From NCBI GenBank assembly GCA_012517315.1, contig JAAYVE010000042.1:1-64000 (forward strand): a stretch of DNA of 64,000 bases. The letters are read 5' to 3'. The notes beneath the pieces are model-generated. The model did not search any database. It was not told the DNA's origin and was given only the letters and a program-made list of their open reading frames with translations. Positions 1 through 64,000 of this stretch are shown here, in pieces (positions within the stretch are counted from its first letter, which is position 1; every line of letters begins with the position of its first letter). A program made the translations under genes and the position numbers. Origin of the DNA: Deltaproteobacteria bacterium. GTDB taxonomy: Bacteria > Desulfobacterota > Syntrophobacteria > Syntrophobacterales > Syntrophobacteraceae.

Positions 1-615
1 CCCAGGAAGAGGCAGGGTCCGGAGAATCACCTGCATGGCGTCCTCGTAGCGCTCCTGCGCGATGAGGGCCACATACCCGTGGGCGTTCACCTGGTTGGGG
101 CATGCGTTGGTGCACGGCGATCGGTCCAGCTTGTCGATGGCAAAAGCCCCGGGGACTGCCTGGGGATAGTGCCGAAAGATGGCCTTGCGCTGTTTCAGGT
201 TCATATCAAAGTCTGCGGGGACGTCGATGGGACAGACCTTCTCACACTCCCCACACCCGGTGCAACGATCGGTGAGAACATACCGGGGCTGCTTTCGTAT
301 GGTGACCCTGAAATCCCCCGCCTCTCCCTCGATCTTTTCCACCTTCGTCCGCGTGAGGATCTCGATGTTGCGGTGCGTGGCCAACTCGACCAGCTTGGGG
401 CCCATCATACAAGATGAGCAGTCGTTGGTGGGGAACGTCTTGTCCAGTTGAGCCATGACTCCCCCAACGCTCGACTCCTCCTCCACCAGGTAGACCTTGA
501 AGCCGGAGTTGGCCACGTCGAGGGCAGCCTGGATGCCGCCGATACCCCCACCGATCACCGTAACCGCACCGACCTTCCGCTTCTGAGGCGTTGTCTTGCT
601 TTCTTGCTGGGACAT
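1..615 (-). CDS. hdrA: HdrA-like heterodisulfide reductase subunit A, N-terminal part (runs off window)
   Basis: Only the first 205 residues lie in the window and the frame is still open at base 1. The start ATG is at 615-613, with an AGGAAAGG-like site upstream. Visible parts in order: a Rossmann FAD motif (VIGGGIGGIQAA), the Cys-rich HdrA signature NDCSSCMMGPKL, a ferredoxin cluster CTGCGECEKVCP, and a second Cys motif CTNACPNQVNAHGY. The last resembles the Fe-S module in front of GltD-like flavoprotein domains, so this is probably the long HdrA form with an inserted NAD(P)H-dehydrogenase-like domain. HdrA carries the bifurcating flavin in Hdr complexes. It is the third gene of a minus-strand hdrCBA operon, 69 bp after hdrB. 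The native electron donors and acceptors cannot be told from what is visible. Confidence 0.9.
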   Translation of the reverse strand, partial: MSQQESKTTPQKRKVGAVTVIGGGIGGIQAALDVANSGFKVYLVEEESSVGGVMAQLDKTFPTNDCSSCMMGPKLVELATHRNIEILTRTKVEKIEGEAGDFRVTIRKQPRYVLTDRCTGCGECEKVCPIDVPADFDMNLKQRKAIFRHYPQAVPGAFAIDKLDRSPCTNACPNQVNAHGYVALIAQERYEDAMQVILRTLPLPG

Positions 616-684
616 AAGCGGATCAACCTTTCCTGAGGGGCATGCATGCCGGGTTCACCGGGAAGGAGGTCCTTTCCGCCGCGT

Positions 685-1545
685 TCACGGGAGAAGACCC
701 TTTCTTTCCAGCAAAGGTCTCGGGTCCGCGAAGTGACGGGAAAGCCACGACGGGACTTCCAGCATGCCCAATGCCAATCCCATGAGCTCCGTAAAATAAA
801 AGATGGGGGGAGCGAACTTCCGCCCCCATTCCGCCTCGATCCTCTCCTGGTACATATCGAGATTGGACTGGCACATCTGGCAAGAGACCACGATGGCCTC
901 CGCCCCCATGCGCTGTGCCATGTCGTAGAGCTTCCCCACCATCCGGTATCCCATGTCGGGGCGGGAAAGCATGAGACTTGCGCCGCAGCAGTCCGTCTTA
1001 TAAGGCCAGTGAAGGGAAGTGGCACCTAGGGCTTTCACGATGCGGTCCATGCTCTGGGGATTCTCATGGTCCCGCGACCCGGTCACCCGGGGAGGTCTGC
1101 TCGCCATGCAACCGTAATAACAGACCACTTTCAAGCCGTTGAGGGGTTTCTTCACCTTAAGGGAGAGTTCCTTGAGCATGGACTCCGTCCCGAAGAAGTT
1201 TGCCAGGTCCCAGATCATAGGGATCCCCGGCTGGAGGCGAAAAGAGTACCGCCCCCCCTCCTCGTGCTCCAGAGCCCACGAAGCGGCCCTAAGACGGTTG
1301 AAGCAAAGGGGGCACGGCACGAGAAGATCTTCATTGGGGAGTATGCTCGCCTGGTTCAGATTGCGGGCCGCCAACTCCACGCTGGCTTTGTGATCCACGC
1401 TGTGGGCGGCCGTCGCCCCGCAGCAGTTCCAATCGGGGACTTCCTCCAAGTGGATGCCCAGAAACCCGCAGATTGCCTCGATGGAATCGGCATAGTCGCG
1501 GGCTGTGCCCTCAAGTGAGCAACCCGGGTAGTAGGTGACCTTCAT
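685..1545 (-). CDS. hdrB: Heterodisulfide reductase subunit B (HdrB-like, two CCG domains)
   Basis: A 286-residue protein of usual HdrB length with two complete cysteine-rich CCG domains: C9-X31-C41C42-X35-C78-X2-C81 and C146-X39-C186C187-X34-C222-X2-C225. In HdrB these bind the non-cubane 4Fe-4S clusters that cleave disulfides. The ATG at 1545 was chosen over an upstream in-frame start because it begins MKVTYYPGC as the family does, has the site AAGGGGAG, and overlaps the hdrC stop codon as ATGA. It should form the cytoplasmic catalytic subunit with HdrC and HdrA. Whether the substrate is a true heterodisulfide or another thiol compound is unknown, since this organism type lacks methanogenic cofactors. 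Confidence 0.93.
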   Translation of the reverse strand: MKVTYYPGCSLEGTARDYADSIEAICGFLGIHLEEVPDWNCCGATAAHSVDHKASVELAARNLNQASILPNEDLLVPCPLCFNRLRAASWALEHEEGGRYSFRLQPGIPMIWDLANFFGTESMLKELSLKVKKPLNGLKVVCYYGCMASRPPRVTGSRDHENPQSMDRIVKALGATSLHWPYKTDCCGASLMLSRPDMGYRMVGKLYDMAQRMGAEAIVVSCQMCQSNLDMYQERIEAEWGRKFAPPIFYFTELMGLALGMLEVPSWLSRHFADPRPLLERKGLLP

Positions 1546-2129
1546 GGCAGCACTCCCCTTCTCTTGGACGGCCGAAGGATCGAGCGGATTTCCTCTCTCG
1601 CCTTGATAGGCCGCGGTGCAAGAGCAAACCGTCTCTTTCTCAGCAGCCGCCACCCCATCCTGGCATCGTCACGCCACGTGCCCTTACGAAGCTTCTCCCG
1701 CAACTGCCCGCTTCTCAGAAAAAAGATGGGCAACAGACTTCCCTCGAAGACCCGCCCCCCCTGCCGCACGTTGTCCAGGAAAGTCTCATGGAGGGCAAGA
1801 ACCTGCGGCACGGGAGAAGGGATTCCCTCTCGAACGGCCAATTCCTTGAAATAATCCATGATCTCGGCGATCTGAATACCGTTTGGGCAGCGTGTGGTGC
1901 AGGTTTCACACGAGGCGCACACCCAGATGGTGCGGGAACGCAAAACCTCTTCTTTCAACCCGAGGAGAGCATACCGGATGACCTGGTCCGGCATGAGATC
2001 CATGGCAAAGGTGGCGGGACAACCGCTGGTGCACTTTCGGCACTGGAAGCACTCCGCTGCATGGAAGGGCCCGGCGGCTTCCATCTGATCAAGAAAGGTG
2101 TAATCTGGGACGGAACCGGTTGACTGCAT
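1542..2129 (-). CDS. hdrC: Heterodisulfide reductase subunit C (HdrC-like, 2x[4Fe-4S])
   Basis: A 195-residue protein with two classical 4Fe-4S motifs, C27-X2-C30-X2-C33-X3-C37 and C71-X2-C74-X2-C77-X3-C81, followed by the helical C-terminal part usual for HdrC. It relays electrons between HdrA and HdrB. It is the first gene of the minus-strand operon; its stop TGA overlaps the hdrB ATG (ATGA), which suggests translational coupling. Start ATG at 2129-2127 with GGGAGG about 10 bases upstream. There is no membrane segment, so it is a soluble type rather than an HdrE-linked one. Confidence 0.93.
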   Translation of the reverse strand: MQSTGSVPDYTFLDQMEAAGPFHAAECFQCRKCTSGCPATFAMDLMPDQVIRYALLGLKEEVLRSRTIWVCASCETCTTRCPNGIQIAEIMDYFKELAVREGIPSPVPQVLALHETFLDNVRQGGRVFEGSLLPIFFLRSGQLREKLRKGTWRDDARMGWRLLRKRRFALAPRPIKAREEIRSILRPSKRRGVLP

Positions 2130-2212
2130 GCGTGCAACGCCTCCCTAGCGGAACAATTCTGATGCAACGTTCAGGCGGTTGACTGGGTGACGACAGACTC
2201 CTCCAAACAGAA

Positions 2213-2245
2213 GGGCGGAACCCCCGACACAGCGAGGTTCCGCCC
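2213..2245. repeat. 10-bp perfect inverted repeat upstream of hdrC
   Basis: GGGCGGAACC (2213-2222) is mirrored by GGTTCCGCCC (2236-2245) around a 13-base loop. It lies about 85 bases upstream of the hdrC start and has no clear T-run on either side. It is more likely a leader hairpin or a protein-binding site than a terminator. Confidence 0.5.
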
Positions 2246-2645
2246 CATTATTCCTGCACCTTGACCTTCACCCCTTCCTGAAATGGGAATGGGGAGATCA
2301 CACGGGATTGGATGGATCAATTGGGGAAACCGGATCACAGCATCACCACGATATGAGATCGAGACAGAATTTCGATCCGCGAGCAAGATGCCAATCAACA
2401 GCAGTCAGAACCACCCGGAATCCACTGATGATAACCGCAACATCAAGAAAGGAATGGCACAACCACCCGCAAAAACCCTTTCTTTCCGATCACCAGCCTT
2501 TCATACAAAACCCGGCAAGACTTCTCAACACCCATTCATGCACAACGCCAAACGGGAAAGGCCCCATGCCGTTCTTGAAAAGCGCGCTGACAAGGCTTCC
2601 CCTCCTACAGACTCTACACCTTACGTAGACATGTACCATAGTCCC

Positions 2646-2676
2646 CGGACAAAAGCAAAGCCTATTTTGTTATAAT
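2646..2676 (+). promoter_or_regulatory. Possible sigma-70-type promoter for der
   Basis: A perfect -10 hexamer TATAAT sits at 2671-2676. The best -35 candidate is CGGACA (2646-2651) with a long 19-base spacer, so the -35 is weak. It would give der a leader of about 160 bases. Confidence 0.35.
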
Positions 2677-2842
2677 TTTCTCATAAACATTTCGCTCGAC
2701 GCTGTTCCCATTGAACTGCTTGAAACGATTGGAAAAGCAATCCAAATCATGTATACAGGGGTATGAGCAAGTGGACCGCCCTTCCCCGAGGAGCGGACTC
2801 GTGACTTTGGAATCTGTATTCGTGTGAGAGGTTTCTTTGATT

Positions 2843-4168
2843 ATGGCGATCGTGGCCATCGTGGGCCGACCCAACGTGGGGAAATCCACCCTCTTCAACC
2901 GCCTCGGAAGGCGCAACCGGGCTCTGGTCTTTGATGCCCCCGGCGTCACGCGGGACCGCAATTACGCACTGGTCTCCTGGGAGGACAAGTCCTTTACGCT
3001 GGTGGACACGGGGGGATTCGTCCAAGGGGAGGCTTCCGTGATCGAAAAAGCGGCGAGGGAGCAAATCCTCATGGCCCTGGACGAGGCCGATGCGGTGTTG
3101 TTCGTGCTGGATGCCAAGGCGGGCCTCACCCCAGAAGACACAAACCTGGCGGATTTGCTTCGCAAATCTTCCAAGTCGGTTTTTTGCGCTGTCAACAAAA
3201 TCGACGGCCCTGAACAGGAATCCCTTGTCAGCGATTTCTATGCCCTCGGATTCGACCGTTGCCATGCCGTGAGCGCCGCCCACGGTTACGGGATCGAAGA
3301 ACTCATGTCGCGCATGACCCGGCAGATGCCCGCCGCATCCCTTGAAGGGGAAGAGGAGGAGGAGCCCTTCGAGATCAGGATCGCCGTCATCGGCCGGCCC
3401 AACGTGGGAAAGTCCACTTTGGTCAATCAAATCCTGAGAGCCCCCCGGGTCATCGTGAGCCCGCTGCCGGGAACCACCCGTGACCCCGTGGACACGCCTT
3501 TCTCCCGGGAGGGTCAGCGTTACGTCCTCATCGACACGGCCGGGATCCGCCGCAAGGGAAAAACCATCGAAGGACTGGAAAAGCTCGGCGTCCTTCGAGC
3601 CCTCCAAAGCATCGAGCGCAGCCATATCTCCATTCTCCTTTTGGATGCGACAGAAGGGATAACGGACCAGGACCTTCACATCGCCGGTTATATCCAGGAT
3701 CGGCATCGGGCATGCCTCATCGGCATCAACAAGTGGGACGCCGTGGAGAACGATCCCCGCATGGTCAAATCTCTCAGGGAAGACGTGAGGGCGCGGTTCC
3801 GGTTCTTTCCTTTCGCCCCGGTCCTCGCCGTCTCCGCCATGACGGGCAAGAAGGTGAACCGAATCCTTCCCACGGTGCAGGAGATCTTCCAGCAGTACAA
3901 TCATCGGGTGACCACGGGCCTCTTGAACCGCGCTCTGGAGGATTCCCTCCGCCGTCACGAACCCCCGACGGTCCGCGGGCGCAGCCTGAAGTTCTACTAC
4001 GCCACACAGGCTTCCACCCGACCCCCGACTTTCGTGCTCTTCTGCAATTACCCCGATGCCGTGCATTTCTCGTATGAACGGTACCTCATCAACCAGTTGA
4101 GGGATGCTTTCGGGCTGGACAAAACGCCCATTCGAATCCTGTTTCGAGGAAGACAGCGGAAGCGCTAG
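2843..4168 (+). CDS. der: Ribosome assembly GTPase Der (EngA)
   Basis: A 441-residue GTPase with two tandem G domains, each with its own P-loop GRPNVGKST (near residues 8-16 and again after the acidic linker EGEEEEEP at about 170-178). Switch and base-recognition motifs are present (DTGGF/DTAGI, NKIDG and NKWDA), followed by a C-terminal KH-like domain ending in basic residues RGRQRKR. Der acts in assembly of the 50S ribosomal subunit and is normally essential. I use ATG 2843 (MAIVAIVGRPNVGKS) with GAGAGG upstream; an in-frame TTG at 2837 is a weaker alternative. Length and domain order are typical. Confidence 0.97.
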   Translation: MAIVAIVGRPNVGKSTLFNRLGRRNRALVFDAPGVTRDRNYALVSWEDKSFTLVDTGGFVQGEASVIEKAAREQILMALDEADAVLFVLDAKAGLTPEDTNLADLLRKSSKSVFCAVNKIDGPEQESLVSDFYALGFDRCHAVSAAHGYGIEELMSRMTRQMPAASLEGEEEEEPFEIRIAVIGRPNVGKSTLVNQILRAPRVIVSPLPGTTRDPVDTPFSREGQRYVLIDTAGIRRKGKTIEGLEKLGVLRALQSIERSHISILLLDATEGITDQDLHIAGYIQDRHRACLIGINKWDAVENDPRMVKSLREDVRARFRFFPFAPVLAVSAMTGKKVNRILPTVQEIFQQYNHRVTTGLLNRALEDSLRRHEPPTVRGRSLKFYYATQASTRPPTFVLFCNYPDAVHFSYERYLINQLRDAFGLDKTPIRILFRGRQRKR

Positions 4169-4331
4169 GAATTGCGTTGTTTTTCATGGGCAATGAGGGA
4201 GAGGCGCCCCGCCCTCGTCCCCAAGGGGCCCTTTCCCCGAGAGGCTTTTCTTCCCCCGGAACCGCAACCGTCCGGGAGGGAAACCGTCGAACAGCATGCA
4301 CGCACCCCAAATTTCAGGGAAAGGAGCACTT

Positions 4332-4577
4332 ATGGATTTCGAGGCATTTCTCAGAAGGTGCCGGGAAGAGAACACCGTGAGCGATTTCGAGTCTTATCTT
4401 TCCTACTGCATTTTCGAAAAAGGTGGGAGCAAAGGGGAAACGCTCTCCGTCGAGGAATACAGCGCCATGCGGGATCGGGCATTCGACGGGCGGAGTGAAG
4501 AGGCTGCCAGAAGGCTCTACGAGATATCAGGGGCGATTCAATGGCAGGAAGGGGAATGGGAAGGGGCCATGAAGTGA
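4332..4577 (+). CDS. Small hypothetical protein (81 aa)
   Basis: An 81-residue acidic protein beginning MDFEAFLRRCREENTVSDFE. The ATG at 4332 has a strong site (AAAGGAG) about 5 bases upstream. It has no signal peptide, membrane helix or Cys motif, and its predicted character is helical and soluble. It follows der on the same strand after 163 bases and ends 63 bases before the terminator of the convergent gene. I recognise no family. The good ribosome binding site and even codon use support a real gene. Confidence 0.55.
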   Translation: MDFEAFLRRCREENTVSDFESYLSYCIFEKGGSKGETLSVEEYSAMRDRAFDGRSEEAARRLYEISGAIQWQEGEWEGAMK

Positions 4578-4630
4578 GGTGATGCCCCATGACACTGGTG
4601 GCGAAGAGGCGGCCGGACTGAAGACCCGCA

Positions 4631-4690
4631 GGAATAAAAATCCCCCAACCGGGCCGCCTCCCCTCGGGGATGAGCAGGCGGGTTGGGGGA
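4631..4690 (-). terminator. Intrinsic terminator of the GcvH-like gene
   Basis: On the minus strand a perfect 10-bp stem TCCCCCAACC / GGTTGGGGGA (4690-4681 with 4650-4641), with extra pairing inside, is followed by ATTTTTATTCC. It lies just after the stop at 4714. The plus side lacks a T-run, so it acts mainly on minus-strand transcripts. Confidence 0.8.
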
Positions 4691-4713
4691 ATTGACCTCC
4701 CTGAAGGAAGGGA

Positions 4714-5643
4714 TCAACTCTTGAGGAATTCCCGGGTGAGTTTTTCCCATTCCAAGCTGGGGACTCTACCCACCACGTCCTCGATGACCCCACCGTCCGC
4801 CATGGTGATGCCGACGGCGCTCACCATCTCCATGAGCCGCACGTGCTCCGTCCCGATCCAGTTGACGGCTTCCTTGCCGTAAATCAAGTTCTTCAGGTCT
4901 TTTTTCATCTCCAGGGGGTCGAGCACCATCAGCCAGCCTTCATTATACGGCTCATTCTTCACAACCGCCGGCTCCTTGGAAGCCTGGTAATTGACAGCGG
5001 CCACGATCCCCGTGAAAGGAGCAAGAACGGCTGCCTCTTTGCCTGCCCGCTTAAAAGTGAGACCCACTTCACTGAACCGGATCTCCTCCCCCGTGAGAGG
5101 CAGATCCAACCCGTCCACGGGACCGAAGAGACGCATGCTGAAGTCGTCCAGACCGATGCGCACCCGCCCGCCCGCTTCCACCCGGGCCCACGCATGTCCC
5201 ATGTGGAAGAAATGGTTATCAGGCAGCCTGTAGCCATCCACCAGGGGGATTTCGGTCAGACGATAGGGCAGCTGAAGCGCGAGGCCGTCTTCGAGCATCT
5301 GGTCCCATTCGCACCGGCTGCACTCGAAGTCGTAAGGACAAAGCCGATCGGGGGCGCGGCCGGTGAGGCTGTGCCGACACTTCCGGTAGATGCCCTCCCG
5401 CTGCTTCATTTTGTCCTGCCACGCAATGATGTGGGCCTTCTTGGCAGGCGGTTCCTCTCCCCTGAGTCTCGCCTGAAGGTTTTTGTCCGCCGTCTCTTTC
5501 ATTGCCTTGTCAAATGCGCACGTATGGCAGTTGTAGTTGTTGTTGCAAAGCTTGTAATCGAGAACGCCAGCTTCCATCCAGATGCATTTGTCCTCGCCCT
5601 TCGGCACCGTCTTGTACCCCTTGGCATCCATTTTCTCGGCCAT
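4714..5643 (-). CDS. Cys-rich GcvH-like (lipoyl-domain-like) protein with duplicated C4 module
   Basis: A 309-residue protein. The N-terminal half holds two modules with identical spacing, C20-X12-C33-X5-C39-X2-C42 and C89-X12-C102-X5-C108-X2-C111, suited to an Fe-S cluster or zinc. Residues 145-240 match glycine cleavage H protein (GPVDGLDLPLTGEEI, APFTGIVAAVN, NEPYNEGWL). In an ungapped comparison with GcvH the lipoyl lysine position is Gly201, with Lys202 one place later, so lipoylation is uncertain. It is 309 residues against about 125-130 for normal GcvH, and no gcvT/P genes are near. It is transcribed alone from a sigma-54 promoter (5787-5802) beside an NtrC-type regulator and ends at a strong terminator. 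GGGAGAAG precedes the ATG at 5643. The role is unknown; a redox or regulatory carrier is my inference. Confidence 0.8.
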   Translation of the reverse strand: MAEKMDAKGYKTVPKGEDKCIWMEAGVLDYKLCNNNYNCHTCAFDKAMKETADKNLQARLRGEEPPAKKAHIIAWQDKMKQREGIYRKCRHSLTGRAPDRLCPYDFECSRCEWDQMLEDGLALQLPYRLTEIPLVDGYRLPDNHFFHMGHAWARVEAGGRVRIGLDDFSMRLFGPVDGLDLPLTGEEIRFSEVGLTFKRAGKEAAVLAPFTGIVAAVNYQASKEPAVVKNEPYNEGWLMVLDPLEMKKDLKNLIYGKEAVNWIGTEHVRLMEMVSAVGITMADGGVIEDVVGRVPSLEWEKLTREFLKS

Positions 5644-6021
5644 CTCGCTTCTCCCTCTCTCACAGAGCCTTAGAAATTATCGTCAGTTCCAAACCGCCGA
5701 AACAACCTTCCATCCTCCGGTGGGTGAATCAGGAGCCTTTCGTGCGCCCCATCCGACCCTCTCGGTTCCCGTTGGCCCAGCAAAAAAGCAAGGCTTGTGC
5801 CATTGCCCACCATTTGAAATAACATATTGATATAATTCTTATACTTGCGCTAACAGTCCAAAACCCCCCTGGTCCGGCAACAGGACGGAGTGGAGTATTT
5901 ATCATCACTTCTCGGAACACGAGAATCCCTCTGGCCAACGAACTGGTTGGCAATTCTAGCTTTTCTGCTTACTGGTGTATTTTTCAACAACTGTGGCTGA
6001 ATACTACACACCCCGACGGTG
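5644..6021. other. Intergenic stretch with the sigma-54 promoter
   Basis: 378 bases with no gene. It contains the sigma-54 site at 5787-5802, a leader of about 130 bases before the GcvH-like gene, and an AT-rich part at 5815-5850 that could hold enhancer-binding sites. I saw no convincing terminator for the archaemetzincin gene, which ends at 6022, so read-through into the GcvH-like gene is possible. Confidence 0.6.
5787..5802 (-). promoter_or_regulatory. Sigma-54 (RpoN) promoter, -24/-12
   Basis: Read on the minus strand the site is TGGCAC-AAGCC-TTGCT: the -24 GG and -12 GC dinucleotides are exactly 10 bases apart and every consensus position is met. It points at the GcvH-like gene (start 5643), with transcription expected near 5775. 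An NtrC-family activator with an intact GAFTGA loop is encoded about 850 bases upstream on the same strand. Confidence 0.8.
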
Positions 6022-6633
6022 TTATCCCGACCGAAGGGGAAGAGACGGCGGGGGGCAGGCGGGTTCGTCCGATGGTTGCCTTTCCAGCTCTCTGGCGATC
6101 AACCACATGAGGAGATCTTGGCAGGTCTGGCAGGTGTAGGGGAATTTTCGGTCCACTGAATCCAGTCCCGGGGAAAAATGCATGACACAATGGCGATCGC
6201 TGCAGTGTCTCAGTCCGAAAGTATGTCCCAGTTCGTGGACAGCCTCTTTCTCCAGCCGCAGCAGCACGGGGGAAATGCGGCGCGGCTTTTTTTCGTCTCT
6301 CTCTCCGTGGAGCCGGTACGTGGAGACCACGGCGCATCGTCCCTCGAACTGGGCTTCACCGTAAACAAAGGAAAAAATGGGATTGAACAGATCCAAGTCC
6401 ACAACTCCTAATACCTTGAGGGCATCAGGGGGGGCCACTTCGCAAAGTTGCTTGAGGATGATGTTGGAGTTGACCTGGTTGCGCCCCGGGTCCACGGCGC
6501 AGGCGGGAATCTGCAGCCTGCCCCCGATTTTCACGGGCAGGGAGAACTGGGCTTCGACATGTTCGGCCAGGATTTTCAGGTGGTCTTCCTGGAAGTCACC
6601 CAGCGGGATGAGGTAGATTGCTAAAGAGCCAAT
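6022..6633 (-). CDS. amzA: Archaemetzincin zinc protease (AmzA-like), apparent ATT start
   Basis: The full signature of archaemetzincins is present: HELGHTFGLRHC followed by C-X4-C and a downstream C-X2-C (TCQTC), binding the catalytic zinc through three His and a second zinc through four Cys. These are cytoplasmic metalloproteases of unknown substrate. The conserved first strand (IYLIPLGD) is encoded upstream of the first GTG (6534). In that frame there is no ATG, GTG or TTG before a TGA; the only good candidate is ATT at 6633-6631, six bases after AGGGAG, giving 203 residues. An ATG at 6654-6652, overlapping the regulator's stop as ATGA, is one frame off, so a one-base indel is the alternative. 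It is co-transcribed behind the NtrC-type regulator. The GTG start at 6534 would remove the first 33 residues and the first beta strand. Confidence 0.85.
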   Translation of the reverse strand: MGSLAIYLIPLGDFQEDHLKILAEHVEAQFSLPVKIGGRLQIPACAVDPGRNQVNSNIILKQLCEVAPPDALKVLGVVDLDLFNPIFSFVYGEAQFEGRCAVVSTYRLHGERDEKKPRRISPVLLRLEKEAVHELGHTFGLRHCSDRHCVMHFSPGLDSVDRKFPYTCQTCQDLLMWLIARELERQPSDEPACPPPSLPLRSG

Positions 6634-6648
6634 GGTTTTCTCCCTGTT

Positions 6649-7992
6649 TCATGGTCTTTCCAGCCCAAACTTGTTGATTTTCTTGTGGAGGGTCGACCTG
6701 TCGATGTTGAGGGCCTTGGCTGTCCTGGCGATGTTCCAATTGTGGCGTTCCAGCATCTTGCGGATATGTTGCTGTTCCACGTCCTCCAGGCTTTGCGGCT
6801 CGTTCGTGGAAGGGCTCTCCGTTTTGAAGATGGGCAGATTCTTCGCCTTGATTTCCGGTCCCTGGTCGATGACGATCGCCCTTTCGATGACATTTTCCAG
6901 TTCCCGCACATTTCCAGGCCAATGGTAATCCATCATGGCCTCCATGGCCTTCTTTTCAACGCGGTCGAAACGCTTGTTGAACTCTACATTGAACTTTTCC
7001 ATGAAGCACTCCACCAGGAGGGGGATGTCTTCTTTCCGTTCTCTGAGGGGAGGCAACTGAATGTTGACGACGTTCAGGCGGTAGTAGAGATCGCTGCGGA
7101 AGTTGCCCGCTTCGATCTCCTTCAACAGGTTCCGATTGGTTGCGGCTATGAGCCGCACATCCACTTCCGCCGGCACGGTCCCGCCAAGTCGACAAAAGCA
7201 TCTTTCCTGAAGGACCCGGAGGAGTTTCACCTGGGTGGCCATGCTGATTTCCCCGATTTCATCAAGGAAAAGGGTCCCGCCGTGGGCCAGTTCGAAACGA
7301 CCCATCTTGGTGCGGTCCGCACCGGTGAACGCTCCCTTTTCATAGCCGAACAACTCGCTTTCCAGGAGGCTCTCCGGCAGCGCTCCGCAACTCACGGCGA
7401 TGAACGGGCCATAGCGGCGGGAGCTGTTCCCGTGAATAGCCCTGGCCACCAGTTCCTTGCCTGTTCCCGTTTCACCGGTAATGAGCACGGTGGCATTGGT
7501 GTCGGCCACCGTGTCGATCAGGTCGAAGACTTTTTGCATGGCCGCGCTCCGACCGACGATGTTTTCGTAGGACTGGCGCTCCGTCAGTTGCTTGCGCAGG
7601 ATCAGGTTCTCCTTCACCAGCTCCTGGCGCTCCACGATGTTCCTGAGCATCATGGCCAGTTCGTCCATGTCCAGCGGCTTCACGATGTAGTCGTAAGCCC
7701 CTTCCTTCATGGCCTGGACTGAATTGCCGATGGAGGCGTAAGCGGTCATCATGATGATGATGACCTGGGGCGAAATCTCCTTGAGACGGGTGATCACTTC
7801 CAGGCCGTCCATTCCCGGCATCTTGTAATCGAGGAGCACGATGTCCCATTGCTCCTGCCGTACGGCTTCAATGGCACTGGCACCATCGTGCACGGCCTTC
7901 GCCAGGTAGTTTTCTTCCTTGAGCCAGTTGGTCAGTGCAATACAAACCATCGGTTCGTCGTCCACCACCAGAATGCGCGCTTTTTCCTGCAT
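6649..7992 (-). CDS. Sigma-54-dependent response regulator, NtrC family
   Basis: A 447-residue three-domain activator. The receiver domain (1-120) has phospho-acceptor D55 in [11 protein letters not shown]. The AAA+ domain has Walker A GETGTGKE, the sigma-54 contact loop GAFTGA and an arginine-finger region RSDLYYRL. The C-terminal Fis-type helix-turn-helix ends [15 protein letters not shown]. It activates RpoN holoenzyme when phosphorylated. I start it at ATG 7992 ([13 protein letters not shown]) with AGGTGA 5 bases upstream, rather than at an earlier in-frame ATG. It lies 81 bases after the histidine kinase and its stop overlaps an out-of-frame ATG (ATGA) before amzA. The nearest sigma-54 site is the promoter of the GcvH-like gene, which is its likely target. 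Confidence 0.93.
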
Positions 7993-8073
7993 CGATTCAC
8001 CTGTTCTTCTTGAAGGGCATGACGGGAACTTCGAGTCCTGTTTTGGGCATCCGCTTTTGGGCATCCGCATCCA

Positions 8074-10041
8074 TCAACCGGCGTCGGCGGCAATCTCGTC
8101 TTGCGTTTGAGGATGCGATTCGGCCACAGCGGGCAGCAGGACCGTGAAAGAGGTTCCTACCCCGGGCTGGCTTTGCACGAGAATATCCCCGTGGTGTTTC
8201 TTAACGATTCCATAGGCCACGGAAAGTCCCAAACCGACCCCGCTCTTTTCCGTCTTGGTGGAGAAGAACGGTTCAAAAATTCTGTCCAGATCTTCCGGGA
8301 GGATCCCCGTGCCGGTGTCGGAAACCACCACCTTCACCTTCCCCCCGAAGCTTTCTGAACTTCCCTCGGATGGTTCATCCTTCTCGAAGCTTGTGCTCAC
8401 CGAGAGGATTCCGCCGTTGGGCATGGCATCGATGGCATTCCACAGGAGGTTGCAGAAAACCTGCTGAATGCGGTGGTAATCGCACAAGATGGAGGGGATG
8501 GAGTCCCCGAAGGAAGTCACCAGTTTGATACTTCCGAACTTGGTTCTGTGCTGGAGAATGTCCAGTGTCTTTTCAAGGATCGTGTGGATGCTGTGTTCCT
8601 TGAGACTGATGTCGTGCTCTCTCGAAAAATCGAGGAGGCTCTTGGAGATCTTCGCGCAGCGCTTGGCCTCTGAACTGGTGTAGCTGATGTAATCCCTCAA
8701 TTCAGCGATACGGTGTTCCGGAAAAGGCTGCTGCTCCAGGATCTTGTCGATCAGGCTGTTGAACGTCAGGATGCTGGTCATGGGATTGTTGATTTCGTGG
8801 GCGATTTCCGCGGACAGCTTTCCGAGCGTGGCCAGGCGCTGGGAGAGTTCCAAGGATTTCTGCAACTCTTTTCTCCTGGTGATGTCCCGCAGGAAGCCCA
8901 CAGTGGTGATGATTCCCTCGTGGAGGGTGCTCGCCCCCATGCAGATCACGCTGATGGGGGTCCCGTCTTTTCGCAGGATCTGCATTTCATACTCGCTGTT
9001 GGGGATTTCACCCCGCAGCCTCTTTCGGTAGCATTTGAGCACTTCCTGGAGTTCCTCGGAATAGAGCAGTTCCTTGACTCCCATTCCCAGGAGTTCATCC
9101 CGTTCGTACCCGGTGATCTTGCAGAAGGCATCGTTGACGAAACGAAAGCGCGCCTTCCCTTCTTCGTCGTCCTCCAGGATAAATATCCCCAATGGTGCCA
9201 CATTTGCCGCCTGGGCGATGATTTTCACCCGGAAAGACGCCTCCTTGAGCCTCCTCTCCATACGGCTCAGCCGTGTCACGTCCCTCAGATGGACCAGGGT
9301 TGCCACAGGGGATCCCGCGATGCATACGGGGAAGGTGCGCGTGAGAAAGATCTTTCCCAGGGCCGGTATTTCCCGTTCCTCAAATCCACAGCATCGATCG
9401 ACGGGACCGGCCGCAATGGGAAGGGGAAAGACGTCATTCCCCCGCAAAACGGCCTCTTCGGAGGCATCTCCACCCAGTTTGCGCACCATGCCCACCATGG
9501 CCTGATTCATGTATTGCATTTGCGAATCGTCGGAAAGAATGCCAATGCCATCGTCCAAGCTGTCCAGGGCGGCGTGAAAGGCCTGCAGTTTTCGCTCCAG
9601 GGCCAGTTCTCTCTCCACGGCTTCCGTGACGTCCTCCAGGAACCCACGGATGAAGACGTCACCACCGTCCTCGTTCCCAATCACCGGGCCTCTCATGCGG
9701 ACCCACCTGCGCTGCCCTTCCGTGGTTTTGATGCGAAACTTCGTGTCAAGATAGCCAAGCGATCCCACAGCCTCTTTCAGGGCCCTTTCCAAGGTTTGGC
9801 GATCCTCGCTGTCCAAGATCTCCCAAATGGTCACCACCCCGTGGAGGAAAGACTCCGGGGGGGGGCCCCACATGCTTTCGAAGGGCGGATCGGCGGCGTA
9901 AAACCTCCCTTCCGCGTCCATGACGAATGGCAGCAGGCCCCTGATGGCACCGGAGGATCGTGACGTCAAGCTCCTCTCGTTGGATGCCGGGGATTTCTGT
10001 CCCCTTTTCGGTTTCTTCATTTTGCTCGATGATTGTCCCAT
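8074..10041 (-). CDS. PAS-domain sensor histidine kinase
   Basis: A 655-residue kinase with three PAS-like regions (about 35-150, 155-255 and 270-390; the third is the most typical, with FVNDAFCKITGYERDELLG), then HisKA with the phospho-acceptor His near residue 415 (AEIAHEINNPM). The HATPase domain shows an N box (NLLWNAIDAMPNGG) and G boxes (DTGTGI, GVGLGLSVAYGI). There are no membrane helices, so it senses something in the cytoplasm, perhaps redox state or a small molecule. ATG 10041 has GGGAGGAGG upstream. It is the first gene of a kinase-regulator-protease operon. Confidence 0.92.
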   Translation of the reverse strand: MGQSSSKMKKPKRGQKSPASNERSLTSRSSGAIRGLLPFVMDAEGRFYAADPPFESMWGPPPESFLHGVVTIWEILDSEDRQTLERALKEAVGSLGYLDTKFRIKTTEGQRRWVRMRGPVIGNEDGGDVFIRGFLEDVTEAVERELALERKLQAFHAALDSLDDGIGILSDDSQMQYMNQAMVGMVRKLGGDASEEAVLRGNDVFPLPIAAGPVDRCCGFEEREIPALGKIFLTRTFPVCIAGSPVATLVHLRDVTRLSRMERRLKEASFRVKIIAQAANVAPLGIFILEDDEEGKARFRFVNDAFCKITGYERDELLGMGVKELLYSEELQEVLKCYRKRLRGEIPNSEYEMQILRKDGTPISVICMGASTLHEGIITTVGFLRDITRRKELQKSLELSQRLATLGKLSAEIAHEINNPMTSILTFNSLIDKILEQQPFPEHRIAELRDYISYTSSEAKRCAKISKSLLDFSREHDISLKEHSIHTILEKTLDILQHRTKFGSIKLVTSFGDSIPSILCDYHRIQQVFCNLLWNAIDAMPNGGILSVSTSFEKDEPSEGSSESFGGKVKVVVSDTGTGILPEDLDRIFEPFFSTKTEKSGVGLGLSVAYGIVKKHHGDILVQSQPGVGTSFTVLLPAVAESHPQTQDEIAADAG

Positions 10042-10151
10042 CAAGGACCTCCTCCCTTCGCGGGTGATCCGTCTCCGCTTGTCGCCCACCCCAGGGATCC
10101 GTTCATTGCCTCAACCATCCGAGGAAATGGCTCGGATGTGCTTCAATGGCC

Positions 10152-10997
10152 TCAACCTTTGTGCGATGCAATGTCTTTTTGCGGTGCAATCCCATCCAGC
10201 CATCGCCGAATGGAAAAAGCTTCCTCAAACTTTCCTCGCTTCATACATCCCTTGACGTAGATGTCCGCCTTACGGTCCAGGGCGCGGCGCACACAAGACT
10301 CCTGGCAAGGGGTCAAGGATTCCCGGACGAGCAGGCCGGCCAGAGCCTGAAGGCGGAACCGATCCAGGGCGGGAACGGTTGAAGAGAGTTGATCCGCATG
10401 TCCTCCATGCTTGACGACGAGAGGCCTTTCCACAAGGCCTAAGAAATAACGCAGTCCGATGCGCAACCATAGGTCGTAGTCTTCACAGGCGGGCAGATTC
10501 TCGTCGAACCCTCCCACCTTCTCAAAAACGCTTCGGTGAACGATCACTGCAGAAGGGCTGATCAGACAGCGCTCCACAAGAGCTTCAAAACAGTATCCTT
10601 GTGGCTTTTTGTGATATTTTTTCGGGTTGAGCCGACGGCCGTTTCTCAACCAGATTTCTTCCGTCTGGCAGATGAGCACACCGGGATGTTGCGCGAGGTA
10701 ATCCAGTTGAGTGCGGAGTTTGCCGGGGAGCCACAAATCGTCGGAATCAAGAAAGGCAATCCATGGGTGGGCACAGAGAGCGATACCCCGATTGCGTGCG
10801 GCGCTCACACCCCTGTGAGTCTGCGAAACCACCTTGATCGGGGGCTGAAACACCGCCAGGGCCTCAAGAGTATCGTCCGTCGACCCGTCATCCACCACGA
10901 TGATTTCCAGGGGCGCGACACGCTGCATCATGACGGACCGCACCGCCTGCACGACCTGAAAACTCCGGTTGAAGGTGGGAATCACAACACTCACCAT
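10152..10997 (-). CDS. Glycosyltransferase family 2
   Basis: A 281-residue GT-A enzyme starting MVSVVIPTFNRS, with the nucleotide-binding motif VVDDGSTDDT and the metal-binding DXD-like FLDSDDLWLPGKL, then GGFDENLPACEDYDLWLR typical of GT2 enzymes. There are no membrane helices. The ATG at 10997 was chosen because the fold begins there; the frame is open upstream but the extension is Pro/Ser-rich and unlike coding sequence. It is divergent from the GT4 gene at 11339. The donor and acceptor sugars cannot be told. Confidence 0.88.
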   Translation of the reverse strand: MVSVVIPTFNRSFQVVQAVRSVMMQRVAPLEIIVVDDGSTDDTLEALAVFQPPIKVVSQTHRGVSAARNRGIALCAHPWIAFLDSDDLWLPGKLRTQLDYLAQHPGVLICQTEEIWLRNGRRLNPKKYHKKPQGYCFEALVERCLISPSAVIVHRSVFEKVGGFDENLPACEDYDLWLRIGLRYFLGLVERPLVVKHGGHADQLSSTVPALDRFRLQALAGLLVRESLTPCQESCVRRALDRKADIYVKGCMKRGKFEEAFSIRRWLDGIAPQKDIASHKG

Positions 10998-11338
10998 GGC
11001 GCACAAATCCCTTCCCGGACTCTGGCTGTGCCCCATGGTCGGGGCAAAGCCGGGGAAAGACATGGCAGGGGGGTGGCTCGAGCCCGACGGAGGCAGGCTG
11101 AAACGCCCCGGTGAGTGGAAGAATACCACACTGGGCGGTGCAATGGAATCGGTTGTTGGACAACCTGGGGCGCGGGAGACCCTCTTGGTTGCGAGCCCCC
11201 GATTCACCCTTTCTTTCCCCCTTCGCTTGCAGTACACTCCCTGCTGCTCTGGAAAAGGAGAGCTGACCGCGCATCCGCCGTCCGAAAGCGATGGAGCGTC
11301 ATGCTGCGTGGCTTGAATGAAAACGGAGGAGAAAAGCG
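10998..11338. other. Divergent intergenic region between two glycosyltransferases
   Basis: 341 bases with no accepted gene. It contains a small perfect inverted repeat GGTTGT-TGG-ACAACC at 11151-11165, a possible operator. No clear sigma-70 or sigma-54 promoter was found on either strand. Confidence 0.5.
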
Positions 11339-12607
11339 TTGCAATACCCTCGAGTGGCCTACGTGCTCCATTGGTTCCCGGAACCCACGGAGACGTTCAT
11401 TTTCAACGAAGTGTCTCGACTGGACGCCATGGGGCTTCCAATCAAGGTGTACACGCTCTATGGAAGACTCACGGCGAATCTTTCCCCTGAAATGCTTTCC
11501 GCAAGAACTCCTGTAGAACGTCTGGGGCTCCCGCACGCCGCCCGCGTGGGAGAGGATCTCCTTTATTGGAAAAAAAAGGATTCCAGGCGCCTGCGGTACC
11601 TTTTCCGCCACGTGCCCTGGAGACGCTGGAACGATTTGGAAAACACCGGAGAAAATCTGTGGGCGTTTCTCTGCGTTTTCCGCCTGGCACGTCTTTTCCG
11701 GAGGGATGCCGTCAACCACATCCACGCCCCGTGGGCCAACGGACCGGCCACGGCCGCCTGGGTCGCCTCAGACCTCACGGGCATCCCTTTCAGCCTCGCC
11801 GTCCATGCAACGGACATTTACCCGCCGGACGGGTCTCTGGTGGATAAAATCACCCACTGCACCTTCCTTCGATCGGAAAACCGGGCCAATGTGGAGCACC
11901 TGGCCGCGATAAACAGCTTGAACTCCCACCGGTCCAAGTTTCACACGGTTTACAGCGGCCACCCGCTGAAGGCCTATCCCCTGGCGGAAGCCCCCATGAC
12001 TCCCCCTTTCCGCATTTTGGCCCTCGGACGGCTGGTCCCCAAGAAAGGTTTTCATGTGCTGTTGCATGCCTGTGGGATTCTCCGCGATCGGAAGGTGGAT
12101 TTTCAACTTGCGATCGGGGGGGACGGGCGATGCCGGCACGAACTGGAAAGACTCGCGAATCATCTCGACCTCACGAGACAGGTGGAATTCCCGGGTTTTG
12201 TGCCCCAGGACGGAATCTCCCATTTCCTGAAGCGGGGGGACCTTTTCGTCATGCCCAGCATGGTGGATGAAAAGGGCGATCGTGACGGACTCCCCAATGT
12301 CATCCTGGAAGCGCTGCTGCACCGCCTCCCGGTGGTGGCCTCCAGCGTATGCGCCATTCCCGAAGTGATCCGAGACGGTGATACGGGTTACCTGGTTCCC
12401 CAGGGAGACCCGCTTGCATTGGCGGATGCCGTCTGCCGGGTGCTGCAGGACAGGGATCGGGCCATTGCAATGGCGGAACGGGGCAGGCAGGCCGTTCTTG
12501 AAGGATTTGACCTGAACCGGAGTTGCAGTGCGATGTTGTGTCTCTTCCGGGAGAACAGTGCCACTCTCAAGACCTCCTCACGGGACTGGGCGTGTGGATC
12601 CCCATAA
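11339..12607 (+). CDS. Glycosyltransferase family 4, colanic-acid type
   Basis: A 422-residue GT-B enzyme. The N-terminal half shows the WFPEPTETFIFNEV start and a HAPWANGP motif, as in WcaL/colanic-acid-type transferases. The C-terminal half has the GT4 core: LGRLVPKKG and the E-X7-E type region GLPNVILEALLHRLPVVAS. It starts at TTG 11339 with GGAGGAG eight bases upstream; there is no suitable ATG. Its end overlaps the start of the flippase gene, so the two are co-transcribed. Confidence 0.88.
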   Translation: MQYPRVAYVLHWFPEPTETFIFNEVSRLDAMGLPIKVYTLYGRLTANLSPEMLSARTPVERLGLPHAARVGEDLLYWKKKDSRRLRYLFRHVPWRRWNDLENTGENLWAFLCVFRLARLFRRDAVNHIHAPWANGPATAAWVASDLTGIPFSLAVHATDIYPPDGSLVDKITHCTFLRSENRANVEHLAAINSLNSHRSKFHTVYSGHPLKAYPLAEAPMTPPFRILALGRLVPKKGFHVLLHACGILRDRKVDFQLAIGGDGRCRHELERLANHLDLTRQVEFPGFVPQDGISHFLKRGDLFVMPSMVDEKGDRDGLPNVILEALLHRLPVVASSVCAIPEVIRDGDTGYLVPQGDPLALADAVCRVLQDRDRAIAMAERGRQAVLEGFDLNRSCSAMLCLFRENSATLKTSSRDWACGSP

Positions 12608-14006
12608 GAGCTCATCGCGAAGAAGCTCCCACGGAGTCCTCCAAAAGTTTGCTTATCTTCTGGGGGCCCACTGGATAAGGGAAGGGCTCAGGGCCGTCTT
12701 TCTCATCAACCTGGCCCGTCAGAGCGCCACCACTTACGGCGAGTTCATGCTGGCCACAAGCATCGGTCAGATCCTCCTGTTCATCGCCGAATTCGGCCTG
12801 AACCAGCACTTGGTGCCCCTTCTCGCGAAAAAAGACGCCAAGACGGCGGATCTCCTCCTACAGGCTTCCATTCTCAAGGGTGGGCTCCTCTTGTGCGGCA
12901 TTGCCGGCACATGGATCTTTGTCCGTTGGCAGGGCTATCCCCTGAGCCTGCAGGCTTTGGTTTTCGTCCTGGCGCTGGGCATCGGCCTCGAGGCCATCAC
13001 CAGCTCCTTCTTTGTGGCATGCCAGGTCCAAGGCAGACAGGACGCGGAAGGAAAGGTGAGGAGCGTTGCCGCCACCTTCGGCTTCGGCTACGGCCTCGCC
13101 ATGCTTTCTTGGGGTGCCGCCCCGCTGCTTCTAGCCTTGTTCAAGGGCGTTGAGACTCTTGTGAACCTCTTGGGAGCCGTCCTCGTCAGCGGCAGGGGAA
13201 AGGGGCTGTCGTTTCAGTGGCCTCGACTGTGGAGCCTCTGGTACACCGCGAAGGGAAGCATGGTCTTCACGGCCATGGCCCTGGCCACCACCCTCTACAA
13301 CAATGCCAACATCTTCTTTCTGCAAAAGGCCGCCGGAGCTGAGGGAGTCGCCCAGTACGGGGTGACGTGGGACATGGTGGACGGCATATCCTGCCTCACC
13401 AGCAACCTGCTCCTGCGAAACGTGCTTTTCCCTCTCTTCGTGAACCTCTGGGGCAATGACCGGCAGGAACTCAACCGGGTGGTCAGGGAATCGACCCGCT
13501 GGCTCATCGCCGTCTCCATTCCCATCATGTTCTTTCTCTCGATGGAAAGCGACCGGATCATCACGCTTCTCTACGGCTCCCACTACAGCGATGCCGTCTG
13601 GATGCAGCAGTTCCTCGTCTTCACCATTCTCATTTCATTCCTTCACAACCTGGCGGCCTACCTCATGATCAGCATGAAGCGTGAGAAGCTGCTCCTAAGC
13701 TTTTACCTCGGCGGGCTGGCCCTGAACCTTATCCTCTGCACCTTCCTCATTCCCGCCGACCCCCTCATGGGCACGGTCCTTGCTATCCTCCTCACCAAGG
13801 GGGTCGTAGGCGTCGCCACGGTTTCCTTTTGCCAGTTGAGGTTCGGCATCATTTCCGCAGGTCCCCTGCTGCGTATCGTGATCGCGACCGGCGTGGGATG
13901 GCTTCTCTACCTGGGCGGCAACGCTCTCCTCTTTCGTGAAGCGGGCGAACTTCTAGCCATGGTTCCCGTTTCCGTCCTCGCCCATTCTTGGCGGAGGCGG
14001 ATTTGA
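12594..14006 (+). CDS. Polysaccharide flippase (MATE/Wzx-like)
   Basis: About 470 residues with roughly 12 hydrophobic segments, opening FAYLLGAHWIREGLRAVFLINLARQ and containing LARQSATTYGEF, the usual layout of Wzx-type translocases that move lipid-linked sugars across the inner membrane. I start it at GTG 12594, overlapping the preceding gene's stop by 14 bases; the ribosome binding site is weak. The C-terminus ends in an abrupt basic tail (SWRRRI), so a late frameshift cannot be excluded. Its pairing with a GT4 enzyme fits a small glycan or glycolipid pathway. Confidence 0.8.
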   Translation: MDPHKSSSRRSSHGVLQKFAYLLGAHWIREGLRAVFLINLARQSATTYGEFMLATSIGQILLFIAEFGLNQHLVPLLAKKDAKTADLLLQASILKGGLLLCGIAGTWIFVRWQGYPLSLQALVFVLALGIGLEAITSSFFVACQVQGRQDAEGKVRSVAATFGFGYGLAMLSWGAAPLLLALFKGVETLVNLLGAVLVSGRGKGLSFQWPRLWSLWYTAKGSMVFTAMALATTLYNNANIFFLQKAAGAEGVAQYGVTWDMVDGISCLTSNLLLRNVLFPLFVNLWGNDRQELNRVVRESTRWLIAVSIPIMFFLSMESDRIITLLYGSHYSDAVWMQQFLVFTILISFLHNLAAYLMISMKREKLLLSFYLGGLALNLILCTFLIPADPLMGTVLAILLTKGVVGVATVSFCQLRFGIISAGPLLRIVIATGVGWLLYLGGNALLFREAGELLAMVPVSVLAHSWRRRI

Positions 14007-14196
14007 ACGATCCAAAAAGGACCAACCGGCCCCCCCGCAAGCATTCGTCCTCGACCGTCGGCACCGTCGCGATCACCTCGGCCGGGCAAGGTTTGGCGTG
14101 TTTCGCACATTTTGCCCCATTCCCGCCGGCAGAATCTCCCCTCCCATGAAGGCGAACACCGGGGGGCGACGGCAGAGGCCTGAGGGGAGGAATTCC

Positions 14197-15309
14197 CTAG
14201 CGCTCGCGACGAAACAGTCTCAAAAGGAGTCTCTCGTGTCGATCCACCATGGCACGAATGGAGTATCGGGATTCGGCAACCGCTCTTCCCACCTTTCCCA
14301 TCCTTTCCCCCGAGTCCTCGTCCCTCAGGACATGGAGGATCGCTTCAGACAAGGCGACGGGATTTCCCGCGGGAACGAGCCAACCGCTTTCACCGTGCCT
14401 CACCACCTCCGGCAGTCCTCCCACTGCCGTGGCCACCACAGGCAATCCGCTGGCCATGGCTTCCAAGATGACGTTGGGGAGTCCTTCCGCAACAGAACTC
14501 AGGACGAACAATCGACTGCGGGCGTACCAGTCCCTGAGATCCTCCTGGCCGGGAATCACTCGAACCCGATGGGACAGTTTCAGTTGAGAAATGAGCATCT
14601 CTAGGGTTCGTCGATTTTGGCCGTTTCCAACGATTCGGAGCTCCGCAAGGGGTTCCTTTTGGGAGACCAGGCGAAACGCTTCAATGAGGGTGCCATGATC
14701 CTTGTCGGGCACGAGGCGTGCCACGCAAAGAAGGAGCTTCCCCGGTGAAGGGCTGCCCTCACCCCGCGGACGGAAATGGTCCGTGTCCACCCCATTGGGG
14801 ATGACCGTGATCAGGCGGGCGGGGACACCGTATCGCTCCACAAGGATGCGTTTCAGATCATGGGTGTTGGTGATGTGATGATGAAGGAGAGGCCAGAGAA
14901 AACGATCGTGCTGCCGCGACGGGGAAAGGCCGCCCCGACAGGTTCCCACGATAACGGGAATCCTCGCCAGTCTTCCGAAGATACGTCCCCAGATGTTCGG
15001 GATGACGGTGAGGAGAAGGAGAGCGTCCACCGGGGAGGTCTTGAGGGCACGCCAGAGGGCGTGAAGACTGCGGTGTCCGACCGTGGATTCCCCTGAAAGC
15101 CTCCTCACCCGGACCCCAGCGGAAACGGCCAGGGGAAGCATGTCCTTTCCCCCGGCCATAGTCCAGATCTCAGGCTGGAACCGGATCGGGTCCAGGTGCT
15201 TCGCCAGTTCCAGTGCGTGACGCTGGGTCCCACCGAAATCCAGCTCTTCCAGCAGGAGGACGACTCGAAAGGGATTTGCACGGTCGCCGGTGTGGGGCTT
15301 CAAAGACAA
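14197..15309 (-). CDS. Glycosyltransferase family 4
   Basis: A 370-residue GT-B enzyme. N-terminal motif LEELDFGGTQRHALELAKHL, then IPNGVDTDHFRP, VARLVPDKDH and AEGLPNVILEAMASGLPVVAT, all standard for GT4 sugar transferases. It starts at TTG 15309 or the in-frame TTG 15303, which sits better behind AAAGG. It follows the radical SAM gene by 15 bases on the same strand and is surely co-transcribed. The stop is convergent with the flippase gene across 190 bases. Confidence 0.88.
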   Translation of the reverse strand: MSLKPHTGDRANPFRVVLLLEELDFGGTQRHALELAKHLDPIRFQPEIWTMAGGKDMLPLAVSAGVRVRRLSGESTVGHRSLHALWRALKTSPVDALLLLTVIPNIWGRIFGRLARIPVIVGTCRGGLSPSRQHDRFLWPLLHHHITNTHDLKRILVERYGVPARLITVIPNGVDTDHFRPRGEGSPSPGKLLLCVARLVPDKDHGTLIEAFRLVSQKEPLAELRIVGNGQNRRTLEMLISQLKLSHRVRVIPGQEDLRDWYARSRLFVLSSVAEGLPNVILEAMASGLPVVATAVGGLPEVVRHGESGWLVPAGNPVALSEAILHVLRDEDSGERMGKVGRAVAESRYSIRAMVDRHERLLLRLFRRER

Positions 15310-15324
15310 GGCCTTTCACGGATT

Positions 15325-16548
15325 TCAGTAGCCCATGAGGCCGCAGCATCGAGAGCAGACGGGCATCAGGCCCTCCCTGGAGATGCTCTGCCGGAACCTG
15401 ACATAGGCCGGGGAGTTCCAGAGCTCCATGAGGGTCGCTTCCTTGACGTTGCCTACCACGTAATCGTGGTAGTCGCGACAGGGGGAGACGTCGCCGTTGC
15501 TGTCCACCTCCATGGCCTGGTAAATGGAGATGCATCGGTCGAATCCGAATCGGCAGGCGTGATCGGTGTAATATCTTTGCAGATTGTCAACCCCGGTGAT
15601 GTCCGGAATGAGAATGACCGGCGGATCGTTCCAGGCACGGGATCGGGCTCGGAGGGCATCGATTTGCTCTTGGAGGATTTCGTAATCGTTCAACTTCCAT
15701 TTGGCATTGGAAACCCACCCCCAGTGAATTTTCGGGGTGAACCCGAAGCGGCGGGAGAAATCCCGATCCTGGGCGCGGGCCCGCTTCTCGTCGATCCACC
15801 AGGCGAGGTAGAAGACAAAAAGATCCACCTTGTCCCGGAAGGCGTCGTAAAGATCCGTCAGGTGCCGTGCGTTCCCCTGGGAGATGACAGTGAGGGAGGC
15901 GATGAGAGGCAGGTCCGAATTGTGGACGCGGCGTTCCTCCTGAACGGCCTGCAGGCCGTCGACGATCTTTTTGAAACTGCTCGCACCGCTCACCGACGGG
16001 CGCAGCTGGTCGTGGATCTCCGCGCAATGCCCGTCGATGGAAATCTGCATGAGAAAGAGGGGGGCTTTCACGAGCCTTGGTGCAACCGAAGCAATACGCG
16101 TCCCGTTGGTGGCGATGGACGTGGGCAGTCCCATCTGGGTGGCCGTATCGATGAGATCCAGCACGCCGTCGTAGAGCATGGGTTCGCCTCCCCACAGGTA
16201 GAGGATGGGGCGCTCCCCCTTCTTGACGCAATCGTCCAGGAGTTCCACGTACCGGTGGCGGGGCACTTCCTGCTTCTTCAACTCCTTGATGTCCTTTGAG
16301 CGCAGAAAGCCCGTCTCCCCCCACTGGCCACACGTGGCGCACCGCAGGTTGCAGATGTCCGTCAGGCGGAAACTCAACTGGCGGATTCTTCCCCCAATGC
16401 CGTTTTCGTACCGGGGAAAGAAATGATCGAAGAGCAGTTTCTCCGCCTGGAGGGCCACCAGCTTTTTCCCGATCCAGGGATGGTGGGCGAATCGACGAAG
16501 GTTCTTCAGGATGGCGAATACGTCGATGGAACTGTGTTTGCTTTGCAT
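15325..16548 (-). CDS. Radical SAM/SPASM enzyme
   Basis: A 407-residue protein with the radical SAM motif C-X3-C-X2-C in TDICNLRCATCGQW near residue 70, the GGEP motif (YLWGGEPML) and a C-terminal Cys-rich SPASM-like region (CRFGFDRC, SPCRDYHDY, CSRCCG) for auxiliary Fe-S clusters. Such enzymes modify peptides, sugars or cofactors. Placed directly before a GT4 enzyme, it may change a sugar or aglycone. The ATG at 16548 (MQSKHSSIDVFAIL) has only a weak site. A long inverted repeat lies 44 bases upstream. Confidence 0.88.
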   Translation of the reverse strand: MQSKHSSIDVFAILKNLRRFAHHPWIGKKLVALQAEKLLFDHFFPRYENGIGGRIRQLSFRLTDICNLRCATCGQWGETGFLRSKDIKELKKQEVPRHRYVELLDDCVKKGERPILYLWGGEPMLYDGVLDLIDTATQMGLPTSIATNGTRIASVAPRLVKAPLFLMQISIDGHCAEIHDQLRPSVSGASSFKKIVDGLQAVQEERRVHNSDLPLIASLTVISQGNARHLTDLYDAFRDKVDLFVFYLAWWIDEKRARAQDRDFSRRFGFTPKIHWGWVSNAKWKLNDYEILQEQIDALRARSRAWNDPPVILIPDITGVDNLQRYYTDHACRFGFDRCISIYQAMEVDSNGDVSPCRDYHDYVVGNVKEATLMELWNSPAYVRFRQSISREGLMPVCSRCCGLMGY

Positions 16549-16975
16549 GAGGCATCCCGCGTTGAAATTTGACGGTACCTTATGTAACGAAAGGCAGGCA
16601 AAATCAACCAAAAAACCGACAGGCATCCTGGATGGACCGTTTTTGCCTGCCTCGGATGGGGCGTCAGGGGGGCGCATCAGCGGATGGAAGGGCTCTGCCG
16701 ACCACAGTGCCAAAGTCACCCGAGTCGGGGGGTGACGGCCGGGGCGGGGTGACCGGCTCACGGCCCAGACCCAGACGGGAGTGAGGAAAGGATAAGCCCG
16801 AGTCTCTCTTGTTCCCCCAGGGACGGTGAACTGACCACACGGTGTGCTCCGGGGAGCGGCGGCATACCGCTCCCCTTTCACGGGTTTTACGCCGTCAACC
16901 CGTCGATGCACGTTTCACAAACGCCCCGAGCACATCGACGCCATCAAAGCGCCTCGGTTCCATATTGGACAGAGA
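16549..16975. other. Intergenic stretch with a long inverted repeat
   Basis: 427 bases between the radical SAM gene and the first FmdE-family gene, both on the minus strand. It holds the 12-bp inverted repeat at 16592-16652. The small open frames over 16842-17111 have no ribosome binding site and run into the antisense of the FmdE gene. I accept no gene here. Confidence 0.55.
16592..16652. repeat. 12-bp perfect inverted repeat in the radical SAM leader
   Basis: AGGCAGGCAAAA at 16592-16603 is mirrored exactly by TTTTGCCTGCCT at 16641-16652, with 37 bases between, just upstream of the radical SAM start at 16548. The arms are too far apart for a plain terminator. It may be an operator bound by a dimer or the base of a leader RNA structure. 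Confidence 0.6.
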
Positions 16976-18172
16976 TCAAGGCGTGGAAGCCGGTTTCCAA
17001 AGATCCAGGTGCGCCGCGTCCAGGGGATCCACTCCCACCCTCGCCCAGTCGGAGGGCGCCCCTTGCTGCAATTCAAATGTCTTGATCACGTTAATGAATA
17101 ACTCTGGCTGATCGAGATAATCCAACAGCCACAGGTCCATGGCCAATCTGGATTCCCAGGCATACCCCTGGGCCGTGGTGGGCCCGCCCATTTCCTCTAT
17201 CTTGGCGAAGCTGAAGCCGAGCACCACGCCTTCCCACTTCCCCGATTGATTCTTGCGGAAGAAGACCCCTGCCAGGTCTTTTGCCTCCTCTCTCAAATTG
17301 CCCTTGTCGGCAGCACTGAGGTAGAAAACGGCATAACCGGATTTACCTGGGGTGGTGTTGAGGAGGATCTGCAGGGCGTCGTCCTTGCACCATGGGGGGA
17401 TGGAAAGGACAAAGTAGGCGCTGCCGGGCACAAGCAACGGGAAGTTCTTCTCCAGGTAATTGGCCAGCAGGTACCCGGAAGTGACGCCGGGACAATAATG
17501 GTCATGGAACTGGACGGATTTGATGAGATCATAAGGGGTGCCGTGGGCAATGCCGTTGGCGATGGTGACAATTGCGAATTCTCTACCCCCGAAGACTTTC
17601 GCCGCAACTTTGTCGTTCCAGGCATCCTTGTTGGCCTGGTTGGCGAGCAGATGTTCGGCCAGAATGTTTTCTTCGTAGGCCGGTTCCCCAAAGAGCTGGT
17701 CCGTGGGGAGGGCTGCGATGATTCTGCGGATCCACGGGGCTCGGAAGTATTCGAGCCATCCGATGATCCAGGAAATATTCTGTCCTTTCAATTCATAGTA
17801 GACACCCTGGCCTGTCCTCCTGTTGAAAAAGAAGAACCACAGGGCCGAGTTCCGGGCACTGTGCACTTCCAGCAGACTCCTCTTGCCCGCGGTGGCTCCC
17901 TCCCACTGCCGCAGACCATCCAGACAGGGTTCGGTGGTGAGTCCCTCCACCACCGCATAACCCGCGTTCGTGAGGACCACGGCGTCTTGAGGGTGTGGAG
18001 CTCCCATGAGGTTTCTCGCTTCTTTCACCGCGCGGGTCGCCACGGCGTTCCAGAGGGCGTACTGATTTTCCTCAATGCTTCTCTGGAACGCCATGGGACT
18101 GGAGTGGAAACCGAGCAGGACGAAAAAGGTGAAGAGGGTGACCAGACCTTTGCATCGCGCTTTCATCTGCAT
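16976..18172 (-). CDS. Exported FmdE-family protein
   Basis: 398 residues with a cleavable signal peptide (basic MQMKARCKG, then a hydrophobic stretch to about residue 28). The core carries the FmdE motif FHDHYCPGVTSGYLL, where His and Cys bind metal in the subunit E family of formylmethanofuran dehydrogenase and its relatives, and a Trp-Cys motif PPWCKDDA. The rest (NAGYAVVEGL, LLEVHSARNSALWFF) is shared with the broken paralogue downstream. Periplasmic FmdE-like proteins have no settled function; a molybdenum or redox role is a guess. Start at ATG 18172 or 18166, both behind GGAAGGAAAGGA. No fmd/fwd genes are near. Confidence 0.8.
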   Translation of the reverse strand: MQMKARCKGLVTLFTFFVLLGFHSSPMAFQRSIEENQYALWNAVATRAVKEARNLMGAPHPQDAVVLTNAGYAVVEGLTTEPCLDGLRQWEGATAGKRSLLEVHSARNSALWFFFFNRRTGQGVYYELKGQNISWIIGWLEYFRAPWIRRIIAALPTDQLFGEPAYEENILAEHLLANQANKDAWNDKVAAKVFGGREFAIVTIANGIAHGTPYDLIKSVQFHDHYCPGVTSGYLLANYLEKNFPLLVPGSAYFVLSIPPWCKDDALQILLNTTPGKSGYAVFYLSAADKGNLREEAKDLAGVFFRKNQSGKWEGVVLGFSFAKIEEMGGPTTAQGYAWESRLAMDLWLLDYLDQPELFINVIKTFELQQGAPSDWARVGVDPLDAAHLDLWKPASTP

Positions 18173-18762
18173 TCCTTTCCTTCCGTGAGTCCTTGGACGA
18201 TTGGGAAACCCATTTCAAGACCCGATGAACGGTGCGATCTACGGGCCGCTTCCGGCACTTGGCCGTTGGTGCGACACCGGTCGGCAGGGTTGAAGATCCA
18301 CGCCGGAACAAACCGTTGAGGAGACCGCCCCCCTTCTCCGGGGGGGGCTGCGCGATCGAACCAACGTCACTTGGAGGTTCCGTCTGAAGGTCATGCAAGG
18401 GCTGTCCGAGATTTTGGAAAACGAAAAAGCCAGACAGGTTCAGCCGCTCTTCCGAGCTGCCAAAGCCTCCCTGGCTTCATGAATTCAAGGATTGGAAAAC
18501 GGCCTCTTCGCCGTTGTCCAACGGTCAGGAAATGCAGTCGATCAATTTGATGGTGTCAGCCCGATCGGCCGTGATCATAGGGGAGGATGTGCTTCCCTCC
18601 GCCGCTGCTTGGGTTTCCGCTCCAGCGGCGGCGAGCCCTTTGCGAATGGGAGAGTGCTTCCTGCATCCCCGCCCGCATGGGTCCGTCAGGAGGAAGGCCG
18701 CTCACCGCCGGTGAGCCCTTGACAGGAGTGCCCACGTTCGTCGAAACCTCTTCAAAACCCTA
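18173..18762. other. Intergenic stretch between the two FmdE-family genes, with hairpins
   Basis: 590 bases without a gene. It contains a G/C hairpin near 18329-18350, a hairpin CCGCCGCTG / CAGCGGCGG (18599-18631) and a tight hairpin GCTCACC-GCC-GGTGAGC (18700-18716). The last lies 47 bases after the stop of the frameshifted FmdE gene and could slow transcription, but none has a T-run. Open frames here (18492-18805, plus) lack ribosome binding sites. Confidence 0.5.
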
Positions 18763-19861
18763 TCAGCGCAGCTTCCACATGACGCTCCCTCCCGGTCTTG
18801 CATAATTCTTGGGATGATCAGATGCCTCCAGCTTGAATGAGCCGTAAAGCTTCACAAAACGTTCGGGATTGTCCAATCTCCCCAAGTACCAAAGGTCGGC
18901 GCAGAGCTTCCCGACAGCGCTGTGGGAGTATTTGCCGCATCCCGTCTCTTCGATGGAGGCGAAGCTGAAACCCAGAATCAAACCCTGCCACGAACCGTCT
19001 GACTTTCTTCCATAGATGATGTTGGACACGTTGCGGTAGTCCACCGGGGCGTCAGGCCATTGGCTCCGATCTTCCTCTGTGGCATAGGTCACCGCATAAC
19101 CGTTTTTGCCCGGCGTCGCATTGAGCATCACCATGAGGGCGTCCTCCTTGCACCACGGCTGAAGGCCATGGACAAAATAGGCGTTCACCCCCGAACCGGC
19201 GAAATGCTTCTTGACATAATTGGCCAGCATGATGCCCGACGTGACGCCGGGACAATAATGATCATGGAATTCCAACGATCGGATGACGCTTGCGGGTACC
19301 CCGGCGACGATGCCATTGACAATGGTGACAATTCGGAATTCGTTGCCTCCGAAACCGAAATCGAAGGACTTGGGATCAGTGTTGAAAAGATGCTCTGCAT
19401 CGATCCTGGCAAGGGAACGGATGCCGAACAGGCCCCATGTCCTGGAGTGACCCCACACGGCGGGAAGGATTCACTTGGAGATAGGCGCAATTGCCCGAGT
19501 TCCGATCGTAAACGGCAAACCAGAGGGAGGACTCAGGGGCCGAGTGGATCTCCACGAGCGTGTTGGCTCCCCGGCTCACCCGAGTGACCTCGCTCACCCC
19601 GTCCAGCGCACCCATCGTCGATTGTCCCTCAATTTCGGCGTAGCCCGCGTTGGAGAGCACGATGACCATGTTCCGGGCCGGGGATCGCCCGGTCTGCCTT
19701 TTGATCATGGCCACGCCTTCCTCTGCCGCCTGCTTACCGATCGTCTTGAAAATCTCATATGGGGTATTGGAACTGGTTCGGGCCGGTGCGGTGGAACCGG
19801 AGGAAGCCGACAGGATGAACATGACGGCATAAGCGAAACAGCGCCTCAGGATAAGTTTCAT
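18763..19861 (-). pseudogene. Second exported FmdE-family gene, frameshifted
   Basis: The two halves of a paralogue of the neighbouring FmdE-family gene lie in different frames. The N-terminal part (start ATG 19861 behind GGAG; signal peptide MKLILRRCFAYAVMFILSAS) runs in frame to about 19460 and then ends at 19376. The C-terminal part (to 18763) has the intact motif EFHDHYCPGVTSG and matches the paralogue to the end. A TGA in the second frame at 19473-19471 limits the break to roughly 19458-19471, and one extra base explains it. Both halves are well conserved, so this is either a very recent mutation or a sequencing error. If repaired it would encode about 360 residues, shorter than its neighbour in the middle. 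Confidence 0.8.
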
Positions 19862-20301
19862 GACATTTTTCTCCGTCGCCCGCCTTGAAGCCCCCGGAAA
19901 GGGTTGCAGAGGCATCCTTCAACAAACGCGGATCCAGGCTCGTCCCTTCCGAGTCGTTCCAACCAAACAACCGCACGGTGGGCTACAGACGATCCACCCG
20001 TACGCAGGGATCTGAACACCTCTCTTGCGTGATCGTGCAACTTCAGTTGCGGGGAATCCTGGTGCATAACAGGATGGGATCACCTTCCCCCCACCCGCCG
20101 ACGGAACCCGCTGGTAGGGGGAGGACAAGGCACCCTTCTTCTGAAGGGCATTGGGATAGTGGCCCCTACGATAATCAAATCGGCATCGCTCTGTCAAACG
20201 ATTTCGTAGCCGGACTGATGGGAGAAGACACAGTCCATGGAGAGAACCAGAGCAGCAGCAGGCCTTGTATGAAAGCGGAAGCAACAATGGTCGAACAGAG
20301 C

Positions 20302-20329
20302 TTGACAAGCCGTTCGAGTGCGGATTAAT
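20302..20329 (+). promoter_or_regulatory. Sigma-70-type promoter for the candidate ncRNA
   Basis: A perfect -35 TTGACA (20302-20307), a 16-base spacer, and -10 ATTAAT (20324-20329, 4 of 6 match). Transcription would begin near 20336. No open reading frame with a ribosome binding site follows before the terminator. Confidence 0.55.
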
Positions 20330-20335
20330 CGGATT

Positions 20336-20567
20336 CGTCTCACGAGGGGAAATCCCTTCAAAGTCGGCAGGAAGCCCGTGCGATGGGTGAGAAGGCCGTT
20401 CCGATCTGCGATTGTGCCCGGCGATGGATCGGTCTTAGGGGGAAAGCCTCTTCACTGGTTCCGCCCTCCCCTTCAAGCGACACCGATTGTTTTGGGTTGT
20501 GCGTAGAATAGCGGAGCCGGGAAGGCTTTGCGGTCGATGAATCGGACCGTGCCTCCCGGCTTTTTTT
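20336..20567 (+). ncRNA. Candidate structured non-coding RNA (about 230 nt)
   Basis: Defined by a promoter-like sequence upstream and a strong intrinsic terminator at the end, with no coding frame between. The middle can fold into one long, interrupted rod: GAGGGG (20344-20349) with CCCCTT (20468-20473), GTGA (20387-20390) with TCAC (20452-20455), AGGC (20393-20396) with GCCT (20446-20449), and CCGATC (20401-20406) with GATCGG (20427-20432). Size and rod shape recall 6S RNA, but I see no diagnostic sequence for 6S, SRP RNA, RNase P or tmRNA. The other reading is a leader with an attenuator for the gene at 20713. Pairings were found by eye only. Confidence 0.45.
20515..20567 (+). terminator. 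Strong intrinsic terminator
   Basis: AGCCGGGA (20515-20522) pairs with TCCCGGCT (20554-20561), continued by GGC/GCC and an inner CGGTC/GACCG stem, and is followed by seven T residues (20561-20567). No plus-strand protein gene ends nearby, so it must serve a non-coding transcript or act as an attenuator. Confidence 0.85.
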
Positions 20568-20712
20568 GCCATGTGGAAGTCAACCTCTAGGGCGCGAACC
20601 GCGGTGTTTTTTGGCGCAATCATGGGAGACCGACAGGGAAAAGGGAGCTCCACCAGGCGTTCTGGAACCGCCTGCGTTTTTAGTGAGAAGGAAGGTTTCG
20701 GTTTCTGGTGTA

Positions 20713-21302
20713 ATGTCATCCGTCCATTCCAGAGACGAACTGAAAACCGCTTTCATCCTTGGCATTGGAGACATTTCCAAGGGGGACTTGGGCCTCGGTT
20801 GCTATGTCCTGGAAACCCTCTCCATGGAGACTGTGGAAGCCCCACAGAATGTGCCTACTTGGCCCGAGATGCGGTACAGGCTGATGCCCACCTGTACGGG
20901 ATGGATTTTGGCATCATCGTCCAGGCCATTCCCCTGGGTCTCCCCCCTGGGAGACTGACCTGCAGAAACCATGAGCAGTTTAAGCAGAACATACGGCTCC
21001 TTCGGGATTCCCACGACACCCTCGCCCAGTTGGAACCGGCCCTTCTGAGGACGGCCATGGCTGAGGCGCTTCCCGCTGCCCTCCTCTTCGTGTGGATGGA
21101 GCCCTCCCGACTGGAAGGTTTCGGTCTTTCGAAGGAGGGAGGAAAAGCCCTGAGGACGGCGGTGAGACTGATCAAGATGGAATCTTCCCCCGTTGACGCT
21201 TTTCCCCACTCGTGCTATGGAGAGCTTTCTCAAAGGGGCCGTTCATCACCAGCACCGGAAGATATTCCCATGGCAGCATTATCCGGCGACTTCAGCTTTT
21301 GA
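20713..21302 (+). pseudogene. Hydrogenase maturation protease-like gene, frameshifted
   Basis: The first frame (ATG 20713) encodes MSSVHSRDELKTAFILGIGD followed by ISKGDLGLG, the N-terminal motif of HycI/HybD-type proteases (GIGN...DDGxG). At about 20838-20852 the match moves to another frame and continues ECAYLARDAVQADAHLYG, then MDFGIIVQAIPLGLPPG, up to 21302. One missing base explains it. The second metal-ligand Asp of the family (usually in VDA) is Gln here (VQA), so even the repaired protein would be a divergent, perhaps inactive member. No hydrogenase structural genes are in the window. It lies 146 bases after the strong terminator. Confidence 0.6.
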
Positions 21303-21767
21303 GGCAGCTTGTTCGCTCATTTCCCAGACTCCCGGGAATTCATGATTGTGCTCTGCAATGAGCGTCTGCCTGGGCTGCGGGACAGCTCCCCTCGTTCCTT
21401 GGGGCGCGAAAAGCTTCCCGGCGCTGGGGTGTATTCGCTCGCTCTGCAAGTCGCCGCCCAAAACCTCTCCGGCCAAGAGAGGCTTGGCTGAACGCCGTGA
21501 CTCCAGAAGGCATGGGAGACTTTTCCAGAACCGAGCCAATTCCTCCTTCCTCTGGACGAAGATCAAGGTGGGGAGGCTTTAGCTTAAGGATTCAGGGCTT
21601 CCGCACACTCCGTCCCCGACTCCCATGCGACTGCAGAGACGGGAACATGGAACCGGGTGATGGGTCACGGCGACAGGGGAGCACGGGATCGGGCAACCAT
21701 TCCTCCCTGCCCGGTGGGGTAAATGGGGAGCTACTGCATCGTGCATTGTTTTTGGAGGATCTGAGGA
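21303..21767. other. Gene-free stretch before the megasynthase locus
   Basis: 465 bases in which I see no supported gene. Several short frames exist on both strands (for example 21346-21582 plus and 21279-21566 minus), but none has a ribosome binding site or a recognisable motif. Any promoter for the downstream locus should lie here; none was clear to me. Confidence 0.5.
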
Positions 21768-22934
21768 GTGAATCACCCCCAAGCTTCTGGAACCACGTGT
21801 TCGGGACAACCCGTTCGAATTTTGGAAGTGGAGCGGGATGCCGATCTGAAATCTTTCATCGACCTTCCCTGGAAGCTCTATGAAGGGGACCCTAACTGGA
21901 TTCCACCCCTCAAGAGGGAACTGAAGGAACTTCTGGACCCCGGGACGCACCCCTTCTGGCAGTTCAGCGAGCGAGCCCTTTTCCTGGCTTGCCGAGGCAC
22001 GGAGCCCGTGGGGCGGGTCGCGGCGATCGTCAACCACAATCACAACCGTTTCCATAACGAACGGGCAGCGGCTTGGGGGTTCTTCGAATGCGCAAACGAC
22101 AAAGGCGCGGCGGAAGCCCTTTTCTCCAGGGTTCAAAAATGGGGAAAGGAGAAGGGGATGGACATTCTCAGAGGTCCCCTCAACCCATCCACCAACTACG
22201 AAATCGGAATGCTCCTGGAGGGGTTTGACTCGCCTCCCACCTTCATGATGCCGTACAATCCCCCTTATTACCTGGAATTGATAGAGGCCTGCGGTTTTCA
22301 AAAGGAAAAGGACCTCTTGGCCTACTCCGTGGACCGCAATTGGCAGCCCCCCGATTGGGTGGGAAATGTGGCTCGCAAGATTCTCTCCGAAAACAACGTC
22401 CGGGTCAGGCACATCCAGATGGAGAGACTTGAGACCGAGGTCCATCTCATCAAGGAGATCTACCACGACGCCTGGTTCGACAACTGGGGGTTCGTCCCCA
22501 TGACCGACGCGGAGATGGACATGATGGGTCGGAAGCTGAAGCGCATCATCGACCCGAAGCTCGTTTTTTTTATTATGCTGGAGGAACAGCCGGTCGGGGT
22601 GGGTATGATTGTCCCCGACATCAACCCTCTTTTGAGGCACTTCAACGGCCGCATCGGATTGTCCGGCTGGTTCAAATCCCTTTTGCATCGCCGGGAGATC
22701 ACGGGGCTCCGGGGAATGATCTTCGGCATCAAGAAGCGATACCAGCAGATGGGACTTCCCCTGGTCGCCTTCGACTATCTTTACAGAGGCTTGCTTGAAA
22801 ACAGCAGCCTGAGCAGGTATAGAACCCTGGAACTGGGATGGAACCTGGAAGACAATGACCTCATCAATAAGTGGTACGACGATGGCGGAGCAAAGGTTGT
22901 CAAAAAATTCCGAATCTTCAGCAAACGCATCTGA
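21768..22934 (+). CDS. GNAT-fold acyltransferase-like protein (YghO type)
   Basis: 388 residues beginning at GTG 21768, about 10 bases after GGAGG. The layout resembles YghO-like GNAT proteins: an N-terminal segment with LPWKLYEGDPNWIPPLKREL, then GRVAAIVNHNHNRFH and a conserved RGPLNPSTNYEIGMLLEGF block, and a second GNAT-like half. Such proteins transfer acyl groups, but substrates are not known. It lies directly upstream of the giant synthase in the same direction, with 133 bases to the chosen synthase start and overlap with the longest open frame. By context it could take the acyl product or precursor of the synthase; that is inference. Confidence 0.65.
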   Translation: MNHPQASGTTCSGQPVRILEVERDADLKSFIDLPWKLYEGDPNWIPPLKRELKELLDPGTHPFWQFSERALFLACRGTEPVGRVAAIVNHNHNRFHNERAAAWGFFECANDKGAAEALFSRVQKWGKEKGMDILRGPLNPSTNYEIGMLLEGFDSPPTFMMPYNPPYYLELIEACGFQKEKDLLAYSVDRNWQPPDWVGNVARKILSENNVRVRHIQMERLETEVHLIKEIYHDAWFDNWGFVPMTDAEMDMMGRKLKRIIDPKLVFFIMLEEQPVGVGMIVPDINPLLRHFNGRIGLSGWFKSLLHRREITGLRGMIFGIKKRYQQMGLPLVAFDYLYRGLLENSSLSRYRTLELGWNLEDNDLINKWYDDGGAKVVKKFRIFSKRI

Positions 22935-23067
22935 AATAATTCCCAGCGCGGCGAGTTCTCCGGGACACTTCATGGAACGTTCGACGGAGCCAGACGCCGC
23001 TTTTTCATTTGTGTGGCGACTGGCGAACTGCAACCGGAAAGCACTGGAAGCCCATCAAAAGGTCGGA

Positions 23068-26000
23068 ATGCGAATCATTGTGGACGCTTCCGGACTGCCC
23101 ATCGAAGAGGCCATTGACCGCCTCCAGGCCCCCCCTTTTTCAGGTTTCACTGTGGATCTCAAGGTTCCCTTTTCATGGTTTCCTGATCCCCGTTTGGACA
23201 ACCTGCTGAAAAATCCCGGCATGGGAACTCTATGGGTGGAATACCACCCTGTACTTCACGATCTGCCTCTTGAGGTCTTTCTTCGGCGACTGGAAGAGTT
23301 GGATTCCACCCATCCCTGCCGACCGGTCCTCGCAGACACCCGGTGCATCCGGGAGCTTTTGAAAAATCAAGGCGTTGCGGTTTCGGGTTTGGCCATCAAG
23401 GGCTTCGAGGCATCCGGGTTCGTCAGCACCGAGAGCGCCTTTGTTCTTTATGGAGCCATGAGGGCCCTCCTTCGTGAGAGGGGAAGGCGAGCGGAGATCA
23501 CTATCTGGGGAGGCATCGCCACTCCCGAGGCCTGTTCCGCTTTCCTCACCTGCGGTGCCAGGGGGATCGTCTTCGAGAGCGTCCATTGGCTGACGGACCT
23601 CCATCCCTTGGGGGAAGCCACCCGGGAAGCTCTCCGGAAGCTCCACTACGACCAGACGGACGTGGCGGGACTTGGCCTCGGAATTCCCTACCGCGCCCAC
23701 AATCGGGGAAACTCCATTCCTCTTAAGGCGCTGAAAGAGCTTGCTTCGCAGGGGGACTCGAAGAGTTCGGGAACAGGCGCAGGACACAGGCTATTCACGG
23801 AAGCCATCCGGAAACAGGCCGTCCATCCCCTGGACAGCGGGTTTACCAGAAACGAACTTATTCCATTGGGAGTGGAAGCCGCTTTCGCCAGGGAATGGAC
23901 CGAACGTTTCGGCACGGACACGGAGAAGGCTCTGCGCCTTTTCAAGCAGGCGGTGTCGGAACACCACCGCCGGGCCCTTGAGAACCCCAGACCGTTCGAA
24001 AAGAGTCCTGTCGCAGCAGAACTGGGGACCCGATACCCGTTCATCCAGGGCGGGATGTCTTCCATTTCGGACGTGCCGGCCTTCGCTTTGGAAGTGGCCA
24101 AAGCGGGGGGGCTCCCCACCATCGCCCTGGGCTTCATGGACCGGGAAACCATCCACGGCAGGCTTGGCGACCTGAGACGGATCATGGGAGACCGCCCGTT
24201 CGCCCTCAACGTCGTGGCACTCCAGGAGAACCCTTTCCGGAATGAGCAGATGGAATGGATCCGGCAATGCCGCCCGCCCTTCGTGGTCATCGCTGCGGGG
24301 GAGCCTTCCACCGCCCGGGAGATGGCCGGGGAAGGCATCGAAACCATCTACATCGCCCCCACGGAAGATCTCCTGAGAATGGCCCTGGCGGCAGGGATCC
24401 GGTTCATCGTTTTGGAGGGGTGTGAAGCCGGGGGGCACGTAGGGCACCACACGACCTTGACCCTGGCGCAGATGGCCCTCATCCTGCGGCGCTGCAACCC
24501 CGAACTCTGGCGGGACAGGCGGGTGATCCTCGCGGGCGGGATCTGCAATGGGGAAACCGCCTACATGGCGTGGATGCTGGGCGCCGACGCCGTTCAAATG
24601 GGCACCGTCTACCTCGCAACCCGGGAGATCGTGGAAACGGGAGCCCTCACCCGGGTCTACCAGTCCGCCATCACGCAAGCCCCCATGGGCGGGACCGTCA
24701 TCACGGGAGAATCTACGGGGCTGAGAGTCCGATCTCTGAAAACCCCCAAGACCGATGCGATTTGCGCCCTTGAAGAAGAGTACTCCAGGAAGGGGACGGA
24801 TATCCAGGAACACAGGAGAAAGATCGAAGAGCTGTGCGCGGGAAGTCTGCACATTGCGGCCCGAGGCGAGGACAAGTGTTCCTGCACCCCCCTCGACGAC
24901 AACGCTTGCTGGGAAAGGGGCCAGTTCATGAGCGGGGCGTGTTCGGGCACCATTCGGCAAGTCCGCACCGTGGCGGAACTCCACAACGAGCTGGCCTCCG
25001 GTGTTCCCATCCGGCGCAGGACGGACCTTCTCCCGGGCGAGGTGCCGTCGCCTACCCCCGTTTCCCGTAGAAACGGGTCATGGCAGGGCTTTCCCGAACG
25101 CATCGCCATCACGGGCATGAGGATGGTCAATGCTCTGGGAAACACCCTGGAGGAAATCTTTCAGGCGAGTTTGGCCGGCAAATCCGGTATCACTCTGGTA
25201 CCGGCGTCACGGTGGGACCACGGGGCCTATTATCACCCCGTTCCCATGACTCCCGAAAAGACCTACTGCCGGGTGGGAGCCTTCCATCACCTCGAGATCG
25301 CCCGGAAGGACATCGGGGTTCCCCCCCAGGATTTCCGCACCATGACTCATTCCACCAAAATGACCCTTTGGCTGGCCGCGCGGGCGGTGGAGGAGTCGGG
25401 TATCCTCGAGAGCGGCATTCCGCGGGAGCGGATCGGTGTCATCGTCTCTCAAAATTCGGGAGAAGCCGCCTCCACTTTTTCCGACATCGTCATCGGGGGG
25501 GCGGTGGAACCGACGCTGAAGACCGTCCGCCGTTTGCTTCCCCTCTCCCCCGACCAGGAGCAATCCCTCCGGGGAATGCTCAAAGACGGCCACCTTGTGG
25601 TGGACGACACCACCCTGGTGGGACGGCTCAACTGCACCGCCGGGGGATACATCAGCAACAAGTACGGATTTATGGGACCGTCTTTCGCCGTCACCGCCGC
25701 CTGTTCCAGTTCATTGGTGGCGCTCTATAACGCTGTCCTCATGATCCGACTGGGAATCATCGATGCCGCCGTCGTGGGAGGAGGGGAAGAACCCCTGCAC
25801 CCTCTCCACTACCTGGAGTTTTCCGCCCTGGGAGCACTGGCAGGCATCTCCGGTGCGGAACGTCTCCCGGAGCACACCTCCCGTCCCTTCGAAGCCGGAA
25901 GGGACGGCATGGTCCTGGGGGAAGGCGGGGCCATCATCGTCATTGAACGGGAATCCCTGGCGCATGAGAGAGGGGCGAAAATTCACGGTTTCATCACCGG

Positions 26001-29000
26001 TGTGGGAGCGAGCAACAACCCGTACAGTCTCATCGAGTCGTCTCGGGAAAGCCAGGAAATCGCCATTCGGGCCTCCCTTGCGGGTCTTCCCTATGGCCCC
26101 GGGGAAATCGACCTCATCGAATGCCATGCCACTTCCACCACTCAAGGGGACCTGGAGGAAGTGCATGCCATCCGCGCGGTGTTTCCCGCCGACAAGCCGA
26201 CCCTTCTCTCCGCCTTCAAGTCCCAGATCGGCCATACCCTGGGCTCCTCGGGGTTGAACAGTCTCGTTCGTGGTCTGCTGGCCATGGAGGCGGGAGTGAT
26301 CCCACCAACAATCAATTACGACACACCCGACCCGCGACTGGGCCTTGAAGACTCTCGCCTGAGAGTCGTCACGGAACCGGAGGAATGGCGCAGGAGCAAT
26401 GGGCGCCCGAGAAGGATGCAGGTGAACTCCTTCGGTTTCGGGGGGTCCAACTTCGTCATCCAGATTGAGGAATGCCTGGAAACCGCTGGACAATCCCGCA
26501 TCGCCATCCCTCAAGCGGCCCATGCCGCCGCCGAGGCGCTCACCCCCAAACCGGACGTCCTGGAGGGCATTTCCCTGCTCCGGATCGATCACGGTGAGGT
26601 CTCGTACCGGGCGGCTGTCCTCAACGGGTCACCCCAAGAACTGGAAGAAGCCCTCCGACATCTCCGAAACACGCTCCCGGCTGGAGGGATGAGCGACAAG
26701 ACACGGCGTTCCCTCTCGCGGCAGGGCATTTATGTTGAGGCCTCGACGAACGTAGCACCACCGCCCTTGGCCCTGGTTTTTCCCGGCCAGGGATCCCAGT
26801 ACGCCGGTATGGGCCGGGAGCTTTACCACAGCTTCCCCATCGTGCGCGCATGGCTGGAGCGGGCGGACCGGTTGGCCGAGTTCGACCTGCTCAGCCTCTA
26901 CCTGGAAGACCGGGAGGAACAACTGAGGCAGACGCTGTGGCAGCAACCGGCGGCCTACACGCTGGAATATGCCCTCTACCAGCAACTGGTTTCCCTTGGA
27001 ATCCGACCCGTGGCCATGGCGGGCCACAGCCTCGGTGAACTCACAGCCCTTGCGGCGGCGGGGGTGTTCTCTTTTGAAGATGGTTTCCGGCTGGTCACCA
27101 AGCGGGCCCAGTCCATGGACAAGGCATCCAACCAACGCCCGGACCCCGGTGTCATGATGGCCACCGACGCCCCCCTGGATCTCCTGCGGGAGCGGCTGCG
27201 CCAGGCCGGGGAGGTCTTCATCGCCAACATCAATTCCCCGCGCCAGGTGGTCCTGGGGGGAGCTCGAGAAGCAGTGCTCCGGTTCGGTCAGAAACTCAAG
27301 GAACTCGGCTACCGGGCCACTGTTCTGCGGGTGAGCATGGCTTTCCACTGCCCTCTGCTGCCCATCTTCGCCGACGAGATGCGGGCCTTCACAAAGGCTC
27401 TCCACTTCCAGACCCCCGAGATCCCTGTCGTTTCCAACACCATCCGGGTACCGTTCCCCGCCGATCCGGAAAAAATCAAAGAAATCGTGGTGGCCCATCC
27501 CGAATCTCCCGTGTACTGGATGGACAACGTCCTCACCCTTTGGAATGACTACGGAGTGAGGCGATTCGTGGAAATCGGTCCAGGGGCCACCTTGAGCGAT
27601 CTCATTCGGGAAACCCTGGAGGACGCCGACTGCATCGCCACATGCATGCCGGAATCGGAAGGAACCTCCTTCAAGCAGGCCATCGGGGAACTGTTCGTGA
27701 AGGGCCACATTTCCCCGGCAATCCCCGTTGAGGTGGTGACTTTAGACCGGCCTGCCCCTGACGGTGCGAAACCCTCCCCCAAGCCCGAGGCAATCCGGGC
27801 GATGGCGCCCACACCACAAGACCGTCTGGCCGCCCTGGTGCAGCGGGAAATCAACGGCTTTCTGCTGGACACCTTCGGACGCTTTCTGGCGCCTTCAATC
27901 CTCGATGCAGTGCGCAGGGAGATCGATCCGAACATCTCCCCCGAACAGTTGGACGGGATTCTTCAAACCCTTTGCCGGCGATCGCCGCAGACACCTTTCC
28001 TATCCCCCACCCCGCTGTTCTCCACGCCTTTGCCGGCTTCACAACCTGGCATGGAAACCACTCCACCTCCCCCTCCGCCGGTTTCGGAACCGGTCCAACC
28101 TTCTCCCATCGCCAATGCTCCTCCTGGTCCCTCTCCCCTAGGACCCTCCGAAACAGCGGAAGAAGTCATCGGCATCATCATGGAAGTGACAGGATACGAG
28201 AGGGATGAGATCGAGCCCCAGATGGACTTGAGAACCGACCTGGGCATCCGGTCGAGCAGGCTTCCCATCATTGTGGATCGCCTGGAGAAACGGTTTGCAC
28301 TGCGCATCCGTATGGAAGACTTTATCGACGTCCGCACCGTCTCCCAGATGACGGACCGCATTGCTCAGCTGACCACCGGCGGTGTTCCCGAAGCGACTGC
28401 CGGCGGGGAAAAACCTCCTTCCCACTCCCGGACAGTCTCTGAAACCGTTGAAGCGGAAAAAAACCCCGACGAACTGAGGCGCCTCGTTTTTCGCCCCGTT
28501 TCCGTGGAAATGGAAGAGGGTTCCATGCCTTCTCTCTCCTCTGAAAACACCGTCGCGATCCTCCCTCCCGCTTCCGACTCTCCGATGGGGAAAGAACTCT
28601 CCCAGTGGATTCAGGAGCGATTCGGGGCCAAGGTGAAGAGTTTCCCCTGGCTGCCCACAGAAGGGGAAGAATCCCGCGTAAGACGGGGGGTTGTCGGTAT
28701 TTCGTCCGAAGGCTCATTGTTCAACGCCGTGGACACCTTTCTCAAGGAGCACCCGGCGGAGGTCTTCTGCATCCCCATCGATGGGAGTGTGGATCGCCAC
28801 CTCGAAAGTGCGGAGGACGTCTGTCGCTTGCAGGAACAACTCTTTCTCCTGGTCCAGGCCATCCTGGCCTCCCCCCCCGTTCGGTCCATTCTCCTCCTGG
28901 GGGACGACACAACGCCGTCCTTGTGGCGAGAGGTCCTCTGGGACGGACTGGTGGGCATTTTCCTGGCCGCCGCTCTGGAATATCCCTCCGTTCGTTTCAG

Positions 29001-30999
29001 AAGCGTCCGCGCAAAAGAGGGTACCGACTTTTCCCGGCTGCTCGCCACAGCACTGCAGACAAAACAGGCACCAGTGGAACTGACCGTGGGCGGCAACGGA
29101 GCGACAACCCTCGGGGGGCGCAGGGAACCCTTCACACTCCCCCACCCCCCTAACTTCTCCCTGAGTGCGGGGGACGTGATCCTCGTGTCCGGAGGCGGCT
29201 ACGGCATCACCGCCCAACTGGTGCGGTCCCTCGCTCCGTTCGGCACCAGGGTGGTCCTTCTCGGACGCACGTCCATCGATTTGCCCGAACAAACGGCGAG
29301 GCACCTCCAGACAGAGGAGTTCTCGGAGAAGGCTTTGCGCTGGGACATCATGCAGATGCATCCATCCATCGGCCTGGATGATCTCAACGCGCAGGTGGAG
29401 CGTTTTCACAAGGCCAGGCAAGTGTACCGCACGGTCCGGGATCTTCGCGAGTCCGGAATCGACGTAGAGTACACGGCCTGCGACGTCTCGGACCCCACCC
29501 AAGTGAAAGCGGCCGTGGGCGGGGTGATTGAGCGATTCGGCAGAGTGGACGGAGTCATCCACGGAGCCGGCGTGCTCCACGACAAGTACCTTGCAGATCT
29601 GGACGGGCGAGCTTTCAGAAAAGTGGTGGATGTGAAGGTTCTGGGCGCCTGGAACCTCTATGAGGCGACTCGCTCCGCCGGCTTGAAGTTTTTCGTGGGT
29701 CTCTCGTCCATTGTGGCTGTCCAGGGAAACATGGGCCAGACCAATTACGCCTCGGGCAACCGCATGATGTCCCGTTTGCTGGAGAACCTCTCCCGGCAGC
29801 ATGCCGGGGTGGTCTTCAAGGCACTCATGCTGCCCCCCGTCAGCGGCGGCGGAATGGCGGAAGACCCGGAGGTCCGCGACCTGCTGGAACATCTGGGCGT
29901 CGGGTATGTGGGGATGAGAGAGCTTTCGGAGATGTTTTGGAGGGAAATCTTCTGCGGGTCTCCGGCCGACGTTTGGGTGATGTGGATGAAATCCCTTCCA
30001 CCCGCCAGGACGGTCCTCCTTGAAGGAGTCAATTTGCCGGATGCTCCCGACAGTGCGCCCAACACTCTCTGCGAAACGGATCCGCGCGACTTTCCCATGG
30101 TGGACGCCATCGAACGACTGGACCTGGAGAGCGCAATGGTGCAGGTACGCCGGGCGTTTTCCCTGGACAAGGACCCGTGGGTCTCCCAGCACAAACCCTT
30201 CAAATTCCTCAAGCACCCCCTCGTTTCCGCCATCATGGTCGTGGAGAGCTTCCTGGAGGCCACCCGGCTCCTTTTCCCCTATCTCACCGTTTCGCAAGCG
30301 CGGGACATCCGTTTCATGGATCCCATCGAAGTAGGCCCCGACACGGAGCGGGTCGCCCGTGTCACCTGCAGCCGGCGGCAGGAAGGAAAGGACATGCTCT
30401 GTGAATGCACCATGGAGGTGTACGGGGTTTCCCCCGGAGGCCGGCGCCTGGAGACGCTCGCACCGTGCTACCGTGCCCTTGTGCTCGCCACCGCCGGAGC
30501 TCCGGAACCACTGGATCGTTTGGTTTCCTTTCCCATCCCGGCTGGTGAATTTATTGGGCGTCCCATGGAAAAGCAGGAGATCCTCGACTGGTACGATAAG
30601 CGTTCCGACATGCAGGGCCTGTATCGGGTGCTGGAACACATCGACGGCTACGGCGATTCCATCATCTCGGGAAAGATGATCTATCCTCAAGACAGGGAAT
30701 TTTCCTTCACAGACGCTCCTGCAGCTTCGTACCCCCGGTATGCCCTGGAAGGGCTGATGCAGCTTTGCAGCTACTACGTGGTGATGCGGGACGAATCGGA
30801 GTCCCGTGCCATGATCCCGGCAAGGGTGGAGGAACTGCACTGGTACCGGTTCTGCTCGGGTGGTGAGGACATCAAACTGGAAGCCCGCTGCCGTCAAGAG
30901 GATGAAAGGGGCCTCGTATGGGATGCTCTGGCCTCAGGGCGTGATGGCCGTCCCATTTTGGAAGCGCGGGGAATCCACATGCGCTGGTTCGCTCTTTAG
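23068..30999 (+). CDS. Giant multidomain fatty-acid/polyketide (PUFA-synthase-like) synthase
   Basis: About 2643 residues. Domain order: a TIM-barrel domain like a degenerate nitronate monooxygenase (1-240); an intact NMO/PfaD-like enoyl-reductase domain (about 320-570; GCEAGGHVGHH near 452); a Cys-rich linker; ketosynthase (677-1150; C879 in TAACSSS, H1020, H1056); acyltransferase (1237-1550; S1321 in GHSLGE, H1427); Pro-rich linker; ACP (S1729); ketoreductase (2037-2300; Y2227 in TNYASGN); and a double-hotdog dehydratase (2360-end; H2375/H2383). One polypeptide could therefore load, extend, reduce and dehydrate. No thioesterase is present, so release must be in trans. The start is uncertain: ATG 23068 has AAAGG, but 22972 and 22855 are in frame. 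It is flanked by a GNAT protein and its own PPTase. Confidence 0.92.
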   Translation: MRIIVDASGLPIEEAIDRLQAPPFSGFTVDLKVPFSWFPDPRLDNLLKNPGMGTLWVEYHPVLHDLPLEVFLRRLEELDSTHPCRPVLADTRCIRELLKNQGVAVSGLAIKGFEASGFVSTESAFVLYGAMRALLRERGRRAEITIWGGIATPEACSAFLTCGARGIVFESVHWLTDLHPLGEATREALRKLHYDQTDVAGLGLGIPYRAHNRGNSIPLKALKELASQGDSKSSGTGAGHRLFTEAIRKQAVHPLDSGFTRNELIPLGVEAAFAREWTERFGTDTEKALRLFKQAVSEHHRRALENPRPFEKSPVAAELGTRYPFIQGGMSSISDVPAFALEVAKAGGLPTIALGFMDRETIHGRLGDLRRIMGDRPFALNVVALQENPFRNEQMEWIRQCRPPFVVIAAGEPSTAREMAGEGIETIYIAPTEDLLRMALAAGIRFIVLEGCEAGGHVGHHTTLTLAQMALILRRCNPELWRDRRVILAGGICNGETAYMAWMLGADAVQMGTVYLATREIVETGALTRVYQSAITQAPMGGTVITGESTGLRVRSLKTPKTDAICALEEEYSRKGTDIQEHRRKIEELCAGSLHIAARGEDKCSCTPLDDNACWERGQFMSGACSGTIRQVRTVAELHNELASGVPIRRRTDLLPGEVPSPTPVSRRNGSWQGFPERIAITGMRMVNALGNTLEEIFQASLAGKSGITLVPASRWDHGAYYHPVPMTPEKTYCRVGAFHHLEIARKDIGVPPQDFRTMTHSTKMTLWLAARAVEESGILESGIPRERIGVIVSQNSGEAASTFSDIVIGGAVEPTLKTVRRLLPLSPDQEQSLRGMLKDGHLVVDDTTLVGRLNCTAGGYISNKYGFMGPSFAVTAACSSSLVALYNAVLMIRLGIIDAAVVGGGEEPLHPLHYLEFSALGALAGISGAERLPEHTSRPFEAGRDGMVLGEGGAIIVIERESLAHERGAKIHGFITGVGASNNPYSLIESSRESQEIAIRASLAGLPYGPGEIDLIECHATSTTQGDLEEVHAIRAVFPADKPTLLSAFKSQIGHTLGSSGLNSLVRGLLAMEAGVIPPTINYDTPDPRLGLEDSRLRVVTEPEEWRRSNGRPRRMQVNSFGFGGSNFVIQIEECLETAGQSRIAIPQAAHAAAEALTPKPDVLEGISLLRIDHGEVSYRAAVLNGSPQELEEALRHLRNTLPAGGMSDKTRRSLSRQGIYVEASTNVAPPPLALVFPGQGSQYAGMGRELYHSFPIVRAWLERADRLAEFDLLSLYLEDREEQLRQTLWQQPAAYTLEYALYQQLVSLGIRPVAMAGHSLGELTALAAAGVFSFEDGFRLVTKRAQSMDKASNQRPDPGVMMATDAPLDLLRERLRQAGEVFIANINSPRQVVLGGAREAVLRFGQKLKELGYRATVLRVSMAFHCPLLPIFADEMRAFTKALHFQTPEIPVVSNTIRVPFPADPEKIKEIVVAHPESPVYWMDNVLTLWNDYGVRRFVEIGPGATLSDLIRETLEDADCIATCMPESEGTSFKQAIGELFVKGHISPAIPVEVVTLDRPAPDGAKPSPKPEAIRAMAPTPQDRLAALVQREINGFLLDTFGRFLAPSILDAVRREIDPNISPEQLDGILQTLCRRSPQTPFLSPTPLFSTPLPASQPGMETTPPPPPPVSEPVQPSPIANAPPGPSPLGPSETAEEVIGIIMEVTGYERDEIEPQMDLRTDLGIRSSRLPIIVDRLEKRFALRIRMEDFIDVRTVSQMTDRIAQLTTGGVPEATAGGEKPPSHSRTVSETVEAEKNPDELRRLVFRPVSVEMEEGSMPSLSSENTVAILPPASDSPMGKELSQWIQERFGAKVKSFPWLPTEGEESRVRRGVVGISSEGSLFNAVDTFLKEHPAEVFCIPIDGSVDRHLESAEDVCRLQEQLFLLVQAILASPPVRSILLLGDDTTPSLWREVLWDGLVGIFLAAALEYPSVRFRSVRAKEGTDFSRLLATALQTKQAPVELTVGGNGATTLGGRREPFTLPHPPNFSLSAGDVILVSGGGYGITAQLVRSLAPFGTRVVLLGRTSIDLPEQTARHLQTEEFSEKALRWDIMQMHPSIGLDDLNAQVERFHKARQVYRTVRDLRESGIDVEYTACDVSDPTQVKAAVGGVIERFGRVDGVIHGAGVLHDKYLADLDGRAFRKVVDVKVLGAWNLYEATRSAGLKFFVGLSSIVAVQGNMGQTNYASGNRMMSRLLENLSRQHAGVVFKALMLPPVSGGGMAEDPEVRDLLEHLGVGYVGMRELSEMFWREIFCGSPADVWVMWMKSLPPARTVLLEGVNLPDAPDSAPNTLCETDPRDFPMVDAIERLDLESAMVQVRRAFSLDKDPWVSQHKPFKFLKHPLVSAIMVVESFLEATRLLFPYLTVSQARDIRFMDPIEVGPDTERVARVTCSRRQEGKDMLCECTMEVYGVSPGGRRLETLAPCYRALVLATAGAPEPLDRLVSFPIPAGEFIGRPMEKQEILDWYDKRSDMQGLYRVLEHIDGYGDSIISGKMIYPQDREFSFTDAPAASYPRYALEGLMQLCSYYVVMRDESESRAMIPARVEELHWYRFCSGGEDIKLEARCRQEDERGLVWDALASGRDGRPILEARGIHMRWFAL

Positions 31000-31149
31000 A
31001 AGCCGTGAAGCCGAGGGACACCCCCGCCATTGACCGGAAGACCGAATAGAGAACGACCGATGGATTCTGCGACGCTCCCTCCGGGAATGTCAGGGGGGAT
31101 TCGGCCGGCTGCAATTGAAAACACAGCTCGGGAAAGGAGCCCCTCGACG

Positions 31150-31932
31150 ATGGCGATCCAGGGGTTGACGATGCACGGGGAAGATACACCTCTCGCCCTG
31201 TCCCTTGGGGGATTCGGTTTTTCAGTGGCATCCACGTTGCTGCCCGACGGCTCCCATTCGAAGGTACCCCGATCGGTCGGTTCCCGTGCCGCACGGGACC
31301 GCCTCGTTTCCCACCTCCTGAGTCGATCCCGTCGCCCGGACGGTAGTTCTGTCTCAGGTCTCTGCAACATTCACTCCGAGGATCACCGGTGGAACGTTGT
31401 GTACGACTCACTTGGGAAGCCGCACCTAAACCACCCTGAGAGTTCGTGGCCGGCCGTTTCCATGAGCTACAGCGGAGGTCGCCTGTGGGTGGCCGTGGGG
31501 GGCAGCTCCGTCCGCCTGGGACTGGATGTGGCGAGTCCCGAGGATTTCACCGGGGACTATCCCTTTTCGCGCGCTTTCACGGAACGAGACTGGTCCGCCC
31601 TTCCAGAAGGTTTCGAAACGTATACGCCGAGGGCGTGTGCTTTTCTCTGGTCTTTAAAGGAAGCCGCCGTCAAGTGCATTGGGAGCGGATTCCACCGGTT
31701 CGGCCCGTGGGAAATGTCTGTGCAGAGGGCGACGGGGAAAGGGGAGAAATCAAGGTTTCGGGTTTGCTTCCATGCACTCGATGCTCAACTGGCCCAGGTG
31801 CTGGATTCTCTCCCGGTGATGGCCGCTGCTTGGCCTGCAGGGGAATCCTGGCTGGCCCTGGCCTGTTGCGGTCGTTCCGCAGCGGCCCCCCTGCGGCGAC
31901 TCCTTTTGCACCGAAGGAGCGCAATCCCGTGA
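31150..31932 (+). CDS. Sfp-type 4'-phosphopantetheinyl transferase
   Basis: A 260-residue protein with the PPTase signature: LGLDVASPEDF with D126, and FLWSLKEAAVK (W167, K170, E171, K175), which bind magnesium and CoA. GKPHL near residue 89 and SMSYSGG near 105 match the GKP and SLSH-type motifs. It would attach phosphopantetheine to the ACP of the synthase encoded 150 bases upstream. I chose ATG 31150 behind AAAGGAG; the frame is open to 31030. Its stop overlaps the next start as GTGA. A synthase-linked PPTase argues for secondary-lipid rather than housekeeping fatty-acid synthesis. Confidence 0.85.
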   Translation: MAIQGLTMHGEDTPLALSLGGFGFSVASTLLPDGSHSKVPRSVGSRAARDRLVSHLLSRSRRPDGSSVSGLCNIHSEDHRWNVVYDSLGKPHLNHPESSWPAVSMSYSGGRLWVAVGGSSVRLGLDVASPEDFTGDYPFSRAFTERDWSALPEGFETYTPRACAFLWSLKEAAVKCIGSGFHRFGPWEMSVQRATGKGEKSRFRVCFHALDAQLAQVLDSLPVMAAAWPAGESWLALACCGRSAAAPLRRLLLHRRSAIP

Positions 31933-32912
31933 AAGCTCTCGTGACGGGGGGATCCGGGTTCGTGGGAAGCCACCTGGCGCAAGCCTTGGTCCGCGAGGGG
32001 TGGGAGGTGACGTGCGTGGTGCGCCGAAGCAGTTCCCTGAGATGGCTGCGAGGTCTCCCTGTGGAATACCTCCCGATGGACCTGGTGCGACCCTCAGGAC
32101 TGCGGCAGGCGTTGATGGACGTGGACGTGGTTTTCCACGTGGCGGGAGTGACCAAGGGCACCCGACGGGAAGACTTCTTCCGGGGGAACGCTCTGACGAC
32201 GAGAAGCCTGGTCCAGGCCTGCATGGAAAGCGGAAACGAACGTCTGCGGTTCATTCATGTCTCCAGCCTTTCGGCGGCGGGCCCGGCACCGGACGGACGC
32301 CCCCGCCGGGAAGAGGATCCCCCCGCACCGGTCTCCTGGTACGGCCGATCGAAACTCCTGGCCGAAGAGGCCGTCCTGCGCGCTTTTCCCCCTGAAGCCT
32401 TGAGGATCCTCCGGCCTCCCGTCGTCTACGGGCCGAGGGACCTGGATTTCCTTCAGGTGTTCCGGTGTGTCGCCTTGGGTTTTTGCCCCGTGGCGGGACG
32501 GGGTGAACAGAAAATCCAGTTCATTCACGTGAACGACCTGATCCGGGGAATTCTGCTGGCCGCAAAATGCCAGGAACCGGTGGGACCGGTTTTCTTCCTG
32601 TCCGGGGAAGGCGCCTTCGACTGGCTCACCGTGGCGAACGCCGTGGGACGGGCGGTGGGCCGGACTCCTGTGCCGCTTCCTGTTCCCATCCCCGTCCTGC
32701 GGGGAGTGGGCGCCTTGGGGACCCTTCTGGGGCGGGCGACGGGCAAAGCCGTGGTCCTCAATTCCGACAAGGTGAAAGAAGGCGCTCAGCCCAACTGGCT
32801 TTGCAGCAGTGACAAGGCACGGAAAGAATTGGGCTTCCAGGCCGTTGTGCCTTTTGAAGAAGGATTGGCATCCACCGCCTCCTGGTACCGCCGTGCGGGG
32901 TGGCTTTCGTGA
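31929..32912 (+). CDS. NAD-dependent epimerase/dehydratase (extended SDR)
   Basis: A 327-residue extended short-chain dehydrogenase: Rossmann motif TGGSGFVGSHLA at the N-terminus, VFHVAGVTKG, catalytic YGRSK near residue 140, and RPPVVYGPRD. This group includes sugar epimerases and dihydroflavonol/3-beta-hydroxysteroid-type reductases, so the substrate could be a nucleotide sugar or a keto lipid made by the synthase. It starts at GTG 31929, overlapping the PPTase stop (GTGA), behind AAGGAG. Confidence 0.88.
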   Translation: MKALVTGGSGFVGSHLAQALVREGWEVTCVVRRSSSLRWLRGLPVEYLPMDLVRPSGLRQALMDVDVVFHVAGVTKGTRREDFFRGNALTTRSLVQACMESGNERLRFIHVSSLSAAGPAPDGRPRREEDPPAPVSWYGRSKLLAEEAVLRAFPPEALRILRPPVVYGPRDLDFLQVFRCVALGFCPVAGRGEQKIQFIHVNDLIRGILLAAKCQEPVGPVFFLSGEGAFDWLTVANAVGRAVGRTPVPLPVPIPVLRGVGALGTLLGRATGKAVVLNSDKVKEGAQPNWLCSSDKARKELGFQAVVPFEEGLASTASWYRRAGWLS

Positions 32913-33781
32913 AAGCGACGGAAGAGGGAGTTCGGCAGCCCGTGAAACCGACTTTGAGCGTGGTCATCCCGGTGCTCAACGAAGCCCATCACCTGTCGGA
33001 ACTGCTGCCCCTGCTGTTCCGCCAGGATCACCCGCCTGTGGAAGTGCTGGTGGCCGACGCCGGTTCATCTGACGATTCCCGGGAGGTGGCGATGACCTTG
33101 GGGGCAAGGGTCGTCACCGGGGGAAAACCGGCAGCGGGGCGCACCGCCGGAGCACTGGCGGCTTGGGGGGAATGGGTTTGTTTTCTTGACGCAGACACCC
33201 GGCTACCCCATGAACGGCTCTTCGGGCAGGCCCTTTCCCAAGTCTTGGCATGGGGCGTCGTGGGAGCCGTTGCCGACAATCGGGCCTATTACCGCCCCGG
33301 GGATAAGGGATGGGATCGTTGGTGGGTCCGGGCCTGGGACCGGTTCCTTCTGGCCTTCCTCAACAACGGCCAACGAGCTTGGCTGCAGGCTGGCTTTCCC
33401 GTTGGACAGGCCGTCTTCATGCTCGTCCGACGGGACGTGTTCGTCCAGGTGGGGGGGTTCGATTCAAAGGCTGAACCATACGAGGACTCGGAACTTCTCC
33501 TGCGTTTACACCGGCGCATCCCACCGCCGGCAGGCCGTCGTTCTTCGGTGGGAGTCCTTTCACCCCCTCTTCACGTGCTCATTTCCACAAGGCGCTGGGA
33601 TGTGAAGGGGAGGTTGTGGTTTCCCATCTCACTGGGAGTACGGGGCTCTCTTTTCCGCTGGCTTCTCCGGCGGGAACTCCCTATCCCCGATTACTGGGAA
33701 CTCAATGCACAGGCTGCGTACCGGGAGCGCCCCTCCGCAGCTGCCACGATCCACGGGGAAAAGGAGAAGAGGGTCCCGTGA
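32909..33781 (+). CDS. Glycosyltransferase family 2 (TarQ/hopene-associated type)
   Basis: About 290 residues. The GT2 core is LSVVIPVLNEAHHLSELL, VADAGSSDDS and FLDADTRLP. Then PVGQAVFMLVRRDVF and GGFDSKAEPYEDSELLLRL are typical of GT2 enzymes with the TIGR04283-like start. The C-terminus is basic and amphipathic, with little sign of full transmembrane helices apart from one near LWFPISLGVRGSLFRWLL. The GTG at 32909 overlaps the SDR stop as GTGA; a GTG at 32900 is also possible. By position it could glycosylate the product of the megasynthase. Confidence 0.82.
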   Translation: MKATEEGVRQPVKPTLSVVIPVLNEAHHLSELLPLLFRQDHPPVEVLVADAGSSDDSREVAMTLGARVVTGGKPAAGRTAGALAAWGEWVCFLDADTRLPHERLFGQALSQVLAWGVVGAVADNRAYYRPGDKGWDRWWVRAWDRFLLAFLNNGQRAWLQAGFPVGQAVFMLVRRDVFVQVGGFDSKAEPYEDSELLLRLHRRIPPPAGRRSSVGVLSPPLHVLISTRRWDVKGRLWFPISLGVRGSLFRWLLRRELPIPDYWELNAQAAYRERPSAAATIHGEKEKRVP

Positions 33782-34767
33782 AATGCATCGTCACCATTGA
33801 TGTGGAGGAAGAGGGGCTTTTTTCAGGGAAATATCCACAAAGGCCCGATGGGGTGAAGAACGTCCGGGAGCTCCGCCGCCTGGAATTCCTCCCCAGAGAA
33901 CTCGGTTTTCCCCTCACTCTCCTGGTCACCTACCCCGTGATCCAGGATCCCCGCTGCCGTGAGGTTCTGCAACACTGGCGCAGAAATCTGGACATTGAAA
34001 TCGGGGCTCACCTTCACCCATGGAGCACCCCCCCATACGACCCTATTCCGGGGAGGAAGGAACCGGTCCCTTCGGACGGGATTCCCTATCCCCTACTCCA
34101 AAATAAGCTGGAGAGTCTCCTCGGCGCGCTGGACAAACACTTGGGAATTCACCCGACCGCTTTTCGCATGGGACGTTTCGACTTGGGCCGCCGCATCCTG
34201 GGATTGATTCCCCGATACGGCATCACCGTGGATAGCAGCATCGTCCCCCTCCGTTCCGTCGCCGGCGGGCCGGACCATTTTCTCTTCCCCGCCGACCCGT
34301 TCCGGCTTAGGGGGGGCAAAGGGGATTTACAAGCTGTCGTGGAGGCCCCTCTCACCCTGCTTCCCGTGAGAACCTCCTGGGCCGAGGGGATCTACCGGCT
34401 CGCCGCCCCGATGCCAAGCTGGAAGAGGGACGCGGTTATGACCACTTTCCGTTACCTGGCCGTGGTGGGAACCCAACCCGCCTGGTTTCCCCTCTTTTCC
34501 ATGATGTGGGCCACCGGACTCCACAGGAAGAGAGGCGGCCGGTACCTCACCGTCTTCCTCCACTCCTCCGAACTATGCCCAGGGGCAACCCCGGCCTTTC
34601 GTCACCAAAAGGCGGTGGAACGACTGGTTGGAAGAATCCGTTCCTATTTCCAGTGGCTCAGAAGAACCGGATGTGTGGAGGGAGCCGTCCTGTCCAGCCT
34701 TGAGGAGGAAACAGGCTTGCCATGGGTGAACATGGACCGGCTTCAGCGACCCGGCCAATCCTCCTGA
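33778..34767 (+). CDS. Polysaccharide deacetylase-like protein
   Basis: 329 residues starting KCIVTIDVEEEG, which fits the metal-binding Asp motif of NodB/CE4 deacetylases of the TIDVE kind. GAHLHPW supplies the expected His ligands, and FRMGRFDLGRRIL and SSIVPLRS fit the rest of the barrel. These enzymes remove acetyl groups from amino sugars. It starts at GTG 33778, overlapping the previous stop (GTGA) behind AAGGAG. It is the last gene of the tightly coupled four-gene chain that follows the synthase. It has no signal peptide, so a cytoplasmic, lipid-linked sugar is the likely substrate. Confidence 0.75.
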   Translation: MKCIVTIDVEEEGLFSGKYPQRPDGVKNVRELRRLEFLPRELGFPLTLLVTYPVIQDPRCREVLQHWRRNLDIEIGAHLHPWSTPPYDPIPGRKEPVPSDGIPYPLLQNKLESLLGALDKHLGIHPTAFRMGRFDLGRRILGLIPRYGITVDSSIVPLRSVAGGPDHFLFPADPFRLRGGKGDLQAVVEAPLTLLPVRTSWAEGIYRLAAPMPSWKRDAVMTTFRYLAVVGTQPAWFPLFSMMWATGLHRKRGGRYLTVFLHSSELCPGATPAFRHQKAVERLVGRIRSYFQWLRRTGCVEGAVLSSLEEETGLPWVNMDRLQRPGQSS

Positions 34768-34955
34768 TCCGCCGTTGTCACCCACGGAGACGGGCTTGCG
34801 GCGCGTCTTCCTCTCCCGGTTCCCAGGGAGAGGGAACACGAGGACAGAAGCAGTCACACAGTCTCCTCGGGATGAAATCCCCAATTCCCGGCATCCGAGG
34901 CACCGATCCGCCAAGGAAAGGCCCATGAAGGGAACCCTTTGTCGAGTTGCACGCA

Positions 34956-36017
34956 ATGAAAGTTCTCCGTGACCCCCCCCCCGTGGCTGTTCTCATTTTG
35001 AATTACAACGGAATGCGCTTCCTCCCCGAGTGTCTCGCCTCCGTGAGGGAAAACGCTTATCCCGCCACCGACGTGTATCTCATCGACAACGCGTCGCACG
35101 ACGCGTCCGTCTCCTGGGTCAGGGCACATGAACCCACCGTGGGGATCTTTCAGAACACCGCAAACCTCGGGTTCGCCCCCGCCTACGATCATGCTGTGCG
35201 GTTCTTGGTGGACTACCGGTACCATGTTCTCCTGAACAACGACACGGTGGTGGAGAGAGACTGGCTGGTGCAGCTGGTGCAAGCGGCGGAGCTGGATGAC
35301 CGCGTCGCCGCCTGTGGGTCGAAAATCCTCATGATGCACGACCGAAGCCTCATCGACCACGCCGGAGGACTTTTCACCTGGATCGGGTCAGGTCTCGACA
35401 TGGGCAAATGGACGACAGATAAAGAAAAGGACACAAAGGCTCGGGAAACGGGATTCGGGTGCGGCGCATCCCTTCTGGTGAGGCGAAGCGCCTACCTGGA
35501 CGTGGGGGGCTTCGACACCGCCTACACCATGTATCACGAGGACGTGGACCTCTGCTGGCGGCTGCGCATGGCCGGCTATTCCGTGTTGCATGTCCCGTCT
35601 TCCGTGGTCTATCACCACGGCGGCGGGATCGATCGCCAGGGCATCGACCTCCATCCGGCCCGCACCTGTTTCTGCCAGAGAAACCGGCTGGCCAACATTT
35701 TTAAGAACATGCCTGCGGGACGCATCCCTTTGGCCATGGCAGTCTCCGCCGTGTACGACGCGGTCCGGATTGCAAGGCTGGCGGCACTGGGAAGACGAAA
35801 CGTCGTGGAGGCCATTTTGCGGGGATATAGGGAGGCTTTCGCTTCTGCTGGGAGTATGCTGAGAAAAAGGAAAGATTTCCTCTCCCGGGTCAATGTGGCC
35901 CAAGAACGGGCATTGCCCTTCCTGGCTTCGATCCCCTCTTCCGCATCCGCCTATCGATGCATGCTCCAAGCTCAGAGGGCACGAGGGACGGCGCAGCGAA
36001 ACCAGGATGGTCACTGA
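34956..36017 (+). CDS. Glycosyltransferase family 2 (rhamnosyltransferase-like)
   Basis: 353 residues with VAVLILNYNGMRFLPECL, YLIDNASHDAS, the DXD-like LLNNDTVVERDWL, and GGFDTAYTMYHEDVDLCWRL, the usual layout of WbbL/RfbN-like rhamnosyltransferases. Start at ATG 34956 with a poor ribosome binding site; an in-frame TTG lies at 34947. Its stop overlaps by 7 bases the stop of the convergent gene on the minus strand. Confidence 0.85.
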   Translation: MKVLRDPPPVAVLILNYNGMRFLPECLASVRENAYPATDVYLIDNASHDASVSWVRAHEPTVGIFQNTANLGFAPAYDHAVRFLVDYRYHVLLNNDTVVERDWLVQLVQAAELDDRVAACGSKILMMHDRSLIDHAGGLFTWIGSGLDMGKWTTDKEKDTKARETGFGCGASLLVRRSAYLDVGGFDTAYTMYHEDVDLCWRLRMAGYSVLHVPSSVVYHHGGGIDRQGIDLHPARTCFCQRNRLANIFKNMPAGRIPLAMAVSAVYDAVRIARLAALGRRNVVEAILRGYREAFASAGSMLRKRKDFLSRVNVAQERALPFLASIPSSASAYRCMLQAQRARGTAQRNQDGH

Positions 36018-37312
36018 ACAAGGGGATTCTCCCCGGGTTGCGTCTCCTTCACGCCATCAAGGGCAAGTCTTTCCCCGGGTGCACAGGACGTCTCCTGCGC
36101 CGCCGTTCCATTGGCGTGTTTGTGCCCGTTTCTCTGAAGGATGCGGGTGAGGAGCAGCTCAAACATCCCCATGGCTTCCAGGAGCATTCCCCCCAGCACG
36201 AGGAAAGACCCTACGCTCAGATAGGACCAGTGGTAAGTGATATGGCCGGTGCTGATGTATTCCAGGAGAACCCCACCGTTCAAAACGACCCCGGCGAGGA
36301 TAGGGAAGATCCCTGCAATCAGCATGCTCTTGGTCGAACAGACGGTGAGGAGAAACCGCTCCATGAAAGACCGCCTGTGGCTGCTCCGGTTGAGCACTTC
36401 CGCCACCCGCTCCGCCACGATTCCGATGGTGAGAAGAATGACCCCGGCCAGGGCGGCCGCATTGATGGCGATGAGTCGATAAATGAAGTGGGCTGGGATG
36501 ACCCCGCGCAGGACATAGGTGTGGAACGGTCCAAGGCTGTAGAGGAACGCGACGAAAAAGAGCAGCGCCGCCGTCCACCCGAAGAATTTGAGGGGCCGAT
36601 AGGTGAGGGCGATTTCCAGGATGCTGTGGAGGAACCGGACCCCGTCCTTTATGACCTTCAGTTTTGATTTTCCCACCCGCTCGCTGTAGGGAATGGGGAC
36701 CTCCAGGATGGTCACCCCGTCCTGGAGGATGGCCCTGCAGCTCATGGCCGGGGTGAAATGGAGCCCGTCGGGGAGGGGATAGAGCTTGGGAAGGGAATCC
36801 CTACGCAGCACCCTCATGCCGCTCGCCGTGTCCGATATGTGACGTGTGGCCAGGTGGGAGAGAAGAATGGAATACAGGCGATTGCCCGCCCTGCGGATCC
36901 AGGGCATCCTGCTCTCTTTGTGCAAGCGGGATCCCAGGACCACGTCCGCCCCTTCGTGGACGGCCACGTTGCACAGGTCCACAAACCACTCGGGATCGCA
37001 GGTCCCGTCGGCGTCCATGAACCCCAGCAGGTCTCCCGAAGCCTTGGAGAAGCCGAGTTTGATGGCTGCACCATAGCCCTTGTTCTTTGGGTAAGCCACC
37101 ACACAGACCCCGGGGTACGATCGGGCGATCTCGGCGGTCCGGTCCGTGCTCCCGTCGCTCACCACAATGAGTTCAACAGACTCCAGGGGCGTTCGGCGGG
37201 TGATGCTCCCCACCGCCGCCAGGCACCTCTCCAAAGTACACCCGATGGATTCTTCCTCGTTGTACGCAGGAATCACGATGCTGAGACTTTTCGCCTGGAA
37301 TGCCTGGGTCAT
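36011..37312 (-). CDS. Membrane-linked glycosyltransferase family 2 (dolichol-phosphate-mannose-synthase type)
   Basis: 433 residues. The N-terminal GT-A domain (LSIVIPAYNEEESIG, VVSDGSTDRT, GFMDADGTCDPEW) is followed by about four to five transmembrane segments in the C-terminal 200 residues (TAALLFFVAFLYSL and LIAINAAALAGVILLT among them). This form transfers sugar from a nucleotide to a polyprenyl phosphate. The ATG at 37312 (MTQAFQAKSLSIV) was preferred to 37342. It converges on the preceding plus-strand gene with overlapping stops. Confidence 0.85.
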   Translation of the reverse strand: MTQAFQAKSLSIVIPAYNEEESIGCTLERCLAAVGSITRRTPLESVELIVVSDGSTDRTAEIARSYPGVCVVAYPKNKGYGAAIKLGFSKASGDLLGFMDADGTCDPEWFVDLCNVAVHEGADVVLGSRLHKESRMPWIRRAGNRLYSILLSHLATRHISDTASGMRVLRRDSLPKLYPLPDGLHFTPAMSCRAILQDGVTILEVPIPYSERVGKSKLKVIKDGVRFLHSILEIALTYRPLKFFGWTAALLFFVAFLYSLGPFHTYVLRGVIPAHFIYRLIAINAAALAGVILLTIGIVAERVAEVLNRSSHRRSFMERFLLTVCSTKSMLIAGIFPILAGVVLNGGVLLEYISTGHITYHWSYLSVGSFLVLGGMLLEAMGMFELLLTRILQRNGHKHANGTAAQETSCAPGERLALDGVKETQPGENPLVQ

Positions 37313-37455
37313 TTGTTTCCGTTCCGGTCCTGTGCAAGGCATTACGAAAAACTAGTCAGCCCGGCCCCTCGAGCCGCTTGCCGTCGGGATGGATGCAACG
37401 TCGGTGGTACAGCCCCTCGAAATGTCCCCCCTTGTACTCCACCGCGGAAGCAATT

Positions 37456-38409
37456 TCAAGTGCCGGGTCGATAGCGGAAGCCCGTGAAGAAGCCCCAGTT
37501 CCAGAATATCAGGGTGATGCAGAAGAGCACCGTGAACCGAACACTGGCTGCGGCGCTTCCCTTTTTCCCGTAAAACCAAAAGAATACGAACAGAAAAGGG
37601 GCAAGGAAAAGGGGAAGCAGGCTTGGCTCAAATAAGAGAAGGCCCAGGGCAAAAAGCACACAAAGGAGAAAGGCCCACGGCTCGTAATCCAGTTTTCTGA
37701 AAAAGCCGTGCTTGCGCCAAAGGTGCCACTCCCCCCCTCCATAGCGGCACATCATCCGCGAAAAGGCCCGGTAGTCGCCGGGCCGGAAATGGCCGACCAC
37801 CGCCCGGGGGTTGAACATGAGCCGATACCCCAGGCGCCGGATCTTGAGATCCATTTCCACATCCTCGCAAGGAAACTGGTCTTTCGCAAACCCTCCCACC
37901 ACTTCCAGGACTTTCTTCCGATAGGAGGAGTTGCAGCTGGCGTTGTGGCGGGTTTCAGTGAGGGTTCGCTCCAGATTGATGTAGTCCGTCACGAAACCCA
38001 CCGCCCTGAAATATTCCTGGACGGTCTTCCCGAATTCCGATTCCCCGTCGGGGCTCACCTGGTCCCCCCCCACCCCTGCCACGGTCTCGTCCAGGAAACC
38101 CTTTTCCAGTTCCTGGAGCCAGTCTCGGGCGACGACGCAGTCGCTGTCCGTGAAGGCCACGATTTCCCCCCGGGCCGCCTCGATGCCCCGGTTCCTGGCC
38201 CGGGACGGCCCTCCCCGGTCCAGGCGGATCAGGCGGATCGTGGGGTAGGATTCGCAGATGTCGGGGGATCCGTCAGTGGACCCGTCATCCACCACGATGA
38301 CCTCAAAGCTGGGATGGTCCAGGGCCATGAGGGAATCCAGGCACCGGCCGAGAGTGCGCCTCGAGTTGTAAGAGGCGATGACGACGGAGATGCGGGGGGA
38401 GTCTGCCAT
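37456..38409 (-). CDS. Glycosyltransferase family 2 with C-terminal membrane helices
   Basis: 317 residues: ISVVIASYNSRRTLGRCL, VVDDGSTDGS, AFTDSDCVVARDWLQ, then QFPCEDVEMDLKIRRLGYRL, with two hydrophobic segments at the end (LLCVLFALGLLLF and FLFVFFWFYG). It resembles membrane-associated GT2 enzymes of polysaccharide assembly. It follows the B12-type radical SAM gene after 3 bases, so the two are co-transcribed. Confidence 0.87.
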   Translation of the reverse strand: MADSPRISVVIASYNSRRTLGRCLDSLMALDHPSFEVIVVDDGSTDGSPDICESYPTIRLIRLDRGGPSRARNRGIEAARGEIVAFTDSDCVVARDWLQELEKGFLDETVAGVGGDQVSPDGESEFGKTVQEYFRAVGFVTDYINLERTLTETRHNASCNSSYRKKVLEVVGGFAKDQFPCEDVEMDLKIRRLGYRLMFNPRAVVGHFRPGDYRAFSRMMCRYGGGEWHLWRKHGFFRKLDYEPWAFLLCVLFALGLLLFEPSLLPLFLAPFLFVFFWFYGKKGSAAASVRFTVLFCITLIFWNWGFFTGFRYRPGT

Positions 38410-38412
38410 TGT

Positions 38413-39858
38413 CTACGATCTGCGGCGATGCTCGTTCCAGAGGTAGGAAAGGAAGTTTCTGGCCCCGACGATTTTCCGGTAGAGATCCCACCGGTTCCGT
38501 GTGGAGAAGAGAAACCGGATCATGTAGGGCGGCCGGAAGTAGAACTGCTTCAAGCCTCGGTCGACCGCTTCCTTGACGGCGTTCCTGGAGAGGCCGGGGT
38601 AGTCGATGACAGGCGCCTGTTCTCCATCGTCCAGCCAGGCGTCCCAACGCTCGGCCTTTAGCAGCCCCTCTCTGTTGCAGTAATCGAAATAACGGGTCCC
38701 GGGAAAGGGAACGGCTCCCGAGAACTGCACCGTGTGCAGACCCAGACCCAAGGCAAAGCGAATGGTCTTTTCCATGGTTTGGGCCGTTTCCCCGGGGAGG
38801 CCCAAAACGAAGCACCCGTGGACATCCAGTCGGTGCTTTCGGGCCAACTCCATGAACCGGCGGGCGTCTTCCACCGATTCCCGCTTCCCCATGCGGGCGA
38901 GGATCCCGTCGTCCCCCGATTCGAAACCCACCAACAATTCCCGGCAGCCGGCCCGTTTCAGGAGTCGGAACATGTCGTCGTCCGCCGTATCCGTCCGCGC
39001 ATTGACGGAGAAGGTGATCTTGAGGCCGCGCCGGAGGATTTCCTCGCAGATGGCCATGGCATTGGATTTGACCATGGTGAAGGTGTCGTCTTCGAAAAAG
39101 AACTCCCCGCCACGGGTGACCCGCGGACAGAGGCGGATGTCCCGCTCCATCTCATCCACCACGTTTTCAGGGGAGCGGAGTCGAATGCGCTGCCCGTGCA
39201 TGACTTGGGGCCAGAGGCAGAAAATGCACCGGTGAGGGCATCCGCGCCCGGAAAAAATGTCAATGTACGGATAAAGCTTGGACCCGTCGAAATACTGCAT
39301 GAGGTCCAGGTGGTCCCATGCGGGAAAAGGAAGAGCATCCAAGTCCTCGATGAGGGGACGGGGAGGCGTTCGCACGGCCTTCCCATTTTCCATGTAACAG
39401 ATCCCCGGCGTCTGCGCCAAGTGGGGGTGGTTGCATACCACGTCCCGCACGGTATAATCGTATTCCCCGACGGCGACGACGTCGACATCCCCCTGCGAAA
39501 GCCCCAACGTCTCCTCCGGAAGGGCCGATGCGTGGGGACCCACGAGGATTACGGCGGCCCGACTCTCTTCCTTGCAGATGCGGGCGCATTCCAGATCCGA
39601 GTAGATGGACGGGGTCGTGGAATCCAGGATGATGAAATCCGGCTGCTCCTTCCGGACGAGGAGCCTCAGTCGGTCCTTGCCCCACCCCTGGGCGGGAAAA
39701 TCGAATAGCCGGGCGTCGATTCCCTCCTGTTCCAGGACGGCCGTGGCATAGGCGAGCCAGTCGGGAGCCCGGAGCACACGTCCCCGGGTCCGCGCCGCCC
39801 AGCGCTGCGTGCGGTTGAATCCAGCCACGTAAGGTTCGTTGATGACGAGGACTTTCAT
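38413..39858 (-). CDS. B12-binding-type radical SAM protein
   Basis: 481 residues with an N-terminal cobalamin-binding-like Rossmann domain (DFIILDSTTPSIYSD, ILVGPHASALPEETL, VVAVGEYDYT) and a radical SAM core with C-X3-C-X2-C in SGRGCPHRCIFC near residue 210. The group includes hopanoid enzymes such as HpnJ and methylthiotransferases, and is common in lipid and glycan loci. The classic DXHXXG base-off motif of B12 domains is not evident, so real cobalamin binding is uncertain. ATG 39858. It may modify a lipid or sugar for the adjacent GT2 enzyme. Confidence 0.87.
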   Translation of the reverse strand: MKVLVINEPYVAGFNRTQRWAARTRGRVLRAPDWLAYATAVLEQEGIDARLFDFPAQGWGKDRLRLLVRKEQPDFIILDSTTPSIYSDLECARICKEESRAAVILVGPHASALPEETLGLSQGDVDVVAVGEYDYTVRDVVCNHPHLAQTPGICYMENGKAVRTPPRPLIEDLDALPFPAWDHLDLMQYFDGSKLYPYIDIFSGRGCPHRCIFCLWPQVMHGQRIRLRSPENVVDEMERDIRLCPRVTRGGEFFFEDDTFTMVKSNAMAICEEILRRGLKITFSVNARTDTADDDMFRLLKRAGCRELLVGFESGDDGILARMGKRESVEDARRFMELARKHRLDVHGCFVLGLPGETAQTMEKTIRFALGLGLHTVQFSGAVPFPGTRYFDYCNREGLLKAERWDAWLDDGEQAPVIDYPGLSRNAVKEAVDRGLKQFYFRPPYMIRFLFSTRNRWDLYRKIVGARNFLSYLWNEHRRRS

Positions 39859-40162
39859 AAGAAACCGCTCAACCCTCTCTGGATCACAAAACTGGGAGAC
39901 CTTGTCCTGAGCCGCGCATTATGGAGTCCACCGCGCACGACTGTCAATGTCTATGTGCGCGGAAGACTTCCCGGGGCCGTCCCTGACAGGGGGAAATCGT
40001 GCGGTCACTCAGCGTTTTCTCACACACAGTGAAAGGAATGTGATAGAGAGTCTTGCTTGCTGCTGGCGGCCCATCTTTTTCCCATGCAAGGGTGAATCTA
40101 TGGCTGGCGTTTCCTGAAAAATCACGCGTCCATACGAAGATCAAACAGGAGTATATGATTTC
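39859..40162. other. Divergent intergenic region
   Basis: 304 bases between the minus-strand radical SAM operon and the plus-strand double glycosyltransferase. It must carry promoters for both, but I found no site near consensus on either strand. An AT-richer part lies at 40065-40160. Confidence 0.5.
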
Positions 40163-42463
40163 ATGGATTCTTCCAGGCTTTGGGTGATCCGAAACAGCCT
40201 CATGGCGGCCAAATCGATCCTCTTCAACCCGTCCCTGCTGCCCAGGGTCCTCAACAACTCCCTGGAAATCCTGCAATTCAGCGGTCTGAAGGCATTGCTG
40301 AAGGAGGTGAGGTCGTTTCTGTTCAGGGGGAATCAACTGGGGCCGGACGTCAAAGGGAGAAGGCCAGGCCGTCCGGAGGTTGCCCATTGGGAACTGCACT
40401 CCTTTCTCGCCTCTTTTTGCCATGACTCCCAGGACAGGTTGCGCAACAATCCCCGTGAAGCGCTGGTGCGGTCGGGGGTGAGGCTCATCCACGAGATGCT
40501 TCGAACCGGGGAGACACTCCAACTGCCGTCCTTCGAGTCACCTCTCGTCTCCATCGTGATCCCCGTCTTCAACCAGTGCGGGTACACCTTCCAGTGCCTC
40601 AGGAGCATCCTCCGCCACACGACCCAAACCCCGTACGAAGTGATCGTGGTGGACGACGCCTCCAGGGATGACACACCTCAAGCGCTGCAACTGGTGAAGG
40701 GCGTGCGGGTCGTGACGAACGCGGAGAATCTCGGATTCATCGGTGCGTGCAACAGGGGGGCTCAAGCGGCCCGGGGCGACTATCTCCTGTTCCTCAACAA
40801 CGACACCCTGGTCACCCCGGGGTGGTTGGAGGAATTGGTGCAGACCATGGAGGGCTACCCTCAATGCGGGGTCGTGGGTGCCAGGATGCTCTATCCCGAT
40901 GGCACCATCCAGGAAGCGGGAAGCATGCTGTGGAACGACGGGTCGGCCCTTGGATACGGCCGGGACGGTGACCCCCGTAGTCCCGAGTATTCCTACCTGA
41001 GGGAAGTGACCTACTGTTCAGCGGCCTGCCTGTTGGTGAGGAAAGAGGAATTTCTCATGCTCGGGGGATTCAACCCGATTTTTCGGCCCGCTTACTACGA
41101 GGACACCGATCTTTGCCTCGGCATCCGGGAAAGGGGCCGCAAGGTGGTCTTCCAGCCCAAATGCACCATCATTCATTTCGAGTACGGCAGCAGCGGAACG
41201 GAAAAGGCCCTGGACCAAATGCGCAGAAATCAGCGGGTGTTCGCAGACAGATGGAAGCACACCCTGAAACGCTACCCCCAGTATTCGCCGCTTGGCATTC
41301 TCAGGGGAAGAGACGAACGCCCCGGGAGACGCATCCTCGTCATGGACGACAGGATCCCGGCTCCGTCGGAGGGTTCCGGTTTTCCACGCTCGTACCGCAT
41401 GCTCCAATTTCTGGGAGAGATGGGTTATGTCGTCACCTTTTTTCCCCTGACAGACCGAACGCCTCATGAACCCTGGCTGGACCGGCTTCAGCGCCAGGGG
41501 ATCGAGGTCTTCCACGCCCCATACGCCCAAGTGAGAAGCCTCATCCGTGATCGGGCCGGCCTCTATGACGCCCTCATCATCAGCAGGCCCCACAACGGCT
41601 CCCGCTACCTCAGGGCATTCCGAAAAGCGTGGCCCCAAACGGCCATCATTTACGACGCGGAAGCCCTCTTTTCTTTGAGGGACATTTTCAAGGCTCACGC
41701 AGACGGGATAGAGCTGAGCGATGCCCACATCGCGTCCCTCCTCCATGCCGAACTGGCCCCCATGAAGGAAGCGGACATGACCACCGCCGTGTCTCCCCGG
41801 GAGTGTTCCTTCGTTTCGCGATTTCTGGAAGGCGTTCCCACCAGGGTGTGGGGACATCCCTTGGAACCGCGTCCCCCTAGAACGCCGTTTCAGGAGCGCA
41901 GGGACTTTCTCTTTGTGGGGGGCTTCCCATTTCCGGAGTCCCCCAACGAAGCCGCCGTGCTCCACTTCCTGCAGCACATCTGGCCTCTCATTCGTGCGAA
42001 ACTGGAGTGCAGGCTTCACATCGTTGGGGCGAATCCGCCGGAGAGTCTCCTGGCCTTTGCGGGCGAATCGGTCCTCCTGGCCGGGTACGTGGCGGATCTG
42101 GAAGAATACTACGAATCGTGCAGAGTTTTCATCGCTCCCCACCGTTTCGCCGCCGGGCTTCCCTGGAAGGTGCACGAAGCCATGAGCCGTGGGATCCCCT
42201 GTGTCGTGTCCACCTTGATGGGTTACCAGTTGGGCATCGCAGACGGGAAAGAAGCCCTTTTGGGACACAACGCTCAACATTTCGCCTCCAGGGCCCTCCT
42301 CGCCTATTCCCATGAGGAAACCTGGAGGCGACTCCAGGGGAACGCCCTGGATTTCATCCGAACCCACTGCGATCCACAATCCCTCAAGACCGCCCTTTGT
42401 GAAATCGTGGAGGAGACGGTGCGGATGAGAGCAACCAGGAAGAACGGCCATGGGAGTCAATGA
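40163..42463 (+). CDS. Bifunctional glycosyltransferase (GT2 + GT4-like)
   Basis: 766 residues. After an N-terminal helical segment, a GT2 domain spans about 125-370 (VSIVIPVFNQCGYTFQCL, VVDDASRDDT, LFLNNDTLVTPGWL, YYEDTDLCLGIRERG). A GT-B domain follows from about 400 to the end (ILVMDDRIPAPSEGSGFPRS, FVGGFPFPESPNEAAVLHFL, GLPWKVHEAMSRGIPCVVS). Such fusions add two different sugars or build a repeating disaccharide. The gene is 188 bases upstream of wzm on the same strand, so it probably acts on the Wzm/Wzt-exported glycan. Confidence 0.88.
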   Translation: MDSSRLWVIRNSLMAAKSILFNPSLLPRVLNNSLEILQFSGLKALLKEVRSFLFRGNQLGPDVKGRRPGRPEVAHWELHSFLASFCHDSQDRLRNNPREALVRSGVRLIHEMLRTGETLQLPSFESPLVSIVIPVFNQCGYTFQCLRSILRHTTQTPYEVIVVDDASRDDTPQALQLVKGVRVVTNAENLGFIGACNRGAQAARGDYLLFLNNDTLVTPGWLEELVQTMEGYPQCGVVGARMLYPDGTIQEAGSMLWNDGSALGYGRDGDPRSPEYSYLREVTYCSAACLLVRKEEFLMLGGFNPIFRPAYYEDTDLCLGIRERGRKVVFQPKCTIIHFEYGSSGTEKALDQMRRNQRVFADRWKHTLKRYPQYSPLGILRGRDERPGRRILVMDDRIPAPSEGSGFPRSYRMLQFLGEMGYVVTFFPLTDRTPHEPWLDRLQRQGIEVFHAPYAQVRSLIRDRAGLYDALIISRPHNGSRYLRAFRKAWPQTAIIYDAEALFSLRDIFKAHADGIELSDAHIASLLHAELAPMKEADMTTAVSPRECSFVSRFLEGVPTRVWGHPLEPRPPRTPFQERRDFLFVGGFPFPESPNEAAVLHFLQHIWPLIRAKLECRLHIVGANPPESLLAFAGESVLLAGYVADLEEYYESCRVFIAPHRFAAGLPWKVHEAMSRGIPCVVSTLMGYQLGIADGKEALLGHNAQHFASRALLAYSHEETWRRLQGNALDFIRTHCDPQSLKTALCEIVEETVRMRATRKNGHGSQ

Positions 42464-42541
42464 ACACTCTACGAGAAGCTCAGGTGAGGATCGGCTTCCT
42501 GTCATGCCCCTGGTGTCTCAAATCCCTGCAAAACACATCAG

Positions 42542-42558
42542 GAGGTCACCCTGACCTC
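42542..42558. repeat. Short perfect inverted repeat upstream of wzm
   Basis: GAGGTCA-CCC-TGACCTC in the 188-base gap before wzm. It has no T-run, so it is more likely an operator or a pause hairpin than a terminator. It sits 94 bases upstream of the wzm start. Confidence 0.4.
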
Positions 42559-42651
42559 ACTCCTTCCAACAGATGAGATTCTCCTTCAAAAACTCGTCGA
42601 TTTGGGCTAATTGAACACTCGTCCATTCAGTGGGAAAGGACCCTGAGTCAG

Positions 42652-43515
42652 ATGAACCATGTACCGGGAAGAACGATTTCGAGTCATCCCCCCTCAGCCG
42701 CCCAGTTCATGAACCCGGTGGAAATGTTGAAGTGCCTGTACGCATCGAGGGAACTCATCAGGCAATTCACATGGCGCGAGGTCATCGGCAGGTACAAGGG
42801 AACTTACTTTGGAGTGATCTGGTCCGTCGTCAATCCTTTGATGATGCTTTTGGTGTATTCCCTTGTTTTTGGCGTGATCCTCAAGGCTCGTTTTGGAAAC
42901 GATCCAAGCCAGGGAAACCTTTACTTCGCCATGAACCTCTTCTGCGGACTGCTTCTGTACGAGGTTTTCTCCGGGTGCGTTTTGAGGGCTTCAACGCTTA
43001 TCCTGGCCAACGTCAGCTATGTGAAACGGGTGGTTTTTCCTCTCGAGATACTCCCGGTTGCGGTACTGGGAGCCAATCTGTTCAATGCGGCCCTGGGTTT
43101 TGCAATTCTTCTTCCGTTTATCATTGGGTACAGTCTGAAGTTTTCCTTGTCCATGTTTCTCTTCCCACTGGTGTTGATCCCCCTCTGTGCCTTGACCCTG
43201 GGTCTCAGCTGGTTCCTGGCTTCCCTCGGGGCTTTTGTGCGGGACATCGGGCAGCCTCTTGCCGTTTTTATCCAACTTTTTTTCTTCATATCGCCCATCA
43301 TTTTCCCCCTTGCCGCCACCCCTGAAAGCCTGAGGACATTCATGAGACTGAACCCTTTCACCACCATCATGGAGGACGCGCGAGCCACTCTCATTCTCGG
43401 TGAACCTCCCCAGTGGGAATGGTGGGCGCTTGTGACTTTTTTTTCTCTGGTTCTCATGCAGTTGGGATATGTTTGGTTTATGAAAAGCAAGAGGGCTTTC
43501 GCCGATGTCATCTAG
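42652..43515 (+). CDS. wzm: ABC-2 type polysaccharide export permease (Wzm)
   Basis: 287 residues with six hydrophobic segments after the amphipathic N-terminal IRQFTWREVIGRYKGTYFGV, the standard start of Wzm/TagG-type permeases, and RDIGQPLAVFIQLFFFISPIIFP near the end. It forms the channel that moves a lipid-linked glycan across the inner membrane. ATG 42652 with AAAGGA upstream. It overlaps wzt by 11 bases. Confidence 0.92.
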   Translation: MNHVPGRTISSHPPSAAQFMNPVEMLKCLYASRELIRQFTWREVIGRYKGTYFGVIWSVVNPLMMLLVYSLVFGVILKARFGNDPSQGNLYFAMNLFCGLLLYEVFSGCVLRASTLILANVSYVKRVVFPLEILPVAVLGANLFNAALGFAILLPFIIGYSLKFSLSMFLFPLVLIPLCALTLGLSWFLASLGAFVRDIGQPLAVFIQLFFFISPIIFPLAATPESLRTFMRLNPFTTIMEDARATLILGEPPQWEWWALVTFFSLVLMQLGYVWFMKSKRAFADVI

Positions 43516-44911
43516 TGCGTCCACAGCCGAGATTGCCGCAATTGAGGACTCCCACACGGAGAACAGAATGGATCCGGAATGGGCGGTCTCCGCAGTGGGA
43601 CTGGGAAAGTGTTACAGGCTCTATGACAATCCCAAGGACAAGCTCAAGGAAGTCCTCTCCTTTGGGAGGCGCACTTATCACCGGGAGTTCTGGGCGCTGC
43701 GCGACATCTCCATGCAGATCAGAAAAGGCGAGACCTTGGGAATCGTGGGCCGCAACGGATCCGGCAAGAGCACTCTTCTCCAGATCCTCTGCGGAACCCT
43801 GGCTCCGTCTCTCGGTGAAGTGCAGATTTCCGGACGTGTCGCCGCGCTCCTGGAATTGGGTGCGGGCTTCAATCCTGAGTTCACCGGCAGAGAGAACGTG
43901 TTCATGAACGGGACGATCCTCGGTCTGTCGAGGGAGGAGGTTGCCGAAAGGTATGAAGCAATTTCCGCCTTTGCCGACATCGGCCAGTTCATGGATCAAC
44001 CCGTGAAGACTTATTCCAACGGCATGTATGTCCGTCTGGCCTTTGCCATCGCCGCCCATGTGGATGCCGACATCCTCGTCATCGACGAGGCGCTGGCGGT
44101 GGGAGACGCTTTTTTCGGGCAAAAATGCATGCGGTACTTGAGAGCCTTCAGGGAACGGGGCACCCTGATCTTTGTGAGCCATGACACGGGAGCCGTGGTG
44201 AATCTTTGTGACCGGGCCATATTGCTGGAAGCCGGCCGAATGAAAGCAGAAGGTTCGGCCAAGGACATCTGTGACCTCTATCTCGAATCGGTGTACGCAG
44301 AGATGCAACCTGTCGCATGTTTGACCACTCGGGTCGCAGAGTCTCAAAAGCCTGAACAGAAGACATTTTCCGGGATGGGGGATCAGCGCCTCAAGTACAT
44401 CAATGCCTCTTCCTGCAGGAATGACATCGAGGTCTTCTCCTTTAACGAAAATGCACCCTCTTTCGGCCGGGGGGGGGCTACCATTGTCCATGTGTCGCTC
44501 CTTGATGCGGAAACCGAAATGCCGCTCAATTGGATTGTCGGTGGCGAAAGGGTCAGGCTGCTCATTCGCTGCCGCACTCACGCCCCCCTCAGAAGTCCCA
44601 TCGTCGGGTTTTCCGTGCGGGACAGGCTCGGCCAGGTCCTTTTCAGCGACAACAGCTACCTCACGTACCGGGAGAATCCCCTTTTTTTCGATGCGGAGGT
44701 CCAGTTCGCCGCAGAGTTCACCTTTCGCATGCCCATTCTCCCCGTTGGTGATTATTCCATTACGGCGGCCCTGGCGGAGGGATCCCAGACGGATCATGTG
44801 CAGCATCACTGGGTCCACGACGCCCTGTTTTTCAAGTCCCACACCAGCAGCGTATGCACGGGTCTTGTGGGAATTCCCATGGAGACGATCTCCATCGAGC
44901 AAGTGGCATGA
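43505..44911 (+). CDS. wzt: ABC transporter ATPase with C-terminal glycan-binding domain (Wzt)
   Basis: 468 residues. The ATPase domain (about 25-270) has Walker A GRNGSGKST, signature YSNGM and Walker B ILVIDEALAVGD. The C-terminal extension (about 300-465) matches the Wzt carbohydrate-binding beta-sandwich (VGFSVRDRLGQVLF, LPVGDYSITAALAEG). In E. coli O8/O9a and similar systems this domain recognises the chemically capped end of the O-chain. The next gene is a candidate capping enzyme, which fits. Confidence 0.93.
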   Translation: MSSSASTAEIAAIEDSHTENRMDPEWAVSAVGLGKCYRLYDNPKDKLKEVLSFGRRTYHREFWALRDISMQIRKGETLGIVGRNGSGKSTLLQILCGTLAPSLGEVQISGRVAALLELGAGFNPEFTGRENVFMNGTILGLSREEVAERYEAISAFADIGQFMDQPVKTYSNGMYVRLAFAIAAHVDADILVIDEALAVGDAFFGQKCMRYLRAFRERGTLIFVSHDTGAVVNLCDRAILLEAGRMKAEGSAKDICDLYLESVYAEMQPVACLTTRVAESQKPEQKTFSGMGDQRLKYINASSCRNDIEVFSFNENAPSFGRGGATIVHVSLLDAETEMPLNWIVGGERVRLLIRCRTHAPLRSPIVGFSVRDRLGQVLFSDNSYLTYRENPLFFDAEVQFAAEFTFRMPILPVGDYSITAALAEGSQTDHVQHHWVHDALFFKSHTSSVCTGLVGIPMETISIEQVA

Positions 44912-45002
44912 TCCGTGTGAAGGGGGCAAAGCCGCTTGCATCCCCCGGCCCTCCCGAGGGCAACTTTTCGGACCCGCCGTCTCCAATCCCATGGGAAGGT
45001 GT

Positions 45003-46934
45003 ATGGAGTCTGGTAAATTGAAAAAGCAGCATGAAACATCCACCGACATGTCCGGCCCCTGTTATGTCTGTGGGTGTTGCGAGCCTTTCGTGGGTAAACC
45101 GGGCACCAGCTTCAGGGAGTTCCAATGCCCGTCGTGCGCCGCCGGCCGGAGGAACAGCGACCTCGCCCGGGCAATCGTGAGGACATTTCTGGGAACCGAT
45201 GAACCGTTGGACGCAGCTTTGCCCCGTTTGCAAGACTTGGACATCTATGAAGCGCAATCATCCGGAGTGATCCACAATCGACTTCGTAGTTGCTCCCGTT
45301 ACCAGTCCTCGGAGTATATGAGCGGGATTCCCAACGGTACCTTGAATCCACAGGGAATCCGTTGTGAAGATTTGGAAAGCCTCACCTTCCCAGACAATTC
45401 CTTCCATCTGGTCATCACCCAGGATGTTATGGAACATGTCAGGAATCCTCTAAGGGCCTTCCAAGAGATAAAAAGGGTCCTCAAACCTGGCGGTTTTCAC
45501 ATTTTCACCATTCCATACCACGAACGGAAGCAGACGATCAAAAGGGCTGAATTCCACAATGGTGAGACTCGCACCCTATTACCTCCGGTTCATCATATGG
45601 ATCCTCTCAATGAAAAAGGAGTATTGGTATACAATGAATTTGGAGAAGATATACTGGAGCTTCTTCATGATATAGGATTCAATACCCAGATTGTCTATTT
45701 CAACAGGTGGTATGATTTTCAGGAAATACCCTACTTGATCGATGAAAAGTCATATAACCAATATATCGCTTATTCCAGTTCCAAAGATGTGTTGCATTTC
45801 TTTAAATACAATTCTGTTGTGTTTCTTTCTCAGAAGCCCGGCGTCCAACAAGTAAAGGAAGAGAAAATGCTCAAATGGACCGGTGAGAGATTTCTGCCCT
45901 CCATTGATTTGAACATAACAGGGGCTGAGATTTACTATGAACACCTCCATCGCTATGCATTCGCGTCAAACTTCGTAAAAGACAAGCGGGTGCTTGATCT
46001 CGCTTCGGGTGAGGGCTATGGCAGTTCCCTGATGGCCCGGGAAGCGCTCCATGTGGTGGGGGTGGAGGTGGACCCGGATGCAGTGGCACATGCAAAAGCC
46101 CGTTATTCCGCAAGCAATCTGGAATTCAAGGAAGGTTCGATTCTGCAGATCCCCGTCCAAGGCCGTGACTTGTTTGATGTCGTCGTGTGTTTCGAAGCCC
46201 TTGAACACATCACGGAACACGATGCACTCTTATCCGAGGTGAAGCGGCTCTGCAAAGAGGATGGCCTTTTCATCGCCTCGACTCCCAACAAGAAAATCTA
46301 TTCCGATGCGAGGAATTACAACAATCCTTTTCACGTGAAGGAGCTGTACCTGGAGGAATTCCGGGAGCTGCTGAAAAAACACTTCGATTACGCATGCTTG
46401 TTCGGACAACAGGTCTGTTCCGGTTCGCGAATGTGGCGCATGGATGCACCTATGCCGGTTTTTTCTACGGAGTATCTGGTTGGTTTCGACGGCCAAACCA
46501 TGCAGTTTCAGCAACCGGACGAACACCATGCCATGTATCTCATCGCCGTCGCAAGCCATGTTCCTTTGGAAGATCTCCTGGAGAGTTCGTATCTGGTGGA
46601 TACCTCGAATATCCTCACTGCCTTGCGGGACCAACGCTTGGCAGAATTGGAGGCCCGTCTCGCAGAGCGGGACGCTTCCCTCGCACAACTGCAAGACCTC
46701 CTGGTACAGCGCGACGCTTCCCTCGCACAACTGCAAGACCTCCTGGCACAGCGCGATGCTTCCTTTGCACAATTGGAAGCGCTTTTAGCAGACCGCGACA
46801 GCACTCTGTCCCACTTGAAAGCGAGAGTTGACAAACTGGACACCCAATTGGAGCAAGTAATGAATTCAGTTTTCTGGAAGGCCACGGCACCCCTTCGGAA
46901 GCTTACCGATTTCTTTCATTTTTTGACCCGGTGA
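45003..46934 (+). CDS. Two-domain methyltransferase with a repeat-built coiled-coil tail (WbdD-like ruler candidate)
   Basis: 643 residues. A zinc-ribbon-like start (C20, C23, C42, C45) leads into a methyltransferase-like domain with FPDNSFHLVITQDVMEHV and VLKPGG but no clear SAM glycine loop. A second domain, from about residue 320, has the SAM motif VLDLASGEGYGSS. From about 535 the protein is a heptad coiled coil containing near-perfect 14-residue repeats (556-611), ending in FWKATAPLRKL, a tail motif of membrane-attached glycan enzymes. Directly after wzm/wzt, this layout parallels WbdD, which caps the O-chain and measures it with a coiled coil. No kinase domain is seen, so capping would be by methyl alone. 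Bases 45500-45870 are strikingly AT-rich. Confidence 0.85.
   Translation: MESGKLKKQHETSTDMSGPCYVCGCCEPFVGKPGTSFREFQCPSCAAGRRNSDLARAIVRTFLGTDEPLDAALPRLQDLDIYEAQSSGVIHNRLRSCSRYQSSEYMSGIPNGTLNPQGIRCEDLESLTFPDNSFHLVITQDVMEHVRNPLRAFQEIKRVLKPGGFHIFTIPYHERKQTIKRAEFHNGETRTLLPPVHHMDPLNEKGVLVYNEFGEDILELLHDIGFNTQIVYFNRWYDFQEIPYLIDEKSYNQYIAYSSSKDVLHFFKYNSVVFLSQKPGVQQVKEEKMLKWTGERFLPSIDLNITGAEIYYEHLHRYAFASNFVKDKRVLDLASGEGYGSSLMAREALHVVGVEVDPDAVAHAKARYSASNLEFKEGSILQIPVQGRDLFDVVVCFEALEHITEHDALLSEVKRLCKEDGLFIASTPNKKIYSDARNYNNPFHVKELYLEEFRELLKKHFDYACLFGQQVCSGSRMWRMDAPMPVFSTEYLVGFDGQTMQFQQPDEHHAMYLIAVASHVPLEDLLESSYLVDTSNILTALRDQRLAELEARLAERDASLAQLQDLLVQRDASLAQLQDLLAQRDASFAQLEALLADRDSTLSHLKARVDKLDTQLEQVMNSVFWKATAPLRKLTDFFHFLTR
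46668..46835 (+). repeat. 42-bp tandem repeats (four copies) inside the methyltransferase gene
   Basis: Copies start at 46668, 46710, 46752 and 46794. Copies 1 and 2 are almost identical, copy 3 is close, and copy 4 is degenerate. Each encodes RDASLAQLQDLL plus two residues, that is two heptads of coiled coil. The high DNA identity of copies 1 and 2 suggests recent duplication. Confidence 0.9.
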
Positions 46935-47221
46935 TTCCCTTCGGTATTGCATAATGAGTTGTGCACGCAGATGAAAAAGACCCCCCTGACTCACACGGGC
47001 AGGATCACTCCGCAAGGAACCCTCCCCCCAATACTTCTGCAGGTCTTCCACGGGATGCATTGGAATTGTCAGACTTCAGGTGCATTCACTCCCTCCAGCC
47101 TGTCAAAAGCGACTTCAGGCAGGATGACACCCAAAATGCGTCGGGCAGAAGTTTGCATCTCCAGGAAGCAGTTCTTCACCCCCGTGCATCATGGATTGAT
47201 CCCCAGAGGAGTGCAACGGGG
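46935..47221. other. Gap before the polytopic membrane protein gene
   Basis: 287 bases. An open frame runs through it in frame with the downstream membrane protein, from 46961, but its translation is hydrophilic, poor in coding character and lacks a start site, so I treat it as untranslated. Confidence 0.45.
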
Positions 47222-49309
47222 ATGATCCAGAGACTGGGGATCCGCATCCCCCTGACACGGTTCGGAGTCACGCCCACCGAGTTGCTCAGCGTCTTTTTGT
47301 GTATCCTTTTCTTTGCGGGGTGGTTGTCGTCCGTCATGGGGGAAGTCTCGATCCAATTGCTTCCGGCTCTGACGGTTGTCATGGCATCCTATTGGATGGC
47401 AGGCACCATTGCTATCAGGCTTTTGTCCCTCCGCACCGCATGGCGGGGGGATTTTCCCATGACGATGTTGCTGGGTTATTGCCTCATCAACACGTCTCTT
47501 TTCGTGCTTGCGCTGGCCTCCCCCTTCTCCATCCTGATAAACCTCTGCCTCATCATGGCAGTATCCGTCGGGCTTTTGCCGGCCACAGTCGGAAGTCCTT
47601 CGTCCAATGAGCCCGAAGCTTCAGCGAAAGTGGACGTAGCTGCCCTGGTGTGGCTTTTCATTTGCCTGCTCGGTACAACATTTTGGGCAAGAGAATCGTT
47701 GATGCCCATTATTCATCGCTCTGGGGAAGTGCTGATCACCCCTTGGGCTGACTCTTTCATTCACGCTGCGTTGATCCGGATGCTCTCCGAGGCCCACGGG
47801 TCCGCCTCACTCCAGAGCGTGCTGCTGGCCGGCGCACCTGCGCCCCTCTATCACTACGCCTCGTACATGGCTCCAGCCTTCCTGACCAAGACGGCCGACC
47901 TGAATGCATTTGACGTATTCACCGGCTTTGTGGTGCCGGGCGGTCTGTTCATGTCTTGTCTGGCGGCATATGTCCTCATACGGACTTTCTGGAGCCCATG
48001 GCCGGCATACCTCGCATCCCTGAGCTTGCTCCTTTTTCCCAACTCAAGCTTTCATGGTTTGATGATTCCCTGGTTCAGCTATCATTGGCTCACACTGATT
48101 TCACCGAGCTTGGCCTATGGATTGGCCGCTTTTGCCCCGGGGTGGGCGCTCATGTTCGAGGGGTTGAGAGAAAGCCGCATGGTTCTGATCTTCGCCTCAC
48201 TTTTCACAATGTGTCTGAGCGCGCTGTTCAAGGTGTATTTCCTCGTTTCCTTTTCCTTCATGGCATTGATCTACCCATTGCTCTTCCATTTTCGGATTCC
48301 CCCGCTACTCAGATTGGGGGGAGTACTGACGGTCGCTTCGCTATTCCTTCTTGGCTTCGAGACATTACAGCATTTCAGCGCATTGCCCCGCCTGCAGCTT
48401 GATTTTTCAGCCGCCTACCGCTACGGGCAGATGGTCACTTCCCAAGTGGAAAACGGAGTTCTTCGGGCTGGCATCAGCATGTTGAAGGAGACTTCTTCAT
48501 GGGTTCGCTCGCCCGTGGACGCCGTGGTGATTTACTGGGGCACTTTTGGTGTCTTTGGATTGGCCTGTCCTGCTGCGGTCCTCATGCTGCGCCGCAAAAT
48601 GGACCTCTGCATCCTGTGTTTTCCCATTTTCACAATGGGGTGTTATATGTTTTTTTCACTTGGATTGGCTTTCGACGAGAAATTGGGACAGGAGCATTTC
48701 CTGCACAGGCACTTTGCCTGGGCCTACCTCGTGGCGTGTTCCTGGACGGCGGGCGCCCTGTATTGGAGTCATTTCGGTGATGATCCCCCTCCAAGGCCCT
48801 TTGCCCGGTGGGTCCTCGTGATCACTGTCGCCGCCCTCCTGTTTCTCTCTTACTTGTGGGGACATCAGGTCCAGAAGGGGCCCCTTTGGGGGACGCACTT
48901 TTCATGGCAAACAGTCCCGGCAGGTTTCGTTCAATCGTGTTATTTCATCCGTGATCGCAGTCGCGACGGTGACATCATCCAGGATTCGAAGAATGATCCC
49001 AGGTGCCTGGCCACCGCCCTCTGCGGTCGTCAGGCATATGTCATCGACTACTGGCTTCTCCATGAGACGCTGCCTCCCATGGCCCGGGAGCGCATTCAGG
49101 ATCTCCAACGATTCAAGAGCCTGAACTCTGAGGAGGAGGTCTTGGACTTCGCGTCCGCACGGGGAATTCGATGGTATCTTCTTCATCCCGAGGATATCGT
49201 CCTATGGCCCCCCCAGGTAGCGAACCGGTTTTCGTTTGAATGCGATGGGTTCAGAGTCTATGAATTCGAACAAGGATCGGTGCTGAAAAAACCGGGGGAA
49301 GTTCGGTGA
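47222..49309 (+). CDS. Large polytopic membrane protein, GT-C-like
   Basis: 695 residues with about 14 hydrophobic segments and a soluble C-terminal part of about 140 residues. The loop [17 protein letters not shown] followed by [10 protein letters not shown] resembles the first periplasmic loop of lipid-linked GT-C transferases, where an Asp is catalytic, but I do not recognise an exact family. An O-chain polymerase or a lipid-linked sugar transferase is plausible. ATG 47222 lies 11 bases after GAGGAG. Its stop overlaps the WbqC start as GTGA. Confidence 0.75.
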
Positions 49310-50001
49310 AAAAGGTCGCGATCGTGCAATCCAATTATATCCCCTGGAAGGGGTACTTCGACCTCATCGCCGCTGTGGACGAATTCATTCTTTACGACGA
49401 TATGCAATACACCAGGCGGGACTGGCGCAACCGGAACAGGATCAAGACGCCCACGGGACTTCACTGGATCACGGTCCCCGTTCGCGTTAAGGGGAGGTAT
49501 CACCAGACCATCCGTGAAACCGAAATCGACGGTGAGGCATGGGCCCAGATCCATTGGAAGGCGTTGACTCTCAATTACAAGCATGCCCCCTGCTTCAGAC
49601 AGACGGCGGATCTTCTCGAACCCTTTTACCTCGGCCGGGCCTACACCCATCTCTCCCAGCTGAACAGAACCTTGATCCACGCAATCTGCGAACACCTCGG
49701 AATACGGACGGTGATCCGCGCCTCATGGGATTATGTTCTCACAGAAGGCAAGACGGAGCGCCTCGTCAGTCTTTGCCTCCAGGCCGGCGGCACGGAGTAC
49801 GTTTCAGGCCCTGCCGCAAAAGGATACATCGATCCAACCCTTTTTGAGGCAGCAGGAGTCAGGCTTTCCTGGTTCGATTACGACGGCTACCCGCAATATC
49901 CCCAGTTGTGGGGGGAGTTCCATCACGGCGTCTCCATCGTGGACCTGCTGTTCTGCTGTGGAAAGGATGCACCCCGCTACATGAAATTCGGTGCCTCATG
50001 A
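49306..50001 (+). CDS. WbqC-family protein
   Basis: 231 residues matching the WbqC family from the first residues ([38 protein letters not shown]) through [14 protein letters not shown] to [17 protein letters not shown]. The family is found in O-antigen clusters making unusual amino sugars; its exact reaction is not settled. GTG 49306 overlaps the preceding stop, and its own stop overlaps the next start as ATGA, so it sits in the middle of a coupled chain from 47222 to 52202. Confidence 0.88.
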
Positions 50002-50927
50002 AACTCTCCATCGTCGCCACGCTCTACAACTCCTCGCCGTACATCGACGAGTTTCACGAACGGATCACCCGTGCCGCGCGGCAACTGACCGAAGAATATG
50101 AGATCATTCTGGTCAACGACGGATCTCCCGATGATTCCCTGGCTCGGGCCGTTCAATTGGCCGAGGGGGATACACACGTGCTGGTTCTGGACCTGTCCCG
50201 GAACTTCGGGCATCATAAGGCCATGATGACGGGCCTTGCCCATGCCGTTGGTGAGCGGGTCTTTCTCATCGACAGTGACTTGGAGGAGGAACCCGAATGG
50301 CTCCCCGCCTTCGATGCCCACATGAACCGCGATCGGTGCGACGTGGTTTACGGTGTCCAGGCCCGTCGCAAGGGGGGGATCTTCGAACGTTGGACGGGGC
50401 TGTTGTTCTACCGCTTCTTTCGACTCATGGCAGGGATGCAACTGCCGGAGAATGTGGTGACGGCGCGTTTGATGACCCGGCGCTACGTGGAAGCCCTGCT
50501 TCAGTTCGAGGAAAGAGAGGTCTTCCTAGCGGGTCTCTGGCACATCACCGGCTTCGATCAGAGACCCCACACGGTGGAAAAGCATGCCACCAGCGCAACC
50601 AACTACAGCCTGGGGCGAAAGATTGCCCTGGTGGTCAATTCCTTGACTTCATTCAGTAATGCGCCTCTCATCGGCATTTTTTACGTGGGCGCCTTCATCT
50701 CCCTGGTCGCCGGTGCGTTCACGTTATACCTCTTTCTCCAGTGGCTCTTCTTCCTGAAACCGTTGAGCGGCTGGACATCGACCATCGCGTCCATTTGGCT
50801 CCTGGGGGGACTGGTCATCTCCTTCATGGGGGTGGTGGGCATCTACCTTTCCAAGGTCTTCACCGAGACGAAGCGCAGGCCGTACACCATCATCAGGCAA
50901 ATTTATGGACGACAGCACAAGAAATAG
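49998..50927 (+). CDS. GtrB/ArnC-type polyprenyl-phosphate glycosyltransferase
   Basis: 309 residues. The GT2 domain ([56 protein letters not shown]) is followed by two transmembrane helices ([20 protein letters not shown] and [19 protein letters not shown]) and the tail [10 protein letters not shown]. This form loads a sugar onto undecaprenyl phosphate for periplasmic transfer. Two GtrA flippase genes lie within 11 kb. It starts by ATGA overlap with wbqC. Confidence 0.9.
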
Positions 50928-51543
50928 GCTCATGGCAGACGTGGCCCGCTACTACTCCACCAAGATCGCCGAGCATGGAGTTCAACCGAGGGGGGTGGAC
51001 TGGAACGGGGAGGAAAGTCAGGTGCTTCGCTTCGTGCAGTTGGCCAGGATCATCGACAGGCCGGACGGTTTTTCCATCAACGATCTTGGGTGCGGATACG
51101 GAGCACTTTATGCATTCCTCAGCGTGCGCCATAAGACCTTCCAATATACCGGCTGCGACATTTCCGAGGCGATGATCTCCGCGGCAAGACGACGCTATGG
51201 AACATGCGGCAACGCCCGGTTCATCCTCTCCTCCATCCCCCCTGAAGCGGCCGATTACACCGTGGCCAGTGGGGTCTTCAACGTGCGTCTCCATTACAGC
51301 GGCAACCAATGGCTTGAGTATGTGCTCCATATGCTGGATTTACTTGACCGGGCCTCATGTTGCGGGTTTGCCTTCAACTGTCTCACCTCCTATTCCGATG
51401 CCGAAAAGATGCGCAAAGATCTCTATTATGCCGACCCGTGCATGGTTTTTGATCTGTGCAAGCGCCGCTACTCCCGGAATGTGGCATTGCTGCACGACTA
51501 CGGCCTTTATGAATTCACCGTTCTGGTAAGGAAGAGTCCATGA
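50905..51543 (+). CDS. Class I SAM-dependent methyltransferase
   Basis: 212 residues with the SAM motif INDLGCGYGALYAFL and YTGCDISEAMISAARRRY, then VASGVFNVR in place of the usual acidic motif IV. It overlaps the GT2 gene by 23 bases and ends in ATGA overlap with the acyltransferase. It probably methylates a sugar or its nucleotide form. An in-frame ATG at 50932 is an alternative start. Confidence 0.87.
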   Translation: MDDSTRNRLMADVARYYSTKIAEHGVQPRGVDWNGEESQVLRFVQLARIIDRPDGFSINDLGCGYGALYAFLSVRHKTFQYTGCDISEAMISAARRRYGTCGNARFILSSIPPEAADYTVASGVFNVRLHYSGNQWLEYVLHMLDLLDRASCCGFAFNCLTSYSDAEKMRKDLYYADPCMVFDLCKRRYSRNVALLHDYGLYEFTVLVRKSP

Positions 51544-52202
51544 ACAAGCTGGTGATCTTTGGAGCAGGAGACATTGGGCAACTGGCACACTACTACTTTA
51601 GCAGGGACAGCGACTACCAGGTGGTCGCGTTCACGGTGGACCCGGAATACCTGAACGCAAAGGAATTCTGCGGCCTCCCCGTCGTGCCCTTCAACGAGGT
51701 TGCCGCTCATTACCCTCCCGGTGACCATTCCATGTTTGTGGCTCTGAGCTACGCCAAGCTCAACCGTCTGCGCAAGGAGAGGTACGCCGCCGCCAGGGGC
51801 CTTGGCTACCAGCTGGCGACTTACGTGAGTTCTAAGGCCACGGTCTGTGACGGGGTCCAAGTGGGTGACAATTGCTTCATCCTGGAGGACAACACCGTTC
51901 AACCTTTTGTGAAGATCGGCTGCAACGTGACCCTGTGGAGCGGCAACCACGTGGGTCACCATTCAACTATAAGCAATCATTGCTTCATCGCCTCTCACGT
52001 GGTGATCTCCGGAGGCGTCACCATCGAGGAGGCCTGCTTCATCGGGGTGAACGCGACCCTGCGGGACCACATCACCATCGGGGCCCGCTGCGTCATCGGG
52101 GCAGGCACTCTCATCCTGGGGGACACGGAACCTGAAGGCGTCTACATCGGCACCGCCACGGAGCGATCGGCCGTCCCCAGTTCGCGCCTGAGACGAATCT
52201 AG
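51540..52202 (+). CDS. Sugar O/N-acyltransferase, NeuD/PglD type
   Basis: 220 residues: an N-terminal Rossmann-like domain (KLVIFGAGDIGQLAHYYF) and a left-handed beta-helix of hexapeptide repeats (VCDGVQVGDNCFILEDNTV, then IGCNVTLWSGNHVGHHSTI, with the catalytic-type His in GNHVGHH). These transfer acetyl groups to amino sugars. It is in ATGA overlap with the preceding methyltransferase gene. Confidence 0.9.
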   Translation: MNKLVIFGAGDIGQLAHYYFSRDSDYQVVAFTVDPEYLNAKEFCGLPVVPFNEVAAHYPPGDHSMFVALSYAKLNRLRKERYAAARGLGYQLATYVSSKATVCDGVQVGDNCFILEDNTVQPFVKIGCNVTLWSGNHVGHHSTISNHCFIASHVVISGGVTIEEACFIGVNATLRDHITIGARCVIGAGTLILGDTEPEGVYIGTATERSAVPSSRLRRI

Positions 52203-52225
52203 GCCATGGGCTCAGGGCGGGAACC

Positions 52226-53131
52226 ATGAAGTGGCGAAAACTGGGCCGGGTGTTCTGCCCCCAAAACCTGCGCCCCTGGATGATCTCCCATGCCAGCAAT
52301 CCGGTGGCCGACCATGTGGAAGGGGATCTCTACAGGGTCTATTTCAGCACGCGCGACGCGAAGAACCGCTCCAGTGTCGCCTGGGTGGAAGTCGATCTGC
52401 GCCGTCCCTGTTCAGTGGAGCGCGTCGCCGCACAGCCGATCCTGGAACCGGGCCCATTGGGCTGCTTCGACGATAGCGGCTGCTCCATGGGGTCCATCGT
52501 GCGGCGAGGCAGCCAGAGACTCCTCTATTACATGGGGTGGAACCTCGGTTTAACGGTCCCCTGGCGCAATGCCATCGGTCTGGCTGTCTCTGGGGATGGG
52601 GGCGAAAATTTTGAGCGGGTTTCTCCTGCCCCCGTCATGGACCGGTCCCACGTGGACCCCTACACCCTGTCCTACCCGTGGGTCCTTGATGAAGATGTCG
52701 GGTTCCGTATGTGGTACGGATCCAACCTGACTTGGGGGCCATCACCATCCGACATGTCCCACAGGATCAAGAGCGCACGATCAAAGGATGGTCATCACTG
52801 GGAGCGGGACGGAAAGGTGTTGATCCATCCGGAGAACCCGGGTGAGTATGCCTTCGCAAGACCTTCCGTTGTGAAAGACCACGACACGTATCGCATGTGG
52901 TACGCCTTCAGGGGAGGTGCCTACCGCATCGGGTATGCGGAGTCCCGGGACGGGCTCAACTGGGTCCGCAAGGATCATGACGCGGGGATCGACGTATCGG
53001 CTGAAGGATGGGATTCTGAGAGCATCGAGTATCCCTGCGTCTTCGACCACGGGGGGGAACGGTACCTCCTCTACTGCGGCAATGGTTATGGCAGAACGGG
53101 ATTTGGCATCGCCATCCTCGAGTCCCAGTAG
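52226..53131 (+). CDS. Five-bladed beta-propeller, GH43/GH32-like protein
   Basis: 301 residues with repeated blade motifs: LYRVYFSTRDAKNRSSVAWV, RMWYGSNLTWG, YRMWYAFRGGAYRIGYAESRDG and RYLLYCGNGYG. These resemble the beta-propellers of GH43/GH32 and related phosphorylase-like (GH130) proteins. It has no signal peptide, so it acts in the cytoplasm, unusual for a hydrolase in a biosynthetic locus. It may be a transferase, phosphorylase or binding protein; catalytic acids cannot be assigned by eye. It follows the acyltransferase gene by 23 bases. Confidence 0.75.
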   Translation: MKWRKLGRVFCPQNLRPWMISHASNPVADHVEGDLYRVYFSTRDAKNRSSVAWVEVDLRRPCSVERVAAQPILEPGPLGCFDDSGCSMGSIVRRGSQRLLYYMGWNLGLTVPWRNAIGLAVSGDGGENFERVSPAPVMDRSHVDPYTLSYPWVLDEDVGFRMWYGSNLTWGPSPSDMSHRIKSARSKDGHHWERDGKVLIHPENPGEYAFARPSVVKDHDTYRMWYAFRGGAYRIGYAESRDGLNWVRKDHDAGIDVSAEGWDSESIEYPCVFDHGGERYLLYCGNGYGRTGFGIAILESQ

Positions 53132-53317
53132 GAGCCGCAGAACCCGGAACACTGGCGGGTCCGATCTCTCATCGCCCCAACGGGCGGCCGATGGAAAGGC
53201 GATCGGGAGCCGCCTGCAGGAAGGGCAAATGCAGGGCTTTGGGCCTGATGGAGTGACCAGGATTCCCTTCGCACCCTGTTTCAGGGGGGCCGGTCGGATG
53301 AATGCTGTTCCGGAAAA

Positions 53318-53938
53318 TCAAGCGCGGACACACTCCATGATCCAGTGGGTGTAGGGAACCCAGGAGCGATGGCGCACCACCCCCTCCACAAGATCGAATT
53401 CCCGCCGGGCAAGCGCAAGATAACCCTGTGCGTCCCGAACGTTGCGCCCCCGGTCCCGGCTGATCAGCATCCGCGCCAGGGGATTCTGGTTTTCCGCAAA
53501 AACGGGATCGATGGACACGAAGCGACCACCCGGCCTCAAAGCACGCTTCGCCAGGCGAAAAACGTCCCGTGCCGCGTCGTCGTCCAGGTGATGCAAGAGG
53601 CCGCTGGCAAGCACGATGTCGAAAGGCGGCATGCCCGCCAGCTCGGACTCTTCCAGTAACCTGCAGGCAAACCGCCCCTTTTCGCCAAATCGCCTTCGAG
53701 CAGCCGCGATGTAGCCGGGATGGATGTCATAGCCCCAGTACTCAACGCCTTCCGGCAGGTAGTCCAGGATCTGAGCCGTGCCGCAGCCCATATCCAGCAG
53801 GCGGCACCCTGGATAGGGCCGCACGAAGTTTGCCGAGAAATCCCGTCGGCCGATGCGTGCCCCCATGAGATTCTGGAATGCGTCGTAGATCCAAGGGTGT
53901 GACAAGACAGATCGCAGACCGGTAGTCATCTGACCCAT
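53318..53938 (-). CDS. Class I SAM-dependent methyltransferase
   Basis: 206 residues with the motif CRLLDMGCGTAQILDYL, WGYDIHPGYIAAARRRF, IVLASGLLHHLDDD and ALRPGGRFVSIDP, a standard Methyltransf_11/25 fold. The ATG at 53938 follows AAGGGA; the frame is open to 53998. It is convergent with the propeller gene and follows another methyltransferase on the minus strand. Confidence 0.87.
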   Translation of the reverse strand: MGQMTTGLRSVLSHPWIYDAFQNLMGARIGRRDFSANFVRPYPGCRLLDMGCGTAQILDYLPEGVEYWGYDIHPGYIAAARRRFGEKGRFACRLLEESELAGMPPFDIVLASGLLHHLDDDAARDVFRLAKRALRPGGRFVSIDPVFAENQNPLARMLISRDRGRNVRDAQGYLALARREFDLVEGVVRHRSWVPYTHWIMECVRA

Positions 53939-54041
53939 GGTTCCCTTTTCACTTCCTCCTCTTTTCGGATGAAAACGCCCCCGCTTCTCCTTGCCCATCG
54001 ATCACGAAATGGACCCTCCGTTCCGGCCTTTCATCGGGCCC

Positions 54042-54941
54042 CTAAACGCGGACGATGGCACAGTCCATGGCAGGCTGGCAGACGACAGGCACTTTCATGC
54101 ACAACTTCGTTGCCCCCAGCCTGTCCAAGCCCCTGATGACCCTCGGAATCCATCCCCCCCTGCGACTCTGAAACTCATGATCATGAACTGCGCGCTGAAC
54201 GAACCGACACAATATGGAGCGGTCGAAAACAGGCTCCAATCCCAGCTCTTCAATGCAGATTCGCCTTACTTCAGGGACCGAGATCCAATTGAGGGACATC
54301 CAGGTGCCCTCCGGATCCAACACAGCCTGTGAGGAACGAATCCATTTTCCCATCAGGCGCTTTGTCCACTTCTTGGAAATCAACGTGGGGATATTGAAAT
54401 GAGGCTCGTATGGAAATGCGTAGTTGGGGCACAGAAAACGATAGCGCCCGCCCGGCCTGACCGCCGAAAGGGCACGCCGAAGCACCATGGCCACATCGGC
54501 AACGTGCTCCATCACGTTGATGGAGAAAGCATAATCAAACTCTGAATCGAACTCCAGTTCCTCAGCACGGATCGAAACCAGTGCAGGCCCGAAGCCCCCT
54601 CTAAGAGCGCGATCCAGCACGATCCCCCTCAGGTGGTGAAAATGGGAAAACCCCTGTCCCACAGGTTCCACCGATGTCACGGCATACCCTTCCCGCTGCA
54701 GATGGCAGCTGAGCAGCATCATCCCCCCGCCGATCTCCAGAACCCGGCCACCAGAAGGGAGACGGAACAGATCCGGCTCGATGACGGAGGCTCCGAAGCG
54801 GGCTTCATTGGCATAAACATCGAACACTGGCATCATGTCGGGAGCCAGTTCCAGAACGCGGTCGCGCAGGTCCAGGATGAGGGATTCAAGTTTCGGCGAG
54901 TTATGCATCATTGGAGGAGACGCCATGGTTTTTGCGCCCAT
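54042..54941 (-). CDS. SAM-dependent methyltransferase
   Basis: About 299 residues: GRVLEIGGGMMLLSCHLQRE, VTSVEPVGQGFSHFH, YAFSINVMEHVADVAMVLRR and AVRPGGRYRFLCPNYAFPYE, typical of sugar or lipid methyltransferases in surface-glycan clusters. The start is uncertain: several in-frame ATGs (54941, 54926, 54911) and a GTG (54968) lie downstream of an in-frame TGA, and none has a good ribosome binding site. Confidence 0.83.
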   Translation of the reverse strand: MGAKTMASPPMMHNSPKLESLILDLRDRVLELAPDMMPVFDVYANEARFGASVIEPDLFRLPSGGRVLEIGGGMMLLSCHLQREGYAVTSVEPVGQGFSHFHHLRGIVLDRALRGGFGPALVSIRAEELEFDSEFDYAFSINVMEHVADVAMVLRRALSAVRPGGRYRFLCPNYAFPYEPHFNIPTLISKKWTKRLMGKWIRSSQAVLDPEGTWMSLNWISVPEVRRICIEELGLEPVFDRSILCRFVQRAVHDHEFQSRRGGWIPRVIRGLDRLGATKLCMKVPVVCQPAMDCAIVRV

Positions 54942-55022
54942 GAAGCCCGCTTCAGTTCTTTGCGCCACAACGGCTCAGGCACACCCGGCCACATCCACTG
55001 TCGCAAGTCAACCACTCCTGCG

Positions 55023-55433
55023 TCATGAGGTCTGTGGACGTGGGACGGAAGCGCCCTGCTCCCTGAAGACCCAGAATTTCTGGAGCGCGAAGAGCAGCAA
55101 TGCGATGAGCAGGACGGCGACCGCCTGCGCGATCACATGCGAATAGCCAAGGATTCCGTTCAAAAGTTGGAGGAGGGCCACGTTTGAGGCATAGCAGCCA
55201 ATGTATGCCATGAGATATTTGAGCGCCGTCGTGGAAATACGGCCCCTGTGGCTGAAAGACCATTTCCTGTTGAGGCAAAACGCCAACCCGATGTGAACGG
55301 GGTATAGGATGCTGATGGTCCCCACCGGGCTCACCCCAAGGGACGTCACAAGAACATACAGCAGGAAACCAAACACGTTGGTTGCCACCCCGACGACGAC
55401 GTAGCGGATGAATTCCCCAGACCACCTCAACAT
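55023..55433 (-). CDS. GtrA-family membrane protein
   Basis: 136 residues with four transmembrane helices in the GtrA pattern (FIRYVVVGVATNVFGFLLYV at the start; LQKFWVFRE at the end). GtrA proteins are thought to flip polyprenyl-phosphate-linked sugars made by GtrB. It starts at ATG 55433 behind GGAAG. It precedes the two methyltransferase genes on the minus strand. Confidence 0.88.
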   Translation of the reverse strand: MLRWSGEFIRYVVVGVATNVFGFLLYVLVTSLGVSPVGTISILYPVHIGLAFCLNRKWSFSHRGRISTTALKYLMAYIGCYASNVALLQLLNGILGYSHVIAQAVAVLLIALLLFALQKFWVFREQGASVPRPQTS

Positions 55434-55772
55434 TCACTTCCACTTCGTTTTTCAGCATCGGTTGATTTCTTGCGCCCGCTTTGAAAACGCATGTTGACGG
55501 ACCCGTCTGTACCTTTTTTCGTGGGCCTGGTAAAGGGGTGAGTGTGGTGCGGGGTTTCCGCGAGGCGTCTGAAGGGGGAAGTGCAGTCTGCCTTTCGCCG
55601 CACGGTGGGGGGCCGCCATGGCGGTGCATCCCCCTTGACATTGCATTTTGAACCTCATGTCCGCTATTCTTGATGCGGTCAATGATTCCAGGACATCCCC
55701 GGGGTTCTGTCATTTGTTCCGGGATCTACAGTGTTTCAAGGTGTTTCCTGAAAAGAGCAAGGGCGGACAGGA
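55434..55772. other. Divergent intergenic region upstream of wecE
   Basis: 339 bases between gtrA (minus) and wecE (plus). It holds a weak sigma-70-like pair at 55641-55670 and a 12-bp palindrome CCGCCATGGCGG at 55613-55624. No gene is supported; the overlapping minus frame at 54952-55713 is a shadow of gtrA. Confidence 0.5.
55641..55670 (+). promoter_or_regulatory. Weak sigma-70-like promoter for wecE
   Basis: TTGCAT (55641-55646), 18-base spacer, TATTCT (55665-55670). Both hexamers are imperfect. It would start transcription about 95 bases before the ATG. Confidence 0.3.
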
Positions 55773-56924
55773 ATGATCGACAACAGGAGAATCCCCTTCA
55801 ACTGGCCGTACATGACGGGCAAGGAGTTGTACTACATCGCGGAAGCCCACTTTCACGGCTCCCTCGCCGGCGACGGCCCCTTCACCAGGAAATGTCATGA
55901 CTGGCTGGAAAACAGGACCGGCTCGGCAAGGGCTCTCCTCACCCACTCCTGCACGGCGGCCCTTGAAATGGCCGCGCTCCTCCTGGACATGCGGCCCGGC
56001 GACGAGGTCATCATGCCTTCGTACACTTTCGTCTCCACGGCCAATGCCTTTGCCCTCAGAGGCGCCGTGCCGGTCTTCGTCGATATCCGGGAAGACACGC
56101 TGAACCTGGACGAAGGGCTCATTGAGGCGGCCGTTACGGAACGCACCCGGGCCATCGTCACAGTGCACTACGCGGGGGTGGGGTGCGAAATGGACGCCAT
56201 CATGGGGATCGCCTCGAGGCATCGCCTCCAGGTCGTCGAAGACGCGGCGCAGGGCATGATGGCATCCTACCGAGGGCGACTGCTCGGCACCATCGGCCAC
56301 CTGGGCGTTTACAGCTTCCATGAGACCAAGAACGTCATCTGCGGAGAGGGAGGATGCCTCCTGGTGAACCTGCCGGAGCTCGTGGCGAGGGCCGAGATCA
56401 TCAGGGAGAAGGGCACGGACCGCAGCCGTTTCTTCCGGGGGGAGGTGGACAAATACACGTGGCAGGACCTGGGTTCATCCTTCCTCCCCGGTGAACTGGT
56501 GGCGGCTTTCCTGGCCGCGCAGCTGGAGGAAGCCGACCGCATCACGTCCCTGCGGCTTGAGGCCTGGCAGTTTTATCACGACCTGCTGGCTCCCCTCGAA
56601 TCCGGCGGACTTCTTCGCCGTCCGGTCATTCCCTCTCATTGCACACACAACGGGCACATGTACTACATCCTGTTGAATCCTCACTTTGATCGGACAGAAC
56701 TGCTGCAAGGATTCCTCAGCCAAGACATCTGGGCGGTCTCACACTACGTGCCCCTACACTCCTCTCCCGCCGGCCTGCGATACGGAAGGCCCCATGGAGA
56801 TCTTGCCGTGACGGATTCCGTCGCAAGCCGGCTGGTGCGCCTCCCCCTGTGGGTGGGCATTTCTTCACAGCAACAGGAACGAGTTGTACACTTGCTGGCC
56901 GACATGCTGGGCAAACAATCATGA
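55773..56924 (+). CDS. wecE: dTDP-4-amino-4,6-dideoxygalactose transaminase (WecE/RffA)
   Basis: 383 residues of the DegT/DnrJ/EryC1 aminotransferase family, closest in wording to WecE: NRRIPFNWPYMTGKELYYI, HSCTAALEMAALLL, PSYTFVSTANAFALRGAVPVF, VEDAAQGM and the PLP lysine in SFHETKNVICGEGG. It makes dTDP-Fuc4N from dTDP-4-keto-6-deoxyglucose with glutamate as amino donor. This predicts an amino-6-deoxy sugar in the glycan, and the nearby NeuD-type acyltransferase could acetylate it. ATG 55773. Confidence 0.92.
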   Translation: MIDNRRIPFNWPYMTGKELYYIAEAHFHGSLAGDGPFTRKCHDWLENRTGSARALLTHSCTAALEMAALLLDMRPGDEVIMPSYTFVSTANAFALRGAVPVFVDIREDTLNLDEGLIEAAVTERTRAIVTVHYAGVGCEMDAIMGIASRHRLQVVEDAAQGMMASYRGRLLGTIGHLGVYSFHETKNVICGEGGCLLVNLPELVARAEIIREKGTDRSRFFRGEVDKYTWQDLGSSFLPGELVAAFLAAQLEEADRITSLRLEAWQFYHDLLAPLESGGLLRRPVIPSHCTHNGHMYYILLNPHFDRTELLQGFLSQDIWAVSHYVPLHSSPAGLRYGRPHGDLAVTDSVASRLVRLPLWVGISSQQQERVVHLLADMLGKQS

Positions 56925-57171
56925 CGTGCCGGTGGCGGCATCGCACGGACGAAGCAGCAGGAACGTTCCGCATGGCACGATGCAAATCGGTCAATCACTT
57001 CATGGACAAGGAATTGCCTTTCGCATTACAAAGGATTTGCACCAAGGGGGAGAGCGTTTCCTCGATGCACAGCCGATGCATCAGGGTCACTCGAGCTGGC
57101 ACAAAGCCAGACAAATGAACAATTCGCAGCAATGGAAGGCCCTCGGGGCAGACAGGCAAAGGAGCGAGGCC

Positions 57172-58158
57172 ATGTTATCCATTGTGGAAAAAATTCTGAT
57201 GCAGTTCCCATTTGTTAAAAGCCTTCTGAGAGAGAGGGAACAACTTCGATCGGACATCAATGACCTGATGCTGCAGAGAGAGAAAATCAATGCAGAGCTC
57301 CATGAAATCAGGAGCAGTTATCTCTTCGCTCCGCCAGGGCACTTCTATTCACCGATTCCCTCAATTGAAGGGGTGAGAAAGCACGAATCCCGCGTCTTCA
57401 ATCAAATCCCCAAGGATATTCCGGGCGTTGACCTGCGCGAACCCGAACAGCTTGCCCTGTTGCAGCAGTTCAAGCAGTATTGTGCCCAATTGCCTTTCAA
57501 ATCGGAAAAATCCCCGGGGTTGCGATACCATTACGACAACCCGGCGTACGCTTATTGTGACGCCATTTCCTTGTTTTGCATGATCCGCCATCTGAGGCCG
57601 GGCAAGGTGGTTGAAATCGGCTCAGGTTACTCTTCCTGCGTGACCCTCGACACCAATGACCTCTTTTTCAATGGGTCCATCGCCACGACATTCATCGAAC
57701 CTTTCCCTGAACTTCTTCTTTCGCTCGTCAAGGAGGAGGATCGGCAAAGCATCGAAATCATCCCCTCCCCCCTGCAGGACGTGAGAATCGAGGTGTTCGA
57801 GCGACTCAGTGCCGGTGACATTCTCTTCATCGACTCCACCCATGTGAGCAAAGTGAACAGCGATGTCAATCGGATCTTCTTCGAAATTCTCCCATGCCTG
57901 GCTCCCGGGGTATATATCCATTTTCACGACGTGTTCTATCCTTTCGAGTATCCCAAGGAATGGATATACGAAGGGCGTGCCTGGAACGAGAGCTACCTGT
58001 TGAGAGCCTTTTTGCAGTATAATAAATCATTTCGTATCGTGCTGATGACCTCCTTCCTGTACCATTTCCACCGGGAAGTCTTTCAAACGGACGACGGCTT
58101 GGCCCTCTGTTTGAAAAACCCAGGAGGAAGTATCTGGATATGCAAAGAATCTTCATGA
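57172..58158 (+). CDS. Methyltransferase-like protein (Methyltransf_24 type)
   Basis: 328 residues. The N-terminal 60 residues look like a short coiled coil (LREREQLRSDINDLMLQREK); the catalytic part has VVEIGSGYSSCVTLDTNDLF, ILFIDSTHVSKVNSDVN and IHFHDVFYPFEYPKEW. These class I SAM folds occur in glycan and rhamnolipid clusters. The ATG at 57172 has AAAGGAG seven bases upstream and is preferred to the in-frame ATG 57115. It is 247 bases after wecE, with no gene between. Confidence 0.82.
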   Translation: MLSIVEKILMQFPFVKSLLREREQLRSDINDLMLQREKINAELHEIRSSYLFAPPGHFYSPIPSIEGVRKHESRVFNQIPKDIPGVDLREPEQLALLQQFKQYCAQLPFKSEKSPGLRYHYDNPAYAYCDAISLFCMIRHLRPGKVVEIGSGYSSCVTLDTNDLFFNGSIATTFIEPFPELLLSLVKEEDRQSIEIIPSPLQDVRIEVFERLSAGDILFIDSTHVSKVNSDVNRIFFEILPCLAPGVYIHFHDVFYPFEYPKEWIYEGRAWNESYLLRAFLQYNKSFRIVLMTSFLYHFHREVFQTDDGLALCLKNPGGSIWICKESS

Positions 58159-58268
58159 GAACCCGTTCACACACAAAACGCATATCTGTCCTCGGGGGCG
58201 TGAATCGAGAATCTTGAGGCAACTCATTGAACTGAAAGTTCCGCCCTCCCGTAGATCCTTCACACCTC

Positions 58269-60575
58269 TCACCGCCTTCGATAGAAACCCCTGAAAACGA
58301 TCACGATGAGCAAGACCAGTCCGGCCACAAAGAGACGGGTAGCCGTGCGTAGAGTATCAGGTGCGTAGCGGATCTCCAGAATGGATGGCCCTGCATGAAG
58401 CAATATCCCCATTTGGTTCCCGTTCACCTCATGAATGGGAATATCTTCTCCGTTGACTGACGCCCTCCATGCTTTTCCCAAATAATTATTCATTACAAAG
58501 ACAGTATTTTCAAAACAGTACATTGAAAAAACATATTTGTTTAGACTTTGTATTTCTTCATGTAAAAGGCAACTCGATCTTTCACTATTTGTATTTAAAA
58601 AATGAGAAAAGTCTCTTTCATATTGATTCGGAATGAACAGTATGCCCTCTTTGAGATCTTTTCCTCTTAATTGATTTTTATAATCATCAAGGTTTTCATA
58701 AATCCCATCCAACTGATTACGAAGGTAATAAGGAGGGGCAACATTGTCCGCTTCAAATATTTCGATGTCCCCCAACGATTCTCTCAATTCATAACCTGCA
58801 ACATGTTCGGGAGGGCAATCACGACACACCTTGTATTTCCCCCCCATGGCCTGGAAGTACACGTCATCCCTGAACCCGTGATAGTAGATATGTTGAAACT
58901 GTTTGTACGGAAGGGGATTGAAGTAGGCATCAAAGGATTTGACCCCATAGTATGAACCAACCATCGCGGCCCGTTGTTTGTCGATCCGGCCATCAAACAT
59001 CACCCTGTATCTCTGATTGGGATCAATGCAGGCCAACCGTTTCAACGTATGGTGGAGGCTCAGATTTTCCGGTGTCAGGTATTCCCCCGCTGCGATTGGC
59101 GGTGGTGTCCAAGAAACGTTCAGGTAGTTGAAAAGGAGTATGGCAGCCGCCACGGCGAAGAACAGCGATTCCCTCAACTTCAAACCGGCATGAGCGTGAT
59201 GAGCGACTCCCATGGCACCAATGAGCAACGCCCAAGCACCCAGCATGATCCATGCGGAACGGGGTGAAATCAGGCGGTCGTGATGAGCGCCCAGTGCCGT
59301 CAGAGTCAGGAGAAGTAGTCCTGCAATCAGCCAAAGTTCTTTTTTCCCCAAAAATGGCGTTCCGACCAGTGAGACACGGTGCCGCAGGTTATCCAATCCC
59401 ACTGCTGCGAGAAGGCTTGCGGAAAACACGAAAAGGAAAAGGAAACGACTGGGTTCACGGATCTTGTTGATGAGAGGCAGATGGTAGTTGATGTACGCGA
59501 GGCCGAACCCGGTTCCTGTCGACGACAGCAGGGAATAGAGGGCGACGAACACCATGGGCGCCACGATGCCCCGCGCTCGCCCCCCTGCCAGCGCGAAGGC
59601 AGAGAAGGTCAGGGGAAAGAGCCCGAAGTATTCATGTCCGACCGCACGGGGGCGGATAATAGGCAAGAGGGTTCCGGCGAGATCCGACACGGTCAACTGA
59701 TCCATGAGAAATGCGTCGAAAGGGATTTTTCCGTGCCCGATCACAGGAGGAAACGGCCCGAGCCAACGAATCATCCCCTCCATCTCCATAACGGCCGGAA
59801 TCAACACCGGTGAAGCCACCAAGAAGGAGCCAGTGGCTATCAGGGCGAGTGCGGCCACGCCTCTGAGAAACCCGACCATCGATCCTTGCCGCCAATGCAA
59901 CAAGAATTGCCAACCAATGTAGACCGCCGTAAGAAAAACCATGTGGATCAGTGCTTGAGCGGGGGAAGCCAGCATCAGAAGGCTGGCACCCATGATACCC
60001 AAAGCGACGTTGCGGGCGGACGGCCCCTCCTGGAAGAGTCTGACGATCGCACAAAAATAGAGGGGAAACCATGCGTAGGGTGCGACGATGTTGACCCAAA
60101 CCGCATAACACATGGTGTTGGCACTGAAGGCTAGCAGTGCCGCTCCCACAATAGCGGAAACCCTGGAGACCGGTAACGACCTCAAAAGCAAATAGGTGTT
60201 GATTTCGAGCACGAGGACATGAAGCAAAACGACCCAGTGGATTTGACGGGCGGCCGACAACGCGTTTTGGTAGATGGGCAGGAAAAAAAAGTAAAAAGGA
60301 TACCACGCGGAAAACTGAGGACTATTGTAGAGGGGTAGTCCCCCCACAAGAGATGGCATCCAGAGGGGCCACTCGCCCCCGCCGATGACCCTGGCCATGT
60401 ATGAAAAAACCGGGGCGATGAGGTAATCATTGTCCAGGAAGACAGCAAAGGAATACTCTTCCTTAAAAGCTGTCCAGAGGGTGAGACACCAGATCAAGAC
60501 AAGGAAGACCAGAGCCGCCCTGGAATTCCATGGGGATAATGTGTATTTTCGTCGCTCCGGAATGCGCGGGTTCAT
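58269..60575 (-). CDS. YfhO-family membrane protein
   Basis: 768 residues with about 12-13 hydrophobic segments and a long C-terminal soluble part. The early region DNDYLIAPVFSYMARVI then GGEWPLWMPSLVGGLPLY, and later LINKIREPSRFLFLFVFSAS, are typical of YfhO, a GT-C-like family that adds sugars to lipid or teichoic acceptors outside the membrane. It probably works with the GtrB/GtrA pair encoded just upstream on the minus strand. The ATG at 60575 is behind GGAAG. Bases 58480-58770, within the soluble part, are markedly AT-rich. Confidence 0.85.
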   Translation of the reverse strand: MNPRIPERRKYTLSPWNSRAALVFLVLIWCLTLWTAFKEEYSFAVFLDNDYLIAPVFSYMARVIGGGEWPLWMPSLVGGLPLYNSPQFSAWYPFYFFFLPIYQNALSAARQIHWVVLLHVLVLEINTYLLLRSLPVSRVSAIVGAALLAFSANTMCYAVWVNIVAPYAWFPLYFCAIVRLFQEGPSARNVALGIMGASLLMLASPAQALIHMVFLTAVYIGWQFLLHWRQGSMVGFLRGVAALALIATGSFLVASPVLIPAVMEMEGMIRWLGPFPPVIGHGKIPFDAFLMDQLTVSDLAGTLLPIIRPRAVGHEYFGLFPLTFSAFALAGGRARGIVAPMVFVALYSLLSSTGTGFGLAYINYHLPLINKIREPSRFLFLFVFSASLLAAVGLDNLRHRVSLVGTPFLGKKELWLIAGLLLLTLTALGAHHDRLISPRSAWIMLGAWALLIGAMGVAHHAHAGLKLRESLFFAVAAAILLFNYLNVSWTPPPIAAGEYLTPENLSLHHTLKRLACIDPNQRYRVMFDGRIDKQRAAMVGSYYGVKSFDAYFNPLPYKQFQHIYYHGFRDDVYFQAMGGKYKVCRDCPPEHVAGYELRESLGDIEIFEADNVAPPYYLRNQLDGIYENLDDYKNQLRGKDLKEGILFIPNQYERDFSHFLNTNSERSSCLLHEEIQSLNKYVFSMYCFENTVFVMNNYLGKAWRASVNGEDIPIHEVNGNQMGILLHAGPSILEIRYAPDTLRTATRLFVAGLVLLIVIVFRGFYRRR

Positions 60576-60762
60576 CTTGAACTTCCACTTCTCAAAATCC
60601 CCTGACCTCAGAGACAACCGGCTCCGCAGAGATCACTACGGAGGGTCGGCTGCCCCTTCGTGAGATTTCCATGCCCGCAAAAGCAAGGACCCGAATGTGG
60701 TCGTGTTCCCTTCTTCCGCCTCCCGCAGAGGCGATAGAGGATGTTCCTCAGCCAAACATGGC

Positions 60763-61137
60763 TCAGGCGGAAGATCCTTTGAACACCAGGGTCTTGTTGG
60801 CCAGATACGAAGCACACACATACAGGACTCCCGCAAGGATTTGACTCAACCCCACATGCACACCCACATTCAGAAGGATCCACAGAAGGGCCAAATTCGC
60901 CCCGTATGCCAATAAGAAAACCACGAGGAAAGAAATGAATTCCGGTAACGTTCGGCGAGAGCTCCTGAAGGTCAGGATACGGTTCAGCAGATAGGATGAC
61001 ACCAAGCCCACAGCATAGCCTGCAGCGTTGCTGACGACGGGGTCCCAGGCCAGCCTGTACATGCAGAAGAAGATGACAAAGTACCCCAAAGCAGTGTTGA
61101 AGACCCCGACGGCGACAAATGTTCCAAACTGCCTCAT
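60763..61137 (-). CDS. GtrA-family membrane protein
   Basis: 124 residues with four transmembrane helices and GtrA wording: FGTFVAVGVFNTALGYFVIF at the start and YLANKTLVFKG at the end. ATG 61137 overlaps the upstream methyltransferase stop as ATGA. Together with the GT2 gene at 61789 it forms the usual GtrA/GtrB pair for adding sugar side branches, with YfhO as a likely transferase. Confidence 0.88.
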   Translation of the reverse strand: MRQFGTFVAVGVFNTALGYFVIFFCMYRLAWDPVVSNAAGYAVGLVSSYLLNRILTFRSSRRTLPEFISFLVVFLLAYGANLALLWILLNVGVHVGLSQILAGVLYVCASYLANKTLVFKGSSA

Positions 61138-61838
61138 GCGGAAGCCAGGATATAATACTGCCCGCCAAGGGGCACGCATTTCAGGAACCGATCCAACCGG
61201 GCCAGCGCCCTCAACCTATTGGGAAAAAAAAGGGCGTATCCTTTCGTGACAACCTTGAATCCGCATGCACAAAGGCGATGGCTCAGTTCCTTAGGGGAAA
61301 GGAGAATTGCGCCGGCGTCGTAAGGGCAATTGGTGACAATTCGACGGGTGAACGGGTTGTAGGGATTGTGTTCAAAGATCACCATCTTCCCATCTGGTTT
61401 CAAACGCTCCCGGATCGCGCACAACACCTCGTTTCGTCCTTCCGGGCGAACATGGTGCATCACTCCGGCGACAAAAATGAAATCGTACCGCGAAAAAACC
61501 CGAACACTGCCGTCTTCCCGGTAGAAATGAACACCGGGATTGAACTGTCGCGCCATGTCCAGACTTTTGCCCGACACATCCGAGCCGTGAATCACGGCAG
61601 ATGGAAAGTTCTCCTGCAAATAGGGAATGTTGCGCCCGATCCCGCAACCAAATTCAAGGACATGGGTGGGTTGTGAGCCCACAAGCCTTCGGGCGATCTT
61701 CACCTTGTACTGGGCGAAATAAGTGTCGTCTTCCGAAAAGAAGGAGGTCTCCTTCCTGAGAAGTGCATCGTACTGGTCGACGTAATCGTCAAAATCGACT
61801 GGCTTCAACGTTGGACACCGGAAAATTAATCGTTTCAT
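61134..61838 (-). CDS. Class I SAM-dependent methyltransferase
   Basis: About 234 residues: THVLEFGCGIGRNIPYLQE, IHGSDVSGKSLDMAR, DFIFVAGVMHHVRPEGRNEV and RLKPDGKMVIFEHNPYNP. The start is uncertain because the frame overlaps the upstream GT2 gene by about 50 bases; ATG 61838 or TTG 61808 are both possible and neither has a good site. Its stop is coupled to gtrA by ATGA. Confidence 0.85.
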   Translation of the reverse strand: MKRLIFRCPTLKPVDFDDYVDQYDALLRKETSFFSEDDTYFAQYKVKIARRLVGSQPTHVLEFGCGIGRNIPYLQENFPSAVIHGSDVSGKSLDMARQFNPGVHFYREDGSVRVFSRYDFIFVAGVMHHVRPEGRNEVLCAIRERLKPDGKMVIFEHNPYNPFTRRIVTNCPYDAGAILLSPKELSHRLCACGFKVVTKGYALFFPNRLRALARLDRFLKCVPLGGQYYILASA

Positions 61839-62757
61839 CAACGATGTAGTGAGGTCGGCCTTTGACCTCGAAATAGATGGCCCCCACGTAAGTGCCTACC
61901 ATGCCGAGGCAGAGGAGTTGAACACCTGAAAAAATGGTGATGAGGATCACGAGGGTCGCCCAGCCACTGGGGAGTTGCATGTGAAAGAGGTACTGGAACG
62001 CCGTCAGGAGGGCATAGAGGAATCCAGCCAGCGAAAGGATCGTGCCGGCGAAAAGGCTGATTTTAAGGGGGAAAGAACTGAATGAAATCAGCGCATCAAC
62101 AGCCAGCTTCATCATCCGCCCGAACGAATACTTGGTGCTTCCTGCGTACCGCGGAGCTGCGACATACTCCAGCCCTCTCTGCCGGAAACCGACCCAACTG
62201 ACCAATCCCCTCATGAACATGTTGCGTTCGCGGATCTGATGGCGGAAAACCCTGGCGACTTTCTCTGTGATCAACCGGAAGTCGGCCGTATTTTCCTGGA
62301 TCACGCCCCCCGACAAGCGATCCATCAGCCAGTAAAAGAGCTTTCCGCAGGCTTTGCGCAGCACTCCTTGATCGTTGCTGGATTTCCTAATGGAATAAAC
62401 AACATCGCAGCCTTCCTCGTAGGCTTTCAACATTTCTTTGATGACCCGGGGAGGGTGTTGCAGGTCGCTGTCCATCATCACGTAAACGTCGCCGTCCGCG
62501 TAATCGATGCCTGCGAGTAGGCACATCTGGTGTCCGAAACGGGAGGACATGACCATGCAACTCACGGACGGATCTCGTTGGGCAATCCCCTTAAGAATGT
62601 CCAAGGTGCCATCGGTACAACGATCCAACACGAAGAGAATCCTCGTCTTGTAAGCTGGCTCCAGCTCGATGAGGCATTCCTTCAGCTCACGATAGAAGGC
62701 CCCGATGACCGCCTCTTCGTTGAAAACGGGTGAAATGATCGTCAGTCTTCGTTCCAA
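61789..62757 (-). CDS. GtrB/ArnC-type polyprenyl-phosphate glycosyltransferase
   Basis: 322 residues: LTIISPVFNEEAVIGAFYRE, VLDRCTDGT, SSRFGHQMCLLAGIDYADGD, VMMDSDLQHPP, then two transmembrane helices (ISLFAGTILSLAGFLYALL and LVILITIFSGVQLLCLGMVG) and KGRPHYIVDE. It charges undecaprenyl phosphate with one sugar. It starts at TTG 62757 with AGGAA upstream. Confidence 0.9.
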   Translation of the reverse strand: MERRLTIISPVFNEEAVIGAFYRELKECLIELEPAYKTRILFVLDRCTDGTLDILKGIAQRDPSVSCMVMSSRFGHQMCLLAGIDYADGDVYVMMDSDLQHPPRVIKEMLKAYEEGCDVVYSIRKSSNDQGVLRKACGKLFYWLMDRLSGGVIQENTADFRLITEKVARVFRHQIRERNMFMRGLVSWVGFRQRGLEYVAAPRYAGSTKYSFGRMMKLAVDALISFSSFPLKISLFAGTILSLAGFLYALLTAFQYLFHMQLPSGWATLVILITIFSGVQLLCLGMVGTYVGAIYFEVKGRPHYIVDETINFPVSNVEASRF

Positions 62758-62766
62758 AGTGAGTTC

Positions 62767-63612
62767 CTACTGTAGCGACTGCAGTTTCCTGATGTCCGCA
62801 TAGATCGTGTCCACATCGACCCCCGTTGGATTGCGCCTTTCTACTTCCTGGACAATGGACCAGTCAAGTCCAACTTCTTGCAGCAAGTGGTCGAGCAATT
62901 CCCGCATCTGGATGGGAAAACCGCTTCCCACATTGTATATTTCCCCGCTCTTTCCCCTCTCCAGAACCCGCATGAGCAATCGAGCGGCCTCGTCCACAGA
63001 GAGATAGTCCCTGAAGGCATCCAGATTGCCCACCCGTATCGATGCGATCCGTCCTGCCCTGAAAGCCGAGAACTGCCTCTCTACATTCCCCACAAAAAGC
63101 CTCTCCGACGCACCCGGTCCGCAAAGGTTGAAAACTCTTGCAACAACGACTCTGATGGACCTGGCCCTTGCGTAGAACTGGCTCAGGTGAGTCTGATAGA
63201 GCTTCGTCAGACCATAAAAGCTGACGGGCCGTGGAGGGTGATTTTCGTCGATGGGGTTGTCTCCGGGGGCCACCCACCCATATTCAGCGGCACTTCCAAT
63301 GACGAGAAGGCGGGCATCGGAACCTGTATTCGCCAGGTGGTCAAGAATGTTTTTCGCCGCCAGCACATTGTTGGCCCAATCCGTTTCAAAGACATTGGAG
63401 TAAGAACCTGCCAGGTGGTAAATATGCCTGGGTTGCAACAAGTCGAGCAGTTCAGCCACTGCGCTGGCATCCCTCAGATCACACTGGTGCTCCCGTGGGT
63501 GGCTGGGTGTGCCTGTGGTGACCCCATGCACCTGCTCCCCCCAGTGAGAACTCAGCGTTGAGAGTAAACGCCTGCCGAGGAACCCTCGTGAGCCCGTCAC
63601 CAAGACACTCAT
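62767..63612 (-). CDS. NAD-dependent epimerase/reductase, GDP-6-deoxy-D-mannose reductase-like
   Basis: 281 residues: Rossmann motif VLVTGSRGFLGRRLL, IYHLAGSYSN, LVIGSAAEYG, catalytic SFYGLTKLYQTH, and RVFNLCGPGASERLFVGNV. The last pattern and the short length are typical of RMD-like reductases that make GDP-D-rhamnose, but other 4-ketoreductases share it. It overlaps the upstream nucleotidyltransferase by ATGA, so the two should work on the same sugar. Confidence 0.8.
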   Translation of the reverse strand: MSVLVTGSRGFLGRRLLSTLSSHWGEQVHGVTTGTPSHPREHQCDLRDASAVAELLDLLQPRHIYHLAGSYSNVFETDWANNVLAAKNILDHLANTGSDARLLVIGSAAEYGWVAPGDNPIDENHPPRPVSFYGLTKLYQTHLSQFYARARSIRVVVARVFNLCGPGASERLFVGNVERQFSAFRAGRIASIRVGNLDAFRDYLSVDEAARLLMRVLERGKSGEIYNVGSGFPIQMRELLDHLLQEVGLDWSIVQEVERRNPTGVDVDTIYADIRKLQSLQ

Positions 63613-64000
63613 TCGGGGATCCCCAAAAGGTCTCTTATCGTTTCGAAGTCCTCATTGGCTTTTTGGTAGTCATCCTGGCGGCCGATATCCAACCAATAAC
63701 CTGAGAACTTCTTCACCCAGATCTTTCGCCTCTCTTTAAGCCCATCGATCATGAGTTGATCAAACCCGTATGGTTCTCCACGCGCAAGGCGCTCCACCGA
63801 ACGACGATTCAGACAATAGATCCCCATGCTGACATCAAAATCGTAGACCGGTTTCTCCGCAAAATCAGTCAGATAACCCGATTCATCGTATTCCAGCACG
63901 CCGAAGTCCGTATTCACCGACCGCCGATATGCCGCAACGGAGATCTCCACCCCCCTCGAACAGTGCTCTTCATAAAAGGCAGAATAGTTAAGATTACAAA
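63609..64000 (-). CDS. Sugar-1-phosphate nucleotidyltransferase, C-terminal part (runs off window)
   Basis: The frame is open to base 64000, so about 130 C-terminal residues are visible: LNYSAFYEEH, ISVAAYRRSVNTDFGVLEYD, GYLTDFAEKP, VSMGIYCLNRRSVE and WLDIGRQDDYQKANEDF. These fit the NTP_transferase family that makes activated sugars such as GDP-mannose or dTDP-glucose. The N-terminal nucleotide-binding signature lies outside. Its partner, the 6-deoxysugar-type reductase, favours a GDP-mannose-type substrate. Confidence 0.85.
   Translation of the reverse strand, partial: CNLNYSAFYEEHCSRGVEISVAAYRRSVNTDFGVLEYDESGYLTDFAEKPVYDFDVSMGIYCLNRRSVERLARGEPYGFDQLMIDGLKERRKIWVKKFSGYWLDIGRQDDYQKANEDFETIRDLLGIPE

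Follow-up and report, generated by a model that had tools for sequence, protein, structure and literature searches.

The window analysed here, a 64,000-nucleotide stretch of a Deltaproteobacteria genome, contains a run of forward-strand genes in the order GNAT–SYN–PPTase–SDR–GT2–deacetylase-like, where SYN denotes a very large synthase encoded as one polypeptide. Coordinates, strand and the basis for each assignment are as follows.

21768..22934, forward strand: GNAT-fold acyltransferase P0002, putative member of the bacterial ceramide-synthase (bCerS) family (synteny, AlphaFold fold, tree)
22855..30999, forward strand: SYN, single-polypeptide iterative type I fatty-acid/polyketide synthase (ORF, Pfam, relatives)
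31030..31932, forward strand: 4'-phosphopantetheinyl transferase, PPTase (PF01648, WSLKEAAVK motif)
31929..32912, forward strand: extended SDR, HpnA/CerR-like (PF01370, NCBIfam, homologues beside Spt-GNAT in other phyla)
32900..33781, forward strand: GT2 glycosyltransferase (PF00535; beside the synthase in this genus only)
33778..34767, forward strand: deacetylase-like protein (no family match; beside the synthase in this genus only)
34956..36017, forward strand: second GT2 (Pfam; same operon end in the congener G001; beyond the region covered by the initial annotation)

Open reading frames overlap by 4–13 nt at 31929/31932, 32900/32912 and 33778/33781, and these overlaps indicate that the genes from the GNAT to the deacetylase-like protein form one tightly coupled, predicted operon. 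The names first given to the neighbours stand for the GNAT-type protein, PPTase, SDR and GT2. The name “deacetylase” does not, as Pfam returned no family for this protein even at E = 1 and NCBIfam no match at 0.01; the only deacetylase-like features are the motifs TIDVEE and HLHP. An Rfam search of the window gave no match.

The SYN reading frame is open without a stop over 2,714 residues. Relatives show homology only from about residue 50 onwards, so the true start is probably a little downstream, at 22882 or 22972. Pfam matches cover NMO (residues 388–633), KS (748–1155), AT (1308–1597), ACP (1770–1836) and KR (2109–2316); a C-terminal PS-DH match (2631–2710) is weak, just below the cut-off (E 5e-5), and the same domain is above the cut-off in the orthologue from genome G019 (E 1.4e-10). 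The full domain order is NMO-like / FabK-type enoyl reductase / KS / AT / ACP / KR / DH, placed in the window as follows.

23002..23844, forward strand: degenerate NMO-like barrel (Phe189 in place of the catalytic His; Trp in one relative)
24007..25014, forward strand: FabK-type FMN enoyl reductase (GGHVG, His528; Pfam, Foldseek)
25096..26466, forward strand: ketosynthase (Cys950, His1091, His1127)
26767..27645, forward strand: acyltransferase (GHSLGE; MAFH motif as in malonyl-type ATs)
28162..28362, forward strand: single acyl carrier protein (IRS motif, Ser1800)
29179..29802, forward strand: ketoreductase (catalytic Ser/Tyr/Asn present)
30082..30999, forward strand: C-terminal double-hotdog dehydratase (His2446, Glu2632/Gln2636)

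Catalytic residues are all kept in the KS, AT, ACP, KR, DH and FabK-type enoyl reductase domains. The original description of a lipid-type iterative synthase with an enoyl reductase fused at its N-terminus and its own PPTase encoded alongside is borne out. The stretch ahead of the NMO match (residues 50–330) is conserved in all relatives and is degenerate, reading KG.E(A/S/V)(S/A)G(F/W) against EG.E(A/S)GGH in the active NMO domain; judged from this motif, the catalytic His is no longer present in the first of the two NMO-like domains. For the predicted structure of residues 50–720, the best Foldseek matches are FabK/TM0800 (27–28% identity), and PfaD is far down the list. SYN has no thioesterase.

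Several known synthases share parts of this architecture. The polyunsaturated fatty acid (Pfa) and heterocyst glycolipid (Hgl) synthases, Types A–F, have in common with SYN a KS-AT-ACP-KR core, a separate PPTase and an FMN enoyl reductase (PMC3098273). SYN differs from them in having no tandem ACPs and no KS-CLF, and in an enoyl reductase that is fused and FabK-like rather than PfaD-like. By Pfam it contains one PP-binding stretch, a single KS and a single PS-DH type domain, in contrast to the two FabA-like DH domains of Pfa, and it scores 418.6 bits against the PfaA model TIGR02813, whose cut-off is 1010.1. We therefore rejected membership among the PUFA synthases on the single ACP, the missing CLF and the PfaA score; the “PUFA-synthase-like” label of the initial annotation reduces to general homology.

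The Type P synthases (ArsA-like; Beijerinckia, Azotobacter) are closer, with an NMO pair-KS-AT-ACP-KR arrangement on one polypeptide and a PPTase and ABC exporter nearby (PMC3098273). An NMO-type reductase joined to KS-AT-ACP-KR thus has a precedent, and an N-terminal enoyl reductase is in itself no novelty. Because SYN shares both the N-terminal NMO pair and the core with Type P, it could in principle be a starter synthase for phenolic lipids. Type P synthases, however, work with type III PKS partners (KAS III/type III-like genes adjoin the Beijerinckia synthase), have two ACP stretches in Beijerinckia, and have no C-terminal DH detectable by Pfam. The window’s genome has no type III PKS match (PF00195) above the Pfam cut-off, on which ground we rejected a phenolic lipid route, and the SYN and Type P-like clades are split with 100/100 support. 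A role of this kind is highly improbable.

Co-linear homologues of SYN, with 41–70% identity, occur in about 30 other genomes, so its architecture is not a chance feature. In searches of whole genomes, the synthase turned up in 6 of the 25 other genomes of the same family and in 13 of the 394 other genomes of the phylum sample; in the family of L076, 9 of 86 genomes have it. The named loci belong to Desulfobacterota MAGs of Desulfobacula, Desulfotignum, Desulfomonile, Syntrophaceae and Desulfuromonadales, and one to a Nitrospirae (Nitrospirota) MAG. A PPTase directly follows SYN in nearly all loci (exceptions: G139, G285, G379a and G001). The GNAT adjoins SYN in about 21 of the 34 loci with sequence on that side and is missing in about 13; the adjacency spans several families of the phylum and a Nitrospirota MAG. 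It is not monophyletic on the synthase tree (4 changes vs. 11.1 in shuffles), and the idea that one clade has the GNAT was dropped. G362, which belongs to a different family, has the same order GNAT-SYN-PPTase-SDR. Association of the PPTase and the GNAT with the synthase thus holds across families and phyla.

The sugar genes are distributed differently. Outside the window, both GT2 genes and the deacetylase-like gene adjoin the synthase only in G001, and at least 20 other SYN loci have the GNAT and/or PPTase without the GT2 and deacetylase. The proposal that the neighbours move with the synthase accordingly holds for the PPTase and fails for these two. The initial annotation had also predicted a glycolipid, and one version of that proposal is that SYN makes the lipid part of a glycolipid outside the sphingolipids, analogous to heterocyst glycolipids and finished by the GT2 and deacetylase. 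The overlapping reading frames of these genes fit this, as does G001, where about 7 kb of amino-deoxysugar genes (DegT, FdtA-type) are inserted between SYN and the PPTase. Yet sugar genes are absent beside SYN in all other loci read, and the proposal leaves the link between the GNAT and serine palmitoyltransferase (Spt), described below, unexplained; we consider it quite improbable as an account of the synthase. What survives is that a glycosylated product is possible in this genus. The most informative neighbour is instead the preceding GNAT-like protein, which points to ceramide (sphingolipid) synthesis.

P0002 has no family in Pfam or NCBIfam and no match at E = 10 in a PDB sequence search. 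Its AlphaFold model, of moderate confidence (pLDDT 70), matches tandem GNAT folds. In 35 genomes of the phylum sample, P0002 homologues lie immediately downstream of Spt on the same strand; among adjacent Spt-GNAT pairs the GNAT is downstream in 35/35 and never directly upstream. The characterised setting nearest to that of P0002 is the bacterial ceramide trio: on plasmids of Rubrobacter and Streptomyces, homologues (38% and 36% identity) are flanked by an alpha-oxoamine synthase and an extended SDR, giving the order Spt-GNAT-SDR. The bacterial ceramide pathway of Caulobacter runs through Spt, bCerS and CerR (PMC11087976, PMC11324152), and the neighbourhood of its cerS gene (CC_1154) has been described in the order CC_1156–CC_1153 (PMC11324152). 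In Roseomonas, the P0002 homologue follows LptF/LptG and precedes a nucleotidyltransferase, the same gene order as that reported around CC_1154 (PMC11324152). P0002 probably belongs to the bCerS family, an assignment made by synteny, fold and tree position. The window’s SDR is 36–39% identical to the SDRs that follow Spt-GNAT in Rubrobacter and Streptomyces, with a fold that is common to many SDRs; from its SDR family and gene context it is probably CerR-like.

In a phylogenetic tree that leaves out the GNATs of three SYN genomes (G308, G345 and G357), most GNATs from synthase-bearing genomes form one clade (100/100), apart from the Spt-linked GNATs. This “SYN-type” clade takes in G410, G340 and G139, whose GNATs do not adjoin the synthase. 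The G021 GNAT falls outside it, L074 carries one GNAT of each type, and the G045 GNAT is in the tree as Spt-linked. The separate, fully supported clade suggests that SYN-type GNATs may be adapted to the synthase’s acyl-ACP.

The family to which P0002 belongs also includes YghO of E. coli, and many genomes encode members without a strong Spt match. Both facts would fit a GNAT that N-acylates some other amine, in an amino-acid, sugar or polyamine lipid, with Spt co-occurrence a lineage effect. Against this, Spt is upstream in all 35 adjacent pairs and, in G485 and G486, lies within the gene run that contains SYN; we regard another amine as an improbable acceptor. If P0002 is read as a ceramide synthase, the P0002/YghO family, otherwise unnamed, gains a likely function.

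The association extends to whole genomes. Spt is present in 13/14 genomes with SYN vs. 64/381 without (Fisher 2.9e-9, ignoring shared ancestry), and the GNAT in 13/14 vs. 96/381 (Fisher 3.3e-7, likewise ignoring shared ancestry). The window’s genome has one Spt-like gene (G000:C10:79275-80573), on the same contig and 48 kb downstream of the synthase, whose best PDB match is serine palmitoyltransferase (333 bits vs. 242 for the next kind). Its neighbours are a MacB-type permease, an ATPase, and TolC-type and HlyD-type proteins. The same Spt-exporter operon occurs in G267, G045 and G224, there ending in a GNAT; this terminal GNAT is missing from the operon in the window’s genome, G001, G362 and G379. 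P0002 is the sole copy of its kind in the window’s genome, and in G362 and G379 likewise no GNAT was found besides the one linked to the synthase. In two Desulfobacteraceae genomes, G485 and G486, GNAT, synthase, PPTase, ABC exporter and Spt belong to one gene run, GNAT-SYN-PPTase-ABC2-ABC2-radical SAM-x-Spt, which in G485 continues with an SDR; the G485 Spt scores 386 bits to solved serine palmitoyltransferases, with 296 for the next kind. Judged by coordinates, Spt also lies in the synthase gene cluster in G421/G423, and G019 encodes a fatty-acyl-AMP ligase-ACP-AONS fusion 4 kb from SYN.

Taken together, we interpret SYN as probably serving a bacterial sphingolipid (ceramide-type) pathway as its dedicated type I fatty-acid synthase, iterative and fully reducing. 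The PPTase, whose motif is present, would prime Ser1800 of SYN, and the AT would load malonyl units, going by its MAFH motif and AT specificity rules. KS, KR, DH and enoyl reductase would then run full reduction cycles to a presumably saturated, long acyl-ACP. Given that there is no thioesterase, the acyl-ACP would be off-loaded onto an amine by the GNAT, or condensed by Spt. In the first case, the GNAT would take the chain from the SYN ACP and N-acylate the 3-keto long-chain base made by Spt. The SDR would reduce the keto group, by analogy with CerR, and gene context suggests that the exporter moves the lipid. In this genus, addition and trimming of a sugar head group may fall to the GT2 and the deacetylase-like protein. 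Like the SYN system, the Caulobacter pathway includes Spt, a GNAT-type acyltransferase and an NAD-dependent SDR; there, acyl-ACP is supplied by the acyl-ACP synthetase AasR with AcpR, whereas the SYN system adds a dedicated de novo type I synthase.

The alternative destination is the long-chain base. Type I PKS-derived sphingolipids have been known since 2025, when PfSgaAB was described from Pseudomonas fluorescens MYb115 (PMC12134224). PfSgaAB is the closest known concept: like the SYN system, to which it is likened here by gene content, it combines an iterative type I synthase with an Spt-type alpha-oxoamine synthase and an SDR, and the sphingolipid product of SYN is proposed on similar reasoning. 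The two genes of PfSgaAB form a PKS/AOS cluster whose PKS feeds Spt (PMC12134224). The SYN system differs in that the synthase is accompanied by a GNAT of the ceramide-synthase family, by a PPTase and often by an exporter, and in its N-terminal enoyl reductase of FabK type. SYN could likewise feed Spt for condensation of acyl-ACP with an amino acid, leaving the GNAT to use ordinary fatty acids. The PfSgaA/PfSgaB precedent, fumonisin-type logic and the position of Spt within the SYN run all lend weight to this; such clustering, as in PfSgaAB, is seen in G485/G486 and by coordinates in G421/G423, and in the window’s genome the two genes are 48 kb apart on one contig. Set against it, the gene that most often touches SYN besides the PPTase is the GNAT, and Spt has its separate exporter operon in the window’s genome, G001, G362 and G379. 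The AONS of G019 and G021, moreover, is part of a larger protein; the G019 protein has an AMP-ligase and an ACP of its own, an arrangement that speaks for the use of free fatty acids there. From these gene arrangements the Spt route appears somewhat unlikely, and less likely than the N-acyl chain as destination, which we prefer. We tentatively propose, as a plausible if far from settled model, that in anaerobic Desulfobacterota, and in a Nitrospirota MAG, a sphingolipid pathway exists in which a single-polypeptide, fully reducing type I synthase makes the N-acyl chain de novo and a GNAT ceramide synthase that has co-evolved with it accepts the ACP-bound chain, uncoupling the amide chain of the ceramide from ordinary fatty-acid synthesis.

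Sphingolipids were long thought typical of animals and plants. Genes for them have since been recognised in bacteria of tens of phyla, and our results suggest that some bacteria may run a dedicated chain-building machine for such lipids. A metalipidome study of the euxinic Black Sea has linked the 1-deoxyceramides and sulfono-lipids found there with Desulfobacterota and/or Bacteroidota (PMC11334938). In the literature searched for type I synthases within sphingolipid gene clusters of sulfate-reducing bacteria, only this study and the PfSgaAB report were relevant, and we found no description of a single-chain ER-KS-AT-ACP-KR-DH synthase as stable partner of a ceramide-synthase-family GNAT in Desulfobacterota. 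If the proposed model is true, a dedicated type I synthase together with a GNAT would explain at the genetic level why anaerobes have unusual ceramide chains, and the link between PKSs and sphingolipids, so far represented by PfSgaAB, would gain a second architecture and a second entry point.

Some observations fit the proposed pathway less well. Besides the 48 kb between synthase and Spt in the window’s genome and the roughly 13 loci with no adjacent GNAT, G285 is an exception in containing the synthase and neither Spt nor a GNAT, and some synthases adjoin an NAD_binding_4 (acyl-reductase-like) SDR and radical SAM proteins in place of the GNAT.

The GNAT beside the synthase gene has a homolog in Escherichia coli, whose YghO (among H25, H27 and H28) is 32% identical and belongs to the ceramide-synthase-like GNAT family. 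Several relatives (loci L172, L074 and L194) carry a 280-aa protein between the GNAT and the synthase; these spacer proteins are 71–74% identical and have no Pfam family. Two genomes, G224 (contigs C243 and C106) and G379 (contigs C67 and C20), each encode two such synthases, only one of which is linked to a GNAT. At four further loci (L033, L170, L173 and L184, from G017, G410, G340 and G285), a divergent NAD_binding_4 (acyl-reductase-like) SDR takes the place of the adjacent GNAT, and some of these synthases also have a B12/radical-SAM-like protein beside them. The product of this set may be a fatty alcohol or other lipid.

Large proteins with an alpha-oxoamine synthase (AONS) part were found in two genomes, and probably join the functions of Caulobacter aasR, acpR and spt in a single polypeptide:

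L030:12521-16159, G019, large AMP-ligase, ACP and AONS protein (Pfam)
L062:8446-11844, G021, large protein of similar length, AONS part matched

Very large relatives (2,843–3,068 aa) with the N-terminal NMO pair occur at L080, L081 and L083, from Melainabacteria, Obscuribacterales and one other bacterium. In all three cases another large PKS-like ORF comes next.

The surroundings of the operon in the window, and the block between synthase and PPTase in the congener G001, are as follows:

15325-19458 (-), window, SPASM radical SAM protein adjoining a pair of FmdE-family proteins, on the opposite strand and upstream of the operon
36011-44911, window, GT2 and GT4 genes, B12-radical SAM protein, ABC-2 permease and Wzt-type ATPase
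46961-49309 (+), window, 782-aa protein within the polysaccharide region
L038:6088-12523, G001, amino-deoxysugar gene block

The second of these is a polysaccharide/O-antigen region immediately adjoining the lipid operon; the 782-aa protein had no Pfam match at all. The inserted G001 block holds amino-deoxysugar genes (DegT aminotransferase, GT2, a product of 312 aa, a fusion of hexapeptide and FdtA parts, and an unknown of 786 aa), which are missing between synthase and PPTase in the window.
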